DNA from: Nitrospira sp.
GTDB lineage: Bacteria; Nitrospirota; Nitrospiria; Nitrospirales; Nitrospiraceae
Length of the DNA stretch: 64,000 bases
Reading direction: 5' to 3'
Assembly: GCA_005116835.1 (NCBI GenBank)
Contig: SWDM01000016.1
Span: 1-64,000, forward strand
The position numbers were made by a program, and so were the translations under genes. Positions 1 to 64,000 of this stretch are shown here, in pieces. Position 1 is the first letter of the stretch. Every line of letters starts with the position of its first letter. Under the pieces are notes generated by a model that was not told the DNA's origin, ran no database searches, and worked only from the letters and a program-made list of their open reading frames with translations.

Positions 1-52
1 TCCACGGCGACTTCAAGCCCAGCAGGTATTGATACAACGCGGTGTCTTGCAT
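1..52 (-). CDS. ISL3-type transposase, N-terminus only (partial)
   Basis: The reverse strand reads an ATG at 52 followed by MQDTALYQYLLGLKSPW and runs off the left edge. The pattern of an M-Q-D start, then L-Y-x-x-L-L-G-L and P-W, is how many ISL3-family transposases begin. A strong ribosome binding site (AGGAGG, five bases before the ATG) supports the start. Only 17 residues are visible, so the family call rests on N-terminal similarity recalled from memory, and whether the gene is intact cannot be judged. Confidence 0.55.
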   Translation of the reverse strand, partial: MQDTALYQYLLGLKSPW

Positions 53-279
53 GGTGGCCTCCTGATGAGGCCCGCATCCTACCCCGTCAGACTACCCATG
101 CGAAACCCAGACGCGCCCCATGTTTGAACCAACTAAATAGATACCGTGGTTACCTTCCTCTGCAATACATCCTCTCGTCTGTTTTCCAGCCGTCCTCCTG
201 TGGAAATTAGTTTGTCATTCTACTTTTCAGGATTGTCCGGGTCAATCCGCACCTATTTGCTTCTGGAGGCCCTGCGCAT

Positions 280-470
280 TATTAATCCTTCCACGCTCGC
301 GCCCTGTCCCTCTCTTGGAAGGGCACCCATGTTGGTCTATGTGCGGCCGTCGAACGAGGCCCTTCTGAGGGCGCGCGTTCCAGGAGCACAGGACCAATGT
401 GGGTGCCCTTCCCATTCTTCTTATCGTGCGCGTTCCGCGAGCATGAGGACGGCCAGGCAGCCCTTCCCTT
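280..470. repeat. GC-rich intergenic repeat cluster (GCGCGTTGC-CGAGCA family), copy 1
   Basis: The 470 bases between the transposase start and the first complete gene hold no convincing coding region. They contain two related units, one near 369-395 (GCGCGCGTTCCAGGAGCACA) and one near 427-450 (GTGCGCGTTCCGCGAGCATG). These resemble units at 5395-5600 and 14590-14950 on the two sides of the defence operon. Short reading frames here are repeat-derived and I do not call them genes. Confidence 0.55.
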
Positions 471-522
471 TCCCCCCTCACTCCGATGTATGGTACGGTA
501 CAGAGGAACAGGGCACACAACG

Positions 523-1467
523 ATGACCATGCACGCACAATTTCCAGACGAGCAAAGCGTCGAAGGCGCCTTTACCAGGCAGCCGGATGTCTTTCAGGGC
601 TGGGTGACTGCCAATGGGAGTTCCGGTTTTCCAGCAGCGAGCGGCCGTTACCATCTCTATGTTTCCTGGGCCTGTCCCTGGGCACATCGGACGATCATTG
701 TGCGAAAGCTCAAGAAGCTCGAAGATGTCATCGGCATGACGGTTGTGGACCCGATCCGTGACGAGAAAGGCTGGGCGTTCCGCGAAGGGTCAGGGCATTC
801 GCTCGATCCCATCAATGGATTCCAGTTCCTCAGCCAGGCCTACAAGGCCACCGATCCGAACTATCGAGGACGATTTACCGTCCCTGTGTTGTGGGATACA
901 GTGACGAAACGCATCGTCACCAATTCCGACGATGATCTCATGCGCATGTTCAACGGCGAATTCAATCGCTTCACCGAGAGCAAAATTGACTTGTATCAAG
1001 ACGGCATCAGGAAGGAAATCGACGACCTCAATACCTTCATCTACGAGAACGTGAATGACGGGGTCTATCGCGCAGGATTCGCCACCTCGCAGCAGGCCTA
1101 TGAACGGGCCCTGTTGCACCTCTTCGACGCGCTCGATCAACTGGAGACCAGGCTGGCACGCCAACGCTATCTCTTCGGCTCACAATTCGTCGAAACCGAT
1201 TGGCGCTTGTTCGTCACCCTCATACGCTTCGACGCCGTCTACCATGGCCATTTCAAATGCAACCTTAGACGGATCATCGACTACCCCAACCTCTTCGGTT
1301 ACCTCAAAGACCTCTATCAGACCGACGGGATCGCCGATACCGTGAACTTCGATCACATCAAGCGGCATTACTACATCACCCACGACGACATCAATCCAAC
1401 CCGCATCGTCCCCCTCGGTCCCGACCAAGATCTGACCACTCCTCACGAGCGAGAACATCGACGGTGA
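523..1467 (+). CDS. Glutathionyl-hydroquinone reductase (YqjG/ECM4-type glutathione S-transferase)
   Basis: This 314-residue protein belongs to the Xi-class (YqjG/ECM4) glutathione transferases, which use glutathione to reduce glutathionyl-hydroquinones in the cytoplasm. The N-terminal thioredoxin-like part carries the class signature around the catalytic cysteine, SWACPWAHRT (near residue 49), followed by the typical R-D-E-K-G-W-A-F segment and a TVPVLWD strand. The all-helical C-terminal half contains the R-Y-L-F-G-S and D-W-R-L-F-T-L-I-R-F-D elements of the family. Length matches the usual 310-330 residues. I chose the ATG at 523 because upstream codons fall in repeat sequence; the ATG two codons later is also possible. 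It is a single gene followed at once by a 9-nt-phased hairpin. Confidence 0.88.
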   Translation: MTMHAQFPDEQSVEGAFTRQPDVFQGWVTANGSSGFPAASGRYHLYVSWACPWAHRTIIVRKLKKLEDVIGMTVVDPIRDEKGWAFREGSGHSLDPINGFQFLSQAYKATDPNYRGRFTVPVLWDTVTKRIVTNSDDDLMRMFNGEFNRFTESKIDLYQDGIRKEIDDLNTFIYENVNDGVYRAGFATSQQAYERALLHLFDALDQLETRLARQRYLFGSQFVETDWRLFVTLIRFDAVYHGHFKCNLRRIIDYPNLFGYLKDLYQTDGIADTVNFDHIKRHYYITHDDINPTRIVPLGPDQDLTTPHEREHRR

Positions 1468-1479
1468 CGAGCAACCCAG

Positions 1480-1570
1480 TTCTTTTGGTTTGTTTGGTTC
1501 CTCTGGTTTATCCGGTTAGTTTGGCTCACCCCAATAAACGAGACAAAACAAACAAACTGGAACAACCAGG
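1480..1570. repeat. 9-nt-phased intergenic hairpin, copy 1
   Basis: Starting 12 bases after the GST stop, the sequence is a run of nine-base units (TGTTTGGTT, CCTCTGGTT, TATCCGGTT), a central unit AGTTTGGCT, and then A/C-rich units that are imperfect reverse complements of the first arm. It would fold into a long hairpin. The rest of the 331-base gap up to 1799 shows no gene that I can support. Confidence 0.7.
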
Positions 1571-1798
1571 TTGCGCGGCCCATACGTTCGTGGTAGGGTG
1601 CTGTGTGATCGCTTAGACCTTCCGTGATTGGCGGCTGCAGTCCTCCTGGAAACACGAAGTCTTACGCGATCTTTTTTGTCCGCACGCAGCCGTTCTGCAT
1701 CTGCCGAGCACTCCGCCTAAGGCGTACCAATCCATCGCTCGCATTGCTAGCCCGACATCGCCGTGGGGTCGTCTTTTATTACTTAAAGAGGTGCATCC

Positions 1799-2746
1799 TT
1801 GTTTCAAGAAATATGGTCAACAGTCCGAGCCTTCTTCCGCAATACCGCAGGAAGTCTCTATCACATTGTCGTCGTCGCCCTGAGCGCGGGCATTGCGCTC
1901 TTGCTCCCGGCAGGCGCCAAACAGTTTTTGTCGTTCTGGTCTCGTGTCGAACATGACCTGCTCTCGCTCATCGCCGTGGAAATGACGGTGGCGATCCTCC
2001 TGATCGCCTGCCTCAACTACTTCCATCGCAGCATACGGGACCGGGCTCTTGCTGCCGTAGCGGCAGGCGCCGGCCTCGTCTCGTTCTTCCCGCGCCGCAC
2101 GCGGGGAGCGCAACGGCGCATTAAGCAACTCAAGGAAGAGCAGAGTACCGGCCGAACTATTTCGGTCATCGGATCAAGCGGCCACAGCACCTTTGTGGAT
2201 CAAGTGGGGGGTCTGTCGTCGGTCCTCGACAAGTGCCTGGGGGCCAGAATCATGCTGGTAAATCCCTGTAGTAAGGAAGCGAGCGCGCGCATACTGGCGA
2301 TCAACCATCCCGAGTTCACTCTGGACAAATTCCGGGAAGAAGTTCGGCAAAGTATCCAACTCCTCAAGCGGCTGAAGGCCATGGGGAAGGCCGTCAAACT
2401 CAAGCTCTACTCGGATTCCCCGTTGATGAAATTGGTGATCCTCGGCGACTACCTCTGGCTCCAGCATTACCATGCCGACCTGGATGTCCAGACCATGCCG
2501 GAGTATGTCCTGCGGCACAACCGCAAGGATCACGGCCTCTATACCCTCTATGCCCACTACTTCGTGCAGCGATGGGAGAGCGCAGAGATTCCTGAATATG
2601 ATCTCGATACGGATGAGCTGGTCTATCGAAGTAGAACCGGCAACGAGATCAGAAGAGAGCGGTTTGAAATTGAGACGGAGTCCGAAGAAATCGGAGCCCT
2701 GCTGGAGCCGCTCGAACTCACCGCCGAACCGGCCCAAGTCGGTTAG
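1799..2746 (+). CDS. Membrane protein with two TM helices and a PLD-like (DUF5919-like) C-terminal domain
   Basis: This 315-residue protein starts with TTG at 1799, preceded by AAAGAGGTG at suitable spacing; no in-frame ATG precedes the first membrane helix. Two hydrophobic helices lie at about residues 20-42 and 55-75 (SLYHIVVVALSAGIALLL and LIAVEMTVAILLIACLNYF). After a basic stretch comes a soluble domain of about 200 residues with the pattern S-V-I-G-S-S-G, L-G-A-R-I-M-L-V-N-P, V-K-L-K-L-Y-S-D-S-P and V-I-L-G-D-Y-L-W. That pattern recalls degenerate phospholipase-D-like domains such as DUF5919, but no HxKxxxxD motif is present, so hydrolase activity is doubtful. No partner gene is evident; the neighbours are separated from it by hairpin repeats. 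Confidence 0.7.
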   Translation: MFQEIWSTVRAFFRNTAGSLYHIVVVALSAGIALLLPAGAKQFLSFWSRVEHDLLSLIAVEMTVAILLIACLNYFHRSIRDRALAAVAAGAGLVSFFPRRTRGAQRRIKQLKEEQSTGRTISVIGSSGHSTFVDQVGGLSSVLDKCLGARIMLVNPCSKEASARILAINHPEFTLDKFREEVRQSIQLLKRLKAMGKAVKLKLYSDSPLMKLVILGDYLWLQHYHADLDVQTMPEYVLRHNRKDHGLYTLYAHYFVQRWESAEIPEYDLDTDELVYRSRTGNEIRRERFEIETESEEIGALLEPLELTAEPAQVG

Positions 2747-2788
2747 ACCGATCTGGCCCTTCCGATACGAGCACGTCTGGTGCAAGTT

Positions 2789-2853
2789 CGGTCAGTCTCG
2801 TTTGTTTGGTTGAACGAAACTAACCAGATGGACCAGAAAGACCGAACAGACTA
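2789..2853. repeat. 9-nt-phased intergenic hairpin, copy 2
   Basis: The left arm TCTCGTTTGTTTGGTT, the centre GAACGAAACT and a right arm beginning AACCAGATGGACCAG form an imperfect inverted repeat in nine-base register. It lies about 40 bases after the stop of the PLD-like gene. The centre is identical to the centre at 45789-45798. Confidence 0.7.
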
Positions 2854-2872
2854 AATGAGCAAGACAGTCTAG

Positions 2873-2892
2873 CGGACTTTTTCAGCATCCTG
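2873..2892 (-). mobile_element. Solo end of the MITE-like element
   Basis: The 20 bases CGGACTTTTTCAGCATCCTG match the outer inverted repeat of the complete elements at 14989-15186 and 38871-39149. The tetramer CTAG precedes them. No second end is visible nearby, so this is a deletion remnant in the short gap before ylqF. Confidence 0.6.
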
Positions 2893-2932
2893 GTAAAGTA
2901 CAGTCATTTTTTATTGGAAAGTCTGTCCCCCC

Positions 2933-3775
2933 ATGTCTATCCAGTGGTTCCCCGGTCACATGAATGTGGCGCGCAAAGAAGCCGCCAAGACGATGGAGGT
3001 GATCGATGTTGTCGTCGAGGTGCTGGATGCGCGCATACCAAACGCCAGCAGCAATCCACTGATTGAAGAACTTCGTCTGGCCCGGCAGCGGCCTTGCCTG
3101 AAGGTTCTCAATAAGGCAGATCTCGCCGATTCCACGATCACTCAGGCGTGGCTCGATCTCTATAACCGACAACCAGGTGTCAGTGCCGTAGCCCTCTCGT
3201 GCAACCATGCGGGAGATGCAGCCAAGATACCGCAGCTCTGCCAGCCGCTCGCCCCCCATCGTAACAGCAGCGCGAAGCCGCTGCGCATGCTGATTATGGG
3301 GATCCCCAACGTCGGCAAATCGACCCTGATGAACATGCTCCTCAAACGTCGCATCGCTCGCGTAGGCGACGAACCGGCTGTGACCAAAGTGCAGCAGCGT
3401 CACAAACTGAACGACCGCATGACCATCACCGATTCACCGGGATTGCTGTGGGGAACAATTAAAGACCCTCAGGTGGGTCTCCTGCTTGCCACGATCAACG
3501 CCATAGGCCACAAGGTCGTGGATGACGAAGCGATCGCCGAGTTTCTCGCCGCCATCCTGCTTGTGCGTTATCCAGCCAGGCTCACGGCCCGCTACGGTTT
3601 TGCTGTGGAGGGACTAACGAGTACGGGCGTGATCGACGCCATCGGGAAAAAGCGTGGCTGCCTCTTGACCAGAAGCGGCGGCGGAATAGATCGAAACAAA
3701 GCGGCGAGAATTCTCCTAGCGGACTACCGTGGCGGCATACTCGGCCGCACCAGCTTGGAGATACCGGCTGGTTGA
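2933..3775 (+). CDS. ylqF: Ribosome biogenesis GTPase YlqF/RbgA
   Basis: This 280-residue circularly permuted GTPase assists late assembly of the 50S ribosomal subunit in the cytoplasm. The sequence begins with the family hallmark M-x-I-Q-W-F-P-G-H-M. The permuted order of GTP-binding motifs is visible: G4 NKAD near residue 60, then G1 GIPNVGKST near 123, then G3 DSPG near 168. The C-terminal part (L-T-A-R-Y-G, R-G-C-L-L, D-x-x-K-A-A-R-I-L-L-x-D-Y-R-G-G) matches the RNA-binding tail of the family. Length is normal. The ribosome binding site before 2933 is weak. The stop codon at 3773-3775 lies inside the first unit of the following hairpin repeat. Confidence 0.93.
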   Translation: MSIQWFPGHMNVARKEAAKTMEVIDVVVEVLDARIPNASSNPLIEELRLARQRPCLKVLNKADLADSTITQAWLDLYNRQPGVSAVALSCNHAGDAAKIPQLCQPLAPHRNSSAKPLRMLIMGIPNVGKSTLMNMLLKRRIARVGDEPAVTKVQQRHKLNDRMTITDSPGLLWGTIKDPQVGLLLATINAIGHKVVDDEAIAEFLAAILLVRYPARLTARYGFAVEGLTSTGVIDAIGKKRGCLLTRSGGGIDRNKAARILLADYRGGILGRTSLEIPAG

Positions 3776-3847
3776 TTTGGTTTGTTTGGTTTGTCTCGTT
3801 TGTTTGGTTGAACCAGACTAATCACATCAACCAAAGAAACCAGAGGC
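3769..3847. repeat. 9-nt-phased intergenic hairpin, copy 3
   Basis: Units GATTTGGTT, TGTTTGGTT, TGTCTCGTT and TGTTTGGTT are followed by a central GAACCAGAC and a complementary A/C-rich arm (CAACCAAAGAAACCAGAG). The ylqF stop codon is part of the first unit. On the other side it ends about 10 bases before the stop of the minus-strand ribonuclease gene, so it sits between two convergent 3' ends, where a bidirectional terminator would be expected. Confidence 0.75.
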
Positions 3848-3856
3848 CGGCGCCCC

Positions 3857-5320
3857 CTATAATCCGACTCTGACGAAGTCGATATACCCTCGTTCGACAT
3901 TTGTGCTTATCAGCTCTACCTGCACCTTGTCTCCGACGTCGAGGCCACGTTCGCCCGTCACCAGCCTCCCTTCGACCGGTGGCTCAAGGAGCCGGACCCA
4001 CGTACCTCTGTCCGACGCGCCCGTCACGATGGCGTCGAAGCGCTCCCTAATCCGCGATTCGAGCAAGAGGGCGGCGGCGGATTTGCGGAGCCGCCGCTCG
4101 ACTTTTTCCGCGTCGTCTTCTTTCTCGGTGCAGTGACCGGCCAGATACTTCAGTTCTTCTGGACGGTAGGGAGTTGGTGCGCCGGCTAACGCCGCTTTGA
4201 TCAGCCTCTGGGTGATGAGATCGGGAAAGCGTCGGTTGGGAGCCGTGGAATGGGTGTACCCCTTCACGGCAAGCCCGAAATGTTCAGGAGCGCCATCCTT
4301 CGATTGGTCCAGGACATATTCGCCTCTGCCGATAAGCTTCACGATAGCCAGGGACAGATCAGGAAATCTGAGGGGGTCAGCCTTCCGACGTGCGACGAGG
4401 AACGATTCGAGCGCACCTGCGTCCGGCTCCGGGGGCAATTGCTCATTCCAGCCTGCTGCCACCTCGACAATCCGCTGCCAGCGTTCGGGAGAGCGCAGGA
4501 TACGGCGGAAGGAGGGCACGCCCTTTCCATTCAGATAAGATGCTGTGGCCTGATTGGCTGCGATCATAAAATCCTCGATCAGTTCCTTGGCGCGGTTCTT
4601 CTGCTCGACCCTAAGATCGGTCAGCGCCTCACCGTCAAACACGGCTCGTGGTTCAATCGTTTCAAGACTCAAGGCTCCCTGCTGGTGTCGCCGCACCTTG
4701 AGTCGCTGCGCGACCTGGTCTTGGAGGCGGAGTTGCGCATCGAGGCCGGAAACGGCCTTGACCCGTTCGGGCGCAGGCGCCTCCCCTGCGAGCCAGGCTG
4801 CGACGCTGTTATACGCCAGCTTCGCGTGGTTGCGAACCAAGGCCCGAAAGAGGGTCGAACTGAGGACCGCCCCATCCTCCGCAATCACCATCTCCACGAT
4901 GACCGCGAAGCGGTCTTGCCCTTCACCGAGAGATGTCAGATCGGTCGACAGCTTTTCTGGCAACATGGGAAACATGTCACCGGCCGTATAGACCGATGTC
5001 GTATTGTGCTTAGCGTGAGCATCCAAGGCTGAGTCCTTCGCGACCAATGCATCCACGTCGGCAATTGCGACCAGGATCTTCACCGACCGGCCGGCACCTG
5101 GTTCAGCTACGGTGAGTTGGTCGAGGTCTCGGGAATCGTCGTTGTCGATCGACGCCCAAAGCAGCTCCGTCAAGTCGCGTATGTCCGAGTCCCGGTCCGT
5201 GGCAGCAGCCTCTATGCGGGCGAGCTCGGCCATCGCCGCAGAAGAAAAATCCGGCAAGAGGCCTCGTTCGACCATGGCGCGACGAGCGATGCTTTTGAGA
5301 TCAGTGCGATGACTTTTCAT
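3857..5320 (-). CDS. RNB-domain 3'-5' exoribonuclease (RNase II/R family)
   Basis: This 487-residue protein carries the RNase II catalytic (RNB) domain, which degrades single-stranded RNA from the 3' end using metal-binding aspartates. The active-site segment S-I-D-N-D-D-S-R-D-L-D-Q-L is near residue 56, followed by V-A-I-A-D-V-D-A and, later, the S-T-A-P-N-R-R-F-P-D-L motif near residue 360. A C-terminal beta-rich stretch (R-L-V-T-G-E-R-G-L-D-V-G-D-K-V-Q-V-E-L) looks like an S1-type RNA-binding domain. It is shorter than RNase R and lacks the two N-terminal cold-shock domains, like the compact RNB proteins of cyanobacteria and other bacteria. AAGGGG before the ATG at 5320 supports the start. 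It is monocistronic. Confidence 0.85.
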   Translation of the reverse strand: MKSHRTDLKSIARRAMVERGLLPDFSSAAMAELARIEAAATDRDSDIRDLTELLWASIDNDDSRDLDQLTVAEPGAGRSVKILVAIADVDALVAKDSALDAHAKHNTTSVYTAGDMFPMLPEKLSTDLTSLGEGQDRFAVIVEMVIAEDGAVLSSTLFRALVRNHAKLAYNSVAAWLAGEAPAPERVKAVSGLDAQLRLQDQVAQRLKVRRHQQGALSLETIEPRAVFDGEALTDLRVEQKNRAKELIEDFMIAANQATASYLNGKGVPSFRRILRSPERWQRIVEVAAGWNEQLPPEPDAGALESFLVARRKADPLRFPDLSLAIVKLIGRGEYVLDQSKDGAPEHFGLAVKGYTHSTAPNRRFPDLITQRLIKAALAGAPTPYRPEELKYLAGHCTEKEDDAEKVERRLRKSAAALLLESRIRERFDAIVTGASDRGTWVRLLEPPVEGRLVTGERGLDVGDKVQVELISTNVERGYIDFVRVGL

Positions 5321-5394
5321 TTGTCCCCTTCAGTCTGGGATAAACACGGTTAGGCCTTGGAAGAGAAAGGAGCATGAGAGGGCAGACTAGATGC

Positions 5395-5610
5395 TCTCCT
5401 ATGCTCGTGCAACGCGCGGTCGCGGACTTCCCTCGTTGAACACGCGCAGTGGGAGAACATCTAGCCCGCCCTCAAGTAAAAAGACCGAATAACAGTGAGC
5501 GTTCGATGCGCGCAGTAAAGGGCAGCCTTGGCCACTCCTCTAAAGAGAGGCATAGGTAATTGGGAGTGCTCGTGCGACGCGCGGTCGCGTTCTCCCTTCG
5601 CTCGGGCTAT
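5395..5610. repeat. GC-rich intergenic repeat cluster, copy 2 (downstream edge of defence operon)
   Basis: The 459 bases between the RNB gene and darG have no supported gene. At 5402-5424 and 5568-5588 the units TGCTCGTGCAACGCGCGGTC and TGCTCGTGCGACGCGCGGTC appear. They are reverse complements of the unit at 14674-14700. Similarity with that copy continues into the adjacent bases (reverse complement AGGAGAGCATCTAGTCTGCC beside AGGAGACCGTCTATCCCGCC), so the two edges of the island carry the same repeat in opposite orientation. Confidence 0.6.
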
Positions 5611-5779
5611 TGGCACGTCACGGGAAATCGATTGCGAAGCAATCGGAGGGCAGGGCGGGTGAAAAATATCTGCCAATGGGTGGGCGCTCAATGCAAGCGG
5701 CAAAGAGCCGCCTCGGCCACGTTTCTCATTCAAAATACGAAAATAGAATGTCTGGAGTTTCGCTCGATGAAATCTACGC

Positions 5780-6817
5780 TCACTTGGTCCAAGCATGCTC
5801 GCGAAGACGCTGATACGCAATACGAATGTGCTCGGAGCGGAACATCTTCAACTTCCTCTCGTTCCATCCCTGCACGAACGCTATAGCAGTTTCTAGGGAA
5901 GTTGCCTTGGGCTTGCTATGGGCGCAGACCCAATGCACTGAGGAGAGAAGCTCCATACCGTAGGGAGTCTCGAATCCTTGGATGAGATTACTCACTCGAT
6001 GTACTCGCGCAATCGGTAGCGGGTGCTTGCCCAAGTATAAATCAGCTTCTTCCAATGCACCGGGAAGCAACTCGATTTCAGTATCAGGCTTCTGGCTGTC
6101 GCCATAACCACGGATAAGGTGTCCCTCCATTCGCTCAAGAACCTTATTAAGATTAGCAGCAAAAGGGCCATAGATGTGGGCCTCGAATCGTAACTTTAGC
6201 GGTTCACCAGCTTCTTGAAGAAAATACATAAGCTTCTGGATTTCAAGGAGCGTCAGCCGATAACTCAGCGCTTCATACTGGTGCATGACCTTAACGAACA
6301 AGGCACGGCTGACTGTCATAACCGGCCTTTCAGTATTAACAGGCATAGACTTCGCATCAGGCGCTCCCAAAGGACTGAACAATTGCACTTGTGTGTTCGG
6401 CAGTTCAGCGAAGGCAGATTCAATGAGGGGACGTACCTCTCGCCAATCAAGACCGCCATTCCCACAACCTAATGGTGGCATGGCAATGGAGCCAATACCC
6501 AACCGCCGCACATCTGCGACCAACGCACGCAGCCCGCTTCGAATATCCTCAATAAGAGATTTTTCTCTCCAATGTCGTTTAGTTGGGAAGTTGACAATGT
6601 ATCGAGGATTGACCATTCGTCCGGTTTCCCAGATAAACATCTGTCCGGGACGGACTTCCTTAGCACGACAAACCTTGGCATAGGCGTCAAAGTTATCCGG
6701 CCAGGCCTGCTTAAATTGCAGAGCAATGCCCTTGCCCATGAAACCGTCGCAGTTGACAGTATTGACGAGGGCTTCGACGTCAGCTTGGAGGAGGTTACCT
6801 GTAGCGTTACAAATCAT
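5780..6817 (-). CDS. darG: DarG-type antitoxin: macro domain DNA ADP-ribosylglycohydrolase with C-terminal domain
   Basis: This 345-residue antitoxin removes ADP-ribose that DarT attaches to thymidine in single-stranded DNA. The N-terminal macro domain (about 1-155) shows N-A-T-G-N-L-L, V-N-T-V-N-C-D-G-F-M-G-K-G-I-A, a P-T-K-R-H-W segment holding the lysine position known to matter in DarG, and P-P-L-G-C-G-N-G-G-L-D-W. The remaining ~180 residues include L-L-E-I-Q-K-L-M-Y-F-L-Q and A-H-I-Y-G-P-F, which resembles the Panacea/SocA antitoxin fold; in DarG the C-terminal part is known to bind DarT directly. I prefer ATG 6817, 11 bases after the darT stop. A TTG at 6844 would overlap darT by 16 bases and add nine residues. 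It is the last gene of the defence operon. Confidence 0.88.
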   Translation of the reverse strand: MICNATGNLLQADVEALVNTVNCDGFMGKGIALQFKQAWPDNFDAYAKVCRAKEVRPGQMFIWETGRMVNPRYIVNFPTKRHWREKSLIEDIRSGLRALVADVRRLGIGSIAMPPLGCGNGGLDWREVRPLIESAFAELPNTQVQLFSPLGAPDAKSMPVNTERPVMTVSRALFVKVMHQYEALSYRLTLLEIQKLMYFLQEAGEPLKLRFEAHIYGPFAANLNKVLERMEGHLIRGYGDSQKPDTEIELLPGALEEADLYLGKHPLPIARVHRVSNLIQGFETPYGMELLSSVHWVCAHSKPKATSLETAIAFVQGWNERKLKMFRSEHIRIAYQRLREHAWTK

Positions 6818-6828
6818 AGGTAGAAGAG

Positions 6829-7473
6829 TCACCAATAATACCAATCCCGGTCAATCCTGACTACTATCCTCTGTTCCTTAGGAAAATCGGCCAGGATCGA
6901 ATCCACACGCTGCTGCATCGTCGAGTCAATAACCACGATTTCCTGGATGAGTGACCAGGGACAACATTGATGAACAAGAAACTCTGCCTGCTTCTTACGC
7001 TGACGATCCATATCATCGATGTCGTCTTTCCAATATCGCAGGTTCACCACGGTCCAATCAACCGCATCTAATTTATCCAAGTCGTCAAACCAGCCAGTGA
7101 ATGTGGCAAGACCATGGCCATCTGAATACACAAACTTAATTCCGGCTTCCTCAATAGCTTGAGCTGACGAGACCAGGTAAATCAGAGGTTCCTGTCCTTC
7201 GTTATAACCTTCCACACGACCGGTTTTCAGATTCAGCATCATTGGCGACAAATAACCGAAATAGAAAGGCACATAGTCGTGAATGGTCCCACCAGGACCT
7301 AAATGAATAGGCACGTCAGCGCGAGCGCTTTGAACTTCGGCGCTGTGACAGAAGCGATATGTTAATCCGTCCTCTGGCACATGATTCGGCGCATGAAGCC
7401 CATCTCGCCGGATAATCGTATCGAGGTTATCCACGTGAGTGAAGCGAAGGATCGGCGTGGGAATTGGAGTCAT
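6829..7473 (-). CDS. darT: DarT-type toxin: single-stranded DNA thymidine ADP-ribosyltransferase
   Basis: This 214-residue toxin of the DarT (DUF4433) family uses NAD+ to ADP-ribosylate thymidines in single-stranded DNA, blocking replication of the cell or an invading phage. Visible signatures are the N-terminal L-R-F-T-H-V-D-N-L-D-T-I-I-R-R-D-G-L, then H-D-Y-V-P-F-Y-F-G-Y-L-S-P-M (the usual YVPFYF motif), and K-K-Q-A-E-F-L-V-H near residue 160, which holds the catalytic glutamate of the family. Length fits DarT (about 200-215 residues). It starts five bases after the hsdR stop (TAAGGTAGATG), so its ribosome binding site overlaps that stop codon. darG follows immediately, as in known DarTG pairs. 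Confidence 0.92.
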   Translation of the reverse strand: MTPIPTPILRFTHVDNLDTIIRRDGLHAPNHVPEDGLTYRFCHSAEVQSARADVPIHLGPGGTIHDYVPFYFGYLSPMMLNLKTGRVEGYNEGQEPLIYLVSSAQAIEEAGIKFVYSDGHGLATFTGWFDDLDKLDAVDWTVVNLRYWKDDIDDMDRQRKKQAEFLVHQCCPWSLIQEIVVIDSTMQQRVDSILADFPKEQRIVVRIDRDWYYW

Positions 7474-7478
7474 CTACC

Positions 7479-9833
7479 TTAAGCTCCAAGTGTCTGCTGC
7501 CGCGAAGAACGCGCATCCTGATACAGATACTTCTGGAATCCCGCGAAGAATTTCCCAATCTCTTCTGGTTTTCCCAAGTCGGCCACGGCGTCTGCAATGG
7601 CGTCATGGTATTTGAGCTTTAACAAGGGTGAGAGCTTGTCCTGAGCGAGTTCCTCCACTCCGACTTTCACATATTGCGCCAGCACGAAATCAAGAAAGAC
7701 CTGCTGCTTGCCGTTGAAGTGGGTGCTGATTTCCATCTTGGCCTTTTCCGCTCGTTCCAGGCGCGTGAGTGGTGGCAGGGCATAGGCCACATGAGCGAGC
7801 ACGTCGAATAGGTCGCTGTTCTCGGCATCGATGATCCGTTGCATTTCGGACATCTGTTCTTGCCCGAAGCCTTTCTCCGCGAGTCCATGTAAGAGTTTGG
7901 CTCGCGTGTCAGGAAGGCTCCAGAGAGCGCGGAGTTCGGCTTCGTTCTGGAAAAACTCGGGGAGCTTACCGAAAAGCACTTCAAGGAATTGCTGCGCGGA
8001 CATGGGCGTCCCGTCGGGGTGCCAGAACGTCGTGACCATCATGTGCTGAATGGTGCGAGCTTTGCCGTCTGCCAGTTTCACTTTGATCTTTTGCTTCTTG
8101 ACGTAATCAGCAGGGGCCTTCTCATGCATCCCTTTAATCTGGGGATCCTGCGGAGGCGGATAGGGCTGATCATTGGGTGTCGGTTCTGGCTCGATCGGTT
8201 CGCCATCCCATTCCGGATCGCTGAAATGGTGGTGCGCCTTCACGAAGTCATAGATCGTGAAGTAGTCCTTCCCTTCATAGAGCCGCGTCCCTCGTCCAAT
8301 GATCTGCTTAAACTCGATCATCGAGTTGATTGGCCGCATCAGCACGATGTTGCGAATGTTGCGGGCGTCCACGCCAGTTGAGAGCTTTTGCGATGTGGTC
8401 AGAATCGTGGGGATGGTCTTCTCGTTGTCTTGAAAGTCTCTCAGATGTTGTTCGCCGAGCTCTCCGTCATTGGCCGTTACCCGCTGGCAGTAGCTGGGTT
8501 CTTTGCTCGTCTTCATTTGGTTGATGAGGTCTCGCACGGCCAGGGCGTGGTCCTGTGTGGCACAGAAGACCAGCGTCTTCTCGTTCTGGTTGATCTGCTC
8601 CATGAAGACCTTCACACGGTGGGCTTCACGCTCCTTGATCTCGATGATCTTGTTGAAGTCGGTTTCCGTGTAGCGTTTCTTGGTTTCGATCTCCCCCTCG
8701 ATGAGCTGGTCGTCCGGCGTATAGACATAGTCGTCGAGCGTCGTGGAAATCTGTTTCACCTTGAATGGAGTGAGGAAGCCGTCGTTGATGCCTTCCTTGA
8801 GCGAGTAGATATAGACCGGCTCGCCGAAGTAGGCGTAGGTATCCACGTTGTCTTTCCGTTTGGGCGTGGCGGTCAGACCAAGCTGCACCGCTGGGGCGAA
8901 ATAGTCGAGGATGCCGCGCCAGTTGCTTTCATCGTTGGCGCCACCCCGATGACACTCGTCGATGACGATGAAGTCGAAGAAGTCTGGCGGGTACTCGCCG
9001 AAATAGGGGGTATCACCTGGCCCACTCATAAATGTCTGGAAGATGGTGAAGAACAGACTCGCGTTCGTCGGGACTCTCCCTTTCTCGCGGATCGACTCTG
9101 GCTTGATTCGAACGAGCGCTTCGTCCTCGAAGGCAGCGAACGAAGTAAAATCGTTATAGGCCTGGGTGGCGAGCGTATTGCGGTCTGCCAAGAACAGAAT
9201 GCGCGGGCGTCTCGATGGTTCGCGACTCAGGCTCCAACGAGATTGAAAGATTTTCCACGCAATTTGAAATGCAATTGCGGTCTTTCCCGTACCGGTGGCC
9301 AGGGTGAGGAGAATCCGATCATCGCCATCGGCGATTCGCTCCAACACTCGCTCGACGGCAATTTCCTGATAGAAGCGAATGGTCCAACTTCCGCTCTTAT
9401 CCGGAAATGGCACGGTGGCGAAACGGTTTCGCCAGACGTTCTGCTTAGCAAAGGTCCGGTTCCAGAGGTCGTCCGGGCTGGGATAGTGCGGCACGTCGCC
9501 TTCCCTGCCGTTCTCCATGTCGATGCCGTAGATGCCCTGCCCGTTGGTGGCATAGGTGAAGCGGATGGCCAGCTTGTCGGCGTAGTTTTTGGCCTGCCCC
9601 ACCCCTTCGGTCAGTTCTTCGTCCCAGGCCTTAGCCTCGATCACGGCCAACTTGCGGTTCCGATAGACCAACACATAGTCGGCAATCAACGGCTTGCTGC
9701 GCCGTCCGTGCCCTTCGATACGGCCCAGCGTGATGGGATATTCACGGAGAATGCGGCTGCCCTCGACGACGCCCCAGCCCGCCGCCTTCAGCGCGGGATC
9801 GATATGCTCAGCTCTGGTCTCGGCTTCGTTCAT
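7479..9833 (-). CDS. hsdR: Type I restriction enzyme, R (endonuclease/translocase) subunit HsdR, EcoEI type
   Basis: This 784-residue motor and nuclease subunit pumps DNA and cuts unmodified invaders. Near the N-terminus I see the PD-(D/E)xK nuclease pattern A-D-Y-V-L-V-Y-R-N-R-K-L-A-V-I-E-A-K-A (around residues 50-70). The helicase core follows with Walker A LATGTGKT near 180, V-I-D-E-C-H-R-G near 290, L-G-L-T-A-T-P-K-R near 315 and the arginine motif Q-I-I-G-R-G-T-R-L near 510. The C-terminal region matches EcoEI-type R subunits, which have about this length. Its ATG overlaps the stop of the upstream nuclease gene by four bases (ATGA), so the two are translationally coupled. No inactivating change is visible. 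Confidence 0.93.
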   Translation of the reverse strand: MNEAETRAEHIDPALKAAGWGVVEGSRILREYPITLGRIEGHGRRSKPLIADYVLVYRNRKLAVIEAKAWDEELTEGVGQAKNYADKLAIRFTYATNGQGIYGIDMENGREGDVPHYPSPDDLWNRTFAKQNVWRNRFATVPFPDKSGSWTIRFYQEIAVERVLERIADGDDRILLTLATGTGKTAIAFQIAWKIFQSRWSLSREPSRRPRILFLADRNTLATQAYNDFTSFAAFEDEALVRIKPESIREKGRVPTNASLFFTIFQTFMSGPGDTPYFGEYPPDFFDFIVIDECHRGGANDESNWRGILDYFAPAVQLGLTATPKRKDNVDTYAYFGEPVYIYSLKEGINDGFLTPFKVKQISTTLDDYVYTPDDQLIEGEIETKKRYTETDFNKIIEIKEREAHRVKVFMEQINQNEKTLVFCATQDHALAVRDLINQMKTSKEPSYCQRVTANDGELGEQHLRDFQDNEKTIPTILTTSQKLSTGVDARNIRNIVLMRPINSMIEFKQIIGRGTRLYEGKDYFTIYDFVKAHHHFSDPEWDGEPIEPEPTPNDQPYPPPQDPQIKGMHEKAPADYVKKQKIKVKLADGKARTIQHMMVTTFWHPDGTPMSAQQFLEVLFGKLPEFFQNEAELRALWSLPDTRAKLLHGLAEKGFGQEQMSEMQRIIDAENSDLFDVLAHVAYALPPLTRLERAEKAKMEISTHFNGKQQVFLDFVLAQYVKVGVEELAQDKLSPLLKLKYHDAIADAVADLGKPEEIGKFFAGFQKYLYQDARSSRQQTLGA

Positions 9834-11746
9834 GCCTTTCCTTCGGATTTGTCGCCGGGCAGAAGGTTCGCATTCGCGACCATCTCCACCAGCAACTTCG
9901 TCCGCGCCTCAATCATGTCCGCATCCCAATGCGGTGCGTCGGCCAAGCTGGACTTTCCTGTCTTGGTTTTGAACGGGAGCGAGTTCAAGACGAGTCCGTT
10001 CTGGTATCCGATGTTGATCTTGTGCCCGAGGAAGCTCCGGTCTTTCGCTAGTTTCTGTTTCTTCTCAAAGGCGGCGGTGGCCAAATCCGAGTTGTAGCCG
10101 CTCAAGGTGAGATTGCCGAGGCGGTGCACCCACGCATCTTGTAAATCAGCCGCTTTCTGGCGGTCGCCTCCCGCAATCATCTTCACCCAATGGTCAGGCA
10201 ATTTCTCCGCCTGCGGCAGGACATGCTCTACCGTCCAGACGAAGCGGCCTTTGTCGTCTCGCGCCCAGAAGTCGGGTTTGTATTCCCGCGAGTGGTGCAT
10301 CTGGTCGATTTGAATGAGGACGTAGCGAGCCATCCACGAGTTGCTATCGTAAATGTGCCCGCCGAGCGCCGTCTTAAACTCGTCCAGCGACGCAGGCCTA
10401 GCGTGTTTCATTAGCTCATCCACGAACCAGTCGAAAGCCAGCTTCTTGCCCGCCTTGATACGAGCCGCGCACGATTCCACTACGTCAATCAACGCCTGAT
10501 CAATCTGCCGAGTCGGCGGCTTGTCCGTCACGTTACGGCGGATGAAATATCGCGCCAGCAAATCGACGACATGCTCCAGAAACTTCGCATCGTCCAGGTG
10601 CTTGCCGTCGAGTGAAAACAAGTAGAGCAATACGAGGTAAGCCGGTGCGCTGCTGATGCGGTCCAACTCCGTCAAGCTGGCGGCGACCGGTTTAGGACCG
10701 AACTCCGAGCGCAGCAGCTTCCCGTAGGTCGTCGCGCCTTCCGTCAACTCCTCGAACAGCACCGCCGCATCGCGGTTGATGAGCGTTTCGTAAACACGGA
10801 TGATGAGCGACCGCGTGGCGCGGGTGACCTTATCGACTTTGATTTCCTTACGATGCTTGAAGGTGTTGTAGAACTGCCTCAAGAACCGCTCTTGATCGTT
10901 GGCATCCGGTATCGCCTCGATGAGTCCCTGCCACCGTTCAAAGGACTCATCAATGTCCACAGAGTGCTTCTTCTCCATCTGCGCGAGCATCTTGTTCTTG
11001 ATGATGTCCATCGCCGAAAGCGGGACGCCCCGGTTGTTTAAGGACTCGAACAAGGTGAACGCGTCCGCCTGGCTGCCCACCGTGATTTGCACGAACATCA
11101 ACTGATTGATGCGCTCCATCAACTTGAGCAGGTCGGCAACATCGGCGGAAATCTTCTCCTGAAAGTAGGCGTAGGCCCGTCCGAGCAGGCGATTGCCGCA
11201 ATAGGGCTGCTTCGGCTGGCTCTCGATCAGCCCCGCCTCGCTCAAGAGATAAAGATAGTCGGCCAGATTGTGGTTCTGGGCGCTCGGTTGCACGCGCAGG
11301 AAATACACGTTCTTCCCCACCTTGAACGCGCCCGCTTCTCCCGGCTTCGCGTCTTTCTTCCGCTTCACCAGCTTGGCGCGGATGTTGGTGATGCAGGACT
11401 TGGCCTCCTCCTTGTCCTGTTCGTCTGCCGGTTCGTAGGTGTCCATCGCATCCGCCAGCTTCGCGTGGATCGTCGCGAGGAGCAGTGACAACGTTGTGAG
11501 CCGCTGCTGCCCGTCCACGACTTCAAAGATGAGTTCATCACCGGCCGTGATGCTCTGCACGTCGTTCACGCAGATGATCGAACCCATGAAATAGCCGGGG
11601 TCATTGTCCTCGATGTCGTTCAGCAACTGTTCCCACTGCCATTTCTTCCAAGTGTATTCCCGCTGGTATTTGGGAACGTGGAAATGCTCCCGCGCACCTT
11701 GATCCACATTGATCAACTTCGTAAACGGCATGTCGTGGGCTTGCAT
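9830..11746 (-). CDS. DUF262/DUF1524 (GmrSD-like) nuclease associated with the type I R-M locus
   Basis: This 638-residue protein joins an N-terminal DUF262 (ParB-like NTPase) domain with a C-terminal DUF1524 HNH-type nuclease domain, the arrangement of GmrSD type IV enzymes that cut modified DNA. DUF262 is shown by H-V-P-K-Y-Q-R-E-Y-T-W near residue 23 and V-V-D-G-Q-Q-R-L-T-T-L near 78. The nuclease end shows W-T-V-E-H-V-L-P-Q near residue 515 and R-L-G-N-L-T-L-S-x-Y-N near 555. AAGGA five bases before ATG 11746 supports the start. It lies 24 bases after hsdS and overlaps hsdR by four bases, so it belongs to the R-M operon. Its target (modified phage DNA, or an accessory role to HsdR) is not known from the sequence. 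Confidence 0.88.
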   Translation of the reverse strand: MQAHDMPFTKLINVDQGAREHFHVPKYQREYTWKKWQWEQLLNDIEDNDPGYFMGSIICVNDVQSITAGDELIFEVVDGQQRLTTLSLLLATIHAKLADAMDTYEPADEQDKEEAKSCITNIRAKLVKRKKDAKPGEAGAFKVGKNVYFLRVQPSAQNHNLADYLYLLSEAGLIESQPKQPYCGNRLLGRAYAYFQEKISADVADLLKLMERINQLMFVQITVGSQADAFTLFESLNNRGVPLSAMDIIKNKMLAQMEKKHSVDIDESFERWQGLIEAIPDANDQERFLRQFYNTFKHRKEIKVDKVTRATRSLIIRVYETLINRDAAVLFEELTEGATTYGKLLRSEFGPKPVAASLTELDRISSAPAYLVLLYLFSLDGKHLDDAKFLEHVVDLLARYFIRRNVTDKPPTRQIDQALIDVVESCAARIKAGKKLAFDWFVDELMKHARPASLDEFKTALGGHIYDSNSWMARYVLIQIDQMHHSREYKPDFWARDDKGRFVWTVEHVLPQAEKLPDHWVKMIAGGDRQKAADLQDAWVHRLGNLTLSGYNSDLATAAFEKKQKLAKDRSFLGHKINIGYQNGLVLNSLPFKTKTGKSSLADAPHWDADMIEARTKLLVEMVANANLLPGDKSEGKA

Positions 11747-11770
11747 AAGGGTCCTTGGGTGGTGATTGGC

Positions 11771-12976
11771 TCACAGTTCCTCGGTGAAGGCTTGGTGCAG
11801 CAGCGACTTCTTCAACGCCTCCAGCGCGGCGAGCTTTTGCTGGTAGAGGAATTCGAGGCGTTGGGTTTCTTCGTGGAGATCTTTGAGCGTGGAAACGATA
11901 GCGTGCTGCTCAGATATTGAATTGGGGAATGAAACGACGACCTCGCCAATCTTCGTTGGCGAAGTATGACGGACCTTTACACCCGACGCGCTATCGTGAA
12001 TCTCCTTGCGTACGGCTTGTGTGTTGAAGACGTGGAAGAAGAAATCATTGGTCCACGGGACACCTTGCTTCTTCGTGACGAGGCCGAGCCGTTGGTTGTG
12101 GAGAAACTTGTCTGACTCGGGAATGAGAATGGGACTGCCAAGCAAGCCTGCCGCTTGTTCGGTCATTGCCACCAACAAGTCTCCCGTTCCGAGCACGTAA
12201 TCGCGCGGAATCTCGCCTGTGTAATATTTCTGCTTTTCACCTCGGTCGCGATAACCACCGGTTTCATAAAAGTTGCCAGGAGTTAACAGCACGTAGTCCC
12301 CTTCGGACGCGAAGAACTCGCTCTTGAAAGCGAAGCCGTGCTTGATATCGCACAACTCTGACAGCGGCTTCTCCGTCCACCCTTTGCCACGCTGGGTGAA
12401 GACGGATTGGAGATGGCTTTCAAACAGAGCACGGGCGTTGTGGAGGTTCTTTTCAGCGTTGGCTGTGGCGGTTGCAAGACCCCCAAACGCTTCGTCAAGG
12501 ATGCCGACAATCCGCTGCTGTTCGGGGAGCGGGGGGACGGGAGCTTGGAGAGACTTTACGAAAGGAAGTTTCACACCCTGAACCGTCGCGCCTGTCCCTT
12601 CGGCAACAATCGAATCCGCGATACCCTTGAGCCACCAGAAAAGGAAACGCACCGAAAGAACTTTCAGGTCGATTGGAACAATCCCGCGAAGGTCTTGGTT
12701 GATAGCAGTGTCTTGGCCGAGCAGGCACACTTTCCCCAAACCCACCCTAGTTGCGATGACCACATTGCCGCTTGGAATGATGTTGGTTGCGCTGCACTTG
12801 ACGGCTTCCCTGGTAATTTTGCACTCGGTTTCAGTAATCACTTCCGACCGCATATCTCTTACCGTCGCCCAAGGAATGTCACCCGAATAATACTTCGCCT
12901 TGTCTTTGGACGGAGTGCCGCCACCAATTACTTGGCAAAGATCACCCAGATTCTTCCTTGTCCACCCACTCTTCAT
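11771..12976 (-). CDS. hsdS: Type I restriction-modification specificity subunit HsdS
   Basis: This 401-residue DNA-recognition subunit of the type I complex has two target-recognition domains separated by long helices. TRD1 spans roughly residues 1-150, starting W-T-R-K-N-L-G-D-L-C-Q-V-I-G-G-G-T-P. The first conserved helical spacer is P-P-L-P-E-Q-Q-R-I-V-G-I-L-D-E-A-F. TRD2 begins at K-G-W-T-E-K-P-L-S-E-L-C-D near residue 198, and the second spacer contains S-E-Q-H-A-I-V and ends L-L-H-Q-A-F. The half-sites recognised cannot be read from sequence alone. Its ATG overlaps the hsdM stop by four bases; it is intact and of normal length. Confidence 0.93.
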   Translation of the reverse strand: MKSGWTRKNLGDLCQVIGGGTPSKDKAKYYSGDIPWATVRDMRSEVITETECKITREAVKCSATNIIPSGNVVIATRVGLGKVCLLGQDTAINQDLRGIVPIDLKVLSVRFLFWWLKGIADSIVAEGTGATVQGVKLPFVKSLQAPVPPLPEQQRIVGILDEAFGGLATATANAEKNLHNARALFESHLQSVFTQRGKGWTEKPLSELCDIKHGFAFKSEFFASEGDYVLLTPGNFYETGGYRDRGEKQKYYTGEIPRDYVLGTGDLLVAMTEQAAGLLGSPILIPESDKFLHNQRLGLVTKKQGVPWTNDFFFHVFNTQAVRKEIHDSASGVKVRHTSPTKIGEVVVSFPNSISEQHAIVSTLKDLHEETQRLEFLYQQKLAALEALKKSLLHQAFTEEL

Positions 12977-14427
12977 AGCAACGCCCTGATATTCCCCAGC
13001 ACCTCCGCGCTCTCGGTATCCAGCGCGGCGATTTCGTCCATGATGTCCTCCGGGCTGCGGTGCGCGATTGCCTCGCCACCGTTCGGGTTCTTCACGGAGA
13101 GATCAAAATTCGTCTGGTCAATGCTCTTGGCGTTCACACTCCAACTCTTCGGCGAGTCTGCGAAGGTTTTTTGCAGCCTCACAAACTCTGCGAGGTCGGC
13201 GTCGTTGAGCGGGTTGGTCTTGCCGAGGTTGCGGCCTGGATCGAGCTGGTAGAACCAGACCTTACGCGTCGGCGCGCCTTTGTCGAAGAAGAGCACCACG
13301 GTCTTGACGCCCGCGCCCAGAAAGGTGCCGCCGGGGCAGTCGAGCACGGTGTGCAGGCTGCAACTTTCCAACAGGAGCTTCCGCAGGCTCACGGCGGCGT
13401 TGTCGGTGTTGGAGAGAAAGGTATTCTTGATGACCACTCCGCCGCGGCCACCCGCCTTGAGCATCTTGATGAAGTGTTGGAGAAAGAGAAACGCCGTCTC
13501 GCCGGTGCGGATGGGAAAGTTTTGCTGGACTTCCTTACGCTCCTTGCCGCCGAAGGGCGGGTTGGCCAGCACTACGTCATATCGGTCCTTCTCCTGAATG
13601 TCGGCAAGGTTCTCGGTGAGCGTATTGGTGTGGATGATGTTCGGAGCCTCGATGCCATGTAGGATCATGTTCATGATCGCCATGACGTAGGCGAGGGATT
13701 TCTTCTCCTTGCCGTAGAAGGTACGAGTTTGGAGTGTGGTGAGGTCCTTGGTGGTGAGGTTGCCCTTAGCTTTGAGATAATCGAACGACTCGCACAGGAA
13801 TCCCGCTGAACCACAGGCCCCGTCGTAAATCTTCTCACCGAGCTTCGGCTTGACCACTTGGACCATGGCGCGAATGAGCGGGCGTGGGGTGTAATACTCC
13901 CCACCGTTGCGCCCGGCGTTGCCCATGTTCTTGATCTTGGCTTCATAGAGATGACTGAGTTCGTGCTTTTCCACCTGTGAGCGGAACCGCAGCTCGTCGA
14001 TATGGTCGATGATTTCTCTCAGGTTGTAGCCGCTTTGGATCTTGTTTTTGATCTCCCCGAAGATTTCCCCGATCTTGTATTCGATGGTGTTCGGCCCGCT
14101 GGCCTTCTGCTTGAAGCCGTGCAGGTAAGGGAAGAGCTTCTGATTGACGAAGTCTCGCAGGTCGTCGCCGGTCATGGCCTTGTTGTGGTCAAGCTTGCCG
14201 TCTTTGCCCTTGGGCGCAGCCCAACTCTCCCAGCGGTAGTCTTTGTCGAGGATGAAGCTGTATCGCTTGCCCTCCAGCTTGGCTTCGTCGGCCTTGTCCT
14301 GCTCTAACCCATCGAGATACTTCAGAAACAGCAGCCAGGAGGTCTGCTCGGTATAGTCCAGCTCGGTGGTACAGCCGGCCTCTTTCCTGAGCACATCGTC
14401 GATATTTCTGAAGGCTTGTTCAAACAT
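12973..14427 (-). CDS. hsdM: Type I restriction-modification DNA methyltransferase subunit HsdM
   Basis: This 484-residue N6-adenine methyltransferase subunit protects host DNA and, with HsdS and HsdR, forms the restriction complex. The N-terminal helical HsdM_N domain (about 1-140) is followed by the AdoMet motif D-G-A-C-G-S-A-G-F-L near 200 and the catalytic motif N-P-P-F-G-G-K-E near 290. I chose ATG 14427, which has GGAGAA seven bases upstream; a GTG at 14442 would add five residues. It is the first gene of the defence operon, so the promoter should lie in the repeat-rich DNA just upstream. Confidence 0.94.
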   Translation of the reverse strand: MFEQAFRNIDDVLRKEAGCTTELDYTEQTSWLLFLKYLDGLEQDKADEAKLEGKRYSFILDKDYRWESWAAPKGKDGKLDHNKAMTGDDLRDFVNQKLFPYLHGFKQKASGPNTIEYKIGEIFGEIKNKIQSGYNLREIIDHIDELRFRSQVEKHELSHLYEAKIKNMGNAGRNGGEYYTPRPLIRAMVQVVKPKLGEKIYDGACGSAGFLCESFDYLKAKGNLTTKDLTTLQTRTFYGKEKKSLAYVMAIMNMILHGIEAPNIIHTNTLTENLADIQEKDRYDVVLANPPFGGKERKEVQQNFPIRTGETAFLFLQHFIKMLKAGGRGGVVIKNTFLSNTDNAAVSLRKLLLESCSLHTVLDCPGGTFLGAGVKTVVLFFDKGAPTRKVWFYQLDPGRNLGKTNPLNDADLAEFVRLQKTFADSPKSWSVNAKSIDQTNFDLSVKNPNGGEAIAHRSPEDIMDEIAALDTESAEVLGNIRALL

Positions 14428-14442
14428 GCAAGAGTTCTCCAC

Positions 14443-14985
14443 GCAAAGCTATGAGGCAATTAGCGTCGAAGAATACCCGTTTCGCTCTGAGAAAGCACCC
14501 GCCTTTCAGGGGACGGTAAGGGGGGTGAAACGTGAGATGTAAGAGGTGAAACGCACGGCCTACCTTCTCCCTTGAGGGACGGCTAGATAGTCTACCACTG
14601 CGCGCGACTTTCTCACCCGCCCACCCACTGGCACGCCGAGACGTGCCATCAGCCCCGGACGAGGGTCTTCTGAGACCGCGCGTTGCACGAGCACAGGAGA
14701 CCGTCTATCCCGCCCTCTCATGCTCCCTCCAAGCTTGCTCGTTATCTCTTCAGGGATGGGGGCTGACTGATCTTCCACTGCGCGCGTCTTCCCAATTCCT
14801 CATTTCACTTTCAAGGGTAGCCTGGTCGATCCTCGATTGCGCGCGTCGAACGAGCACATTCCTATCGTGCGCGTTCCGCGAGCAGGAGGACGACTAGGCT
14901 ATCCTTTCCCACCCTTCTGAGGCCGCGCATTGCGCGAGCACAGGAGATCAACAGACCATCCTCCTGTCCTCTGCTCTGACCGCTC
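14443..14985. repeat. GC-rich intergenic repeat cluster, copy 3 (upstream edge of defence operon)
   Basis: The 1038-base gap upstream of hsdM has no supported gene. It contains at least five related units: ACTGCGCGCG near 14597 and 14777, GACCGCGCGTTGCACGAGCA near 14676, ATTGCGCGCGTCGAACGAGC near 14836, GTGCGCGTTCCGCGAGCAGG near 14866 and GGCCGCGCATTGCGCGAGCA near 14922. They belong to the same family as 5395-5610 and 280-470. The remainder holds the MITE-like element and AT-richer DNA that may contain the promoter of the next gene. Confidence 0.6.
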
Positions 14986-14988
14986 TAA

Positions 14989-15186
14989 CAGGATGCTGAA
15001 AAAGTCCGCCAGCGGCGTTCTCGCTTCGCTCAGAGGCTCAACGTACCGAGGCGTACGCCTCGCCTCTTCGCTCGCTGCGGCCTTGCTGGACGGCCTTTTT
15101 GAGCATCCTGAGGTTGTTGGAATCATCGCTCCGTCTGTCCTATTCCAAGGGTGTTGTATGGGTACATCGAGTTTTTCCGCAGCCTG
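14989..15186. mobile_element. MITE-like element with CTAA target duplication
   Basis: A 198-bp non-coding unit begins CAGGATGCTGAAAAAGTCCG and ends GTTTTTCCGCAGCCTG, so its ends are imperfect inverted repeats of about 16 bases. CTAA flanks it on both sides (14985-14988 and 15187-15190), consistent with a 4-bp target-site duplication. An inner inverted repeat pairs CTGAAAAAGTCCGCCAGC with GCTGGACGGCCTTTTTGAG. It carries no transposase and must have been moved in trans. It shares its ends and part of its core with the element at 38871-39149. Confidence 0.72.
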
Positions 15187-15189
15187 CTA

Positions 15190-15465
15190 AGCCTCTTCCA
15201 AGCTTGTTCGTTTATCTGTCAGAGAGCTCACCGCGCTCATGGGGAACAGGGAAATATATATGACGGCAAAACCTGAACCAGTTTGATTGCCTTTGTTTGG
15301 TTCGTGGGACTTCTAGCCCCGCAGAGTCGTTAACCCTACGGGGCGCATAGTTCTGATTGCGTTCAGGGGGTGGCACAAGCTATATGATAGGGGTCTTGGG
15401 TACCTTACACCGGAGTCGTCTCCGCGAGAAGAGCCAAAGAATTATTCTGATATACACTTCAACGA
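15190..15465. other. Intergenic DNA upstream of a small membrane-protein gene
   Basis: No gene is seen here. A degenerate trace of the TTTGTTTGGTT repeat lies near 15291-15302. CCCCGCAG (15317-15324) and CTACGGGG (15336-15343) could form a short 8-bp hairpin. Neither is strong enough to assign a regulatory role. Confidence 0.35.
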
Positions 15466-15933
15466 ATGCAGAACAAGCTACCCATTAACATTGTCCGATG
15501 GGCCATTGCGATTCCGGCAAGTCTCGCGGCTTGGTTTGGCGCGAACTATTCCATTGGAGTCGCATTCGGCTTTCTCCACGGATTTGATGCGGTCGAAGAG
15601 TTTTGGGACTCGTCGGATATGAATGGGATGCCCTATAGCGGCACCTACATTATTCTTGTCACGAGGATTGTGGCTGCTGCTGCCCTTGTGGGTACTTCCG
15701 TCTACCTTGTCCCACGCCACCACAAACGGGTTGCGGTTATTATGGCTACTCTCGTATCCGCTGCCGCCGCCGCCTTCTTGTGTGTCGTATGGTACCAATC
15801 AGGGAATGGGGCTCTCAACATCGGTCCGGATGGCTGGTACAGACACATTCTGGACATGCTGAGCATCATCGTAGGCTCAGTATTCGGGGCATGGATGGCG
15901 TATGAAAGTCAGAGAAGACGAACTCGCACGTAG
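15466..15933 (+). CDS. Small integral membrane protein of unknown function
   Basis: This 155-residue protein has about four predicted membrane helices: residues 9-33 (WAIAIPASLAAWFGANYSIG), 61-82 (YIILVTRIVAAAALVGTSVY), 88-108 (VAVIMATLVSAAAAAFLCVV) and 128-145 (LDMLSIIVGSVFGAWMAY), with a basic C-terminal tail. I recognise no family or catalytic motif. It stands alone between the MITE-like element and a fragment of the 9-nt hairpin repeat. There is no clear ribosome binding site, so the exact start is uncertain. Confidence 0.6.
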   Translation: MQNKLPINIVRWAIAIPASLAAWFGANYSIGVAFGFLHGFDAVEEFWDSSDMNGMPYSGTYIILVTRIVAAAALVGTSVYLVPRHHKRVAVIMATLVSAAAAAFLCVVWYQSGNGALNIGPDGWYRHILDMLSIIVGSVFGAWMAYESQRRRTRT

Positions 15934-15944
15934 CGCACGGGAAC

Positions 15945-15985
15945 TGACTGGTTTCTCTTGTTCGTTTGGCTTATTTAGTTACGCA
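15945..15985. repeat. 9-nt-phased repeat, single-arm fragment
   Basis: Units ACTGGTT, TCTCTTGTT, CGTTTGGCT and TATTTAGTT follow the stop of the small membrane protein. Only one arm is preserved, with no complementary arm after it, so this looks like a decayed copy. Confidence 0.45.
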
Positions 15986-16047
15986 ACAGAAGCAGATACG
16001 CCGGTCCCCCACCTCCCGCTCATCCGGTTGTCGTACAGCCCTCTCGC

Positions 16048-16563
16048 TTACCGTTTCTTCACCCGACGAGTCCCTGCCATCCCCACCATGACGACCACCG
16101 GCGCCTGAGGAGAAAAGGCCTGCTCGATCGGTTGTTTTCCATCGGTGGTGAGAATCACGATTCCGTTGTGGCTCTCAACACGCTGAAGGAAATGGGCCGT
16201 TTCGGTATTCGCGAATCGGCGATCGGCATCGTCGGCCTTCCTGCCGGCCCCGAACAGCGCGTCTGCCTCGTCAAAAAAGAGAACTGCGCCGCTGGCTTCT
16301 GCTTTATCGAATACATTGTTGAGATTTTTCTCCGTCTCGCCGATGTATTGGCCTACCACCGCCGACAAATCCACCCGGAATAGATCGACGTTCAATGTTT
16401 CAGCCAATGTCTCAGCGGATTTTCTTCTGCGAGACGCTGTAGACCCGGAGAGGACCAACACCACCACGGATCTCGCCTTGGATTTTCTCACCCGACGCAC
16501 AGACGTCACCTTCTTCTGCGTTGCCGGGCTTGACCGGGCTCCGCTTTTCCTACTATTCACCAT
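16048..16563 (-). CDS. Degenerate, truncated AAA+ ATPase-like protein
   Basis: This 171-residue protein (ATG 16563 with AAGGAGAG upstream; a TTG at 16593 is less likely) resembles the AAA+ ATPases found with contractile injection systems. After a basic N-terminal region, V-G-Q-Y-I-G-E-T-E-K-N-L and the Walker B segment A-V-L-F-F-D-E-A-D-A-L-F-G are well kept. The region that should be the Walker A loop reads GSTASRRR, so the essential lysine is missing. The sensor region is altered (I-L-T-T-D-G-K-Q), and the protein ends before the arginine finger and lid domain. It is either a pseudo-ATPase with a binding role or a decaying gene. No injection-system genes lie nearby. Confidence 0.6.
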   Translation of the reverse strand: MVNSRKSGARSSPATQKKVTSVRRVRKSKARSVVVLVLSGSTASRRRKSAETLAETLNVDLFRVDLSAVVGQYIGETEKNLNNVFDKAEASGAVLFFDEADALFGAGRKADDADRRFANTETAHFLQRVESHNGIVILTTDGKQPIEQAFSPQAPVVVMVGMAGTRRVKKR

Positions 16564-16790
16564 CTTCTCGTTACTCTCCTTCCAATAGGTCAAGGCTCAA
16601 CAGAATACTAAAACGGTCGTCTCCTCAGTCACGTGTATGGTACTCGGCTAACCTGCATGACCAATGTGTTATCACATTCCCCACACACTCTCCCGTGGGA
16701 GGCATCTAACGCTTGTGGATCTTATCTCCAATTGAGCACAATGACCAGTGCCTTTCCTATCATGCTTCAGATATCGGAGAACTTTTCCTG

Positions 16791-17138
16791 ATGATGCCAG
16801 CCGAACGGATTACACAGGAACTGGCGGCAGCCCAGGCCGCGCAGCAGGACGGGAACGCCGGGAAAGCTCGAGTCTGCGCTCGACGAGCCGTGGGCTACGC
16901 CACCGCCGCATGGTTGGCACGACTCCCTGTCCCACGATGGCAAGGGGATGCGATGGCGCATCTCAGACAGATTCAGCAGGACGAGTCTTTCCCTCTATCG
17001 CTCCGCAAGGCAGCCGAGCGGTTGAGCACCTCGGTAACTCGGCAACAGACAGCCCCCTTCACCGCCGACCCCTACGCTGACGCAAAACTCCTCGTCGCTT
17101 ACCTCGACAGCCTCGCCTCAGACAACGAACCTCAATGA
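16791..17138 (+). CDS. Small helical protein of unknown function
   Basis: This 115-residue, mostly helical, soluble protein is read from the tandem ATGs at 16791/16794 (GGAG lies about 11 bases upstream). It has a clear amphipathic pattern: Q-A-A-Q-Q-D-G-N-A-G-K-A-R-V-C-A-R-R-A-V-G-Y-A near residues 16-38 and L-R-K-A-A-E-R-L-S-T-S-V further on. The layout recalls a family of short bacterial proteins sometimes annotated as HEPN-like, but the R-x4-6-H nuclease motif is absent. I assign no function. It is monocistronic. Confidence 0.55.
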   Translation: MMPAERITQELAAAQAAQQDGNAGKARVCARRAVGYATAAWLARLPVPRWQGDAMAHLRQIQQDESFPLSLRKAAERLSTSVTRQQTAPFTADPYADAKLLVAYLDSLASDNEPQ

Positions 17139-17368
17139 TCGGAAGTTTTAACACCGTTGGTGAACATACGAATAGGATCATAAAGACCACCGCATCCCAG
17201 CCATAGGTAAGGAAGTGCCGTGAGCGATCGGCATCGCCTTCTCAGGAGAGGCGGATCATCTGCTACATTTCTTGAAGGGTGTCGAAGAATGCTGCTGTGC
17301 GGTAGGAGTTTCTCCGCTGACTGCCGACAATGAAATCACGAACCGTTTGAGCCATTCCATCCTGCCGT

Positions 17369-20300
17369 TCAATGACCGCCTGCAACTGGCGCGATGGGAC
17401 GCGGCGCTGCACCTCGCTCTTCAATCCACCTATAGAGAACCGGTAATACTATAAGCGTCAAAAATGTCGAACTGACCAGTCCCCCAATCACCACGACAGC
17501 CAGGGGGCGCTGAACTTCCGATCCTATCCCATGAGCAAAGGCAAGTGGCACCAATCCCAGCAACGCGACTAGCGCCGTCATCAAGACGGGACGCAGGCGC
17601 ATCACGCAGCCGGATATCACCGCCTGCTCAATGCTCATCCCCTCCTGCCGACGAAGCGAATTCATATAGGACACCAACACGATGCCGTTCAACACGGCCA
17701 CGCCAAAGAGGTTGATGAATCCGACCGAAGCCGGCACACTCACATATTCCCCTGTCACCCATAAGGCGACAATGCCTCCGATAAGCGCAAATGGAAGATT
17801 GAGAATGATCAATGCCGCCTGCTTGAGTGAGGAGAAGGAGGAGAAGAGGAGCATGAAGATCACGACGATGGTGACCGGAACGATGATCTTGATGCGGGCC
17901 ATCGCCCGCTCCATGTTTTCGAACGATCCGCCCCAGACGACATGATAGCCTTCCGGGAGCCGGACCTCCTGAGCCATCCGCTCCTGCGCCTCAGCCACTA
18001 TACCCCCGATATCCCGTCCGTAGGTATTGAAGCTGACCGGCAAGTACCGCTGGAGATGCTCGCGGTTGATACGACCAGGCCCCTCGTGCATCCTGATGGT
18101 GCCGAGATCGCTGAGTGGAATGAAGGCCCCACTGCCGTCCGTTAGCCGAATGTTCCCGATGGTCTCGATGCTGTTCCGATACTGTTCCGGAAACCGCACG
18201 ACCAAATTGAACCGCCGATTCTCTTCGTATACCCTGGTTGCTTCTTCTCCTCCGATCGCTGTTGCGATCACGTCTCGCACATCCGAGACGTTGATGCCGT
18301 GCCGAGCGATCTTGCCTCGATCGATATCGATCGTGATATACGGCTGGCCGAAAAGCTGCTCTACTTTTAGATCTTTGACCCCTCGAATCGTGCCGAGGAC
18401 ACTCGCGATCTTATCTCCCGATCGACGCAGCTCCTCCAGGTCTGACCCGAACAACTTGACGGTCACCTCCGCGCGCACCCCAGAAATCAATTCGTCCACC
18501 CGTTGCTGGATCGGCTGGCTGATCAGATAGTTGGCGCCGGGCACCTTTGCCAACCGCTCGCGAACCTTCTCTTTCAACCCCGCCATGGTGGAGGCTGTCG
18601 TCCAGGTGTCAATCGGATGTAACATCGCAACGGAATCGCTTTCGTTCGGTTCTTGCGGATCGTTCGCCAATTCCGTACGCCCAATTTTAGACACCATCAT
18701 CTGCACTTCAGGAAACTCCAGCACCGCTTGCTGCACCTCTCGTTCGATCTTGATCGATTGCTCCAACGAAATGCTTGGCAAGCGGATGGTGAGGGGCGCC
18801 ATAGTCCCTTCATTCAGGATAGGGACAAACTCCGACCCTAAAAATGGAAAGAGCGCAATACTTCCTGCCAACGTAAGCCCGGTGGCTGTCAGTACCACAA
18901 TCCGATGTCCCAATGCCCAACGCAGCATTGGAAGATAGAGACGCTTGGCCCATCGGAGCACAAAGGGATCGGAGTCGGCGTGGCCTGCCTTTAAAGTCAG
19001 TAAACACAAAACCGGCGACAGCGTCACCGACAGAATGAGCGACACCAACAGTGCAATCATGATGGTATAGGCCATCGGCTTGAACATTTTGCCTTCCATC
19101 CCTTGGAACGAGAGGATGGGCATAAAGACGATGATAATGATGATAATGCCGAAAACTACGGGACGGGCGACCTCCCGAGCAGCATTGAGGATGAGAGCCT
19201 GTCGAGGAAGGCCCTGATGACGGGGATCGGACAGATGCCGGTGAATATTTTCCACCAGCACCACAGAGGCGTCGACCATCATGCCGATGGCAATGGCCAA
19301 ACCGCCTAAGGACATCAGATTGGCCGTGAGATCGAACCGATCCATGACAAAGAACGTCACGAGCGGTGTCAGGACAAGCGTCGCCGCCACAATCAAGGCG
19401 CTCCTGGTATCGCCCAGAAACAAAAACAGCACGACTACCACCAGGAGAACGCCCTCTCCCAGCGCCTTATACACGGTCTTCAAGGCCGCTGAAATCAATT
19501 CGATACGATCGTAAAATGGAACAATCTTCCATCCTGCCGGCAGCAGCCCCCTGTCCTGTATCTCGGCGAGCTTGCCTTTGATACCTTCCACGACGTCGCG
19601 GGCATTTCCCCCGCGCAGCATGAGCACGATCCCTGCCGCTACCTCACGCTCACCGTTCAGGACGACCGCGCCATGGCGAATGGCATGGCCGATCTGTACC
19701 TGAGCAACGTCATGGATGTGCACGGGAGTGCCTCCCGCCTCCTTGACGACGATATCCTCGATGTCGCTCAGTCTCCGGATCATCCCCACGCCGCGGACAA
19801 TGTACTTTTCCGCATAGGTTTCCAAGACGTTGCCTGCGGCATTCGCATTGTTGTTTGCTACAGCGGCGAATACCTCGCGCAGGGAAAGATCATACTTACG
19901 CAACAGTTCAGGCTCGACGAGCACCTGGTACTGTTTGACATAGCCGCCTTGCGAGTTGACGTCGATCACTCCAGGGACACCCTTGAGCAACGGCCGGATG
20001 ATCCAGTCCACCGCAATTCGCTGCTCGATCAATTCGTGTTCCACTGCGGCGGCGCTCAGACCGGCATGGGGAGGGCCTTCCAGATAGTATTGATACACCT
20101 CCCCCAGTCCGGTACTGTTCGGGGTCATCATCGGTTCAGATCCGGGAGGTAAGTTTTCTCTGACTTCGATCAGCCGTTCAAGGACGAGTTGGCGGGCGAG
20201 GTTGATGTCCATCTGATCGTCAAACACCACCGTAATCAACGACAGCCCCACTTTGGTAAGCGAGCGTAGGTCCGTCAGATGCGGAATCCCGGTGACTTGT

Positions 20301-20512
20301 TGTTCGATTGGAAAGGTTACCAGCCGTTCGACCTCTTCGGGGGACAAGCCCGGCGCTTTCGTGACGATTTGCACGAGCACGCTCGTCACATCGGGAAATG
20401 CGTCGATCGATATCGTACGGAAGGCATAGCCCCCCAGAAGTGTGAGGAGACCGGCAAGTGTGAGGATCAGTACGGGTCGGCGAAGAGAAAACTCAAGCAG
20501 TTTGTCGACCAT
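17369..20512 (-). CDS. czcA: Heavy-metal efflux RND transporter (CzcA/CusA family)
   Basis: This 1047-residue inner-membrane proton-driven pump has the twelve-helix RND architecture with two large periplasmic loops. Family signatures include the N-terminal F-S-L-R-R-P-V-L, A-F-P-D-V-T near residue 38, the TM4 motif G-M-M-V-D-A-S-V-V-L-V-E-N-I with the proton-relay aspartate and glutamate near 405, and P-I-Q-Q-R-V-D-E-L-I-S-G-V-R-A-E-V near 675. The last is typical of CzcA/CnrA-type (divalent cation) pumps rather than multidrug pumps. The substrate (Co, Zn, Cd or Ni) cannot be fixed from sequence. The start lies three bases from the stop of the adaptor gene, and the three genes form one operon read C-B-A. 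The end matches a normal family C-terminus. Confidence 0.93.
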   Translation of the reverse strand: MVDKLLEFSLRRPVLILTLAGLLTLLGGYAFRTISIDAFPDVTSVLVQIVTKAPGLSPEEVERLVTFPIEQQVTGIPHLTDLRSLTKVGLSLITVVFDDQMDINLARQLVLERLIEVRENLPPGSEPMMTPNSTGLGEVYQYYLEGPPHAGLSAAAVEHELIEQRIAVDWIIRPLLKGVPGVIDVNSQGGYVKQYQVLVEPELLRKYDLSLREVFAAVANNNANAAGNVLETYAEKYIVRGVGMIRRLSDIEDIVVKEAGGTPVHIHDVAQVQIGHAIRHGAVVLNGEREVAAGIVLMLRGGNARDVVEGIKGKLAEIQDRGLLPAGWKIVPFYDRIELISAALKTVYKALGEGVLLVVVVLFLFLGDTRSALIVAATLVLTPLVTFFVMDRFDLTANLMSLGGLAIAIGMMVDASVVLVENIHRHLSDPRHQGLPRQALILNAAREVARPVVFGIIIIIIVFMPILSFQGMEGKMFKPMAYTIMIALLVSLILSVTLSPVLCLLTLKAGHADSDPFVLRWAKRLYLPMLRWALGHRIVVLTATGLTLAGSIALFPFLGSEFVPILNEGTMAPLTIRLPSISLEQSIKIEREVQQAVLEFPEVQMMVSKIGRTELANDPQEPNESDSVAMLHPIDTWTTASTMAGLKEKVRERLAKVPGANYLISQPIQQRVDELISGVRAEVTVKLFGSDLEELRRSGDKIASVLGTIRGVKDLKVEQLFGQPYITIDIDRGKIARHGINVSDVRDVIATAIGGEEATRVYEENRRFNLVVRFPEQYRNSIETIGNIRLTDGSGAFIPLSDLGTIRMHEGPGRINREHLQRYLPVSFNTYGRDIGGIVAEAQERMAQEVRLPEGYHVVWGGSFENMERAMARIKIIVPVTIVVIFMLLFSSFSSLKQAALIILNLPFALIGGIVALWVTGEYVSVPASVGFINLFGVAVLNGIVLVSYMNSLRRQEGMSIEQAVISGCVMRLRPVLMTALVALLGLVPLAFAHGIGSEVQRPLAVVVIGGLVSSTFLTLIVLPVLYRWIEERGAAPRPIAPVAGGH

Positions 20513-20514
20513 GC

Positions 20515-21714
20515 TTAGTCTTTGGGCTTCAATAACTCAGACTTCAGGGTAAAGGCGCCTTCTTTGACGACCGCTTCCCCTTCTTTCACTCCTTCGAAGA
20601 CCTCGGCGAAGGTACCGTTCTTCTCGCCGATCTTAATCGTACGCGCTTCAAAGACGCCTGGTTCGTTTTGCACAAACACGAAACTACGATCCCGATCGTG
20701 CTGCACAGCTGCTTCGGGAACGACCAGGATGTCCGAGGTGGGTTCGGACAAGACGCGGATAGTGGCGAACATTTCCGGCTTCAGGTAGCCCTTGGGATTT
20801 TCCAAGATGAGGCGCACCTGCATGGTCCGCGTCGTGACATCTAGGACATCGCCGACATACGATATAGTTCCTTGGAATACTTCGTCGGGATAGGCAGACA
20901 CATGGACTGCAACCTGCTGATTCGGATCAACAGTCGCGCGGTGCAGATAGGAGATGTCTTTTTCCGATACATTGCCCACGACCCAGACCGTCGAGAGGTC
21001 GGCGACCACGAACAGTTTTTGGGTCGTTTCGACCAGCTCGCCTTTAGTGAGGTCGCGCGCGATCACTCTCCCGGCAAAAGGCGCCACAATGGGAATCTGC
21101 GAGCGGATCGTTTGGGTTCGCTCCAGGGCTGCGATTTCTTTGTTGCCCATGCCTAACAACCTGAGCCCTTCACGAGCCTCCTGCGCCTCGGCGCGGACAC
21201 TGATCATCTCTCCTTCGCGGCGCTGCGCCTCCGCCAGGCCGATAACTTTCTCTTCGAAAAGATACTGCGCCCGCTCATAGGCCTTCTCCGCTACATGCCG
21301 CCGCGCTCGAGCCTTCAAATAGGCAGACTGGGCCAGTCCGAGATCGCTGCTATGGAGCACCGCCAACAGTTGATTGGGGGCGACCATCTGCCCTAGATCG
21401 GCATGTACCTCGGCCACCCGCCCACGCACCAGGGTTGTAATATTCGCCAATGCGTTTTCGTTCGGCCGTACGACGCCGGGGAAGGTGCGGTACATACGAA
21501 ATGGTTTCCGACCGACCGGTTCCACCGTGATCCCTGACCTGGTGACTTCTTCCGGCGGGAGCCGGACAAGACGTGCCTCGTTCAACGAAGGCTTGGACTG
21601 GCTCTCCGCCGCCGGAGCCGGAGCAGGCGCACGGTCACAACTCGAGGAGAAGAGCAACAACAAGATGCCGAAGATGGAAAGGTATAGTGCCCCCACAAGA
21701 TTTCGAAGGCGCAT
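20515..21714 (-). CDS. czcB: RND efflux periplasmic adaptor (membrane-fusion protein, CzcB-like lipoprotein)
   Basis: This 399-residue adaptor links the inner-membrane pump to the outer-membrane channel. ATG 21714 is chosen because AGGAG stands five bases upstream and the next residues form a lipoprotein signal ending F-S-S-S-C. Upstream codons would spoil the signal. The body has the barrel-sandwich (lipoyl-like) domain, with L-V-R-G-R-V-A-E-V-H-A-D-L-G-Q-M-V and the matching half P-I-V-A-P-F-A-G-R-V. A helical hairpin lies between them, followed by V-S-A-Y-P-D-E-V-F-Q-G-T-I-S-Y-V-G-D of the beta-barrel domain. No histidine-rich metal-binding segment is seen. Confidence 0.9.
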   Translation of the reverse strand: MRLRNLVGALYLSIFGILLLLFSSSCDRAPAPAPAAESQSKPSLNEARLVRLPPEEVTRSGITVEPVGRKPFRMYRTFPGVVRPNENALANITTLVRGRVAEVHADLGQMVAPNQLLAVLHSSDLGLAQSAYLKARARRHVAEKAYERAQYLFEEKVIGLAEAQRREGEMISVRAEAQEAREGLRLLGMGNKEIAALERTQTIRSQIPIVAPFAGRVIARDLTKGELVETTQKLFVVADLSTVWVVGNVSEKDISYLHRATVDPNQQVAVHVSAYPDEVFQGTISYVGDVLDVTTRTMQVRLILENPKGYLKPEMFATIRVLSEPTSDILVVPEAAVQHDRDRSFVFVQNEPGVFEARTIKIGEKNGTFAEVFEGVKEGEAVVKEGAFTLKSELLKPKD

Positions 21715-21785
21715 ATCACTCCTGCATCGAAATGTGCGCTCGCCGAAAGAGATAGCCATGCCGCTCATTAATTCCTTATACAGGG

Positions 21786-23054
21786 TCAGAGTGAACCGCC
21801 CACAGCGCGCTCAAACCGCGTGAGCGCCAGGGAAAGTTCAAACCGAGCCTGATTGTAATCCACGGTTATCTGACGTTGGACCCGTTGGGCATCGAGAACA
21901 TCCAGGAGGCTGGAGGCGCCTTGGCGGAAGCTCAATTGGGCGATTCGAAGCGCTTCCTGCGCTTGTTTGATAAGCCCTTCCTCATACACGAGGATCTGCT
22001 CTTGCGCCGTTTCCGCCTCCCGCGCATGTTGGTTGATGGCACGGGTAAGTTCGTTCCTTGTGCGAACCAACTCCGCCTCTTCTTTTCGTTGAGTACCGAG
22101 CGCCGCCGCAATGTGCCCCTGCTGCCGATACCATATGGGCGTCGGCAGACTCACACCCGCCACCACTCCCTCACGACCCGTCTCTCTAGCGTACGCTCCA
22201 AACAGGGTCACGTTCGGCACTCGACCTTGCCGCTCTTTGGTGACAGTAAACTCAGCCTGCTCCACCAACTTGCTCTGGCGCTTGATGACCGGATGTTGGG
22301 ACAGATCCCTTGCAGCCAAACGCTCCGGATCCAGATGATCCCTGAGCGAACGAAAATCTCCTTGCACCTTATATCGAAACCCCAGCGCTCCGGATGTCAG
22401 GGTATCCAATGCAACAAGCTTCACGCGCACCGCATTTTTGGCTTTCGTCATCTCTTGTTTGGCTTTGAGCACTTCTACATCCGCTTTCACCGCTTCGAAT
22501 TGAGGGCCTTCTCCGGATCGGACGCGAGCTCGGACGATACGAGCCACTTCCTGAACGATCTCCAGATTCTGCTGGAGCAGGTCTACTGTCCGTTCAGCCA
22601 ACAGCAGTTCGTAAAAAATTCCCTTCACCTCCGCAATGAGGTTCAGCTTGGCTTCATCGAGACCAACCGTCGCACCGGACAAACCCGCGTCTGCCGCGTC
22701 CTGACGCGCTGCCCGCATGCCCGGCCATTCCACAGTCTGCTGCAGCGTCATACCATACTCGCTCACACGTGGCCCAGTACTGGGGTCTCGAAGCGCGCCA
22801 CTCCCTGTCTGGCCTCCGATCGTGGGGTTGGGGTACGCACCGGCTTGAGTCCGCATCCCCTCATTCTCATCGATTACACTCTTTGCCCTCAAGATCGCAG
22901 GGTTTCGTTCCAGTGCCAACTCAATGATACGGTCGAGATCGAATGTGAGCATCTCTTCTTTTGCCTGGGTGAAGGACGGCATCAGTACCCCACTCGTCGC
23001 CATTGCCGCCATCGCGGTTACCACCAAAACGCAATTCCAAAGACGAGTCGGCAT
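21786..23054 (-). CDS. czcC: TolC-family outer-membrane efflux protein (CzcC-like)
   Basis: This 422-residue outer-membrane channel protein is the exit duct of the tripartite metal pump. A signal peptide (V-L-V-V-T-A-M-A-A-M-A-T-S-G-V) follows the ATG at 23054, which has AAGGAGG six bases upstream. Two outer-membrane-efflux repeats are visible, each with the N-P-x-I and helical hairpin pattern (I-I-E-L-A-L-E-R-N-P-A-I near residue 50, and A-L-R-I-A-Q-L-S-F-R-Q-G-A-S-S-L-L-D-V-L-D-A-Q-R near 375). It is the first of the three efflux genes, 71 bases before czcB. Confidence 0.9.
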   Translation of the reverse strand: MPTRLWNCVLVVTAMAAMATSGVLMPSFTQAKEEMLTFDLDRIIELALERNPAILRAKSVIDENEGMRTQAGAYPNPTIGGQTGSGALRDPSTGPRVSEYGMTLQQTVEWPGMRAARQDAADAGLSGATVGLDEAKLNLIAEVKGIFYELLLAERTVDLLQQNLEIVQEVARIVRARVRSGEGPQFEAVKADVEVLKAKQEMTKAKNAVRVKLVALDTLTSGALGFRYKVQGDFRSLRDHLDPERLAARDLSQHPVIKRQSKLVEQAEFTVTKERQGRVPNVTLFGAYARETGREGVVAGVSLPTPIWYRQQGHIAAALGTQRKEEAELVRTRNELTRAINQHAREAETAQEQILVYEEGLIKQAQEALRIAQLSFRQGASSLLDVLDAQRVQRQITVDYNQARFELSLALTRFERAVGGSL

Positions 23055-23124
23055 GGGCTGCCTCCTTCGGGTCACGATTAACTTGTTCGATCGAGATCAA
23101 AGACGAAACCGGTATCGCACTGCG

Positions 23125-23454
23125 CTAGCTCTGTGTAGTCGGAGGATGCAACAGCTGGGAGACCAGAAGGGTGGCAGGCGGAATCTTATTCATCAAAGCC
23201 AGAAACCGGCGCGACTCACAATCGGACGCACTCAGCCGAGAAATAACGCCGCCATCCGGCGTCTCTTGCGGAGAATCGTCCTCGGAATCGGTCGCTGCAC
23301 CGGTATCACTGAAATCACCGGCTTGATTAGCCCCACTATCGCCACTCGCAGCATGCAAAATGTCTGCAGTCCACTTGATCTGTGCGACCGGGAACAGCGT
23401 GCTTAGCAGCAGCCCGAACACAAGCACGGAGAAGAATACACGGATCCTAATCAC
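23125..23454 (-). CDS. Small exported or membrane-anchored protein upstream of czcCBA
   Basis: This 109-residue protein is read from GTG 23454, with AAAGG just upstream; a TTG nine codons earlier is also open. One hydrophobic segment (VFFSVLVFGLLLSTLFPVA) acts as a signal anchor. An acidic, low-complexity middle follows (D-T-G-A-A-T-D-S-E-D-D-S-P-Q-E), then a C-terminus with one cysteine and histidine. It precedes the efflux operon in the same direction by 70 bases, so it is probably the first gene of that transcript. Small periplasmic proteins with metal-sensing roles (CnrX, CzcE-like) occur beside such operons, but there is no sequence match that would justify naming it. Confidence 0.5.
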   Translation of the reverse strand: MIRIRVFFSVLVFGLLLSTLFPVAQIKWTADILHAASGDSGANQAGDFSDTGAATDSEDDSPQETPDGGVISRLSASDCESRRFLALMNKIPPATLLVSQLLHPPTTQS

Positions 23455-23842
23455 AACACCTTTTGAATATGAGGATGCCAAGTTGCCGAAAATTTGTTGA
23501 AATAATTCAATCGTTGAATCCCATGGCGGCTAGGGCCACCTTAGGATATTCGACGTAATAGTACCCTTCTCCCAACCTCTGTTACAAGAAAAACCGTTAA
23601 CTCCGCATTATTCATGATGGATTGTTATGAAACTACGGAGTGCCAGCAATAAATGAGCGGGGCGTGACTTGTGTAACCGATAAGCCCTGTCCCTGCCGGC
23701 AGCACTCGTTCCACCATTCTCGCCAGTCTCACTTGAATGAGGCACCCACCCTCTATGTATCGATATGGTTCCTCTACCCCTACCGCCTGCTACACTTATC
23801 CCAGTAATAGGTTTGAACTCTCGCCCGATGAAGGGGAATTCG
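23455..23842. promoter_or_regulatory. Divergent intergenic region between metal-efflux operon and lipoprotein gene
   Basis: This AT-richer spacer of about 390 bases should hold the promoters of both divergent units. TTCAA-TCG-TTGAA at about 23508-23520 is a short dyad 55-65 bases before the GTG of the first operon gene, a plausible operator. No further element is recognised. Confidence 0.3.
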
Positions 23843-24466
23843 ATGTGGCTTCGTCATGGGTCCGGACTCGCGTTAGTTGGTATGCTCTGGGGCTGTTCGA
23901 TGGTGTCAGGCCCTTCCCTGCCTGCGGCTGTGCCAGTATTTCACGCTGATGCAGCCGATAGCGCCCTCTTGCGCACCATACAACGGGAGCAAAAATCACT
24001 TCTGAGCACCTGTGCACAGAACCAGTCCTGCGATCGGGTGCATTTCACCAGGGCGGTAGTCTTGTTATTCCAGAATGGAGAGGCGGCGGCAGCTTCCTTT
24101 CAGCAGGCGATTGACGCCGCGCCGAAGGGTCCTTTCGCGGACTCAAGTGAGCGCTGGATCCGCTTTCTGGCCCACGGAAAGCTCCACCACAAGTCCGTCG
24201 ACGAACCCAATAGGGCATTGTTGGGCGTCATGAAAGGGCTGGTGCGCACCTGGCTAAGACAACAGCGAACAGCCACATCTGTCACCCTGCAGACTGCCGT
24301 ATCGGCTCAAAACCCAGACATGGCCGTACACACACTTCAGCGACAGGTTCGTGAGCACGATAAACGGATCGCAGAATTGACGGACCAGCTCAGCGCCCTG
24401 AGCCAGATCGACTCGGACTCCCAGCAGGCCACGACACGGAGTTTATCGAGAACTCTATCCAGATAG
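23843..24466 (+). CDS. Putative lipoprotein with C-terminal coiled coil
   Basis: This 207-residue protein starts at ATG 23843, with AAGGGGA at ideal spacing. The signal sequence ends in G-M-L-W-G-C, a lipobox-like cysteine. The mature part has C-A-Q-N-Q-S-C-D-R-V-H-F-T-R-A-V-V-L-L-F and F-Q-Q-A-I-D-A-A-P, a layout vaguely like QseG/YfhG lipoproteins that work with sensor kinases. The last 60 residues (L-Q-R-Q-V-R-E-H-D-K-R-I-A-E-L-T-D-Q-L) form a heptad coiled coil. No sensor kinase is adjacent, so a signalling role is only a possibility. Confidence 0.65.
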   Translation: MWLRHGSGLALVGMLWGCSMVSGPSLPAAVPVFHADAADSALLRTIQREQKSLLSTCAQNQSCDRVHFTRAVVLLFQNGEAAAASFQQAIDAAPKGPFADSSERWIRFLAHGKLHHKSVDEPNRALLGVMKGLVRTWLRQQRTATSVTLQTAVSAQNPDMAVHTLQRQVREHDKRIAELTDQLSALSQIDSDSQQATTRSLSRTLSR

Positions 24467-24603
24467 CCGTGGCCTGGCGACATTCCTTAACATCCCCTTT
24501 CCCCAGTGCCACTCTGAATCCCAGAAGGAAAATAGCGGCCGAATTGTTCCTCTGGCCTTGACCGGTATAGCTTCCCAGCTTTCCCCCAATGTTGCGCCGG
24601 TAA

Positions 24604-25230
24604 TTACTGCAGGATTCTTTTGGCCGTGCTGTTGCCTCTATCGGGCTTCCATTGATCAACAAGCTGTTTCGCGTTCATGATTTCAACTTGCGTCAATTTT
24701 TTCGAGAGGATGCCCCCCTGTCGACCGGCCTCTTGGTCACCCTGGGCGGCAGACAACTCAAGCCACATGTATGCCTGAAGTCTGTCAGGCCGTACCCCTT
24801 GCCCGCCCCCCGACAGTATTTTCCCCAGACTATGCTGGGCGGGGGAGAAACCCTTGTCCGCAGCAAGCCGCCACCACCGCACTGCTTCTGTATCGTCCTT
24901 CTGCACACCCGTCCCCTCCCAGTAATTGTCGCCGAGAGCATTCTGCGCGAACATGTCGCCTTGCAGCGCCGCGAGTCGGTACCACCGAACTGCCTCGGCC
25001 TTATCCTTGGGGACATCCCTGCCGTGATCATACGCCTGGGCTAACGCAAACTGCGCTTCAACATTTCCCCGCTCAGCCTGTATACGTAGCCGTTCAATTG
25101 GAAAGACCGCTCTGGCTGTCTGCGTGGCAAACTGAGTTGACGTGTCGTGCATGGTGGAAGGAGGCCTTGAACTGCCACAGGCGTTCAACAACACAAGCGA
25201 AGCCCAGGCAACTATCATCCGACTCCACAT
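24604..25230 (-). CDS. Sel1-repeat (TPR-like) lipoprotein
   Basis: This 208-residue protein begins at ATG 25230 (GGGGATAGGT directly upstream), and its signal ends L-L-N-A-C-G, a good lipobox. Three to four Sel1-like repeats follow. Their signature A-V-R-W-Y-R-L-A-A-L-Q-G-D and A-V-R-W-W-R-L-A-A-D-K-G is visible near residues 85 and 120, and the last repeat reads A-Y-M-W-L-E-L-S-A-A-Q-G. Sel1 repeats are protein-binding scaffolds. The gene follows the iron-sulphur flavoprotein by 19 bases on the same strand and may be co-transcribed. Confidence 0.8.
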   Translation of the reverse strand: MWSRMIVAWASLVLLNACGSSRPPSTMHDTSTQFATQTARAVFPIERLRIQAERGNVEAQFALAQAYDHGRDVPKDKAEAVRWYRLAALQGDMFAQNALGDNYWEGTGVQKDDTEAVRWWRLAADKGFSPAQHSLGKILSGGGQGVRPDRLQAYMWLELSAAQGDQEAGRQGGILSKKLTQVEIMNAKQLVDQWKPDRGNSTAKRILQ

Positions 25231-25249
25231 ACCTATCCCCTGTAATGGA

Positions 25250-26563
25250 TTACTTTGCCATCGCCGTGCCGTAATAGGTGTCGACGATGACACCGATCTC
25301 TTTCAGCATGGCAGTCGGGAGCGTGCCGCCCGCGCAGACGATCACGGCGTCGTTCTTCATAGTGATTTCTTTCCCCGCGTGACTCAGCGTCACATTGTCC
25401 GTCCCGATCTCCTTCACGTTGGCATCCACATACACCGTGATTCTTTTTTTCTCTACGCCCAGTTTAAGCAGTTGGCGATTCTTGGACTTCGGGCGGGTAA
25501 AAATTTCATCGCCGCGGCAGGAAATGGTGACCGTGGTGTCGCGTTCTGCGGCAATCGACAAGGCGGCTTCCGCTGCGCTATCTCCACCGCCCACCACCAG
25601 CACATGCAGCCCACGATATTGCTCCGCATCGATTAGGCTGTAGACAACCTTGGATTGCTCTTCCCCCGGCACGCCGAGCTTGCGGGGCGTACCGCGCCGG
25701 CCGATGGCAAGGAGCACGTTCTTCGCTTTATAATTATCCTTCGACGTCTTCACCAGGAAACCGCTTCCAGTTTTTACGATCGAATCCATGCGCTCCGAGA
25801 AATTGATCTTGATGTGATTCTCACGGGTAATCTTGCCCCAAAACTCCAGCAGCTCCTCTTTCGTAATTTCGTACCTATTGAACTTGCCGACAATGGGCAG
25901 CGTCATGGGCGCCGTCATGGCCAGTTTCCGGCGCGGGTAGTGAAAGATTGAACCACCGAGCGAGTCTTCCTGCTCGACCGTCACGAATTTCAGTCCGGAC
26001 TCCTTGGCCGCCAGCGACGCGGAGATACCGGCCGGCCCCGCGCCGACAATCACCACATCCAGCTCGTCCCCCTTCGCTTTGTTTTTCCTGATCGTCTCAA
26101 TCGCTCGTTTGCCTTGATCCACTCCCTTGCGGATCAATCCCATCCCTCCCAACTCCCCGGCAATAAAGATACCGGACACGTTGGTTTCGAAGGTCGGTTT
26201 GACTTGAGGGATATCGATCCCTCGTTTCTCCGTCCCGAACACCAGCTGAATGGCTTCCACTGGGCAGGCCGCCTCGCAAGCCCCATGACCGATACAGTGA
26301 TCGGGCTGCACGAGCGTCGCTTTCCCTCTAATGATCCCGAGCGCATGCTCCGGACAGGCTTTCACACAGGCGCTGGAGCCGATACACTTGTTCGTATCGA
26401 TCACCGGATGCAGGGTGAGAGGCTCAGGGATACTTTCCTTCTCTGTTTCCTTCAGACGGGCACGATAGTGAGTTTCCCGCTTATGATGACGGCGGTAATA
26501 CAGAGTCAACGCAAAAACCACCGGCAAGAGGTAGAGCATGGTGATGAGATATGATTGAGACAT
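25250..26563 (-). CDS. Membrane-anchored 2[4Fe-4S] ferredoxin/FAD pyridine-nucleotide oxidoreductase
   Basis: This 437-residue redox protein has one N-terminal membrane helix (YLITMLYLLPVVFALTLYY). A bacterial ferredoxin domain follows (C-I-G-S-S-A-C-V-K-A-C-P near residue 61 and C-I-G-H-G-A-C-E-A-A-C-P near 90), predicting two [4Fe-4S] clusters. Then comes a thioredoxin-reductase-like flavoprotein with G-A-G-P-A-G (FAD) near 173 and G-G-G-D-S-A-A-E (NAD(P)H) near 330. The redox CxxC of thioredoxin reductase is absent, so it more likely passes electrons between pyridine nucleotide, FAD and the clusters. GGAAGG precedes ATG 26563. It lies downstream of ccmI and the porin/cytochrome genes, suggesting a role in their electron chain. 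Confidence 0.85.
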   Translation of the reverse strand: MSQSYLITMLYLLPVVFALTLYYRRHHKRETHYRARLKETEKESIPEPLTLHPVIDTNKCIGSSACVKACPEHALGIIRGKATLVQPDHCIGHGACEAACPVEAIQLVFGTEKRGIDIPQVKPTFETNVSGIFIAGELGGMGLIRKGVDQGKRAIETIRKNKAKGDELDVVIVGAGPAGISASLAAKESGLKFVTVEQEDSLGGSIFHYPRRKLAMTAPMTLPIVGKFNRYEITKEELLEFWGKITRENHIKINFSERMDSIVKTGSGFLVKTSKDNYKAKNVLLAIGRRGTPRKLGVPGEEQSKVVYSLIDAEQYRGLHVLVVGGGDSAAEAALSIAAERDTTVTISCRGDEIFTRPKSKNRQLLKLGVEKKRITVYVDANVKEIGTDNVTLSHAGKEITMKNDAVIVCAGGTLPTAMLKEIGVIVDTYYGTAMAK

Positions 26564-26578
26564 TCGACCTTCCTATCG

Positions 26579-27856
26579 CTATGGAATTTCACGATCGATG
26601 ACGACGGTGACCCTGCTGTTACCAGGCTTCACCGGCTGACTCATTCCCTCCAGATCGCCACGTTGCGGCCTGGCCTGGCCGGACTTCGACAGACGCGCCA
26701 CAATCACCACCGATCCTGCGTCGGACAGTTTCCTGGATGGCATGGGGCTCGTTGAGTCATCAAGCCGGAACGTAAAGGGCAGATCCAGTTTCCTGGCCCG
26801 CACGATCGACACAGGCATAGGCGGGCCGTTGATCGCCCGCGCAAACACGAACAACGTATCCGTTGGGGCGCCGTTGCCAGCAAGATTCGGCGCCAGGTTC
26901 ACTGTCCCACTGATTGCAGTAGCCTGACCGCTAGGCTTTGCCGAAAAGGCGGCCAGACTGACCGCCTTGGCCATTGCCGGTTGTTCGCCGGCTAATCCTT
27001 TGGCTTCGGCGATATCCGAGAGCAGTTCTCGTCGGACGTCTCCTTCCGCATCTGGGGGGAGATGCGCGTCAGCTTGTTCCCAATACCGCGCTGCTTGCCT
27101 AAAGTCACTACGGTCGAATGCCACAGTCCCGGCTAACATCAGCGCTTTGACATGGTTCGGATCAATCTTAAGCGCCTGCTGAATCAAGACTTCCGGCTTC
27201 CCTGCCAGCTTGCGGCCATGCAGCATGCCGAGAGCATCGGCATAGTCGACAAGCAGCTGGGGGTCGTCAGGGATCAACTTCATCGCCCTCTCATACATCG
27301 GCATCGCGTCGGCATGCCGCCCGATTTCTACATACGAGCGAGCGAGAAGAGCCCACCCCACTCCGTAGTCTGGACTCTGCTCGAGTCGTTTTTTCAGCCG
27401 CTCGGAAAGCGCATCGAGCCCTTCGGATGTTTCGTGGGCATTGTCCAACCCGGCTCGTGCCGCTGATGAGGATACGGTGGGAAGTATGATCGCCTGCTGA
27501 TTACCCCACTCCAAGTACAGCAATCCGCTTACGACCGGAATGATGACCGCTATTGCCACTCCAACCGCTCGGTTGTTCACCGGCCACAATCGCGCCAGCG
27601 GGCCAGCCTCAGCCGGCCCAGTCTCGTCAAGCAATCGCCGTTCGAGTTCCCGCTTCGATTGTTCATATTGTTCATCGGTCAGCATGGTGCGCTTATGGTC
27701 CTGATCCAATTCGGCAAATTGCTGGCGATAGACCGACAGCGCCTCTTGACCTTCTTCATTCTTCGATAGCTCTTGGCGCTTGAACAGCGGCCGCAGGATC
27801 AGACCCATGACGAGCAACGTCATGATCCAAGCAATAAACCAAAATGCGAGGGTCAT
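26579..27856 (-). CDS. ccmI: c-type cytochrome biogenesis protein CcmI (TPR)
   Basis: This 425-residue protein presents apocytochrome c to the haem lyase. The start ATG 27856 is followed by a membrane helix (W-F-I-A-W-I-M-T-L-L-V-M-G-L-I-L) and a cytoplasmic helical hairpin with V-Y-R-Q-Q-F-A-E-L-D-Q-D and L-L-D-E-T, typical of CcmI. A second membrane helix (A-I-A-V-I-I-P-V-V-S-G-L-L-Y-L) precedes periplasmic TPR repeats (W-A-L-L-A-R-S-Y-V-E-I-G-R-H-A-D-A) and the C-terminal beta domain. It lies 15 bases before the ferredoxin/FAD gene. Placement beside genes for nearly fifty haem sites fits a maturation role; the other ccm genes are not in the window. Confidence 0.88.
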   Translation of the reverse strand: MTLAFWFIAWIMTLLVMGLILRPLFKRQELSKNEEGQEALSVYRQQFAELDQDHKRTMLTDEQYEQSKRELERRLLDETGPAEAGPLARLWPVNNRAVGVAIAVIIPVVSGLLYLEWGNQQAIILPTVSSSAARAGLDNAHETSEGLDALSERLKKRLEQSPDYGVGWALLARSYVEIGRHADAMPMYERAMKLIPDDPQLLVDYADALGMLHGRKLAGKPEVLIQQALKIDPNHVKALMLAGTVAFDRSDFRQAARYWEQADAHLPPDAEGDVRRELLSDIAEAKGLAGEQPAMAKAVSLAAFSAKPSGQATAISGTVNLAPNLAGNGAPTDTLFVFARAINGPPMPVSIVRARKLDLPFTFRLDDSTSPMPSRKLSDAGSVVIVARLSKSGQARPQRGDLEGMSQPVKPGNSRVTVVIDREIP

Positions 27857-27904
27857 GAATGTCCCGCCTCTCGTGGCATGTGAGCGAGACATGTATGACG
27901 TGCG

Positions 27905-27955
27905 CAACTCGAAGTTCTGAGCGCTGAGTTCTGAGTGCTGAGCTCGAAGCTCCGA
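27905..27955. repeat. 7-nt-phased repeat array (TGAGNNC)
   Basis: GAAGTTC, TGAGCGC, TGAGTTC, TGAGTGC, TGAGCTC and GAAGCTC follow each other in a perfect seven-base register between the porin and ccmI genes. A related stretch lies near 48000-48062. No function is evident. Confidence 0.6.
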
Positions 27956-28074
27956 CCAGGTCCGTCTTCAGCCTTCATACAGCCTCACCCATCCCATTTT
28001 TCTTGCGAGCCCCACCCCACTCACTTGTCGCATGGCACTCCGCCATTTCGCGACAAGCCTCCTGAATATGCGTA

Positions 28075-30363
28075 CTAAGAGAAGTCCCATCGAAGACCGA
28101 AGAAAAAAAACTGCCTCGAGGTCGAGTCTTTTAATGTCGCGCTCTGTGTCAGCGTTTTCTCCAGCCCACCTGAGGCTTCGAGGGTCCAATTATCGAAAAA
28201 GCGATAATTTATTCGAGCCGTCGGGGTCACGCGATACAGATCGACGTCAAAACTGTCTTTCTGATGATAGAGCAGAACAAACGTGTCGAACTGCACATTT
28301 TGTCCGAGGCGAGCCAATGAATTGAGCGTGAGGGATTGTGCTCGGTATGCCTGGCTCGTAATGTAGCTGGCGTTTGCCACAAAGGTCATATTCTCAACCG
28401 GAAAATTCGTTCCAATCGCTTGCGCCGTATAGGTCCATATATTTCCAGTCCCAGGCAATGCTTGCAAGGAACAAGCGGCGTCGGTCGTCGCGTTCGGGTT
28501 GAGAAAGAGGGTGCTGCTGCCTGGCAGGATTACCAAGCAGTTTGTGGCCCCTGTGCCGGAAATTCGATTGAGACGGACGTCTCCACCGAGCTGCCAATCC
28601 TTGCTCACGGCATGAAGCACCCCGGCAAGAACCTGGTCGCTGGTCGCGGTTACAGCCTTCGCCTGTTCCCGCAAGAGACTTTCGTTCGTCGGATTGATGT
28701 TCTGAAGAGTGGCATTCGGAGTCCCGAAGAGCGCATTTGTCGTTTGCAAATAGGGCGTTCTTCGATGGTCCAGCAATACGGTATAGGTCGTCTTGTCGGT
28801 CACCCAGGTTCCGTTGAGCATCGCGACGTTAAGAACGTTGTACGACACGTCGTAGTCGATTAAACTGAACGCATTCTTCCCGTTTGACGCAAACCGCAAT
28901 TCTGTCCCTACTGCTCTGCGGTCCACTACGCCGTTGACCATCTGGTTGATGACGTACAGATTGGCGTTCCAGGCCTGCCCGATCGGACCGATATCCACAT
29001 TCGCCCCGTAAAAGTAGCGGCTCAAGTCCGCCCGAAAATTCCGAGGATCGTCCGGCACGTAGTTGGAACTCAAGCTGAATTGCCGAGGCTGACCTGCGAT
29101 AAGGTTCACATTCAGGAATTGAGGCACGGCGACGTAGCGTACCCAGGCTCCGTCGAAACGGAAATCCAGTACACCCCCTGTATTTCCAGGCTGTCGGCCG
29201 ACTCGGATGAAATATGAATCCTGACTCGCATGTTCGAAGTAGAGGGCTCTAAGCCTGCTGATATCTCGCCTTAGGTCTGTGGTGGCCAGGAAGTCGTGCG
29301 ACTGCGTGCCGCGCACAACGAATTTGTTGTCGTACTCGTCTTTCCGGTATCGTCCTGTTACGTCGAACGCCGACTGCAGCAAAGACTGGTCTTGGTTATG
29401 GCGGTTCGTGGTGCTATTCGCCACTTTGTCCGTCGTCGTTGTCTGGGAATATCCGCCATAATAGTACGTGTATGCGCTCCCGTAGACCCGCGTTTCATCG
29501 ATCTTCTTACTCGGCCTGCTGGCCTTGGATTGTGCAAATTGACCCGTAGTCTCCTCCAACGATGCCAACCGTTGACGTACCCTCGCCGCTTCTTCTCCCT
29601 CCGGGAAAAGCTTGAGGTAGAGCTCATATTCCGTTTTCGCTTTTGCATATTCCTTGTTCCGTTGCCTCGCCACTCCAACCCATTCCTGAGCCCCTCGCGA
29701 TTGCTTATTCGGCGGGAGATTGAGCAGTGCATTGAATATCTGCACTGCGCTCTCATGCTCTCCGACGTTCAGCGCCTTACGGCCCAGCTTCATTAGATCT
29801 TCAGCATAGGCCTCGACATTCATCCCGGGACCAAACGGCGGAATGTCGAACGACTGTTTCGGTCCCTTCTCTTCCAGCGATGGCGATGATGGGGTGTCAA
29901 TCTCTTGCGGAAGCGCCGGGCGATCTAACTTGACCGAAATTACAATCCGGCTGCTGCTTCTGATGTCCCGCTGGCTCACGCGAAACCGCACCGGTTTGGC
30001 AAATTGAATTGAGAGACCGTTTGTCCCTTGGTCGGGAAATGTAACGGAAAATTTCGGGATCAGGTCGCTGGGAGGCGATGTTGCTAACTCTCGCGGGAAT
30101 CTGCGCGAGCGATCCAGATCGGGGAAGTCGAGAAATATTCTAATGAGATCGCCTTGTTGGGAGGGGGTATGCCGTAAATACAGTGCCCGCGCATTGAAGA
30201 TAATATGGATCTCCGCAGTTGTCGGGGTTTCGACAATCTCAATGTGGTCAAGAACCTGCGCAGCAACCGAAGTCGGCGCTAGAAGGCCACATAGGGCAAA
30301 GACTCCGCACAGAAAGATTGCCCACGCCGCAAGGCGTAATTTCCCCAGATCAATTCTTGTCAA
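28075..30363 (-). CDS. Outer-membrane beta-barrel protein with AMIN-like and TPR N-terminal regions
   Basis: This 762-residue exported protein starts with TTG 30363 (GAGGAT upstream). The signal peptide is followed by an AMIN-like beta domain at about residues 38-150 (I-E-I-V-E-T-P-T-T-A-E-I-H-I-I-F and I-R-I-F-L-D-F-P-D). TPR-like helices follow at 185-265 (A-V-Q-I-F-N-A-L-L-N-L-P-P-N and Y-E-L-Y-L-K-L-F-P-E-G). From about 290 onward it is rich in alternating hydrophobic strands with many tyrosines and ends F-F-F-F-G-L-R-W-D-F-S, as beta barrels do. It lies downstream of the 25-haem cytochrome on the same strand. By analogy with porin-cytochrome complexes it could hold or serve that cytochrome, but it is not visibly homologous to MtrB. 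Confidence 0.72.
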   Translation of the reverse strand: MTRIDLGKLRLAAWAIFLCGVFALCGLLAPTSVAAQVLDHIEIVETPTTAEIHIIFNARALYLRHTPSQQGDLIRIFLDFPDLDRSRRFPRELATSPPSDLIPKFSVTFPDQGTNGLSIQFAKPVRFRVSQRDIRSSSRIVISVKLDRPALPQEIDTPSSPSLEEKGPKQSFDIPPFGPGMNVEAYAEDLMKLGRKALNVGEHESAVQIFNALLNLPPNKQSRGAQEWVGVARQRNKEYAKAKTEYELYLKLFPEGEEAARVRQRLASLEETTGQFAQSKASRPSKKIDETRVYGSAYTYYYGGYSQTTTTDKVANSTTNRHNQDQSLLQSAFDVTGRYRKDEYDNKFVVRGTQSHDFLATTDLRRDISRLRALYFEHASQDSYFIRVGRQPGNTGGVLDFRFDGAWVRYVAVPQFLNVNLIAGQPRQFSLSSNYVPDDPRNFRADLSRYFYGANVDIGPIGQAWNANLYVINQMVNGVVDRRAVGTELRFASNGKNAFSLIDYDVSYNVLNVAMLNGTWVTDKTTYTVLLDHRRTPYLQTTNALFGTPNATLQNINPTNESLLREQAKAVTATSDQVLAGVLHAVSKDWQLGGDVRLNRISGTGATNCLVILPGSSTLFLNPNATTDAACSLQALPGTGNIWTYTAQAIGTNFPVENMTFVANASYITSQAYRAQSLTLNSLARLGQNVQFDTFVLLYHQKDSFDVDLYRVTPTARINYRFFDNWTLEASGGLEKTLTQSATLKDSTSRQFFFFGLRWDFS

Positions 30364-30402
30364 AGAAATCCTCTGTAGATGGGAGGTTCGTTCAATCCAA
30401 CA

Positions 30403-30519
30403 CTAATCCGATGAATCCGTCGGCAAGCACATACACCGGAGACCGGCATGATCGTTGAGGAGAAGTAGCAGTAAGACAGCGCCCCTGGCCTGTGGCGTTT
30501 TCGTTCTCCAACCCATCAT
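30403..30519 (-). CDS. Possible 38-residue peptide between cytochrome and porin genes
   Basis: ATG 30519 (or 30516) is preceded by a near-perfect GGAGGG ribosome binding site. The frame encodes a basic N-terminus (W-R-T-K-T-P-Q-A-R-G), a short run of leucines and a tail with two cysteines (R-C-M-C). The leucine run is too short for a membrane helix. It sits 39 bases before the porin start, on the same strand. It may be a leader peptide or a small protein; I have no family match, and it could be chance sequence. Confidence 0.3.
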   Translation of the reverse strand: MMGWRTKTPQARGAVLLLLLLNDHAGLRCMCLPTDSSD

Positions 30520-30598
30520 TGATTCCCTCCTATTTCTTAAAGGGTTTGGTGGTGTGGCACCCGGAGGTGTCACAGGAAAGGGGTGTCCGATGGCTTCG

Positions 30599-32578
30599 TC
30601 AAAAACTGTTGCCGACTCTGTGGCAGCCAGAGTTGTCGCAAGAGTTTGGCGCATTTGAGTTTGGCCTAGGTCTAGTACTCGTATGGTCCGACGGTCTAGT
30701 ACCCTGCACGCCTAACCAATTCATGCCACGCTCATGACAGGTGTTACATTGCCCTGGCGTCGCCACCACCGAACTGTGGTATCTCGATCCGGCAAAGGCC
30801 GTTGTGGATCTGTGACAGGTCTCGCAGGCCGTGGAGACCGGGATGTGGTTTGCTGGTTTACCCAACGCCGTCGAGCCGTTATGGCAGGTCGCACAGCCCG
30901 TCGTAATCCCTGTATGACTGAATTGTGCGCCCGTAAAGGTCGTCGTCGATCGATGGCAGGTCTCACAGGACTGCGTCGTCGGTACGTGCGATGCTGCCTT
31001 GCCCCGCGCCGTCGTCCCGTTGTGGCAGGTCGCGCAGCCGTTCACGATCCCCGTATGATTAAATGCCGCCCCTGCAAATGACGTCGTGGATCGGTGGCAC
31101 GTCTCGCAGGCCTGTGTCGTCGGTACGTGCGATGCTGCCTTGCCCCGCGCCGTCGTCCCGTTGTGGCAGGTCGCGCACCCGCTCACGATCCCCGTATGAT
31201 TGAATGTCGCCCCCGCAAATGACGTCGTCGATCGATGGCAGGTCTCACAGGACTGCGTCGTCGGTACGTGCGATGCTGCCTTGCCCCGCGCCGTCGTCCC
31301 GTTGTGGCAGGTCGCGCAGCCGTTCACGATCCCCGTATGATTGAACGCCGCCCCCGTAAACGTCGTGGTGGACCGGTGGCACGTCTCACAGGCTTGCGTC
31401 GTCGGCACATGCGTGGCTGCCTTACCCCGCGCCGTCGTCCCGTTGTGGCAGGTCGCGCACCCGCTCACGATCCCCGTATGATTGAACGCCGCCCCTGTAA
31501 ACGTCGTGGTGGACCGGTGGCAGGTTTCGCAGCCCGCCGTCGTCGGCACATGCGTGGCTGCCTTACCCCGCGCCGTTGTTCCGTTGTGGCAGCTCGCGCA
31601 CCCCGCCACGATCCCCGTATGATTAAATGCCGCCCCCGTAAATGTCGTCGTCGATCGGTGGCAGGTCTCACAGGCCGCCGTCGTCGGCACATGCGATGCT
31701 GCCTTACCCCGCGCCGTCGTCCCGTTGTGGCAGGTCGCGCACCCGCTCACGATCCCCGTGTGGTTAAACGCCGCCCCTGTAAACGTCGTCGTCGACCGGT
31801 GGCAGGTTTCGCAGCCCGCCGTCGTCGGCACATGCGTGGCTGCCTTACCCCGCGCCGTCGTCCCGTTGTGACAGGTCGCGCAGCCGTTCACGATCCCCGC
31901 ATGGTTGAATCCACCACTGACAAGTAACCAGTTTGCTACACCAACCCGATGGCAGGAGTCGCAAGAAGCAGTTGTCAGAAGGTGACCGGACGACTTCCCC
32001 CTTGCCTGGACGCCGTTGTGGCAAGTTGCGCAGGTGCCCGGCACAACCCCTGTGTGTTTGAAAGCTGCCCCAGTCCAGCCAACCGTCCGATGGCAACTGT
32101 CGCAGCTCATGGTCGTTGGAATGTGTGTGCTGGGCTTGCCCTCTGCGGTACTTCGATTGTGGCATTTGGAGCAGGTTCCTGGAGCCACTCCGTTGTGTGT
32201 AAAAAACGCAGGGGTCCAACTCGTCGTCCGATGGCAGCTGCTGCAATTGACCGTGGTAGGAAGGTGATTCGCCGGCTTAAAGGTGGAAACGACTCGCCCG
32301 CCTGGTGAATGGCATTGCGCACACTGTGTCGGCGTTCCTCTGAAAATACCTTGCAGGTGGCACCGTTGACATTCAACCTGTGCATGGCCGCCACTGAGCG
32401 GGAAACCGGTCGCACTGTGATCGATTTCAATGTCTGTGCGGACTCGTCCTTGAGCATCGGCGGTATCCGGCATCAACAGTGTCGCGCCGCATACCGCGAG
32501 AAATCCGGCGACGATTGCCGAGGCAAAGAACTGAAGCCCGGTACGCCATATCGATTGACTCATGTTTGCACCTGTCAT
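30599..32578 (-). CDS. Multihaem c-type cytochrome, 24 CxxCH plus one Cx4CH motif
   Basis: This 659-residue exported cytochrome (signal peptide F-A-S-A-I-V-A-G-F-L-A-V-C-G-A-T-L-L) has 24 CxxCH haem sites and a final C-D-N-S-G-C-H (Cx4CH), so up to 25 haems. The central part is a tandem array of a 47-residue, two-haem unit (C-A-T-C-H-N-G-T-T-A-R-G-K and C-E-T-C-H-R-S) repeated about seven to eight times with few changes. Each unit also supplies extra histidines (F-N-H-T-G-I and S-H-V-P-T-T) able to act as second axial ligands. ATG 32578 has GGAG upstream; ATG 32563 (with AGGTG) is equally possible. No membrane anchor follows the signal. It is likely periplasmic or surface-located, acting as an electron conduit. 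Confidence 0.9.
   Translation of the reverse strand: MTGANMSQSIWRTGLQFFASAIVAGFLAVCGATLLMPDTADAQGRVRTDIEIDHSATGFPLSGGHAQVECQRCHLQGIFRGTPTQCAQCHSPGGRVVSTFKPANHLPTTVNCSSCHRTTSWTPAFFTHNGVAPGTCSKCHNRSTAEGKPSTHIPTTMSCDSCHRTVGWTGAAFKHTGVVPGTCATCHNGVQARGKSSGHLLTTASCDSCHRVGVANWLLVSGGFNHAGIVNGCATCHNGTTARGKAATHVPTTAGCETCHRSTTTFTGAAFNHTGIVSGCATCHNGTTARGKAASHVPTTAACETCHRSTTTFTGAAFNHTGIVAGCASCHNGTTARGKAATHVPTTAGCETCHRSTTTFTGAAFNHTGIVSGCATCHNGTTARGKAATHVPTTQACETCHRSTTTFTGAAFNHTGIVNGCATCHNGTTARGKAASHVPTTQSCETCHRSTTSFAGATFNHTGIVSGCATCHNGTTARGKAASHVPTTQACETCHRSTTSFAGAAFNHTGIVNGCATCHNGTTARGKAASHVPTTQSCETCHRSTTTFTGAQFSHTGITTGCATCHNGSTALGKPANHIPVSTACETCHRSTTAFAGSRYHSSVVATPGQCNTCHERGMNWLGVQGTRPSDHTSTRPRPNSNAPNSCDNSGCHRVGNSF
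30860..31915 (-). repeat. Tandem 141-bp repeats inside the cytochrome gene
   Basis: The block encoding the two-haem unit recurs every 141 bases (for example TTGTGGCAGGTCGCGCA near 31020, 31161, 31302, 31443 and so on). Copies differ mostly at silent or interchangeable codons, which points to recent amplification or gene conversion. Confidence 0.85.
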
Positions 32579-33011
32579 TGCAGCTCCATTGCACTTAGTG
32601 TTGCCGCTTATTACTTTCTTCACTCACTGGGAATTGAATCCCATTGTTGTTTCGTCGTGGGCGTTGTACAGGAATTCGCGGGAGTGCCATCCCGGTCGCG
32701 GTGGCATTACGCAAGAGGTATGCCTTGGGGGAGAAAACATCACAGGCATGAGGTTTCTGCGTGGAACGGAGGATCTCATGCGTAGACCTACCCATAGGAC
32801 AGAGGACTCATCCTGTACAAACGAGTAGGCCTGCACATACAGGCGCTACAGATGAAACTCCTTCGCCTTAGGTCGTAAAGATCCAAAGCCCTTCAAGTTA
32901 GTGTGCTGAAAAGCAGGCCCAGGAGTTGCTCTATTGTAGCCGCGACCTTCGGCGCATTGGTTACAACCAAATCAACACACCAACCTTCACTACACATTAA
33001 GGTGAATCACC
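32579..33011. promoter_or_regulatory. Divergent promoter region between the two multihaem cytochrome loci
   Basis: These roughly 430 non-coding bases separate the minus-strand cytochrome/porin genes from the plus-strand cytochrome-b/cytochrome-c genes, so both transcripts should start here. I could not recognise a specific operator or sigma-54 type promoter. A short frame at 32595-32836 looks non-coding. Confidence 0.4.
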
Positions 33012-33941
33012 ATGCCTGTCGTTGAACCTCTCGCTCAAGTCAGAGTTAGAACGACCGCCGTACCCCGTCCGGTGGCAAAACCAGTCTCAAGGCCGGATGG
33101 CACCGCGTCCTCCGCCCCTTCATCTTCTTTCTTAAATCGACTCCTTGTCATCACAATCATGGGCCTCTGTCTGTGGGTGGGCTACAAGGTGGCGACAGGG
33201 AATTATTACACCCCACGCTCAAACTTCGGCTTTTACCTGGGAGTTGTCGGCTCAACGATGATGCTCTTGATGCTGGCCTACCCTCTGCGCAAACACGTGA
33301 GCTTCATGCAACGATGGGGTGCCCTCAAAAATTGGTTCCGCCTCCATATGATCATGGGAATCGTCGGTCCAACCCTCGTGCTGTTCCATTCCACCTTTCA
33401 TCTCCGATCCGCCAACGCGACGATTGCCCTCTTCAGCATGTTAGGGGTCGTGATCAGCGGCATCATCGGCCGTTTTGTCTACACCAAGATCCACTATGGT
33501 CTCTATGGCAGGCGCGCCACGCTGGGAAAAATTCGGGAGGAGCTCGCAGGCCTTTCCAGCGAGGCAAAATCACGGCTGCACTTTGCGCCTCGCGTGGAAG
33601 AATGGCTCCAATCGTTCGAACGTGACTCGATGCAACTTGATCGCACCTTCACCTCACACCTCTTCAGCCCTCTGACGATCGGATTGAAACGGAGCATTTT
33701 GACTTTTCGTTGCAAGCGTGAACTGCAGAAAATTCTGAGAACCGAGCGGCATCCGGACATCCGTGGGGGGGCGCCGGAAGCGATCCAATTGGCATCGTCG
33801 TATTTACGAGAGTGCGAGCGCGTCGCCCAATTCAGCACCTACGAGCGCCTCTTCTCCTTATGGCACGTTCTCCATATTCCTTTGATCTACGTACTGGCCG
33901 CTTGTACGATCTTTCATATCGTAGCTGCCTATATGTACTGA
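33012..33941 (+). CDS. Cytochrome-b-like integral membrane protein
   Basis: This 309-residue membrane protein has a proline-rich cytoplasmic N-terminus and about five helices: near 45-63 (LLVITIMGLCLWVGYKVA), 75-94, 113-134, 138-160 and 285-307. Histidines stand at helix positions suited to haem b or quinol chemistry: R-L-H-M-I-M-G-I-V-G-P-T-L-V-L-F-H-S-T-F-H and W-H-V-L-H-I-P plus F-H-I-V-A-A-Y. A soluble loop of about 110 residues separates the fourth and fifth helices. AAGGTG precedes ATG 33012. The next gene, the 24-haem cytochrome, begins 18 bases after its stop, so the pair could form a membrane b/multihaem c complex exchanging electrons with the quinone pool. The subfamily is not identified. 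Confidence 0.75.
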   Translation: MPVVEPLAQVRVRTTAVPRPVAKPVSRPDGTASSAPSSSFLNRLLVITIMGLCLWVGYKVATGNYYTPRSNFGFYLGVVGSTMMLLMLAYPLRKHVSFMQRWGALKNWFRLHMIMGIVGPTLVLFHSTFHLRSANATIALFSMLGVVISGIIGRFVYTKIHYGLYGRRATLGKIREELAGLSSEAKSRLHFAPRVEEWLQSFERDSMQLDRTFTSHLFSPLTIGLKRSILTFRCKRELQKILRTERHPDIRGGAPEAIQLASSYLRECERVAQFSTYERLFSLWHVLHIPLIYVLAACTIFHIVAAYMY

Positions 33942-33958
33942 CTCTCAATCAACCTATC

Positions 33959-35749
33959 GTGCTGACCTTGCGCCATTACAGCCTCCTCACCCTCCTGGGC
34001 ATCTTGATGCTCATGGCCGCGCCGGCCGGGGCTCAGACTGTCGAGTCGGCATTGATGCCGGGGCAGGTAATCGAAGGCCACGCGAAATGGGAAGAGGATT
34101 GCACGAAATGCCACAAGCGTTTCGACAAGGCGGCACAGAATACGCTCTGCCAAGATTGTCACAAAGACATTCGTGCGGACGTCGAGCAGAAGCGAGGATC
34201 GCATGGGCGATTCAAGGAGCAGCGCGAATGCAAGGAATGCCACACAGAGCACAAGGGCCGACCGGAGAATATTGCACCGATCACGGAACTGACTTTCAGT
34301 CATGAACGGACGGACTTCCCACTCAAAGGCGCTCATGCCGACACGAAAAAAATCGAGTGCAAGGCTTGCCACAAGCCCAAGGTGAAGTATCGTGAGGCGC
34401 CGTCAGATTGTTACAGCTGCCATAAGAAAGACGACAAACATAAAGGCAAGCTGGGAAACGCCTGCGTCGATTGTCATACGGATCGGACTTGGAAGGAGGT
34501 CCGCTTCGACCATGACAAGACACGGTATAAGCTGCGCAACAAGCACGTCGAAGTCCCCTGCATCGGCTGCCATGCGAACGATCGTTATAAAGACACTCCG
34601 ATGGACTGTTATTCCTGCCACAAGAAAGACGACAAACATCGAGGGCAAGAGGGAACGCAATGCGAAGAGTGCCACAACGACCGGTCATGGAAGAAGTCGC
34701 CATTCGACCATAACAAGTCGCGCTTCCCCTTGATGGGCAAACACGAAAAGGTGGAGTGCACGAAATGTCATCTCACGCCGGCATTCAAAGACGCGCCGAC
34801 GGACTGTTATTCCTGTCACAAAAAAGACGACAAGCACAAAGGGGCCTATGGAGAGAAGTGCGAGACGTGCCACGGCGCGAGCGATTGGAAAACCATCACG
34901 TTCGACCACGACTTACATTCCCTGTACCCGCTGCGGGGACGGCACATCGCGACAAAGTGCGAGTCTTGCCACAAGGGACACCTGTACAAGGAGAAGACCC
35001 CGGCGGACTGCCATGCCTGCCACAAGAAAGACGACAAGCACAAGGGACGCTTTGCCGAGAAGTGCGAACGGTGCCACACCGAACGGGATTGGAAAGTATC
35101 CCTCTTTGAGCACGATCACGATACGGCCTATCCCCTGAGGGGAAAGCATCGGACGGCAAAGTGCGAGTCCTGCCATACAGGATACCTATATAAGGACAAG
35201 ACACCGGTCGCCTGCTTTGCCTGCCATAAGAAGGACGACAAGCATAAGGGCCGCTTTACCGAGAAGTGCGAACGCTGCCACACCGAACGGGATTGGAAGG
35301 TATCCCTCTTTGAGCACGATCACGATACGGCCTATCCACTGCAAGGAAAGCACAGAACCACCGGCTGCGAGAGTTGCCATAAGGGGCAGCTCTATCAAGA
35401 CAAGACGCCCACGGACTGCTATTCCTGCCATAAGAAGGACGATATGCACCTGCGCAGGCTGGGCACGGAGTGCCAGAGCTGCCACAGCATCAGAGACTGG
35501 AAGCTTTGGGACTTCGATCACGACAAGCGCACCAGCTTCAAACTCGACGGTGGGCACAAAGGGCTCGATTGTTATGCCTGCCACACCGAACGTATGGACA
35601 AAAAGGTCGCGTCATCGTCCTCCTGTGTCGGTTGTCATAAGAAGGATGACAAGCATGAGGGAAGTTTCGGCCCACAGTGCGACCGGTGTCACGAAACGAC
35701 GAACTGGAAGACCATCAAGCCTGGCACCAAAATCTTTCGCAGTAAGTAA
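33959..35749 (+). CDS. Multihaem c-type cytochrome with 24 CxxCH motifs
   Basis: This exported protein of about 596 residues has a signal peptide ending A-A-P-A-G-A-Q and exactly 24 CxxCH haem-binding sites by my count. The dominant unit, C-Y-S-C-H-K-K-D-D-K-H-K-G, recurs about eight times with two further haems between copies, giving a three-haem repeat of roughly 65 residues. It is strongly lysine-rich, unlike the threonine/glycine-rich cytochrome on the other strand, so the two are not recent duplicates. GTG 33959 is the first start that leaves a proper signal peptide; longer forms overlap the cytochrome-b-like gene. It is probably periplasmic, receiving electrons from or passing them to the membrane protein encoded just upstream. 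Confidence 0.9.
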   Translation: MLTLRHYSLLTLLGILMLMAAPAGAQTVESALMPGQVIEGHAKWEEDCTKCHKRFDKAAQNTLCQDCHKDIRADVEQKRGSHGRFKEQRECKECHTEHKGRPENIAPITELTFSHERTDFPLKGAHADTKKIECKACHKPKVKYREAPSDCYSCHKKDDKHKGKLGNACVDCHTDRTWKEVRFDHDKTRYKLRNKHVEVPCIGCHANDRYKDTPMDCYSCHKKDDKHRGQEGTQCEECHNDRSWKKSPFDHNKSRFPLMGKHEKVECTKCHLTPAFKDAPTDCYSCHKKDDKHKGAYGEKCETCHGASDWKTITFDHDLHSLYPLRGRHIATKCESCHKGHLYKEKTPADCHACHKKDDKHKGRFAEKCERCHTERDWKVSLFEHDHDTAYPLRGKHRTAKCESCHTGYLYKDKTPVACFACHKKDDKHKGRFTEKCERCHTERDWKVSLFEHDHDTAYPLQGKHRTTGCESCHKGQLYQDKTPTDCYSCHKKDDMHLRRLGTECQSCHSIRDWKLWDFDHDKRTSFKLDGGHKGLDCYACHTERMDKKVASSSSCVGCHKKDDKHEGSFGPQCDRCHETTNWKTIKPGTKIFRSK

Positions 35750-35788
35750 CCGTCGCCGGCTGTTTGAACGTTCCACAGGAAAGGCGCT

Positions 35789-37375
35789 ATGGAATACCGA
35801 CGCGATATCTCATTTACACTCAAGCTCCTTGCCCTCGGGCTTGTCCTCTTTGTCGGGTACCAAGGATGGTTGAAACCGACCTATTTGAGTCCGGGGCCCG
35901 CATCACGGCAGCCTTTAGACAGTCCCCCGGTACAGCCGGTCCCCGACTTCACGTTACCCGGAACACCAGACAATCCACCCTGGGACGTTCCGCAAACCAG
36001 GCTGATGAGCCTCGGACGAGCGCCCTTAGAAGCGCTCGATCTCATTCGTGACGACGTGGAACGGGGAAACTACAGGGAAGCAGAACGCCGGCTCAGAACC
36101 CTTTCCCGCAAACAGCTGGGGAAAGCCCGGGCCAACCAATTCGTCGCGGCGCTCTGGAACAATCTCGGTGTGCAACAGGAAAAGTTCGGCGGGAGCGCTC
36201 TGTCTGTCAAAGCTTTTAAAAAAGCCGTAGAATCCGACCCCGCCAGCCCACTTGCCCATATGAACTTGACGCAAGCCTACTGGGAACTTCGCGATCCGTC
36301 GATGACGCCTCAATTCCTCGACAGAGTCATTCGGCTGAACCCCGCCGACCCGTTCCCGCATCTTGCGCTGGCTGAATTACTATTGGAGAAGGGGGATAGG
36401 ACATCAGCAAGAGCCCATCTCAACCTCGCGCAGGCCCAAGCCCCATATGACCTCCATCTCCAATCCTATCGCGCGACACTGGTTGCACGGGCAGGCACAG
36501 AAAACCAGGCACAACGCCAAACAGTCGCACTCGCCCCCTCAGACCCATCAATAGCTATAAGCACCAGATCCTCCTCAGACATCCGTCAAGTCCGCATACC
36601 GTCCCCTCCAATGCCACCCGCTAATCCACCGGCCCCCTCCATTGTTACGCAAGAAGAACTGCAACCGAAACCATTTGCGCCACGAGACACCACTCATTTT
36701 GTCGTTCAGTTCGACGGGCCTGACGACCAAGTCACATGGGTACGCATCCGCGCCATGCTTGAATATGCCTACGAAGAGATCCCTCAGAGGTTCGGACATG
36801 TGCCTGCCGGACCCATAACAGTCGTGCTGCATACAGGGCAGAAATTTTCCGGCCAGGGGGGAGTCCCAGATTGGGCCGACAAGTTGTTCGATTCCAGATC
36901 CGGCTCGATCCACCTCCCCACCCAAGGCGCGCTCGATGATCTTGCGTTGTTCAGCCGCGTAGCCCGCCATCAGTTCGTCCATGCGCTCTTTCATGAGCAA
37001 GCCACAAATGGAAGCGCCGCTCCTCCAACATGGCTGGTGGAGGGGCTAGCCATCCATCTGACAGAAGACCCCTGGCCTGACATGGAGGACTCACGAGAAC
37101 AGAACTCTCCGCTCTTGCCGTTGTCTTCTCTTCACGGATCGTGGGCCCAGCTTCCGACAACCTCTGTGCCAGCCGCGTACCTCACGGCCACTGCCGCCAC
37201 CCAACACCTCATCGAACGGTATAGCATGTACAGTGTCCGCCAACTGATGAACCAACTCATGGCCGGACAGACCCTTGAGGCAGCCATGCAACAGAAGTTG
37301 TCCCTATCGTACGAGCAGTTTCAGCTCCAGTGGGCGAAAATCCATAAGCCCCATGTGGGTGAGCGCAGTTCATGA
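35789..37375 (+). CDS. TPR protein with peptidase-MA-like (gluzincin) domain, catalytic Glu replaced
   Basis: This 528-residue protein is anchored by an N-terminal helix (F-T-L-K-L-L-A-L-G-L-V-L-F-V-G-Y). TPR repeats span about 85-230 (A-L-W-N-N-L-G-V-Q-Q-E-K-F and A-H-M-N-L-T-Q-A-Y-W-E-L). A C-terminal domain resembling peptidase MA family proteins carries R-H-Q-F-V-H-A-L-F-H near residue 394 and W-L-V-E-G-L-A near 418. The expected HExxH is HQxxH here, so the general base is lost and proteolysis is doubtful. AGGAAAGG precedes ATG 35789. It follows the 24-haem cytochrome by 39 bases, so it may help assemble or hold that complex. Confidence 0.8.
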   Translation: MEYRRDISFTLKLLALGLVLFVGYQGWLKPTYLSPGPASRQPLDSPPVQPVPDFTLPGTPDNPPWDVPQTRLMSLGRAPLEALDLIRDDVERGNYREAERRLRTLSRKQLGKARANQFVAALWNNLGVQQEKFGGSALSVKAFKKAVESDPASPLAHMNLTQAYWELRDPSMTPQFLDRVIRLNPADPFPHLALAELLLEKGDRTSARAHLNLAQAQAPYDLHLQSYRATLVARAGTENQAQRQTVALAPSDPSIAISTRSSSDIRQVRIPSPPMPPANPPAPSIVTQEELQPKPFAPRDTTHFVVQFDGPDDQVTWVRIRAMLEYAYEEIPQRFGHVPAGPITVVLHTGQKFSGQGGVPDWADKLFDSRSGSIHLPTQGALDDLALFSRVARHQFVHALFHEQATNGSAAPPTWLVEGLAIHLTEDPWPDMEDSREQNSPLLPLSSLHGSWAQLPTTSVPAAYLTATAATQHLIERYSMYSVRQLMNQLMAGQTLEAAMQQKLSLSYEQFQLQWAKIHKPHVGERSS

Positions 37376-37397
37376 GTGCGCGACTGGCAGAATGCCA

Positions 37398-37450
37398 GGG
37401 TTCATCTGGCTAGTTTCGTTCAACCAAACAAACAAAAGATCAGCCGGATT
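37398..37450. repeat. 9-nt-phased intergenic hairpin, copy with short left arm
   Basis: TTCATCTGGCT, the centre AGTTTCGTTC and the arm AACCAAACAAACAAAAGATC lie 22 bases after the stop of the TPR/gluzincin gene. The left arm is shorter than in other copies. Confidence 0.6.
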
Positions 37451-37501
37451 AATCGCTTCTTACGCCACAGATTGGCAGGAATAGGAACAAAGGAGCCTTA
37501 C

Positions 37502-38164
37502 TTACCTTACCTTGGAGAGGTCTGCGACGATTCTCGCCTCGGTTCCGTCCAGAAAATTTACAACGAAGACGGAGGGCGCCGTGGGATCGAATTTTTCATA
37601 GGCAAACAGGGCGGTAAAGCGCGACCGGTAGGTCGGACCGTTTCCCTCATTTTTCCTGCCACGTTCGGCCTTTCCAATATCGACGGGCTTGATCTTCTTT
37701 GAACCCTGTTGCAGCTCGATCAACGCTCCCTCTGCAAAATACTCGTCGTCGCCACAGAGTTGAACTTCAATCTCCATGTTGGGCATGTCCATCACTTTCC
37801 TGATAAACTCCTCGGGCATGCGCACATCCATCTTCCGCTTCTTGGACTCAGCCGCTTCCTGCCGGCCAAAGGCTTCAAGTCGATAGCGTTTGGTCCTGAG
37901 GATTGCACTGGCCCCGCACGAATCTTTTTCCGGATCGGCTCCCACACGCGTAACCATGGAGGCCTGCTGCAGGACCCTCTTGACCTCCTCCGGGGTATTG
38001 GCCTTTTCCAACGGCGCCCGCCCAGCTTCCAAGGCCCTCTGCGCTTCTTCCGCCGAGAGCTTCACATCGATTGCCAAAGCCGGCTGGAGCCCGACAACCG
38101 TCACTAGGCCCATGACCGCACAGGCAACGACGCTCGCCACCGATGCCAGGGATCGCACGCGCAT
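37502..38164 (-). CDS. Exported protein of unknown function
   Basis: This 220-residue protein with a signal peptide (V-A-C-A-V-M-G-L-V-T-V-V-G-L-Q-P-A-L-A) starts at ATG 38164, supported by a GGGAGGGAG ribosome binding site. The mature part contains charged helices (E-E-A-Q-R-A-L-E-A-G-R-A-P), two cysteines (D-S-C-G-A and Q-L-C-G-D) that could form a disulphide, and a C-terminal beta-rich segment. I do not recognise the family. It follows maf by 69 bases in the same direction. Confidence 0.65.
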   Translation of the reverse strand: MRVRSLASVASVVACAVMGLVTVVGLQPALAIDVKLSAEEAQRALEAGRAPLEKANTPEEVKRVLQQASMVTRVGADPEKDSCGASAILRTKRYRLEAFGRQEAAESKKRKMDVRMPEEFIRKVMDMPNMEIEVQLCGDDEYFAEGALIELQQGSKKIKPVDIGKAERGRKNEGNGPTYRSRFTALFAYEKFDPTAPSVFVVNFLDGTEARIVADLSKVR

Positions 38165-38233
38165 GACTCCCTCCCTATTACAAGACAGAGATTGATGAGG
38201 CAGCATTTTACGGACCTCCCCTACCCTTTGCAA

Positions 38234-38866
38234 TTAGGCTGAGAAACGCGCCCAGTTGGCATAGGGTTTGGTGGCATAGAGTGCGTCGAGATCGACCAGC
38301 ACCCTCACTCCAGCTTGCGTCAACAGCTGCGCGACCAGGCGAAGCGGCAACCCGACCACCGCTGTGAAATCTCCGTCTATGGAATCGACCAGGTCGCCGC
38401 CCATCCCTTGAATCGAATAGGCGCCGGCCTTGCCGAGACTTTCTCTCGTGGCAAGATACCGTTCATGTGTTCGTTCATCGAATGGCTTCATCCGAACGGT
38501 GGTCGTGGCGAGGGCCACGACATCAATCGCCCGAGCTGAACAGGCAAGCGCAACCGCTGTACGTACATAATGATCGCGGCCTGCCAGACGAAGAAGCATC
38601 GATCTGGCCTCCGACAGGTTTGCTGGCTTCCCGAGCACGTCATGATCCAATTCAATGACCGTGTCGCTCCCCAGCACGAATGCCTCAGGCTCTTGCCTCG
38701 CAACCGACCGGGCCTTGCCCTGCGCGAAGGATTGCACCTGTTCGATCGCCGAACGTCCCACCACCAACTGTTCATCGAATGATGGGCCCCTCACGTCGAA
38801 GGGGATCCCCAGCAAGGCAAGCAACTCGCGGCGGCGCGGAGAGGTTGAAGCCAAAAGGAGCGCCAT
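38234..38866 (-). CDS. maf: Maf-like nucleoside triphosphate pyrophosphatase
   Basis: This 210-residue house-cleaning enzyme hydrolyses non-canonical or excess nucleoside triphosphates to monophosphates. The family start L-L-L-A-S-T-S-P-R-R-R-E-L-L is at residue 3, G-S-D-T-V-I near 68, and the catalytic region K-A-G-A-Y-S-I-Q-G and I-D-G-D-F-T-A-V-V-G-L-P follow. Length is normal. The ATG at 38866 has no ribosome binding site because a MITE-like element lies directly upstream. Without that element the dus stop codon would abut this ATG, so translation was probably coupled before the insertion. Confidence 0.93.
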   Translation of the reverse strand: MALLLASTSPRRRELLALLGIPFDVRGPSFDEQLVVGRSAIEQVQSFAQGKARSVARQEPEAFVLGSDTVIELDHDVLGKPANLSEARSMLLRLAGRDHYVRTAVALACSARAIDVVALATTTVRMKPFDERTHERYLATRESLGKAGAYSIQGMGGDLVDSIDGDFTAVVGLPLRLVAQLLTQAGVRVLVDLDALYATKPYANWARFSA

Positions 38867-38870
38867 CTAG

Positions 38871-39149
38871 AAGGCTGCAGAAAAACTTTGTTTATACATA
38901 AAATGCCGCAGTAATCTAACGGGATGCCGCTGCTGCCCAAATAGCTCAGGATGCTCAAAATGGCCGTCCAGCAAGGCCGCAGCGAGCGAAGAGGCAAGGA
39001 GGTACGGACCGCACTTCGTGGGGCCGTTCGCCCTTGTAATAGATCTTGGCGAACGGAAAAGCCCCTCCAGTGCTTCCGATTTCCGAACAACTCTCGTTGA
39101 GCCTCTGAACGATGCGAGAACGATGCTGGCGGACTTTTTCAGCATCCTG
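38871..39149. mobile_element. MITE-like element with CTAG target duplication, between dus and maf
   Basis: A 279-bp non-coding insertion is flanked by CTAG at 38867-38870 and 39150-39153. One end reads AAGGCTGCAGAAAAAC and the other, on the opposite strand, CAGGATGCTGAAAAAGTCCG; these are the ends of the element at 14989-15186 in inverse orientation. The shared core includes GAGGCTCAACG and CTCTTCGCTCGCTGCGGCC. Between them this copy has about 100 bases where the other has about 20. Removing the element and one CTAG restores a dus stop codon joined directly to the maf ATG. Confidence 0.78.
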
Positions 39150-40313
39150 CTAGAAGGCCGGAGTGGGTTCAGAGTCTGACGGTGGCACTTGATCGGGCAC
39201 ATCGGCGAGGCTCGCGCAGTGGGCATGAAAGTCGTCGAGCACCTGCTCCAGATCAGCGACTGAAGAGACTCGGAACATGTTGGCTCGAAGCGAAGCAGCG
39301 TGGGGGAATCCTTTACAGTACCAGCCAAGATGTTTACGCATCCGCCGAAACTGGCCCTGCCCACAGGCCGCTTCGAATCGTCTGGCATGATCGAGGAGCA
39401 TGTCAAACCGGGCCTCAAGCGACGGCATCAGCGGTTCTGACACCTCCTCCGCCCCCTGCTGCAGCGCGAGCCTCGCCCCGTCCTTTTGCTGAAAAAACCA
39501 GGGGGCTCCGAGCGCGGCCCGTCCGACTAACACGCCGTCTACTCCTGTATCCCGCACACGGCGAACGACATCGCGATAACTATGAATGTCTCCATTGCCG
39601 AACAGCAAAGTCCCGCTTCCCTGCGCGATTTTGACCGCCCGGGCAATAGCGGTCCAATCCGCTTCTCCTCGATACATTTGTTGCAGGGTACGGCCATGTA
39701 GAGAAATGACAGTCGGCTGTTCCTTCAGGAGCTGTTCGATCCAGCCTTCGACGACTACTACATCGTAGCCAAGGCGTGTCTTGACAGACAGAGGGATCGT
39801 TCGCCGGATCGGAAGACGGGCATCCAGACGCTGTTCGTTCATACGATGGATCGCCGCCACTCGTCCGGGCTTGAGATTCGCCCCTTCAAGAGTTTGACCG
39901 GCAGCCCAATCGGCGATCCCCTGTCTGGTAGCCCGCATGATGGCCTGAGCCACGTCCGGCGTTCGAATCAGCCCTGCGCCAGACCCGGATGAAGCCACAC
40001 TCCGCGAGGGGCAGCCCATATTGATGTCCAACCCGTCAAAACCCAACTCACAGACAGCATGGGCTGCTTGATAAAAGAGGTCAGGATCTTTCCCATAAAG
40101 CTGCGCGACAACCGGCCGTTCAGCCTCGTGATAAATGAGGGAGTCCAACAGAAACTCCGGCCCCCGACAGACGTCATGCACATGCGTGAATTCCGTGAAG
40201 GAGACATCCGGCTTCCCCTGCATAGCCACGGTGTGGCGAAATGTCGCATCTGTCACCCCATCCATCGGCGCCATCCCGATCACTGGTCTGGCGAGTGATT
40301 GCCAGAAACTCAT
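39150..40313 (-). CDS. dus: tRNA-dihydrouridine synthase (Dus family)
   Basis: This 387-residue FMN enzyme reduces uridines to dihydrouridine in tRNA D-loops. The FMN-binding start A-P-M-D-G-V-T-D-A-T-F-R is near residue 15, N-M-G-C-P-S-R-S-V with the catalytic cysteine near 108, V-K-T-R-L-G near 190, L-H-G-R-T-L-Q-Q-M-Y near 220, and G-N-G-D-I-H-S near 255. ATG 40313 overlaps the stop of the upstream DUF692-like gene by four bases. The TAG stop at 39150-39152 lies inside the CTAG target duplication of the MITE-like element, so the reading frame is unaffected by the insertion. Confidence 0.92.
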   Translation of the reverse strand: MSFWQSLARPVIGMAPMDGVTDATFRHTVAMQGKPDVSFTEFTHVHDVCRGPEFLLDSLIYHEAERPVVAQLYGKDPDLFYQAAHAVCELGFDGLDINMGCPSRSVASSGSGAGLIRTPDVAQAIMRATRQGIADWAAGQTLEGANLKPGRVAAIHRMNEQRLDARLPIRRTIPLSVKTRLGYDVVVVEGWIEQLLKEQPTVISLHGRTLQQMYRGEADWTAIARAVKIAQGSGTLLFGNGDIHSYRDVVRRVRDTGVDGVLVGRAALGAPWFFQQKDGARLALQQGAEEVSEPLMPSLEARFDMLLDHARRFEAACGQGQFRRMRKHLGWYCKGFPHAASLRANMFRVSSVADLEQVLDDFHAHCASLADVPDQVPPSDSEPTPAF

Positions 40314-41800
40314 CTGGTACGCTCCATCTCCATCACCGGAGTCTCCACTTCGTTTGCCTGGGCATAGGCCTGGCGTAACATGTCGCCTTCTTGCTCGCTG
40401 CACACATGCGCGTCCGGCGCCAACTCCCTCACAAATTCGAGGAACCGTTCGATCTTGAGGAGGAAAAAATCATACGACTGTGTGAGCGGGCGCGGCGAGC
40501 GAAACCAGAAGGTGACGAACGTTGATAGGTTGATGCCCCGCTCCGCCAAGATCCGGCAGGTTTGAGGAAACATCTCGGCAAGATCCCCTCCCCAGTGGAG
40601 AATCTCATACGGCATATAGGAGGTGCTGTACCGTCTGACACCGGTTGTGTCCCCGGCTGCTTCCTCCCATTCCAAGCCTGTCATGGGGGTTTGTCCTGAA
40701 ATGATTCGCGCATAACGCGCATAGTCATCACGCAACTGCTGCCGATCAGACTGGCACACCGGCCCCTGAACCGACATTGAACAAGGTATCAGACCGATCG
40801 ATTGTTCTACGTCCATTCCTCTCGCCATCGTCTGCTGAACGGAAATAGAGAAACGCCGAACAGCCTCTGCATATTCATTCACAATCGTCTTGACCGGTTT
40901 GGTATCCACTTCCAGCGCTACAGCCCGGAGGCTGGAGAGGTTCGGATGGGACAACACCTGCTCAAGCATCGTAAAGAGGATCGACGGAATCGGGGCTGCA
41001 TGGGCGTCGATCCATTCAGGAAGCCCCTCTCCCTCTTTTAGCGCACCAGCCGACTCATGGCAGGCCAACCCCGCCACGTGGATTTGGACGACCCGCTCCA
41101 GAGGAAATTCATCGAGGAATTCTCTGACGAATTGTTCAAGGGATATCCGTCGGCAGGCGCCGGTATAGCGATAGACCGTCCAGAGGTGCCCGATATCCAG
41201 CACGAGACCACAAGGCACCAACTCTGTCACGAGCCTGAAAAAATGGGGAATCGGTATCGTGCCGGCGGAAAAATATGTAAGCGGCGGCATTTCCAAAAGG
41301 AAAAGCGGCGCCATCACACCGGCGCCACGACATTGCCGATCTATCGCCCCCTGAACCGTCGCGATATTGTCCGCGACCACCTCCGCGCTCAACTTCGTAT
41401 ACAGTGGAGGGACATAGGTGCCGAATGAATAACCTGCCATCTGCTTCATTGCGCATTCATGGTTCAACCAGAGGCTCTGTATGCGGTTGAGTTGCGCGAC
41501 TATCTCGCCAACATTCTCCTGAAAGAACGGAGACGCTTGAACGTCCGGCTGGGTGATCCACAGACCCTCCCCGTGGTATGACAGCGGTATGTCAGGAATA
41601 GCCTGCCGAACCGATACCAATGCCGTTGTTGTCGCCTTGAAAACCTCGAAGTAGCCGGGCTGGAGTCCTCGCTCCCTGAGCGCATTGACCAATTCGAATA
41701 GATCGGGAGAATAGACATCGACCGACAAACCCATGCCCAGTGGCGGGATGCTCCTGAGGCGGCGCTGAAAGTCCCGTTGAACGAGATCTGGGTCAACCAT
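40310..41800 (-). CDS. DUF692-like TIM-barrel protein with an additional C-terminal domain
   Basis: This 496-residue protein starts at ATG 41800 (GGGGGAA upstream). The N-terminal 300 residues follow the DUF692 pattern of iron-dependent RiPP-modifying enzymes (MbnB/TglH group): metal-ligand candidates H in L-S-Y-H-G-E-G-L-W, N-H in L-W-L-N-H-E-C-A, D-I-G-H in V-L-D-I-G-H-L, and H in V-V-Q-I-H-V-A-G-L. The usual L-L-E-N reads L-L-E-M-P here. The last ~170 residues form a separate domain (R-Y-A-R-I-I, E-I-L-H-W-G-G-D-L, Y-D-F-F-L-L-K-I-E-R-F) that I do not recognise; it might play the part of the partner protein that DUF692 enzymes use. No short precursor-peptide gene was found beside it. The gene is coupled to dus. 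Confidence 0.7.
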   Translation of the reverse strand: MVDPDLVQRDFQRRLRSIPPLGMGLSVDVYSPDLFELVNALRERGLQPGYFEVFKATTTALVSVRQAIPDIPLSYHGEGLWITQPDVQASPFFQENVGEIVAQLNRIQSLWLNHECAMKQMAGYSFGTYVPPLYTKLSAEVVADNIATVQGAIDRQCRGAGVMAPLFLLEMPPLTYFSAGTIPIPHFFRLVTELVPCGLVLDIGHLWTVYRYTGACRRISLEQFVREFLDEFPLERVVQIHVAGLACHESAGALKEGEGLPEWIDAHAAPIPSILFTMLEQVLSHPNLSSLRAVALEVDTKPVKTIVNEYAEAVRRFSISVQQTMARGMDVEQSIGLIPCSMSVQGPVCQSDRQQLRDDYARYARIISGQTPMTGLEWEEAAGDTTGVRRYSTSYMPYEILHWGGDLAEMFPQTCRILAERGINLSTFVTFWFRSPRPLTQSYDFFLLKIERFLEFVRELAPDAHVCSEQEGDMLRQAYAQANEVETPVMEMERTR

Positions 41801-41976
41801 CGATTCCCCCTTGTGCGGCTCTATCAATTGGCCTAGTCTATTCGCTGAACCCCTTGTTTGACAAGGGAAGCCCCTGTCACAGACCAGGGGGGCCCGTCTG
41901 CTATACTTGGCTTACGTCGCCAGGGGCAGAATCCTCACGAGTCGTGCAGGCGAAAATCGGGGGAAGTTTCGAGCCC

Positions 41977-42753
41977 ATGCCGATCGACGATGACAAGCCC
42001 TTCACAACAACACATTTCATACCAACTATGGTTGCCCATATGATGACACCGGGAGTGGTACAAGTTCCGGGAGACGTATCGGTCAGTGAGGCTGCGCTAT
42101 TGCTCGAACGAGAAAAGGCCCCTTGCCTGCTCATCAAGGATACTGACACCAAGTTCGGACTCATGACTCCAGCCGACATTGTGAAGAAAGTCGTCGCGCA
42201 AGGGCTCGAACCGCACGATGTTGAAGTACGAACCATCATGACACGACCGGTGCAGTTCATCGAATATGATGAGGTTCTGGCAGAGGCCTCGACCCTCATG
42301 ATAGCGACAGGCGCCTCTCTCCTGATTGTCACGAAACAAAACCAACCGGTGGGGGTACTCAGCGCGCAAGACCTGATGCTCAACCCTCCCAGGCGCGGCA
42401 CAAGGATCCCTGTCGTCGTGAGCGTGGTCGGGCGACCTTCAGCGCAGGGGCTTAACTATAACGCCATGATCCTCCAGCTCAATCATCTCGGAGCGTTAAT
42501 TGAATCTGCGACGAAGCTCGCGGCAAAGGCTAACGTCGTATTGGCATTCTCCATTCCTGGCCAAAACACGCCGTTGACTATTCGTGGGAGGGTTATCGCT
42601 AACGAGGCTCTCGGAACAAAAACGGATAAGCCTTCAATCGAACCAGGCTGCTGGCATGGCGAAATTCAGTTTACAGACCTCTCGTCCTCCGATCTGACCA
42701 GGATCAGGGCCTGGGCGCTTCAGACGATGCCTCCATCCCCTCACACCATCTAA
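41977..42753 (+). CDS. CBS-domain pair with C-terminal PilZ-like domain
   Basis: This 258-residue cytoplasmic protein has two CBS repeats at about residues 20-135. Characteristic positions are M-M-T-P-G-V-V-Q-V-P, G-L-M-T-P-A-D-I, I-M-T-R-P-V-Q-F-I and G-V-L-S-A-Q-D-L. CBS pairs bind adenosyl ligands. The C-terminal 115 residues look like PilZ: R-R-G-T-R for the first c-di-GMP motif, but Q-L-N-H-L-G-A where D-x-S-x-x-G is expected, so binding may be weak or lost. I chose ATG 41977; longer frames begin in poorly coding DNA. It could link nucleotide levels to a cell-surface or motility output. Confidence 0.75.
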   Translation: MPIDDDKPFTTTHFIPTMVAHMMTPGVVQVPGDVSVSEAALLLEREKAPCLLIKDTDTKFGLMTPADIVKKVVAQGLEPHDVEVRTIMTRPVQFIEYDEVLAEASTLMIATGASLLIVTKQNQPVGVLSAQDLMLNPPRRGTRIPVVVSVVGRPSAQGLNYNAMILQLNHLGALIESATKLAAKANVVLAFSIPGQNTPLTIRGRVIANEALGTKTDKPSIEPGCWHGEIQFTDLSSSDLTRIRAWALQTMPPSPHTI

Positions 42754-42866
42754 GCTCGCGCATATTCTCCGTTCTTTTGACCAATAGCCGGTCAACTGAT
42801 AGACTTTCTTCTCTCCCAGCCAGGTGGCAGATCGCAGGCCGGATTAACCACATACCCTAACTTCGC

Positions 42867-43922
42867 ATGGATAACCCAATGAAGACCTCACAGACCCGTT
42901 CCCGTCCCCTCCCATCCAATGAGGAGTTGCTTAGCCAAATTCGCCTCCTACTCGACAGTCCTGAAGACGACTTACAGGCCGCGATTATGAAGGAACTGCT
43001 GGCTGGAACACTCCGGCTCCATGACTCACACCTGGATATCCTGGACCTCAAAATCGTCAACCGCGCCGTCAAAGAACTGCGGCATGCCTTCCGAGTCTTT
43101 CATGACTATCGCGATCGCCCTAAGATCAGCATCTTCGGTTCAGCCCGCACTGCCTCGGATGATCCGAACTACCAGATGGCGTCCCAATTCTCCCGTCGGA
43201 TCGTCGAAGAAGGGTTCATGGTCATTACTGGAGGCGCCGACGGGATTATGCGCGCGTGCCAAGAAGGCGCAGGGCGCGAGAACAGCTTCGGCGTCAATAT
43301 CATGCTGCCTTTCGAACAAGGCCCGAATGCCACTATCGCCGATGACCCCAAACTCGTCACGTTCAAGTACTTTTTCACCAGGAAATTGGTCTTTCAGAAA
43401 GAGGCCAATGCCATTGCCTTGTTCCCAGGCGGTTTTGGGACACATGATGAAGGGTTCGAAATTCTAACCCTTGCCCAAACCGGCAAGAGCGATCCTCAGC
43501 CGATCGTCTGTCTCCAGGCTCCCGGCTGCGACTATTGGGACGACTGGTATTCCTTCATCACACGCCAACTCTTGGCCCGCCGCCTGATTAATGCTGATGA
43601 TCTCAGCCTGTTCAAAATCACCACGTCCGTGGACGATGCGATCGATGAAATCAGAAGATTCTATCGTCGGTTCCATTCCATTCGATATGTGGGACGACTC
43701 TTGGCCATGAGGCTAAAAACCAGCATCTCCCCGGAACATGTGGCCGGCCTTCATGATAGATTCAGCGACCTACTATCCGAAGGCACCTTCGAATTGCGCG
43801 GCCCTCTTCCAGAAGAACTTGACGAGCCTGACCTAAAAGAATTGCCTCGATTGACCTTTAGCTCCAACCGCCAGAGCGCAAGCCGGTTACGTCAGCTGAT
43901 CGACCATCTCAACGCCCTCTGA
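42867..43922 (+). CDS. LOG-family protein (TIGR00730-like nucleotide phosphoribohydrolase)
   Basis: This 351-residue protein of the LOG family cleaves nucleoside 5'-monophosphates to base and ribose phosphate in characterised members. The Rossmann core starts I-S-I-F-G-S-A-R-T near residue 88. It continues with V-I-T-G-G-A-D-G-I-M near 117 and the catalytic motif P-G-G-F-G-T-H-D-E near 190. It is longer than plant-type LOG proteins because of an N-terminal helical region (about 80 residues) and a C-terminal extension, the long bacterial form often mis-labelled lysine decarboxylase. The start may be ATG 42867 or 42879. Confidence 0.88.
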   Translation: MDNPMKTSQTRSRPLPSNEELLSQIRLLLDSPEDDLQAAIMKELLAGTLRLHDSHLDILDLKIVNRAVKELRHAFRVFHDYRDRPKISIFGSARTASDDPNYQMASQFSRRIVEEGFMVITGGADGIMRACQEGAGRENSFGVNIMLPFEQGPNATIADDPKLVTFKYFFTRKLVFQKEANAIALFPGGFGTHDEGFEILTLAQTGKSDPQPIVCLQAPGCDYWDDWYSFITRQLLARRLINADDLSLFKITTSVDDAIDEIRRFYRRFHSIRYVGRLLAMRLKTSISPEHVAGLHDRFSDLLSEGTFELRGPLPEELDEPDLKELPRLTFSSNRQSASRLRQLIDHLNAL

Positions 43923-43929
43923 CCTGCAT

Positions 43930-44030
43930 GACTCATGAACGTTTCTGGTGCAATCGCCACTGTGTGGGCGCGAGGCAAGGCTCACTCCTTCCACCCCTAG
44001 CCTCTGGCCCCTCTCCTCACAAAGATACTT
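43930..44030. repeat. Intergenic repeat (CAATCGCC-TGTGTGGGCG with AGGCTAGGGG array), copy 1
   Basis: CAATCGCCACTGTGTGGGCG is followed by the seven-base-phased CCTAGCC-TCTGGCC-CCTCTCC, the complement of GGGGCCAGAGGCTAGGGG. The same combination occurs at 51297-51345. It lies between the LOG and DHH genes. Confidence 0.5.
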
Positions 44031-44066
44031 TAGTCTCGGCGGAGCATCGTGGTATGCTCCGCCACA

Positions 44067-44942
44067 ATGGCTGATTCACCAACACAACACCTGCGCTCTG
44101 GGCCGCCCACTATCGTGCTCTTTCACGCCGAATGTGCCGATGGGTTCGGCGCCGCCTGGGCGATCTGGAAACAATTCCCGGAAGCTCGGTTCATTCCGGT
44201 TAAACACGGGAATCCGCCTCCTAACGGGTTGCAGAATCAACGAGTCGTCATTGTGGATTTCAGCTATGCCCGCGAAACGCTGGAAACCATGGCAGCAGAA
44301 ACGCAGACACTCCTCGTGCTTGATCACCACATCACGGCAGAAAAGGCCCTGGCCGGCCTTCCCTATGCCTACTTCGACATGAAGAAGTCCGGAGCCGTCC
44401 TGGCTTGGGAATGGGCCCACGATCAGCCTGTGCCATGGCTCCTCGACTATATCCAAGACAAAGACCTCTGGACTTGGGCGCTCCCCTCCAGTCGGGAAAT
44501 CAACGCAGCCGTAGCCTCCTATCCATTCGACTATCACCGCTGGAGTCACTTCAAGCAGAAGGAATTGGAGCAGGAGGGCCAGGCCATCCTGCGTTATGAA
44601 GGCGAGCTAGTCAGCAAGCTTGCGGCGCAAGCGATGATGGTCGAATTTCACGGAGCCGTCGTTCCGTCGGTCCAAAGCGCCGTCTTGACCAGTCAGATTG
44701 GGGAACGCCTCTCAGCGGAACATCCGTTTTGTGTCATGTGGCATGACCGCGATGGACGCCGCTATTACAGCATGCGCTCGCGAGAGGATGGGACCGACGT
44801 GGGGGCCATCGCCGCCTCTTTCGGCGGCGGAGGGCATACACACGCCGCGGGGTTTTCAGTCCCGCTTGGACTTGACGGTTCGTTACCAGACAACCAAGCG
44901 CTCCCTCGATCAGTCATCGACCGCCGCAGGCCTCCGGGTTAA
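44067..44942 (+). CDS. DHH-family phosphoesterase (DHH/DHHA1)
   Basis: This 291-residue protein of the DHH superfamily contains Mn2+-dependent phosphoesterases such as NrnA-like nanoRNases. It shows F-H-A-E-C-A-D-G-F-G-A-A near residue 20, V-I-V-D-F-S-Y near 65, the namesake L-D-H-H near 88, and the DHHA1 signature F-G-G-G-G-H-T-H-A-A-G-F near 258. The first motif has H-A-E-C-A-D where classic members have H-x-D-x-D; it resembles the oligoribonuclease-like subgroup. I chose ATG 44067; an earlier start six codons upstream is less likely. The stop merges into a hairpin repeat. Confidence 0.85.
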   Translation: MADSPTQHLRSGPPTIVLFHAECADGFGAAWAIWKQFPEARFIPVKHGNPPPNGLQNQRVVIVDFSYARETLETMAAETQTLLVLDHHITAEKALAGLPYAYFDMKKSGAVLAWEWAHDQPVPWLLDYIQDKDLWTWALPSSREINAAVASYPFDYHRWSHFKQKELEQEGQAILRYEGELVSKLAAQAMMVEFHGAVVPSVQSAVLTSQIGERLSAEHPFCVMWHDRDGRRYYSMRSREDGTDVGAIAASFGGGGHTHAAGFSVPLGLDGSLPDNQALPRSVIDRRRPPG

Positions 44943-45036
44943 CCTGGTTTGTTTGGTTTATCTGGTTGATTTGGTGTATCTAGTTAGTTTCGTCCGACCA
45001 AATAAACTAGACAAACGAAACAAACCAAATAACGGT
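44936..45036. repeat. 9-nt-phased intergenic hairpin, copy 5
   Basis: Units TGTTTGGTT, TATCTGGTT, GATTTGGTG and TATCTAGTT, the centre AGTTTCGTC, then CGACCAAAT, AAACTAGAC, AAACGAAAC and AAACCAAAT make an imperfect palindrome of about 95 bases. It begins within the DHH stop codon and ends shortly before the rhomboid gene. Confidence 0.75.
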
Positions 45037-45049
45037 CTTCATACTCGCC

Positions 45050-45745
45050 ATGATCCCTCTGCACGACGATAATCCCACCGAGCGGGCGCCGGTCGTCACG
45101 ATCGCCACTATCGTGACCTGCGTTCTTGTCTTTCTCTATCAGGCAAGCCTTCCGGCAGGCTCAGGAGAGACCTTCGTCTTTCAGTACGGAGCAATCCCGG
45201 CCCTGGTATTTGGAGAGGCCGACCTCCCTGAAATGGGCCTGGCCATTCCCGCCTACGCTACGCTGATCACGAGCATGTTCCTCCACGGAGGCTGGATGCA
45301 CCTCATCGGGAATATGCTGTACCTCTGGGTCTTTGGAAACAACATCGAAGATGTCATGGGGCATTCGAGGTACGTCGCGTTCTATCTCACATGCGGAATT
45401 CTGGCCGCCTTGAGCCATGCCCTCACGGATCCCTCCTCGTCTATCCCCATGGTCGGGGCAAGCGGCGCCATTTCCGGCGTCTTAGGCGCCTATCTCCTCT
45501 TATTTCCACGAGCCCGCATATTGGTAATCATGCCAGGCCTAGGCGCAACCAGGGTGGCAGCTGGAATTGTCCTCGGCATGTGGTTCGTGATGCAGCTATT
45601 GAGCGGAGGAATGAGCGTTGGCAGTCAAGGAGGAGGGGTTGCCTTCTTTGCTCATATCGGCGGGTTCATCGCTGGAATGGCCCTCATCGGTCTGTTCAAG
45701 CGCCCGGACGTGCCCTTCTTCGCGCCAAGCCGTAGGGGTAATTAG
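45050..45745 (+). CDS. Rhomboid-family intramembrane serine protease
   Basis: This 231-residue integral membrane protease has six predicted helices. The catalytic serine is in V-G-A-S-G-A-I-S-G-V-L-G-A-Y near residue 143, and the partner histidine is in F-F-A-H-I-G-G-F-I-A-G near 205. The H-G-G-W-M-H-L-I-G-N-M-L motif with the oxyanion asparagine is near 81. All active-site positions are present. It is the short bacterial form without extra domains. The substrate is unknown. It is followed directly by the best-preserved hairpin repeat. Confidence 0.92.
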   Translation: MIPLHDDNPTERAPVVTIATIVTCVLVFLYQASLPAGSGETFVFQYGAIPALVFGEADLPEMGLAIPAYATLITSMFLHGGWMHLIGNMLYLWVFGNNIEDVMGHSRYVAFYLTCGILAALSHALTDPSSSIPMVGASGAISGVLGAYLLLFPRARILVIMPGLGATRVAAGIVLGMWFVMQLLSGGMSVGSQGGGVAFFAHIGGFIAGMALIGLFKRPDVPFFAPSRRGN

Positions 45746-45747
45746 CC

Positions 45748-45840
45748 CGGTTCATTTGGTTTGTTTGGTTTGTCTAGTTTATTTGGTTGAACGAAACTAA
45801 CCAGATAAACCAGATGAACCAAACAAACCAAAGAAACCAT
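45748..45840. repeat. 9-nt-phased intergenic hairpin, best-preserved copy
   Basis: A left arm of about 40 bases (units CATTTGGTT, TGTTTGGTT, TGTCTAGTT, TATTTGGTT) is separated by the 10-base centre GAACGAAACT from a right arm whose reverse complement matches it at roughly 33-34 of 40 positions. It fills the gap between convergent genes: the rhomboid protease ends at 45745 and the sensor kinase ends at 45848. This position suits a bidirectional terminator or mRNA 3'-end stabiliser. Confidence 0.8.
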
Positions 45841-45847
45841 CCAGGTG

Positions 45848-47698
45848 CTACGCGTCCAACAGCTCACGCACTTTTCCCACCAGCCCGACTTGGCGATAGG
45901 GACGTCTCAAGAGATATCGCGGATTGAGGCGATGTGACGCCATTGCCTCGTCGCCATATCCGGACACAAAGAGAGCCTTCATCGTCGGGTATCGCTCCAG
46001 CAATCGTCTGGCTAAGTCACGTCCACCGATCTCCGGCATCATAAGCTCAGTCACAGCCACATGGACTGCTCCAGGATGCCGCTGTGTGAGCAACAACGCT
46101 TCAACGGATGAGCCAGCCTCCAAGACCTGATAGCGATGCCGCAACAAGGTGGCGACTGCGAGCTTTCGGTCAATTTCATTCGGCTCAACCAACAGGACCG
46201 TTTCCTGGCCTTTGGCTGCCACATGTGGTTGGATTGTCGGAGCAAGCGGCCTGCCCTGCTGCACAAGGGGAAGCGAGACCCGCACCACCGTGCCTTCGCC
46301 TGGCCGGCTGACAACATCAACATGGCCTGCACTTTGTTTCACAATGCCATAGACTGCAGTAAGTCCAAGCCCCACATTCATTTCCTTTGTGGAGAAGAAG
46401 GGCTCGAACATGTGGGCCTGGGTTTCTCGGCTCATTCCGTTCCCGGAATCGCTCACCTGAATCAACACGTTCGACTGGGGCCTGCCCTTCCCATCCACGA
46501 GCCCGCCCTCCTGCCCCAAACTCTCCCGCTTCGCTTCAATCCGGAGCCGGCCACCATTCGGCATGGCATCCCGCGCATTCACCGCAAGATGAAGCAGGAC
46601 TTGTTCGAGTCCTTCGCGATCGACCTCGACATCCATTGGCGCAGCATCGATAACCATGCTGAGATCGATGGAGGCTGGCAACAGGCCTCTCAGCACATCG
46701 CGCATCTCCTCCAGTACGGTCTTGAGCGAAACCACCTGTCGGACATGCCCTTCGTGCAAACCCAAGCCGGCCAATCGAGCGGTCACGGCCGCGGCCTGCC
46801 CCCCACTTCGAAATATGTCATCGATGGGCCCATAGAGCGGGTCGTCAGCCTTAAGGCGAGAGAGAACCACACCCGTCTGTTTCCCGATCACCGAAACGAG
46901 TTGGCTGAGCTCATTGGCAATCCCTCCTGCAACCCGACCGATCACTTCCATTTTCTGCGCCTCATGCAATTGTTGCTCGATGCCTTCTCGTTCATTCTTC
47001 TGCTGTCGGAAATGCTCATTCATTCGGGAGAGGTCCCCCTTGAGACCCTTGATACGAACCTCCAGCTGGTCGCGCGACAATTGCAAGGCCCGTTCAGTCT
47101 CCTTCAGCGATTCGATACTGCCCAGCAATTGTGCTTTTTGCTGACGTTCGGTCCCGATCGTTTGCAGCGCGAGCCCATAGAATGTGGCCATCACCAACAA
47201 AACCGGAAGCCCTAACAGGTGCCCTGGCGACAAAGCGCCGGTTTGAACAACTCCTTCATAGAGAATGACTCCATACCCGGCGCAGAGCAAGAGCGATAGC
47301 CCAATAACATGGGAAAGGCGGCGCACCGAAGCGGCGATGAGCATGAGAACGAAGTACGACAGATAGAGTTCCGATCGGGCATTTCCAGAAAGATAGATGG
47401 TCGATGTGACGAGAACCGTATCGATCCCGATCACCGTCCCGCTGAACCAGGCGGCCTGCAGAATGACAGCCGGCACATACCATAAACAGAAGACCATCGC
47501 CGCCAATCCTACGAGGATCACCCCGATCGTCGAATGGCTTGCGATCAGCCCCTCTCCGAACAATAGTTGGTAGGCCAACATGACTCCGACCAGCGACTGC
47601 AGCACGACATATCGTGGGCGCGAAATCGAGCTATCAGGAGACGAATCTGCTGTGGGCGACTCGAGCTGACTCTCAGATGGAATGGCAAAACTGCTCAT
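45848..47698 (-). CDS. Hybrid histidine kinase-like protein with degenerate phosphorylation sites
   Basis: This 616-residue protein has about six N-terminal membrane helices (to residue 190), a coiled coil, an HisKA-like region, an HATPase domain (N-A-R-D-A-M-P-N-G-G near 378; D-S-G-N-G-M near 417; G-L-G-L-T-A-V-Y near 445) and a C-terminal receiver. The H-box reads V-A-G-G-I-A-N-E-L-S, with asparagine where the phospho-accepting histidine should be. In the receiver the acceptor aspartate is glutamate (V-T-E-L-M-M-P), and the conserved lysine is arginine (L-L-R-R-P-Y). The ATP-binding region appears intact. It therefore cannot run a normal phosphorelay; a scaffold or allosteric role is more likely. 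AGGAGAG precedes ATG 47698. Confidence 0.85.
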   Translation of the reverse strand: MSSFAIPSESQLESPTADSSPDSSISRPRYVVLQSLVGVMLAYQLLFGEGLIASHSTIGVILVGLAAMVFCLWYVPAVILQAAWFSGTVIGIDTVLVTSTIYLSGNARSELYLSYFVLMLIAASVRRLSHVIGLSLLLCAGYGVILYEGVVQTGALSPGHLLGLPVLLVMATFYGLALQTIGTERQQKAQLLGSIESLKETERALQLSRDQLEVRIKGLKGDLSRMNEHFRQQKNEREGIEQQLHEAQKMEVIGRVAGGIANELSQLVSVIGKQTGVVLSRLKADDPLYGPIDDIFRSGGQAAAVTARLAGLGLHEGHVRQVVSLKTVLEEMRDVLRGLLPASIDLSMVIDAAPMDVEVDREGLEQVLLHLAVNARDAMPNGGRLRIEAKRESLGQEGGLVDGKGRPQSNVLIQVSDSGNGMSRETQAHMFEPFFSTKEMNVGLGLTAVYGIVKQSAGHVDVVSRPGEGTVVRVSLPLVQQGRPLAPTIQPHVAAKGQETVLLVEPNEIDRKLAVATLLRHRYQVLEAGSSVEALLLTQRHPGAVHVAVTELMMPEIGGRDLARRLLERYPTMKALFVSGYGDEAMASHRLNPRYLLRRPYRQVGLVGKVRELLDA

Positions 47699-48062
47699 CT
47701 GTATGCTCTCCTGGTTCAGTTGTAGGCGTCCGAGGACAGGAGTGGAGCAAGTCCTATACCGAGTCCAATGGGGCAGAACCGTGTTGATCCAGTGGACGAC
47801 GACCGAAAAGCTGAACCATTTGGTCCATCCCTCCTACGGCAAGACACAAAATAGAACGCGAGAGGATGGCCAAAAGATGGCTCTCAGATTGAGTTTGACG
47901 GGCCTGCAGGATAGCCGAGCGAGACTGGCGGACAGGTGAAGAGGTTCTGAGTTCGAGACGGATCAGAAAGTCGAGATGAGGGAGAGATCGAGGTCCGAAG
48001 TTCGAAGTTTTCAAAACTCAGCACTCAGCACTTCCTGTCGCGCACGTCCTGCGCTTCACGCT
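47699..48062. repeat. Non-coding gap with 7-nt-phased repeats
   Basis: No gene is supported in this 364-base gap. Its end, 47985-48062, contains CGAGGTC-CGAAGTT-CGAAGTT, then ACTCAGC-ACTCAGC and GCTTCAC-GCTTCAC in seven-base register. The last array runs into the purK stop codon. Confidence 0.5.
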
Positions 48063-49238
48063 TCACGAACGACGCAGCTGGTCGCGCATCGTTCGCCGAA
48101 ATTGCTCGGCTCGATCGAGAGCTTGATCGAACGATTCTCCGAGGAATGTGATATGTCCCATCTTGCGACGAGGACGAATCGTGCGTTTGCCGTAGAGATG
48201 GAGCGCGGCACCGGGAATATCCAGCAGGGCTCGACAGCCAGTGCCCTTCATCATCATTGCGGCATCGTCCCCGATAAGATTCACCATCACAGCGGGGCTC
48301 AGCAGCCGCACTTCACCAAGCGGCAACCCGCTGACGGCACGAACCTGTTGTTCAAACTGAGACACACTGCAGGCATCGAGCGTGTAATGGCCTGAGTTAT
48401 GAGGCCGCGGGGCAATCTCATTGATGAGCAGTTCCCCTCCAGGCAGCTGAAACAATTCGAGACAGAATACCCCGACTCCTTCCAGGCGATCCAACACCTG
48501 ACAGGCAAGAGCAGCTGCTCGCTCGGCCACAGCTGACGCTCCGGGAGCAGGCACCTTTGTGGTCCGGAGAATCCCTTCGTCATGCTCGTTTTCCGCCAAG
48601 GGGTAGGCGCAGGTCTGCCCCTCGGTTCCGCGGACCACCAGGATCGAGAGTTCCCGTTCAAACGGCACCAAGGACTCGACGATCCATCTCATACCGGGAC
48701 GAGCGGAATCCGACAAGGCCCGCTCCACCTCCAGCACATCGGACTCTCGTGGAATTCTCCACTGCCCCTTGCCATCATAGCCGGCTGTTGCGGTCTTGCA
48801 GAGGGCGGGATAGCCGACCTGTCTGATCACCGTCGCTAGTTGATCGGGAGCGGTCAGGCCAGCGAAGGAAGGAACTGGAAATCCGTTTGAGACGAGAAAC
48901 CCCTTTTGTTCAAGACGATCTTGAATCACGCTTAGGACGGCGCTCGATGGACGGACCGGTTTCTGCGCCTCCAACGCTCGACAAAGCTCCGCCGGGATAT
49001 TTTCCCATTCGTAGGTCACGGCGCTGACCAGATCGGCAAACTGTGTAAATGTACGCTGGTCGGTGAACGAGGCAGGAAAGCTATGCGTGGCAACACGATG
49101 GGCCGGCGCCTCAGGATCAGGATCCCAGACCGCGACGCGATACCCAAGACGGCTTGCCGCCATGGCGAACATGGCGCCCAACTGCCCGCCGCCTAGGACA
49201 CCCAGGACAGATCCTGGCTCAATGACGACCGACTTCAC
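48063..49238 (-). CDS. purK: 5-(carboxyamino)imidazole ribonucleotide synthase PurK
   Basis: This 391-residue ATP-grasp enzyme carboxylates AIR to N5-CAIR in purine synthesis. The start [17 protein letters not shown] is diagnostic of PurK. Later elements include [12 protein letters not shown] near residue 148, V-E[10 protein letters not shown] near 188, and [13 protein letters not shown] near 270. Length is normal. Its ATG overlaps the purE stop by four bases, so the two are coupled. Confidence 0.96.
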
Positions 49239-49813
49239 GCCCGTCTACTCGAACGACCAGAGCCCTTCGTACCGGTGACCAGGCCCTTCGCTTCAGGAGA
49301 CTGAAGCACGGCGTCTGTCTGTATCTGACGGAATAGTTTCACGCGAGCGGCAATCTCTGGATACCGGCCGGCCAGAATTTGCGCTGCAAGCAACGCAGCA
49401 TTCTCCGCCCCACCGATGGCCACCGTAGCAACGGGAATCCCTCTCGGCATTTGCACGATGGAAAGGAGCGAGTCGAGCCCGCGTAGATTCTCCGTTGGAA
49501 TCGGCACTCCGATGACCGGCAGATGCGTCTTTGCGGCCAACATTCCTGGAAGATGCGCTGCCCCGCCGGCACCGGCAATAATCACTTCGATCCCACGGCC
49601 TGGAGCTTCTTCTGCATAGGAAAACAAGCGATCCGGAGTCCGATGCGCGGAGACAACCATCAATTCGTGGGAAATCCCGAGATCCGTCAGAATCGCCACG
49701 GCCTTTTCAAGAATGGGGAAATCGGACTTGCTTCCCCCCAACACCCCGACCAAAGGATGCGAACGATCTGTTTCTCGCCGCCGTGATTGTGGTTGTCTCT
49801 TGAGACGAGGCAT
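49235..49813 (-). CDS. purE: N5-carboxyaminoimidazole ribonucleotide mutase PurE
   Basis: This 192-residue class I PurE rearranges N5-CAIR to CAIR, the step after PurK. The signature [10 protein letters not shown] is near residue 23, V-V-S-A-H-R-T-P-D near 53, and [12 protein letters not shown] near 80, followed by G-V-P and [12 protein letters not shown]. It is slightly longer than usual because of basic tails at both ends. It is the first gene of the purE-purK pair. Confidence 0.95.
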
Positions 49814-50105
49814 GTTCGAGCAGACTCTTTCCCTGGACTCTCTGGCTGATGACGATCAACAGAGCCTCCACCTTAGCGATTCTCAGACTGATGGTCAAGC
49901 TCGCCTCCTCCATCGGCGATCCGTGAAGCGTGAAACGTGAAGCGTATCTCGTTGGGGATAAGAGCGTATTGCGAATGGCTCATAGCTGGTGGCAACAATA
50001 CCCTCTCTATTCCAGATCATACGCTCTATGCCCTTTTCTTCGGACAAGAGACGAACGACGCTTCACGAGATACGCTTCACGCGTTTTTCGAACACCGCTG
50101 GCGGG
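49814..50105. repeat. Intergenic inverted repeat built of 7-nt units (GTGAAGC/GCTTCAC)
   Basis: GTGAAGC-GTGAAAC-GTGAAGC-GTATCTC (about 49922-49951) and the inverse GCTTCAC-GAGATAC-GCTTCAC (about 50061-50081) can pair across roughly 110 bases. Inside, AGAGCGTAT and ATACGCTCT form a second pairing. No gene is seen between purE and the response regulator. Confidence 0.55.
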
Positions 50106-50477
50106 CTACCCCTGTAGTTCGGCTTGGACCATGTCCAGCAGGGTCTTCAACTCAAAGGGTTTTTTCAGCGTGCTGTGGGCGCCTAACATCTTGGCGACAT
50201 CCAGAAAGTTCAGAATACCGATCCTGCCGCTGCCGCCGGTCATGACAATCACTTTCACGTCAGGAAATTCACGTCGCAAGACCATGGTGGTCTCCAGGCC
50301 ATCCTGATTGGGCATCAGAATGTCTATAATAACCAGATCGGTTGGGGCCAGCCGATATTGCTGGAGGGCCTCCGCCCCATCCCTCGCTTCCGTGACGTGA
50401 TAACCCACCTGCTCCAATGTTTCGCAAATCAACTGGCGGATTTGGTCTTCGTCATCAACGACAAGAATAGAGGACAC
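50106..50477 (-). CDS. CheY-like single-domain response regulator
   Basis: This 123-residue receiver domain without an output domain is read from GTG 50477, with GAGGTG four bases upstream. The acidic pair and nearby residues are V-V-D-D-E-D-Q near residue 5, the phospho-accepting aspartate is in V-I-I-D-I-L-M-P near 52, the threonine/serine is in V-M-T-G-G, and the lysine is in L-K-K-P-F near 104. All catalytic positions are present. It lies downstream of the NarL-type regulator and the giant kinase on the same strand, so it may take phosphate from that kinase or act as a phosphate sink. Confidence 0.87.
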   Translation of the reverse strand: MSSILVVDDEDQIRQLICETLEQVGYHVTEARDGAEALQQYRLAPTDLVIIDILMPNQDGLETTMVLRREFPDVKVIVMTGGSGRIGILNFLDVAKMLGAHSTLKKPFELKTLLDMVQAELQG

Positions 50478-50624
50478 CCTGCACCTCAGCGTTGGCAAAT
50501 AAACCTGAGCCGTGAAGTTTCCAATTTCTAACTTTGGAGAGCCTGTTGTCCAGAATAAACCTGGGAAAACTTTAAACTAGAAACTTATAACATGAAACTA
50601 GAAACTCAAAACGCTTCACCATCT
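50478..50624. repeat. Short 7-nt-phased repeats between the two response regulators
   Basis: AGAAACT, TATAACA, TGAAACT, AGAAACT and CAAAACG (near 50580-50612), followed by CTTCACG-CCTGACG-CTTGACG, show a seven-base period. The latter runs into the 3' end of the NarL-type gene. Confidence 0.45.
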
Positions 50625-51278
50625 TCACGCCTGACGCTTGACGAAGAATGTGGCGGCCTGAGCACGCCGTGAGATATGCAGTTTCTGAAACATATTGGAG
50701 AGATAATTCTTGACCGTCTTATCGCTGAGCTGCAGCGCGGCCGCAATTTCCTTGTTGGTCAATCCTTCCGCCACCAACGCCAGCACTCGCTCCTCCTGAG
50801 GGGCAAGAGATTTTTCTCGCACCGGGCCGGCTTGATTCGGTCCGGCTTTTATCCAATTCAATGCCCGTTGGGTGACAACCGGATCGAGAAGTGATTGGCC
50901 GTTGAAGACAGCGCGAATCGACCGAATCAGCGCGCTGGAATCGATATTCTTGAGCACATAGCCTTGTGCGCCGACCAGCGTGGCTGCCAAGATAGAATCA
51001 TCCTCCGCATAGGAGGTCAGAAAGAGAATGCGTGTCGCTGGTTGCTTGGCAAGAATCTCACGAGCGGCTTCGACCCCGGAGCCATCCGGAAGCCTGACAT
51101 CCATCAGGACGATATCCGGCTTAAGTCGCGCGACCGCCTTCACCGCAGCGGCTTTGGATGCTGCCTCACCGACGACGGTTATGCCCCGGTGGTTTGTCAA
51201 CAAGGTTCGCAGACCGACACGGACCACTTGGTGATCGTCGACCAAGAGCAGGCGAATCGGTTTGCTCTTAACCCTCAT
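50625..51278 (-). CDS. NarL/FixJ-type response regulator
   Basis: This 217-residue DNA-binding regulator has an N-terminal receiver with L-L-V-D-D-H-Q near residue 11, the phosphorylatable aspartate in V-L-M-D-V-R-L-P near 59 and the lysine in Y-V-L-K-N-I near 108. The C-terminal LuxR-type helix-turn-helix is E-E-R-V-L-A-L-V-A-E-G-L-T-N-K-E-I-A followed by V-K-N-Y-L-S-N-M-F-Q-K-L. It lies about 100 bases downstream of the giant kinase, whose HisKA_3 domain is of the NarX/DegS type that normally partners such regulators. This is the probable cognate pair. Confidence 0.93.
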   Translation of the reverse strand: MRVKSKPIRLLLVDDHQVVRVGLRTLLTNHRGITVVGEAASKAAAVKAVARLKPDIVLMDVRLPDGSGVEAAREILAKQPATRILFLTSYAEDDSILAATLVGAQGYVLKNIDSSALIRSIRAVFNGQSLLDPVVTQRALNWIKAGPNQAGPVREKSLAPQEERVLALVAEGLTNKEIAAALQLSDKTVKNYLSNMFQKLHISRRAQAATFFVKRQA

Positions 51279-51289
51279 TATTCACCATA

Positions 51290-51379
51290 GCTGCTACCAC
51301 AATCGCCGATGTGTGGGCGAGAGGTGCGGGGCCAGAGGCTAGGGGCGAAGACTTCCCGTCGAAAGCACGGCTCTTCCCT
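51290..51379. repeat. Intergenic repeat (CAATCGCC-TGTGTGGGCG with AGGCTAGGGG array), copy 2
   Basis: CAATCGCCGATGTGTGGGCG is followed by GGGGCCA-GAGGCTA-GGGGCGA in seven-base register, then CCCTCTA-GCCACTA-GCCTCGC across the kinase stop codon. It matches copy 1 at 43930-44030 in both parts. Confidence 0.55.
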
Positions 51380-54300
51380 CTAGCCACTAGCCTCGCTCCC
51401 TTGGCCTGTGGCCGGCAAGTCGAGGACGATGCTGGTTCCCTCATTCGGCTTTGACGAGACGCGGAACCGTCCGCCGATCTTCTGCGCGCGAGCGGCCATA
51501 TTTTCCAACCCATGCCCGGTTCCCTTGGCAACCTCCGGATTGAATCCACGACCGTTGTCGCGAATTCTCAGCCTGACACCCTGCTTCAGCATCTTGAGCG
51601 ATACCCTGGCCTCTTGCGCGCGACCGTGCTTGATACAATTACTCACCGACTCTTGGATGACACGGATCAGGTGGAGGGACTGTTCTGTCGAGAGGGCCTT
51701 CGCAGCACGACCCTCGACCGCGAGGCGTACACGCGTCGGCTGGCTCTCTGTCAGCGATGCCAACATCTGGTGCAGTACTGCCGATATGCCCTTTCCCTTG
51801 AGCAGGTCGGAGCCCAGCCCAGCGATGAAGTTTCGGATCTCGCCCATGACAAGGTTCAACTGATCGATAGCCTGATTGAGCGATGCTCTGGACGTCTTGA
51901 AGCTCCTTGGAGCCATCGTCAATTTGGCCGATTCGAGGGCGAGGCCCACGGCAAAGAGCGACTGTAAGATGCCATCGTGCAGGTCTTGGCTGATCCGCTC
52001 ACGTTCATCGAGGGCCGCACGCAAGTCTCGCTCCCGCTGACGTAAAGCCTCTTCGATACGTTTGCGTTCGGTGATTTCGGTCGCAGCACCGAGTATCATC
52101 GTCGCGCGGCCTTGTCTGTCGAGAATCGGCCGCTTCACAGTCTGCAGCCAGCGGATTCTCCCCGCCGAATCGGTGATTGCCTCTTCAGGGATGAAAAGAT
52201 CCTGGAGTGAGTCCATCACGTCCAAATCTTTCTGACGGAAGAACGCCACCTCTTCCTGATTTGGATTGAAGTCGGCATCGGTCTTTCCCACTAGATTCTC
52301 CACTGTCGTCCCATACGCATCGGCAACGGCTTGATTGACCAAGGTAAATCGGCCATCACGATCCTTCGCGAAAATAAAATTCGGGTCGATGTCGATCACC
52401 TGCCGGAGAAAGGCGTGGGATTTCTGCAGTTCCTCTTCTACCCGCTTGCGTTCGGTGACATCTTGAATCTGCTTGATAAAGTACCAAGGGGTCCCGTCGG
52501 CATGTCGCACCAACGAAACGCTCAGCAGAATCCACACGCTGTGGCCTTGCTTGTGAATGTATCGTTTCTCCAGTTGATAGGTGCGGATTTCTTCTTTCAT
52601 CAACTGCGCAACAAAGGCCAGATCGACAGTCAAATCGTCCGGATGGGTAATGGCCAGGAAGGTTGTGGCCGCCAATTCTTCCTGTGAATACCCGATAATG
52701 TCGCACAAGGCTTGATTGACTTGAAGCCAGCGGCCATCGGGCCCGACGAGGCCCATGCCGATCATCGCTTCGTTGAAAGCCTTGTTGAACCGTTCCTCGC
52801 TATCCCGCAGCGCGGCTTCGGTCTGCTTGTGCTCGGTAATGTCCTCGCATGTCACCAACACAACGGTCACTCCGGAAGACGACTGGCCCACATGAGCCGT
52901 CTCTCTCACCCAAATAACAGTTCCATCCTTCCGAACTTTACGAAACTCCCAATGTCTCGTGATCTCCGGTGTCGCAAGGCACTCAGACAGACTCGCGGCA
53001 ACGGTCTCTTTATCTTCCTCGTAAAAAATGCCGAGCACCGAATGCCCGACTAATTCTTCCACCTGGTACCCCAGCTGCTCTGCCCCAAACCGGTTGACGG
53101 AGAGAACCGTGCCATCCGTCGCGAGCGTGAAGTACATCGTCGGAGTTTCGTCATAGAGCGATCGGTACCGCTCCTCACTTTGCTTCAACGCCTGTTCCGA
53201 ATTCTGGCGATCCATCTCTCCGCTGATCCAGCGGGCCATGAGCTGGACGAAGTCCTTATCGGCTTGGCTGAACGAATCTGGAAGCGGGTCCTGGCCCGCA
53301 AAACAGACCGTGCCATAAACCTGGTCTCGACCGATGAGCTTGGTTCCAATATAGGATTCGAGGCCCAGCGCCTTGTAGCCAGGATGGTTTCGCCAATCTG
53401 AGCCTCCTGCATGTTCGAAACACACCGGACCGGCTGTTTGAAGAGTCGTGTTACAGTAGGTATTGCCATGTGGTACTGCCATGACGGTAGTTAAGTCGGT
53501 ACCGGGTGCATAGACATGGGTGAATTCGAGTTTCCCGTCCACGCTCCTGGTGAGCATGCCGATCGGCAGCTTGAACCGCCGACAGCCGACCTCCAAGACC
53601 GCTTGCATCCGTTCATCGAAGGAGAGTCCTGGGGCAGCTGTCGCTTCCTGGAGGGCCCGTATCGCCTGCTCACTTTCTCTCAAGGCTTCTTCGGCCTTCT
53701 TGCGCTCAGTGATATCCAGCACCAGCACTTGCATCACGGACGTCCCGTTCAAGAATGTGGGAATCGCCGTGACTGCCACGTCGACCCGTGACCCGTCGAG
53801 ACGCACATATTGCTCATCCAACGATGGAACCGGCTGGCCCTTCTCCATCAATTGCTGGATACGGTCCTTCACCACCTGGTGAAATTCCGGGGCGATTCGA
53901 TCCAACACCGGCATCCCGAGCAGCTGCTCGGCACTCTTTGCATTGACAATGCGTTGAAACTCCCGATTGGCATAGACAAACCGCCCCCCTTCGTTCACAA
54001 AAATGCCGATCGGTGCGTCGTTGACCAGGGATCGATAGCGCTCTTCGCTCTGGTACAGTGCCTCTTCGGCTCGCTTCCGTTCGGCGATATTGCGCATGAT
54101 GGCGCAGTTGTATTCTTTCCCCTCGTACTGCAAATAATTGACAGTGACCTCCATGTCCAGGACGCGGCCGGTCTTCGACCAGTGTTTCGACTCGAACGTC
54201 AATGATCCATTCTGCTTCAAGTCTTTCCAATGGACAGGCCATGCTTCTGGAGGAAAGTTCGGATCGAGGTCCGGCATCGTCATGGTCGTCAGTTCGTCGC

Positions 54301-57300
54301 GGGTATATTCCAACATACGGCAGGCTGCATCATTGACCTGTAAGATCCTGCCGTCGGGGTCGATCCAGAAAAATCCTTCGACCGCATGGTCGACGGAGAA
54401 TTGAGTCAGCTGGAGCGCTGCCTGGGCCTGCCGCAACAGGGTGATGTCTTCGTTGAGGAGAAGGGCTCCCCGTAAACCTCCGTCAGTTTCTCGAACCGGC
54501 ACAACGGAGTTGCGGATGGTCTTCCTGGACCCATCCAGGTACGTGATCTCCAGAACGTCATTCAGAAAAGCTTCGCCCCTGACCAGCGCGCGCGCGATGG
54601 CCCAGCGGTGTGGCTCGGCCAGGGGGCCAGTCTCTTCACACCATTGCATGCTTTGCTCGACATTCGACATCGAGACCTGTTTCACGCCGGCCCAAATCTC
54701 TCGCGCCGCAGGATTGTCCAGCACCATCTTGCCCTGCGCATCAGTGAACCATACCCCAACCGGCAGGGACTCGAGCATAATACGCAGCTCCTGTTCCCGC
54801 CAGGCCAGCGCTGTTTCCGCCCGCTTACGCTGGATCATGAACGCGATGTGGCCGGCGATCGTCTGCGCAACCTGAACCTCTTCCTCTGTAAACTGGTGCG
54901 GATTGTGATGATAGAGCATGAATTTACCCAGCAGCCCGTCGGACGACCACAAGGGGATAAAGCCAAGCGCCCGAATGCGCTCGGCGCGAAAGATTCCTCT
55001 GTACGCCTCCACAGACGGGTCTTCCTCGATATCAGCCACACAGATCGGCGGAGGATTGACGGCCTTGCGCGACCAGGGCGAGTGGCCCTCCACTGCTTGC
55101 AGATACTCCTTCGAGAGGCCCCGTGACGCCTTGAACCGCATGACGCCGTCGTCGTCGAAGAGGAGAATGGAGGCGCGATCCACCTTGAGCGCCTGCTGCA
55201 CACCGTCAATCCCCTGTTCGTAGACTTCCTCCAGCGAGGCGGCCCGGGATAGGGCAACGGTCATGGTGAAATTAGCCTGCAGCGCCTCGTACTGCCGTGC
55301 CCTCATTGCTTCAAACTGCTTGCGTTTCGTGATGTCTCGCATGAAACAGTGATGGCCGAGATGCCGCCCCTCTTGATCTACGATTTTCACCATCAGGACC
55401 TGCTTCCAGAACGTCGAGCCATTCTTTCGCACAGCCAAGCCTTCGAATTCCCCCTTTCCTTCCTGTAGCATCACCGCGTAGGCCGCTTCCGCCTTGGGCC
55501 GATCGTCTGGAAACACCGTGAGAGGCCAGGCTTCGCCGATGAGTTCGGCCGAATCGTAACCCAGGCCGCTCGCATACATCTCGTTTACCGACAGGTAGCG
55601 GCCTTGGGAATCCAGCCGCGCGATGCCTGGCATTGCATTGGTCAAGGCCAGGTGCATTTCATACTGTGTTTCCTCGGCCCGCTTGCGCTCGGTGATGTCG
55701 GTGTGCGATCCGAGGAGGCGAACCCGTCGCCCATCTGCCTCTGTCACAAACGAAGCCCGGGCCTCGACCCACCGGTAGGTGCCATCCTTGTGCCGCAGGC
55801 GGAATTCCTGCCGATATTCGCCAACGGGGTGTGCCAGATAGGACTGTACGAACGCAATGGCCCGGTCATGGTCGTCGGGATGTAGCTGTGTATCCCACAT
55901 CTCGAATGTATCCGCTAGCTCTGCTTCCTCATACCCAAGCTGGCGTTTCCATTCTCTGGAAAACGAGACCTCGTACGTCTCCGTGTTCCAATCCCACAGC
56001 CCTGTGTTAGACGCTTGAAGGGCCTGCCGTAGCTTTTCCTGCGAGGTTCGGAACGCCTCTTCCGCCCGCGTCCGCTCGATGACGTTGGCCAACATCTCTC
56101 CGACGATCTTGAGGAGCGCGATATCGTCATCGTCCCAGGCACGATCGATCCGTACCAGATCGAATCCGACGAAACCGATCACGCCACTCGGGGAGACGAT
56201 AGGCACAACCAGAAGCGACTGAATACCTTCCCGTTCGAACTCTTCCTTCTCGGCACTCGCTTCCGGCGGCAGATCGGCGATTCGGGGCAGATGGGTCACC
56301 TCGCCTCGTCTGTGTCGGGCCATGATCCAGGGGAAGCTGTCCGTGGGGAGACCTTGCAGGTTGTCGATCTGTGGCACAATCCCGTCGGCACACCACTCGT
56401 GCGTATTGTCCACGATTCTTCCATCGTTCCTGAAGAGAAACACATAGCTCCGGTCCGCCTCGGTGAATTCCCCAATGGAACAAAGCGCCTGATTGATCCC
56501 GGCATCGATGCCGCTTGAGCGTATATTAATGAAGTGCGTGGAGAGGGAGGCAATGAGTCGTTCAAACTGCAGTCGATGCTGGATAAGGCGTTCTGCCTCC
56601 TTGCGGTCGGTGATATCCTGGCATGAGCCGGACATTCGAACAGGCTTACCTTGCTCATTCCACTTCGCCTGCCCACGTCCTCGAATCCAACGATAGCCTC
56701 CGTGATTCGTCCGCAGCCGGTATTCGGCATCGTACGGAACTCGGTGCTCGATATGCGCAGCCAGTTTGCTGAACACGCCATCCTTGTCATCGGGATGGAG
56801 TCGTATCGCCCACTCCTCTAAGGTCTCGAACGATTCGGATTCTTGTAACCCCAGCATTTCCTTGACTCGTGACGACCACCAGATTGGTGTCCGAGGGGCA
56901 CCCCAGGGTTCGCCGGGAATTGGATGGGCATCCCAGAGGGCATCGGTCGATCCGTCCGCAGCCAGCGAGAACCGTTCCTCACTCTCGCGCAACGCCTTTT
57001 CCATTTGCTTGCGCTCGGTGATGTCCAGGACAGTCCCGGCCATGCTGAATGGACGCCCAGTCGCATCCCGATGGACCTCACCGCGCGCATGGATGTATCG
57101 GACTTCGCCGTTGGGACGGACAATGCGGAACTCAATATTGTAGGGTGATTTTCCCTCCAAGACGCTGGTGACCGCCAACAAGACACGGTCGCGATCGTCG
57201 GGGAACAGTGCGGCCAAGAACGTCTCGTACGTGACGCTGATCGAACCAGGCTCGTGACCGAAAATACGAAACTGTTCGTCTGACCACTGTTCCTTGCCAC

Positions 57301-60025
57301 TCTCGATGTCCCAACGCCAGCTACCCAGATGTGCGAGTGCCTGTGCTTCGACAAGATGGCATCGCTGGCGTTGGAGCTCCTCTTCCGCCCGCCTATGCTC
57401 GGTGATGTCTTCACATGTCACCAATATAATGGGCTCTCCGGAAAAAGACTGCCCCACATGTGCCGCTTCCCGTACCCAAATGACGGCTCCATCCTTCCGT
57501 ACCTTCCGAACCTCCCAATGTTGTGTCGTCTCCGGTGTCGCAAGGCACTTGGACAGACTCTCGGCAGCGGTCTCTTTATCCTCGTCGTAAAAAATGCCGA
57601 GCACGGAATGCCCGATTAATTCCTCTACTTGGTATCCTAGCTGCTCAGCCCCGAATCGATTGACTGAGAGGACCGTTCCGTCCTTGGCCAACGTGAAATA
57701 CATGGTCGGAGTCTCATCGTACAGCGCCCGATATCGTTCTTCGCTCTGTCGCAACCGCTCTTCCGCCTGTTTCAGTTCCGTGATGTCCCGTGACACACCG
57801 ACAAGCCCGATGACCTTCCTTTCTCTGTCACGCTGCGGCGTCTTGATCGAATAGAACCATCGCGATTGCCCCCTGAACGGAACGATTACTTCAAACCGGG
57901 CTTGTTCAGATCCGGACATCACCTGCCGGTCGTCTGCCATGAGTTGCGCAGCAACCTCGGAGGGGAATAACTCCCTGTCGTCTCTCCCAACAATCTGCTC
58001 GACCGGTTTGCCGATGACCTCAGCCCCGGCGGAGTTGATCAATAGGTAACGGCCTTCTGCATCCTTCATGAAGATCGCATCCGTGGCCGTCTCGATCACG
58101 GTGCGCAGCAATTGCTCCTGATCCCGCAGTGCCGTTTCAGCCCGGTGGCGTTCCGTCACATTGCGGAAGCTCCACACGCGGCCCACCACTGTTCCTTCCA
58201 TTCTTTGTGGACAGGAATAGCGCTCGAAGACGCGACTGTCTTTGAAATGCAGCGTATCGAAGCTGTCCTCTTCGGGATGCGCATAGGGCGCGCGCACCTT
58301 CTTTAGAAACCCTTCAGGGTCTTGCAGTTGATCCAGCACGAATGCCAGCAGCGCGCCGTCATCCCGCCCCTGAGCAAGATCGTCCGGGATTCGCCAAAGC
58401 TCCAGGAACCGCCGGTTCGTGGTCGTGACCCGGCCCTGCAGGTCCACAACGAGTATCCCGTCTGCCGTCGAGTTGAGAGCGGCCTGCAGCAATGAATGGT
58501 CCCTCCTCCGTTCACTGATGGTGTGTTGCAGGGCCTGATTCGCAGCCTCCAATTCAGCCGTCCGGTCCACCACGCGTTTCTCCAGCATGTCGTTTGCCTG
58601 TTGCAGTTCTTTTTCGGCAACATGTCGCTCAGTGGTATCTCGAGCATAAGAGAGGACTCCATAGACGTGGCCGTCAGCGTGCCATAAGGGCCCCTTGTAG
58701 GTATCGAAGATCCGCTTCGAGCCATCCTGTAATGTTGCGGGGTCATATTCGTTTCGCACCAGCTTGCCTTGAAATGCCTCCCGGTCGTCCGCGTGAAACC
58801 CACGGATGCCTTTCGCGGGATTCCCTTCGCACAGTTCCAGCGGCCAAAACTCGCTATCCACATGGCCATGCATATCGGACGGTCGAAGCCCTTGCGATGC
58901 CGCAAAACTCCGATTCACCAGGAGGAACCGATGATCGAGATCCTTGACGAAAATCCAATCGGGCGACGAGTCGATCACGTCTTGGAGCAGTTGGTGCGTT
59001 CGCTTAAGGTCGTCAGTACGGGAGAGAACCTGTCTTTCGAGATCTTCTTGAAAGCCGTATAGCGCCACTTCCGCCCTCTTCTTGTCGGACACGTCCCGTC
59101 CGATTCCGGTGATGCCGAGGGACTCGCCGTGAGAATTCTTGAGTAGGGCGCCGGTCCAGTGATAGGGAATGGTGCGGAGGTCTTTGGTCAACAGATGACC
59201 GTCGAGTTCGGCGTACCCTTCCGTGAAGGCCCGCTGAATTGCAGCGGCAGTGTTAGTCTGTTCTTCCGGTGGCACGATAGCCAAGGCCGGCTTGTTCAAC
59301 AATTCTTCTTGGCTGTATCCCGTGACATCACTGAGACGCCGATTCCATTTCACCAAGTTGCCTTGGGTGTTCAGCGCGAACACGACGTCAGGGATCGTTT
59401 CTATGACATTGTGTAAATCGGCCAGGGCTTGGGCCCTTTCCTGCTCGGCTCGCCTCCGTTCGAACTCCGCTGCAATACGCGGGGCAAAGACTCCCAGCAG
59501 GGATTGCAGATAGTCGCCCTGTTGCAATGGCTTCGTATCCATCACGACGAGCAATCCAATGACTGCTCCGCTTTTCGCCCGGAGGGGCACAGCGCAATAG
59601 CTCTCGGCTCCGAGGTCTACTAAACGCTGGAACTGAGGAAAGGTTGCCTGGACACCCCGATCGAAAAAAGCGAAGGTCTGAGTCAATGCGGTGGCACAGG
59701 GCGTATGGGCGAGGTCATATTCGAAGTTATCGACGAGGGCGCCTCCGGCGGAGACGGCCAGGGTGCAGATTTTCTTGACGCGATCTCCCTGCACTTCCCC
59801 GATGACCGCATACTGCACGTTCAACACGGACGTCAGATGTCTCACTAAGGATGCGAAGAACTCCTCGCCGGTCTCCGCCGCAGTACCCTCGACGAGGGCG
59901 CGAAGCTGGTCTGATTGCTCCCGCAAATCTTGCGCTACGCGGTCCCGCTCTGTCAGCCTGCGCGACATATCTGCGACCTGGCTTCGCAGCAAGTCCAATT
60001 CGGACAGATGGCCGGTACTACTCAT
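51380..60025 (-). CDS. Giant soluble multi-PAS/GAF sensor histidine kinase (HisKA_3, NarX/DegS type)
   Basis: This 2881-residue protein has no membrane helices, so it is a cytoplasmic sensor. ATG 60025 has GGAG seven bases upstream. By eye the order is a coiled coil, GAF1 (~50-200), PAS1-4 (~205-760), PAS5 (~765-885), PAS6-7 (~895-1150), GAF2 (~1160-1320), PAS8-9 (~1335-1585), GAF3 (~1590-1745), PAS10-12 (~1750-2120), GAF4 (~2125-2285), PAS13-15 (~2290-2660), HisKA_3 with the phospho-accepting histidine in [10 protein letters not shown] near 2680, and an HATPase ending with D-N-G-R-G-F and G-H-G-L-E-N-M. Most linkers carry the E-R-K-R-A-E-E-A-L coiled coil. PAS5 and PAS13 are nearly identical. 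No stop or frameshift interrupts it. It presumably integrates redox or small-ligand signals and drives the NarL-type regulator downstream. Confidence 0.93.
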
Positions 60026-60320
60026 GATGCAGCTCCTTGCCATGCAAGATGGCGATGTATTGCGTCCGGGCGCGGACCGTCAGCATCGAAGTAGCGAAGC
60101 ATAGCGGTTACGATTGCGCTAATGCCGCTTAGCTGTGCGGGAATATTCTGATGGTCAATGAAGAGGAAATGGAACATCGAAGCTGTGACAGGATCATTCC
60201 AGCGATGAGTCCCCGCCCTGTCGTGTCGGCGCAGATCAGGCTGCAAGAACCGCATGTATGCAGACCCTCGTGGTGGTTCTGAACAGGGAGGTAGGAACGA
60301 GAATACTTATATATTTATTA

Positions 60321-60353
60321 TGGTGCCGAAGGCGGGACTTGAACCCGCACGGC
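60321..60353 (-). pseudogene. 3' fragment of a tRNA-Leu gene
   Basis: On the minus strand these 33 bases contain a T arm (GCGGGTTCAAGTCCCGC), the acceptor 3' strand CTTCGGC, the discriminator A and an encoded CCA. That is the exact shape of the end of a GCCGAAG-type tRNA-Leu. The preceding bases do not supply an anticodon arm or the 5' GCCGAAG strand, so only the last third exists. Such 3' fragments are commonly left as attachment sites by integrated elements. Confidence 0.75.
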
Positions 60354-60368
60354 TTGCGCGCATGGAGT

Positions 60369-60512
60369 GGGCTGACCACACGTGAACTGGGGCGACGGTT
60401 ACAGCGGGATCCCTCCATGATCAGTCGACTGGCCGCCACCTATGCCGCCCACCCTGATTCTGCCATCGAGGCATGTGTCCGACAGAGCCTCATTGCACGA
60501 ACATCGAAATAA
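60369..60512 (+). pseudogene. C-terminal remnant of a REP-associated (RAYT/Y1) transposase
   Basis: The frame reads G-L-T-T-R-E-L-G-R-R-L-Q-R-D-P-S-M-I-S-R-L-A and stops at 60512. This is the DnaA-like helix-turn-helix found at the end of many RAYT transposases. No catalytic part (HUH and tyrosine) precedes it; upstream lies the tRNA-Leu fragment. It is therefore a broken end, not a gene. Confidence 0.55.
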
Positions 60513-60520
60513 GTCAAAAC

Positions 60521-60694
60521 TCACGCCTGACCCCATCTTGTTGCAGCAAAGATTTCCCCATTGGTATTTTGATAAACCGCACCAAAAAAACCAGTTGGAC
60601 GGGTGAAGCTATCTACACGGGTCCAGCCAGTTGGCGCACCTGAAAGATTGTACACATCATTGCTCAAATTCGCTAAGTCACCGGTTGTCGCCAT
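60521..60694 (-). CDS. Truncated lipase-like protein, N-terminal 57 residues
   Basis: A perfect AAGGAGG ribosome binding site precedes ATG 60694. The 57-residue product reads M-A-T-T-G-D-L-A-N-L-S-N-D-V-Y-N, then G-W-T-R-V-D-S-F and G-F-F-G-A-V-Y-Q-N-T-N-G-E-I-F-A-A. This matches the way many secreted bacterial alpha/beta-hydrolase (class 3 lipase-like) proteins begin, where the next residues would be an A-x-R-G-T strand. Here the frame goes A-T-R-W-G-Q-A and stops next to the RAYT remnant. It appears to be a gene cut off at the junction, with expression signals intact. It follows the WD40 gene by 31 bases. Confidence 0.6.
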   Translation of the reverse strand: MATTGDLANLSNDVYNLSGAPTGWTRVDSFTRPTGFFGAVYQNTNGEIFAATRWGQA

Positions 60695-60725
60695 CGGATC
60701 CTCCTTGATACCTGTGTCCTATCTC

Positions 60726-61907
60726 TTAATCACGTTGCCAGATCTTGATCTCGGCTACTCCCCCACCAGAGGCTAAATATTTGGCATTTCGGCTCACCGC
60801 AACAGACGCCACATAGTCCCCATGGCCAGGCAGGGTTGACAGTAATGTTCCCCCTGCCACATCCCATATTCTGATGGTCCTGTCGTAACTACCCGAAACC
60901 AAGATTTGGCCATCGTCGATAAAGACAAGTGACTTGACTTGACCACCATGCCCTGCCAATTCCTTCACCAGCACGCCCGTCTCAACATCCCAGATGCGAA
61001 TCGGATCATCATTCTGTTTTCTCACCATGTGATTCGTCTTCGGGTCTAATCGTTCTATTACCTGCCCGGTATTCGACCCTGAGGCCAGAAGCGTGCCTCG
61101 TGGATCAAAGGCCAACGCGGTAATCAGATCAGTATGTCCCGAAAAGGTTTTTAAGATTCCACCGTTCGCTGAAGTATCCATGAGCTGGATTTCGCCAGGG
61201 TTCCAGAATTGCTCACCCTCCTTTGTTTTCCATTGATCAAAGGCAAGATACTTCCCGTTGGGACTATAGGCGACGGCCTTAAAGGTTGGCGTGTACACCG
61301 TCATTCTCTTGACGAGGCGTCCAGTTGCCACCTCGTAGATGCCGATCCCTCCGCCGCCGAATGCTACTGAGAGAAACTGGCTATCTGGGCTATACTGGAG
61401 CGTGTCTACCATCCCGACACCTGCTGGAGCCCAGTGCGTGGCGATCGGGGGGGGGGATAACCGCTGGAGAATGGTGTCGGTACCTGTCTGAAAGATAAAC
61501 ACACTGGTATCCGCAGAGGTAATCATCCCGCGTCCGACTGCCAGCGACCGTCCATCGGGACTATAGGCCAGGGCCTGGGTGCTGCCCTTGAGTCCTTTGA
61601 TGTGACGGATCAACCTGCCAGTTTCGACATCCCAAATGCTCACCAACGGGCTCAGAATCCCGCCGGCCGCCACCTCGCTCCCGCTGGGATGCATGGCTAC
61701 TGTGGTGACACCCGAGTCATGGCGAACCCGATGCTTGATAGTCCACGTTGGCGGCTTAATCTGTTGCGACGACCCATCGAGTCGTTCGGACTGATCTTTT
61801 CCGGATGTGGTGGAGATGGGTGAATTGGTGGTCTCAGTGCATCCCGTACCAGGCAGAGCCACTATCACCATTACTAATAGACATCTGAATACCAGCTGTC
61901 GCATCAT
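60726..61907 (-). CDS. WD40-repeat lipoprotein
   Basis: This 393-residue exported protein starts at ATG 61907 with AGGAG seven bases upstream. The signal ends P-G-T-G-C, a probable lipidation site. The mature part is a beta-propeller of about seven WD40 repeats, with repeated units such as L-V-S-I-W-D-V-E-T-G-R-L, I-R-I-W-D-V-E-T-G-V-L and I-R-I-W-D-V-A-G-G-T-L separated by S-x-D-G-R/K-x-L/Y-L-A/S. Propellers of this kind bind proteins or peptides; no enzymatic motif is present. It shares direction and close spacing with the truncated lipase-like gene and may once have formed a unit with it. Confidence 0.82.
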   Translation of the reverse strand: MMRQLVFRCLLVMVIVALPGTGCTETTNSPISTTSGKDQSERLDGSSQQIKPPTWTIKHRVRHDSGVTTVAMHPSGSEVAAGGILSPLVSIWDVETGRLIRHIKGLKGSTQALAYSPDGRSLAVGRGMITSADTSVFIFQTGTDTILQRLSPPPIATHWAPAGVGMVDTLQYSPDSQFLSVAFGGGGIGIYEVATGRLVKRMTVYTPTFKAVAYSPNGKYLAFDQWKTKEGEQFWNPGEIQLMDTSANGGILKTFSGHTDLITALAFDPRGTLLASGSNTGQVIERLDPKTNHMVRKQNDDPIRIWDVETGVLVKELAGHGGQVKSLVFIDDGQILVSGSYDRTIRIWDVAGGTLLSTLPGHGDYVASVAVSRNAKYLASGGGVAEIKIWQRD

Positions 61908-62003
61908 CGCTGAACTCCTATGCCACCCACTCACGGCCGTTGTTCAGAATGCTTTTGTTACTTCCCCGACTCGCCCATTACACCTATACACCACTCCTCA
62001 ACC

Positions 62004-62321
62004 CTACGCCTTCGGTTTCTGCGCAGTGCCCAACCCCACTAACACGTGCTGAATCTGCTGATGCAATCGCGCGAGCACGTCCACGCTCATCGCCACGCGG
62101 GTGACGAGGGCACCCTCTAATCCCTTGGGCGCCGCCTGGCCATCCTTCGCCGTCTTGGCAATGGCCGCGAACAGCGCGGGCTCGATGAACCCAAAATCGA
62201 GATAGGCGATCCCCTGAACTACGCCGACGTTGGTGTAGTTTGTCGCGCGCGGATGCGCCGACGACTCACTGGGCTTCAAGCGCACGTTTAATGCGAGGAT
62301 CTGGTCTTTGGCTTGACTCAT
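62004..62321 (-). CDS. DUF3467-like small protein
   Basis: This 105-residue protein shows the DUF3467-like pattern Y-T-N-V-G-V-V-Q-G-I-A-Y-L-D-F-G-F near residue 29, V-T-R-V-A-M-S-V near 73 and a helical C-terminus (L-A-R-L-H-Q-Q-I-Q-H-V-L). Family members are uncharacterised. It lies 97 bases upstream of the WD40 lipoprotein on the same strand and may be co-transcribed. The ribosome binding site is weak. Confidence 0.65.
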   Translation of the reverse strand: MSQAKDQILALNVRLKPSESSAHPRATNYTNVGVVQGIAYLDFGFIEPALFAAIAKTAKDGQAAPKGLEGALVTRVAMSVDVLARLHQQIQHVLVGLGTAQKPKA

Positions 62322-62452
62322 ATTGGCTTTCTACTAGTGATAGAGATTGGCGTAGGGCGTTCTTGATGCAAGAACAGGCTCGAAAGTAATCCATAGGATT
62401 TGATATGGAATCCGTGATGGATTTCCGACTATATCGAGCCATCTATAATCAT

Positions 62453-62638
62453 TCAAGGCTTTAGCATTATTCCTATTCGCTGCGACGACTTAGTTAACCG
62501 GTCGTATTGTTCTGGAGTAGTGGTTAACTCTGCGGCGTAGGCTGCGAGGAACGTTTCCTTCAGTTGACAGTGATAGGGGGCTAGGGCTACACATCTGCAT
62601 GGGCATTCATCCCCTTGCAGGTCAGCCAGCTCCGACAT
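62453..62638 (-). CDS. Possible 61-residue cysteine-containing protein, overlapping the pgm start
   Basis: The frame encodes [24 protein letters not shown] followed by an amphipathic helix ([11 protein letters not shown]). The clustered cysteines and protein-like composition are notable. However, it would start inside the pgm gene, overlapping its first 40 bases on the opposite strand, and no ribosome binding site is clear. I regard it as possible only. The surrounding gap 62322-62598 shows nothing else. Confidence 0.25.
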
Positions 62639-64000
62639 CGGCCCTCGTCGATGTCGCGAAGCTCATCGCGGCCTATTTTTCAGAGAAGCCCGATACAACG
62701 GTCCGTGAGCAGCGAGTCGCCTTCGGTACTTCGGGACACCGCGGTTCATCCTTTAAGCGAAGCTTTAACGAATCGCACATTCTGGCCATCACGCAGGCCA
62801 TCTGTGAATATCGAGTCAGCCAGGGCACAGTCGGACCGCTCTATCTTGGGAAGGATACCCACGCACTTTCGGAGCCTGCTTGTGCAAGCGCGATCGAGGT
62901 GTTAGCCGCGAACGGCGTTGAGGTGATGATCGATCGGACCGGCGGCTATACCCCCACTCCGGTCATCTCTCACGCAATACTCACTTATAATCGGGGGAGA
63001 ACCTCAGGGCTCGCGGACGGCATCGTCATCACGCCTTCTCACAATCCGCCGGAGGACGGCGGCATCAAGTACAACCCACCGCATGGCGGACCGGCCGATA
63101 CCCAGGTGACCAAATGGATTGAAGATCGTGCGAATGCCCTCCTGGCTGCTGATCTGCAAGGAGTCAAGCGTTTGGCGTATGACCAGGCTCGTCGTGCGAG
63201 CACGACCCACCAGCACGATTATCTCGGTGCATACATCGGAGATCTCGCACAGATCATCGATATGGATATCATTCGTTCAGCCGGATTGAAGCTTGGTATC
63301 GATCCGCTCGGTGGGTCCGGTGTGGCCTACTGGCAACCGATCGTAGAGCGATATGGCTTGAATATCGAGAACGTGAATCCTTCTGTCGATCCAACCTTCC
63401 GTTTCATGCCGCTCGATTGGGATGGCAAGATTCGTATGGATTGTTCCTCTCCCTATGCCATGGCGAATCTGATTGCGCTGAAAGATCGCTTCGATGTCGC
63501 ATTCGGCAACGATGCAGACAACGACCGCCATGGCATTGTCACCCCCTCTGCCGGTCTGATGAATCCCAATCATTATCTGGCTGTCTCGATCGCATACCTC
63601 TTTGCAAACCGTCCAGGCTGGAGCCTGAGCGCTGGGATCGGTAAAACACTGGTGAGCAGCAGTCTCATCGACCGTGTGGCGGTGAAGCTCACACGCAAGC
63701 TTGTTGAAGTACCGGTCGGCTTTAAATGGTTCGTCAACGGGTTGCTCGACGGCGCGCTCGGTTTCGGCGGTGAAGAAAGCGCCGGGGCCTCGTTCCTGCG
63801 CCGAGACGGATCGGTCTGGACAACGGACAAGGACGGCATCATCATGAATCTTCTGGCAGCGGAAATGATGGCTAAGACCGGCCGCGATCCCGGTGAACTG
63901 TACCGTGAACTGACTCACGATCTCGGTGAACCGATCTATGCACGGATGGATGCGCCAGCGACGCCGGTGCAGAAAACTATTCTCTCAAAACTCTCTCCCG
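62599..64000 (+). CDS. pgm: Phosphoglucomutase, alpha-D-glucose phosphate-specific (partial, cut by window end)
   Basis: At least 467 codons are open to the right edge. The enzyme interconverts glucose 1-phosphate and glucose 6-phosphate for glycogen and sugar-nucleotide metabolism. The start [12 protein letters not shown] is typical of this Pgm subgroup. It continues with [12 protein letters not shown] near residue 41, the phosphoserine loop T-P-S-H-N-P-P near 147, the metal-binding D-A-D-N-D-R-H-G near 305 and the sugar-binding G-G-E-E-S-A near 390. All visible motifs are intact. Confidence 0.95.

Follow-up and report, generated by a model that had tools for sequence, protein, structure and literature searches.

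The window analysed here is a 64,000-nucleotide stretch of the Nitrospira sp. contig SWDM01000016.1 (positions 1 to 64,000; assembly GCA_005116835.1). Its host is a comammox Nitrospira: it has amoA, and belongs to the same genus as clade B comammox MAGs. Within the window, two divergent sets of genes lie on either side of a shared intergenic region of 388 bp (32624..33011), in which a search for a sigma-70-like promoter gave no match, a result compatible with either shared or separate control. The minus strand carries, in order away from this region, an outer multihaem cytochrome, predicted to be extracellular (30599..32623); an outer-membrane beta-barrel (28075..30363); the cytochrome c maturation TPR protein CcmI (26579..27907; TIGR03142, 99 bits and above cut-off, with Ig_CycH and TPR_CcmH_CycH); a membrane-anchored Fe-S/FAD oxidoreductase, here called FdFAD (25250..26563), in which Pfam and NCBIfam profiles match both Fer4 and Pyr_redox_3; and a Sel1-repeat lipoprotein-like gene (24604..25293; Pfam Sel1, E 1e-29). 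The plus strand carries an inner-membrane protein, or IMP (33012..33941), a periplasmic multihaem cytochrome (33959..35749) and a TPR protein (35789..37375). The genes for the two cytochromes, barrel, CcmI, FdFAD and IMP are genuine, and their frames correct. A preliminary description, made from the sequence, had placed the entire block at 28075-37375; CcmI and the flavoprotein that it named are indeed present, but at 25250-27907, outside that interval.

The two cytochromes are dense with haem-binding motifs. Each of their frames contains 24 CXXCH motifs, and no other frame in the 64-kb window contains more than three, which excludes chance. For the plus-strand protein this is the number originally given; the 25 ascribed to the minus-strand protein is reached only if a single CX4CH motif (CDNSGCH) is counted as well. 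The outer cytochrome (674 aa) is built of 47-aa two-haem repeats, and the periplasmic one (~596 aa) of some eight triheme units of ~67 aa each, giving 28 (674/24) and 25 (~596/24) residues per haem, respectively, both within the range of 22–39 for porin-cytochrome complex 3 (PCC3), a putative complex described in Proteobacteria (He et al. 2017, PMC5566968). The reading frame of the periplasmic cytochrome is open from 33812, a listed start that overlaps the IMP gene; the GTG at 33959, which is followed by a signal peptide, is more likely to be the true one. The best match of each cytochrome in Uliginosibacterium gangwonense DSM 18521 is its own counterpart there, at 56% identity for the outer and 48% for the periplasmic protein. 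Among PCC3 loci, periplasmic cytochromes have 21 haems (12 loci), 24 (50), 27 (four) or 33 (one)—mostly 21, 24 or 27, and always multiples of three apart from one incomplete protein with 20. Outer cytochromes range from 13 to 70, counts affected by the breaking of short-read contigs within the repeats. A DNA-pattern search for haem repeats across the host's own genome proved too strict, and returned no match even to the two genes in the window.

The barrel protein was modelled with AlphaFold2 from 32 homologues (pLDDT 77). The model has an eight-stranded N-domain (residues 38–145), TPR-like helices (183–279), and a barrel proper of 22 long strands (290–761). Foldseek matches it to outer-membrane barrels (E 1e-8 to 1e-11), and the C-terminus carries a conserved GxRWDF-type end. 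In sequence it is 33% identical over 628 aa to the PCC3 porin of U. gangwonense (E 6e-92), and 31% identical to a Gallionella sp. porin (E 1e-97); a PDB profile search with the sequence finds TPR proteins only. The ‘AMIN/TPR front end’ originally proposed is supported for the TPR part, weakly by sequence and also by the modelled helices. The AMIN domain has no Pfam match, and the modelled N-domain is consistent with it.

The IMP, of 309 aa, has two WX3HX13H motifs and an SGXXG motif. Its histidine pairs, H112/H126 and H288/H302, together with SG149xxG, are invariant in alignments, and the full signature occurs in 95 of 96 homologues. To the IMP of U. gangwonense it is 41% identical (E 4e-66). 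Shorter IMP-like matches of ~205 aa in other Nitrospira proved to be part of another module, whose cytochromes have few haems.

Barrel, outer cytochrome, periplasmic cytochrome (21–27 haems) and IMP (~300 aa) are thus all homologous to the components of PCC3, and the system, which the preliminary description thought might be undescribed, has a name already (PMC5566968). The clustering of the genes is the same, too, as is the make-up of the cytochromes, rich in repeats and low in residues per haem. The differences lie in arrangement: in Nitrospira the order is permuted, with outer cytochrome and barrel divergent from IMP and periplasmic cytochrome; a TPR/peptidase-like gene is added; and CcmI, FdFAD and the Sel1 gene follow the barrel. 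The preliminary view that this is neither an MtrCAB nor an OmcB-type conduit was borne out. MtrCAB, MtoAB and PioAB likewise combine a porin with multihaem cytochromes across the outer membrane, but theirs are decahaem subunits and porins of ~26–28 strands, rather than 24 and 24–25 haems and 22 modelled strands; the cytochromes here are not of the decahaem MtrA type, and matches to the DmsE/MtrA and OmcA/MtrC models (TIGR03508, TIGR03507) fall below cut-off. OmbB-OmaB-OmcB of Geobacter follows the same logic of porin, periplasmic and outer cytochrome, but with an octahaem OmaB and a dodecahaem OmcB. PCC4 has an IMP with the same motifs and, in some clusters, an Fe-S protein, but its IMP is not homologous overall to that of PCC3, and it has three periplasmic cytochromes, of 4, 5 and 10 haems, and no outer cytochrome, unlike the Nitrospira block (PMC5566968).

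The block, in its split, divergent order, is kept in about one-sixth of the Nitrospiraceae genomes sampled. Throughout Nitrospirota and Pseudomonadota the barrel, the two cytochromes and the IMP are found side by side, mostly in organisms that are not nitrifiers; separation of the genes, which had been named at the outset as a reason to abandon the proposal, was looked for across genomes and did not occur. From sequence, then, the reading of the block as a trans-envelope porin-cytochrome conduit is supported. Could the cytochromes instead store electrons in the periplasm for use in nitrification, with a barrel that is some unrelated porin or exporter? The location of the conduit is a prediction from signal peptides and the barrel model, and the host, an ammonia oxidizer, has large periplasmic electron fluxes, but the persistence of the set in so many non-nitrifiers argues against such a store, as does its rarity in the other AMO-bearing genus (g6), where only one of 16 AMO genomes has the block. 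We consider this alternative very improbable. A tie between PCC3 and ammonia oxidation as such was also considered and rejected: AMO is present in 8 of 18 genomes with an IMP (p 0.02), an association weak enough to indicate that PCC3 is not a component of nitrification. The window's own genus has the block in 8 of 11 AMO-bearing genomes (in one, as a CcmI-FdFAD remnant only), and this disparity with g6 might reflect an ecological difference between comammox clades. A trans-envelope conduit, albeit a predicted one, can now be placed in comammox Nitrospira.

FdFAD was not part of PCC3 as first described; the 2017 text names Alpha-, Beta- and Gammaproteobacteria only, and mentions no flavoprotein or ferredoxin (PMC5566968). 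In the open-licence literature we found neither PCC3 in Nitrospira nor the flavoprotein of PCC3 reported earlier. Yet in a comparison of several hundred genomes the association is strong, and the inclusion of the flavoprotein in the system from the start was well judged. Among Nitrospiraceae, FdFAD occurs in 17 of 18 genomes with an IMP and in 3 of 100 without (p 1e-16); in the class of Uliginosibacterium, the figures are 26 of 27 and 1 of 205 (p 4e-32). The four Nitrospiraceae exceptions are three genomes cut by contig ends (G060, G106, G117) and one with broken FdFAD fragments (G071). FdFAD accompanies the IMP in 12 of 15 other Nitrospirota, and is present in 21 of 22 other PCC3 genomes. It is missing from three Nitrospirota genomes whose IMPs are weaker, and is therefore not an absolute requirement in the most divergent members. 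In the two genomes where the IMP is present twice, so is FdFAD. The two genes start no more than 3 kb apart in 22 of 28 pairs—on opposite strands in 21 of these—and their evolutionary distances are correlated (r 0.89, Mantel p 5e-4), shared phylogeny contributing. Open frames of 736–782 aa in other Nitrospirota that resembled IMP-FdFAD fusions turned out to be IMPs with a low-complexity N-terminal extension, FdFAD being separate and divergent. On this evidence FdFAD is a near-obligate fifth component of PCC3, apparently overlooked so far.

FdFAD consists of an N-terminal membrane anchor, a two-cluster ferredoxin domain, and a thioredoxin-reductase/FNR-like FAD-NAD(P) domain. The hydrophobic anchor is followed by Arg, His and Lys, which suggests that the remainder is cytoplasmic. 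The Fe-S motifs are CxxSxxCxxxCP and CxxHxxCxxxCP, and in the second, His replaces Cys in all 49 sequences. In Nitrospira the gene adjoins CcmI—as many proteobacterial PCC3 loci do—and in relatives it ends a full ccm operon, an arrangement that could mean that FdFAD acts with CcmI in cytochrome maturation, keeping apocytochrome thiols or haem reduced, and merely marks heavy cytochrome production. Several observations make this improbable. The relatives of FdFAD in the PDB are TrxR-type ferredoxin-NADP reductases and Bdr/YpdA, and every invariant cysteine falls inside the Fe-S motifs, so that the protein is not built for disulfide exchange. Nitrifiers without PCC3 need cytochromes c, too, but 97 of the 100 IMP-less Nitrospiraceae have no FdFAD. 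And in Proteobacteria, the constant neighbour of FdFAD is the IMP, not CcmI. We propose, rather, that FdFAD is the cytoplasmic redox partner of PCC3, and that it probably connects the conduit to intracellular NAD(P)H.

On this proposal the barrel would hold the point at which the 24-haem cytochrome, spanning the periplasm, meets the secreted outer cytochrome of variable length. The IMP, with its four histidines and two predicted haems b, would move electrons across the inner membrane, and FdFAD, on the cytoplasmic face, would pass them from NAD(P)H to the IMP or back; CcmI, with the whole ccm operon in related Nitrospira, may aid the maturation of both cytochromes. FdFAD and IMP together would amount to an NADPH-oxidase/ferric-reductase-like unit divided over two genes. 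The NOX/FRE proteins, too, have two HX13H pairs, predicted to place two haems b across the membrane, and a cytoplasmic NAD(P)H-FAD module, but in Nitrospira the module is a separate gene, with a TrxR-type FNR fold and a two-cluster ferredoxin, and the IMP itself does not match PF01794 (Ferric_reduct). Its sole Pfam match, to PF01292, is below cut-off; a PDB profile search finds no match; and a fold search of its model against the PDB finds no significant one. The comparison with NOX/FRD proteins rests, therefore, on histidine spacing, and we assign the IMP to no structural family. Taken whole—a PCC3-type conduit, FdFAD as fifth component, and export from NADPH as the favoured direction—we give this reading a probability of roughly 0.64.

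PCC3, which includes proteins among the richest in haem known and is listed as a candidate iron oxidase, has been called functionally unverified (PMC12442390). The published model runs inward: electrons given up outside the cell, for instance by Fe(II), Mn(II) or reduced minerals, pass through the two cytochromes and the IMP to the quinone pool (PMC5566968), and FdFAD would be an accessory, fed perhaps by reverse electron flow. PCC3 is common in iron oxidizers such as Sideroxydans (PMC10734462), and the histidine spacing of the IMP resembles that of quinone-active cytochromes b. But both PCC3 clusters of Sideroxydans ES-1 (Slit_0867-0870 and Slit_1446-1449; PMC5566968) are down-regulated on Fe(II) (PMC8788666), which speaks for export and against import, and on magnetite the levels of the proteins that they encode are low to middling; nor does the model have a place for FdFAD, which co-occurs nearly 1:1. 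We regard the inward model as unlikely, though a good deal less so than a role for FdFAD in maturation.

Of the two directions we favour export, with NADPH as the source and an acceptor outside the cell. Two points weigh against it. NADPH is expensive for a nitrifier to spend, and Sideroxydans CL21 has one PCC3 copy whose IMP goes up with iron-oxidizing ability (PMC12442390). In its boldest form, PCC3 would be an NADPH-powered exporter rather than a quinone-linked metal oxidase, with a split FdFAD-IMP unit, a Cys3-His second cluster, and a fixed periplasmic and a variable surface wire, by which Nitrospira of comammox clade B, and some of the canonical ones, dump electrons outside at low oxygen. 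This version is tentative, and we hold it at somewhat less than an even chance; if it is true, the electrons dumped could come from formate, for example. A near-obligate partner of the NAD(P)H type alters the working model of PCC3: it predicts a defined point of cytoplasmic electron entry or exit, a cluster with a distinctive spectroscopic signature, and a testable direction of flow.

The genes at the two ends of the block differ in distribution. The plus-strand TPR protein, correctly recognized as such in the preliminary description, has in addition a weak match to a C-terminal Peptidase_MA-like domain, with HQxxH where HExxH is expected, and was observed in Nitrospira only. The Sel1-repeat gene keeps its position in other Nitrospira, and a Sel1/ankyrin gene adjoins FdFAD in other Nitrospirota and in Alphaproteobacteria, as well.

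Two divergent gene units, on contig C8 of a 3.94-Mb genome, share an intergenic gap of 388 bp (32624–33011, from the gene coordinates). Reading outward from the gap on the minus strand are genes for an outer multihaem cytochrome (30599–32623), an adjoining beta-barrel (28075–30363), CcmI (26579–27907), an Fe-S/FAD oxidoreductase, FdFAD (25250–26563), and a Sel1-repeat protein (24604–25293). On the plus strand are those for a membrane protein, IMP (33012–33941), a predicted periplasmic cytochrome (probably starting at 33959, ending at 35749) and, last, a TPR protein whose C-terminal part is Peptidase_MA-like (35789–37375). Each cytochrome frame contains 24 CXXCH motifs, against 0–3 in the window's other frames, and the minus-strand cytochrome has one CX4CH in addition. 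The preliminary description had the gene set right; its span, 28075–37375, encloses the cytochromes, barrel, IMP and TPR gene but excludes FdFAD and CcmI, and the 'AMIN' front end it gave the barrel is without Pfam support.

Judged by sequence, the candidate conduit is porin–cytochrome complex 3 (PCC3). The earlier reading was correct in kind, but the system it thought might be undescribed is already known: the block matches the PCC3 of He et al. 2017 (PMC5566968) in its motifs and in all four components. The IMP of PCC3 has two WX3HX13H motifs plus SGXXG (PMC5566968), and the window's IMP carries these exactly (WFRLH…H126, SGIIG and WHVLH…H302). They are invariant across all aligned Nitrospira homologues and, with all sources pooled, 95 of 96 homologues have them. 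Searching 84,980 species genomes with an IMP alignment led to Gallionella, Thiobacillus, Rhodoferax, Emcibacter, one Nitrospinaceae MAG, one Rokubacteria MAG, and Uliginosibacterium gangwonense DSM 18521, a named PCC3 carrier in He et al. 2017 (PMC5566968). Against their Uliginosibacterium counterparts, the barrel scores E 6e-92, IMP 4e-66, and both cytochromes 0.0, each cytochrome matching its own counterpart far better than the other. Loci in these genomes typically run FdFAD (−), then IMP, a 24- or 21-haem cytochrome, outer cytochrome and barrel (+), often with CcmI (+); Nitrospira has the same parts, but with outer cytochrome and barrel flipped to the opposite side. Nitrospirota form a single, fully supported group in the IMP tree, which is unrooted and gives no direction of transfer. 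To judge from the open literature, three things are new: PCC3 in (comammox) Nitrospira, in a divergent layout; FdFAD as a near-obligate partner in which a His-for-Cys motif is conserved; and the triheme quantization of the inner wire.

The terms FAD, flavo- and ferredoxin do not occur in the 2017 PCC3 text (PMC5566968), where FdFAD goes unmentioned, and it is absent, too, from the PCC3 passages of the later papers covered. Its distribution nevertheless points to a near-obligate partner. Among 118 Nitrospiraceae genomes, FdFAD accompanies a true IMP in 17 of 18 cases and occurs in 3 of the 100 genomes that lack one (p 1e-16); the exceptions lie at contig ends or, in one genome, are broken fragments. 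Among 232 genomes from the class of Uliginosibacterium the figures are 26/27 and 1/205 (p 4e-32); one exception retains an FdFAD fragment beside IMP, in the other FdFAD sits on a 3.5-kb contig, and both two-IMP genomes have two FdFADs. In 22 of 28 pairs the IMP and FdFAD starts lie within 3 kb of each other, 21 of these 22 divergent. Of 22 further PCC3 genomes, 21 have FdFAD, sometimes more than 10 kb from IMP, and so do 12 of the 15 other Nitrospirota that have IMP. In some Nitrospira relatives a ccm operon (ABC protein, CcmB, CcmC-type, CcmE, CcmF, redoxin, CcmI) lies 3′ of the barrel and FdFAD comes after it, ∼13 kb from IMP; the window's genome keeps only CcmI at the block, its sole CcmF being on a different contig. 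IMP and FdFAD show correlated pairwise distances (r 0.89, Mantel p 5e-4), which partners would give, but shared descent as well. One genome without IMP (G071, L172:4611–6495) has, near ccm genes, FdFAD in two incomplete pieces (47% and 53% identity) that are interleaved with an incomplete CcmI copy; this looks like what is left of a PCC3 block since lost. In f10 (contigs L174–L177), a different Nitrospirota family, a Sel1/ankyrin gene follows FdFAD, and in two of its genomes IMP is lengthened at the N terminus by a long stretch of low complexity.

At its N terminus FdFAD has a predicted membrane anchor, a hydrophobic stretch with basic residues after it; the positive-inside rule would place the soluble part inside. 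A two-cluster ferredoxin domain follows, then an FAD-NAD(P) domain of the thioredoxin-reductase/Fd-NADP-reductase type. The second Fe-S motif is CxxHxxCxxxCP in 49 of 49 sequences, His replacing the second Cys; the same position in the first is Ser in 40 and Cys in 9. Read against the ligand pattern of two-[4Fe-4S] ferredoxins, the two motifs would hold one cluster with Cys3-His ligation and another with Cys3-Ser or Cys4. Only six cysteines are invariant, all within these motifs, and the lack of conserved cysteines elsewhere speaks against a role in disulfide chemistry.

Triheme units of 66–69 aa make up the periplasmic cytochrome, whose haem number is quantized: 21 (12 cases), 24 (50), 27 (4) and 33 (1), with one incomplete 20. 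The outer cytochrome consists of 47-aa units holding two haems—141-bp repeats, 87% alike, in the DNA—and ranges from 13 to 70 haems across loci. An inner cytochrome that spans the periplasm as a wire is proposed for PCC3 (PMC10734462), and a fixed inner and variable outer length fits this. The barrel model (22 strands, mean pLDDT 77) is that of a barrel, but of no particular known one, because its matches span several families of outer-membrane barrels at low TM-scores. The outer cytochrome gene of genome G051 breaks at its repeats, with its parts on two much longer contigs (L036 and L169), and many short-read contigs likewise end within this gene; PCC3 can therefore easily be overlooked in MAGs or come out fragmented.

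Ferric reductases and NADPH oxidases, with an NAD(P)H-flavin module beside a di-haem b membrane protein, work outward along the membrane potential. The 2017 model of PCC3 has electrons flowing inward, to quinone (PMC5566968). Both PCC3 clusters of Sideroxydans ES-1, however, are lower on Fe(II) (PMC8788666), and FdFAD and IMP would form a pair of the kind found in those oxidases and reductases; we therefore favor electron export over import as the predicted direction, with moderate confidence. Formate dehydrogenase, which a review reports from the majority of genomes of canonical and clade B comammox Nitrospira (PMC6311188), could, speculatively, supply low-potential electrons.

The window's genome carries amoA. 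Its congeners include CG24E (G037, L054), which is classed as clade B comammox (PMC6311188), and a MAG that bears the label Rifle clade B (G100, contig L065). In this genus PCC3 occurs in 8 of 11 AMO genomes if G060 is counted through its CcmI-FdFAD remnant, and in 7 without it, versus 1 of 16 in the other AMO genus (p 6e-4 and 2e-3, respectively). PCC3 is no component of ammonia oxidation, since AMO-less Nitrospira have it as well. Two MAG contigs with PCC3 loci (L089, L100) go under the names Klebsiella pneumoniae and Bordetella parapertussis, labels that are probably wrong.

Among the PCC3 loci seen, the TPR/Peptidase_MA-like protein is confined to Nitrospira. Its metalloprotease motif, HExxH in other lineages, is HQxxH in the window's clade, suggesting that catalysis has been lost there. 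Beyond Sel1, the comammox genome G060 encodes an ∼850-aa protein with a multicopper-oxidase domain (Pfam match; L167:3816–6371), and a similar-sized gene in the same place in G051 (L169:7555–10092) is probably its counterpart. The window has instead, on that side and beside the PCC3 block, a heavy-metal RND efflux set (17369–23075, minus strand) of a 1047-aa AcrB-type pump, a CusB-like adaptor and a TolC-like protein. Other Nitrospira (loci L021–L033) have short (∼205 aa) IMP-like proteins beside cytochromes of 3–7, mostly 5, haems, a smaller relative of the IMP–cytochrome pair. A protein with an MbnB/TglH/ChrH domain, of the type of RiPP precursor-modifying enzymes (40310–41827, minus strand), is kept near the block in the window's clade, and a single 2887-aa open reading frame occupies 51380–60043, also on the minus strand.
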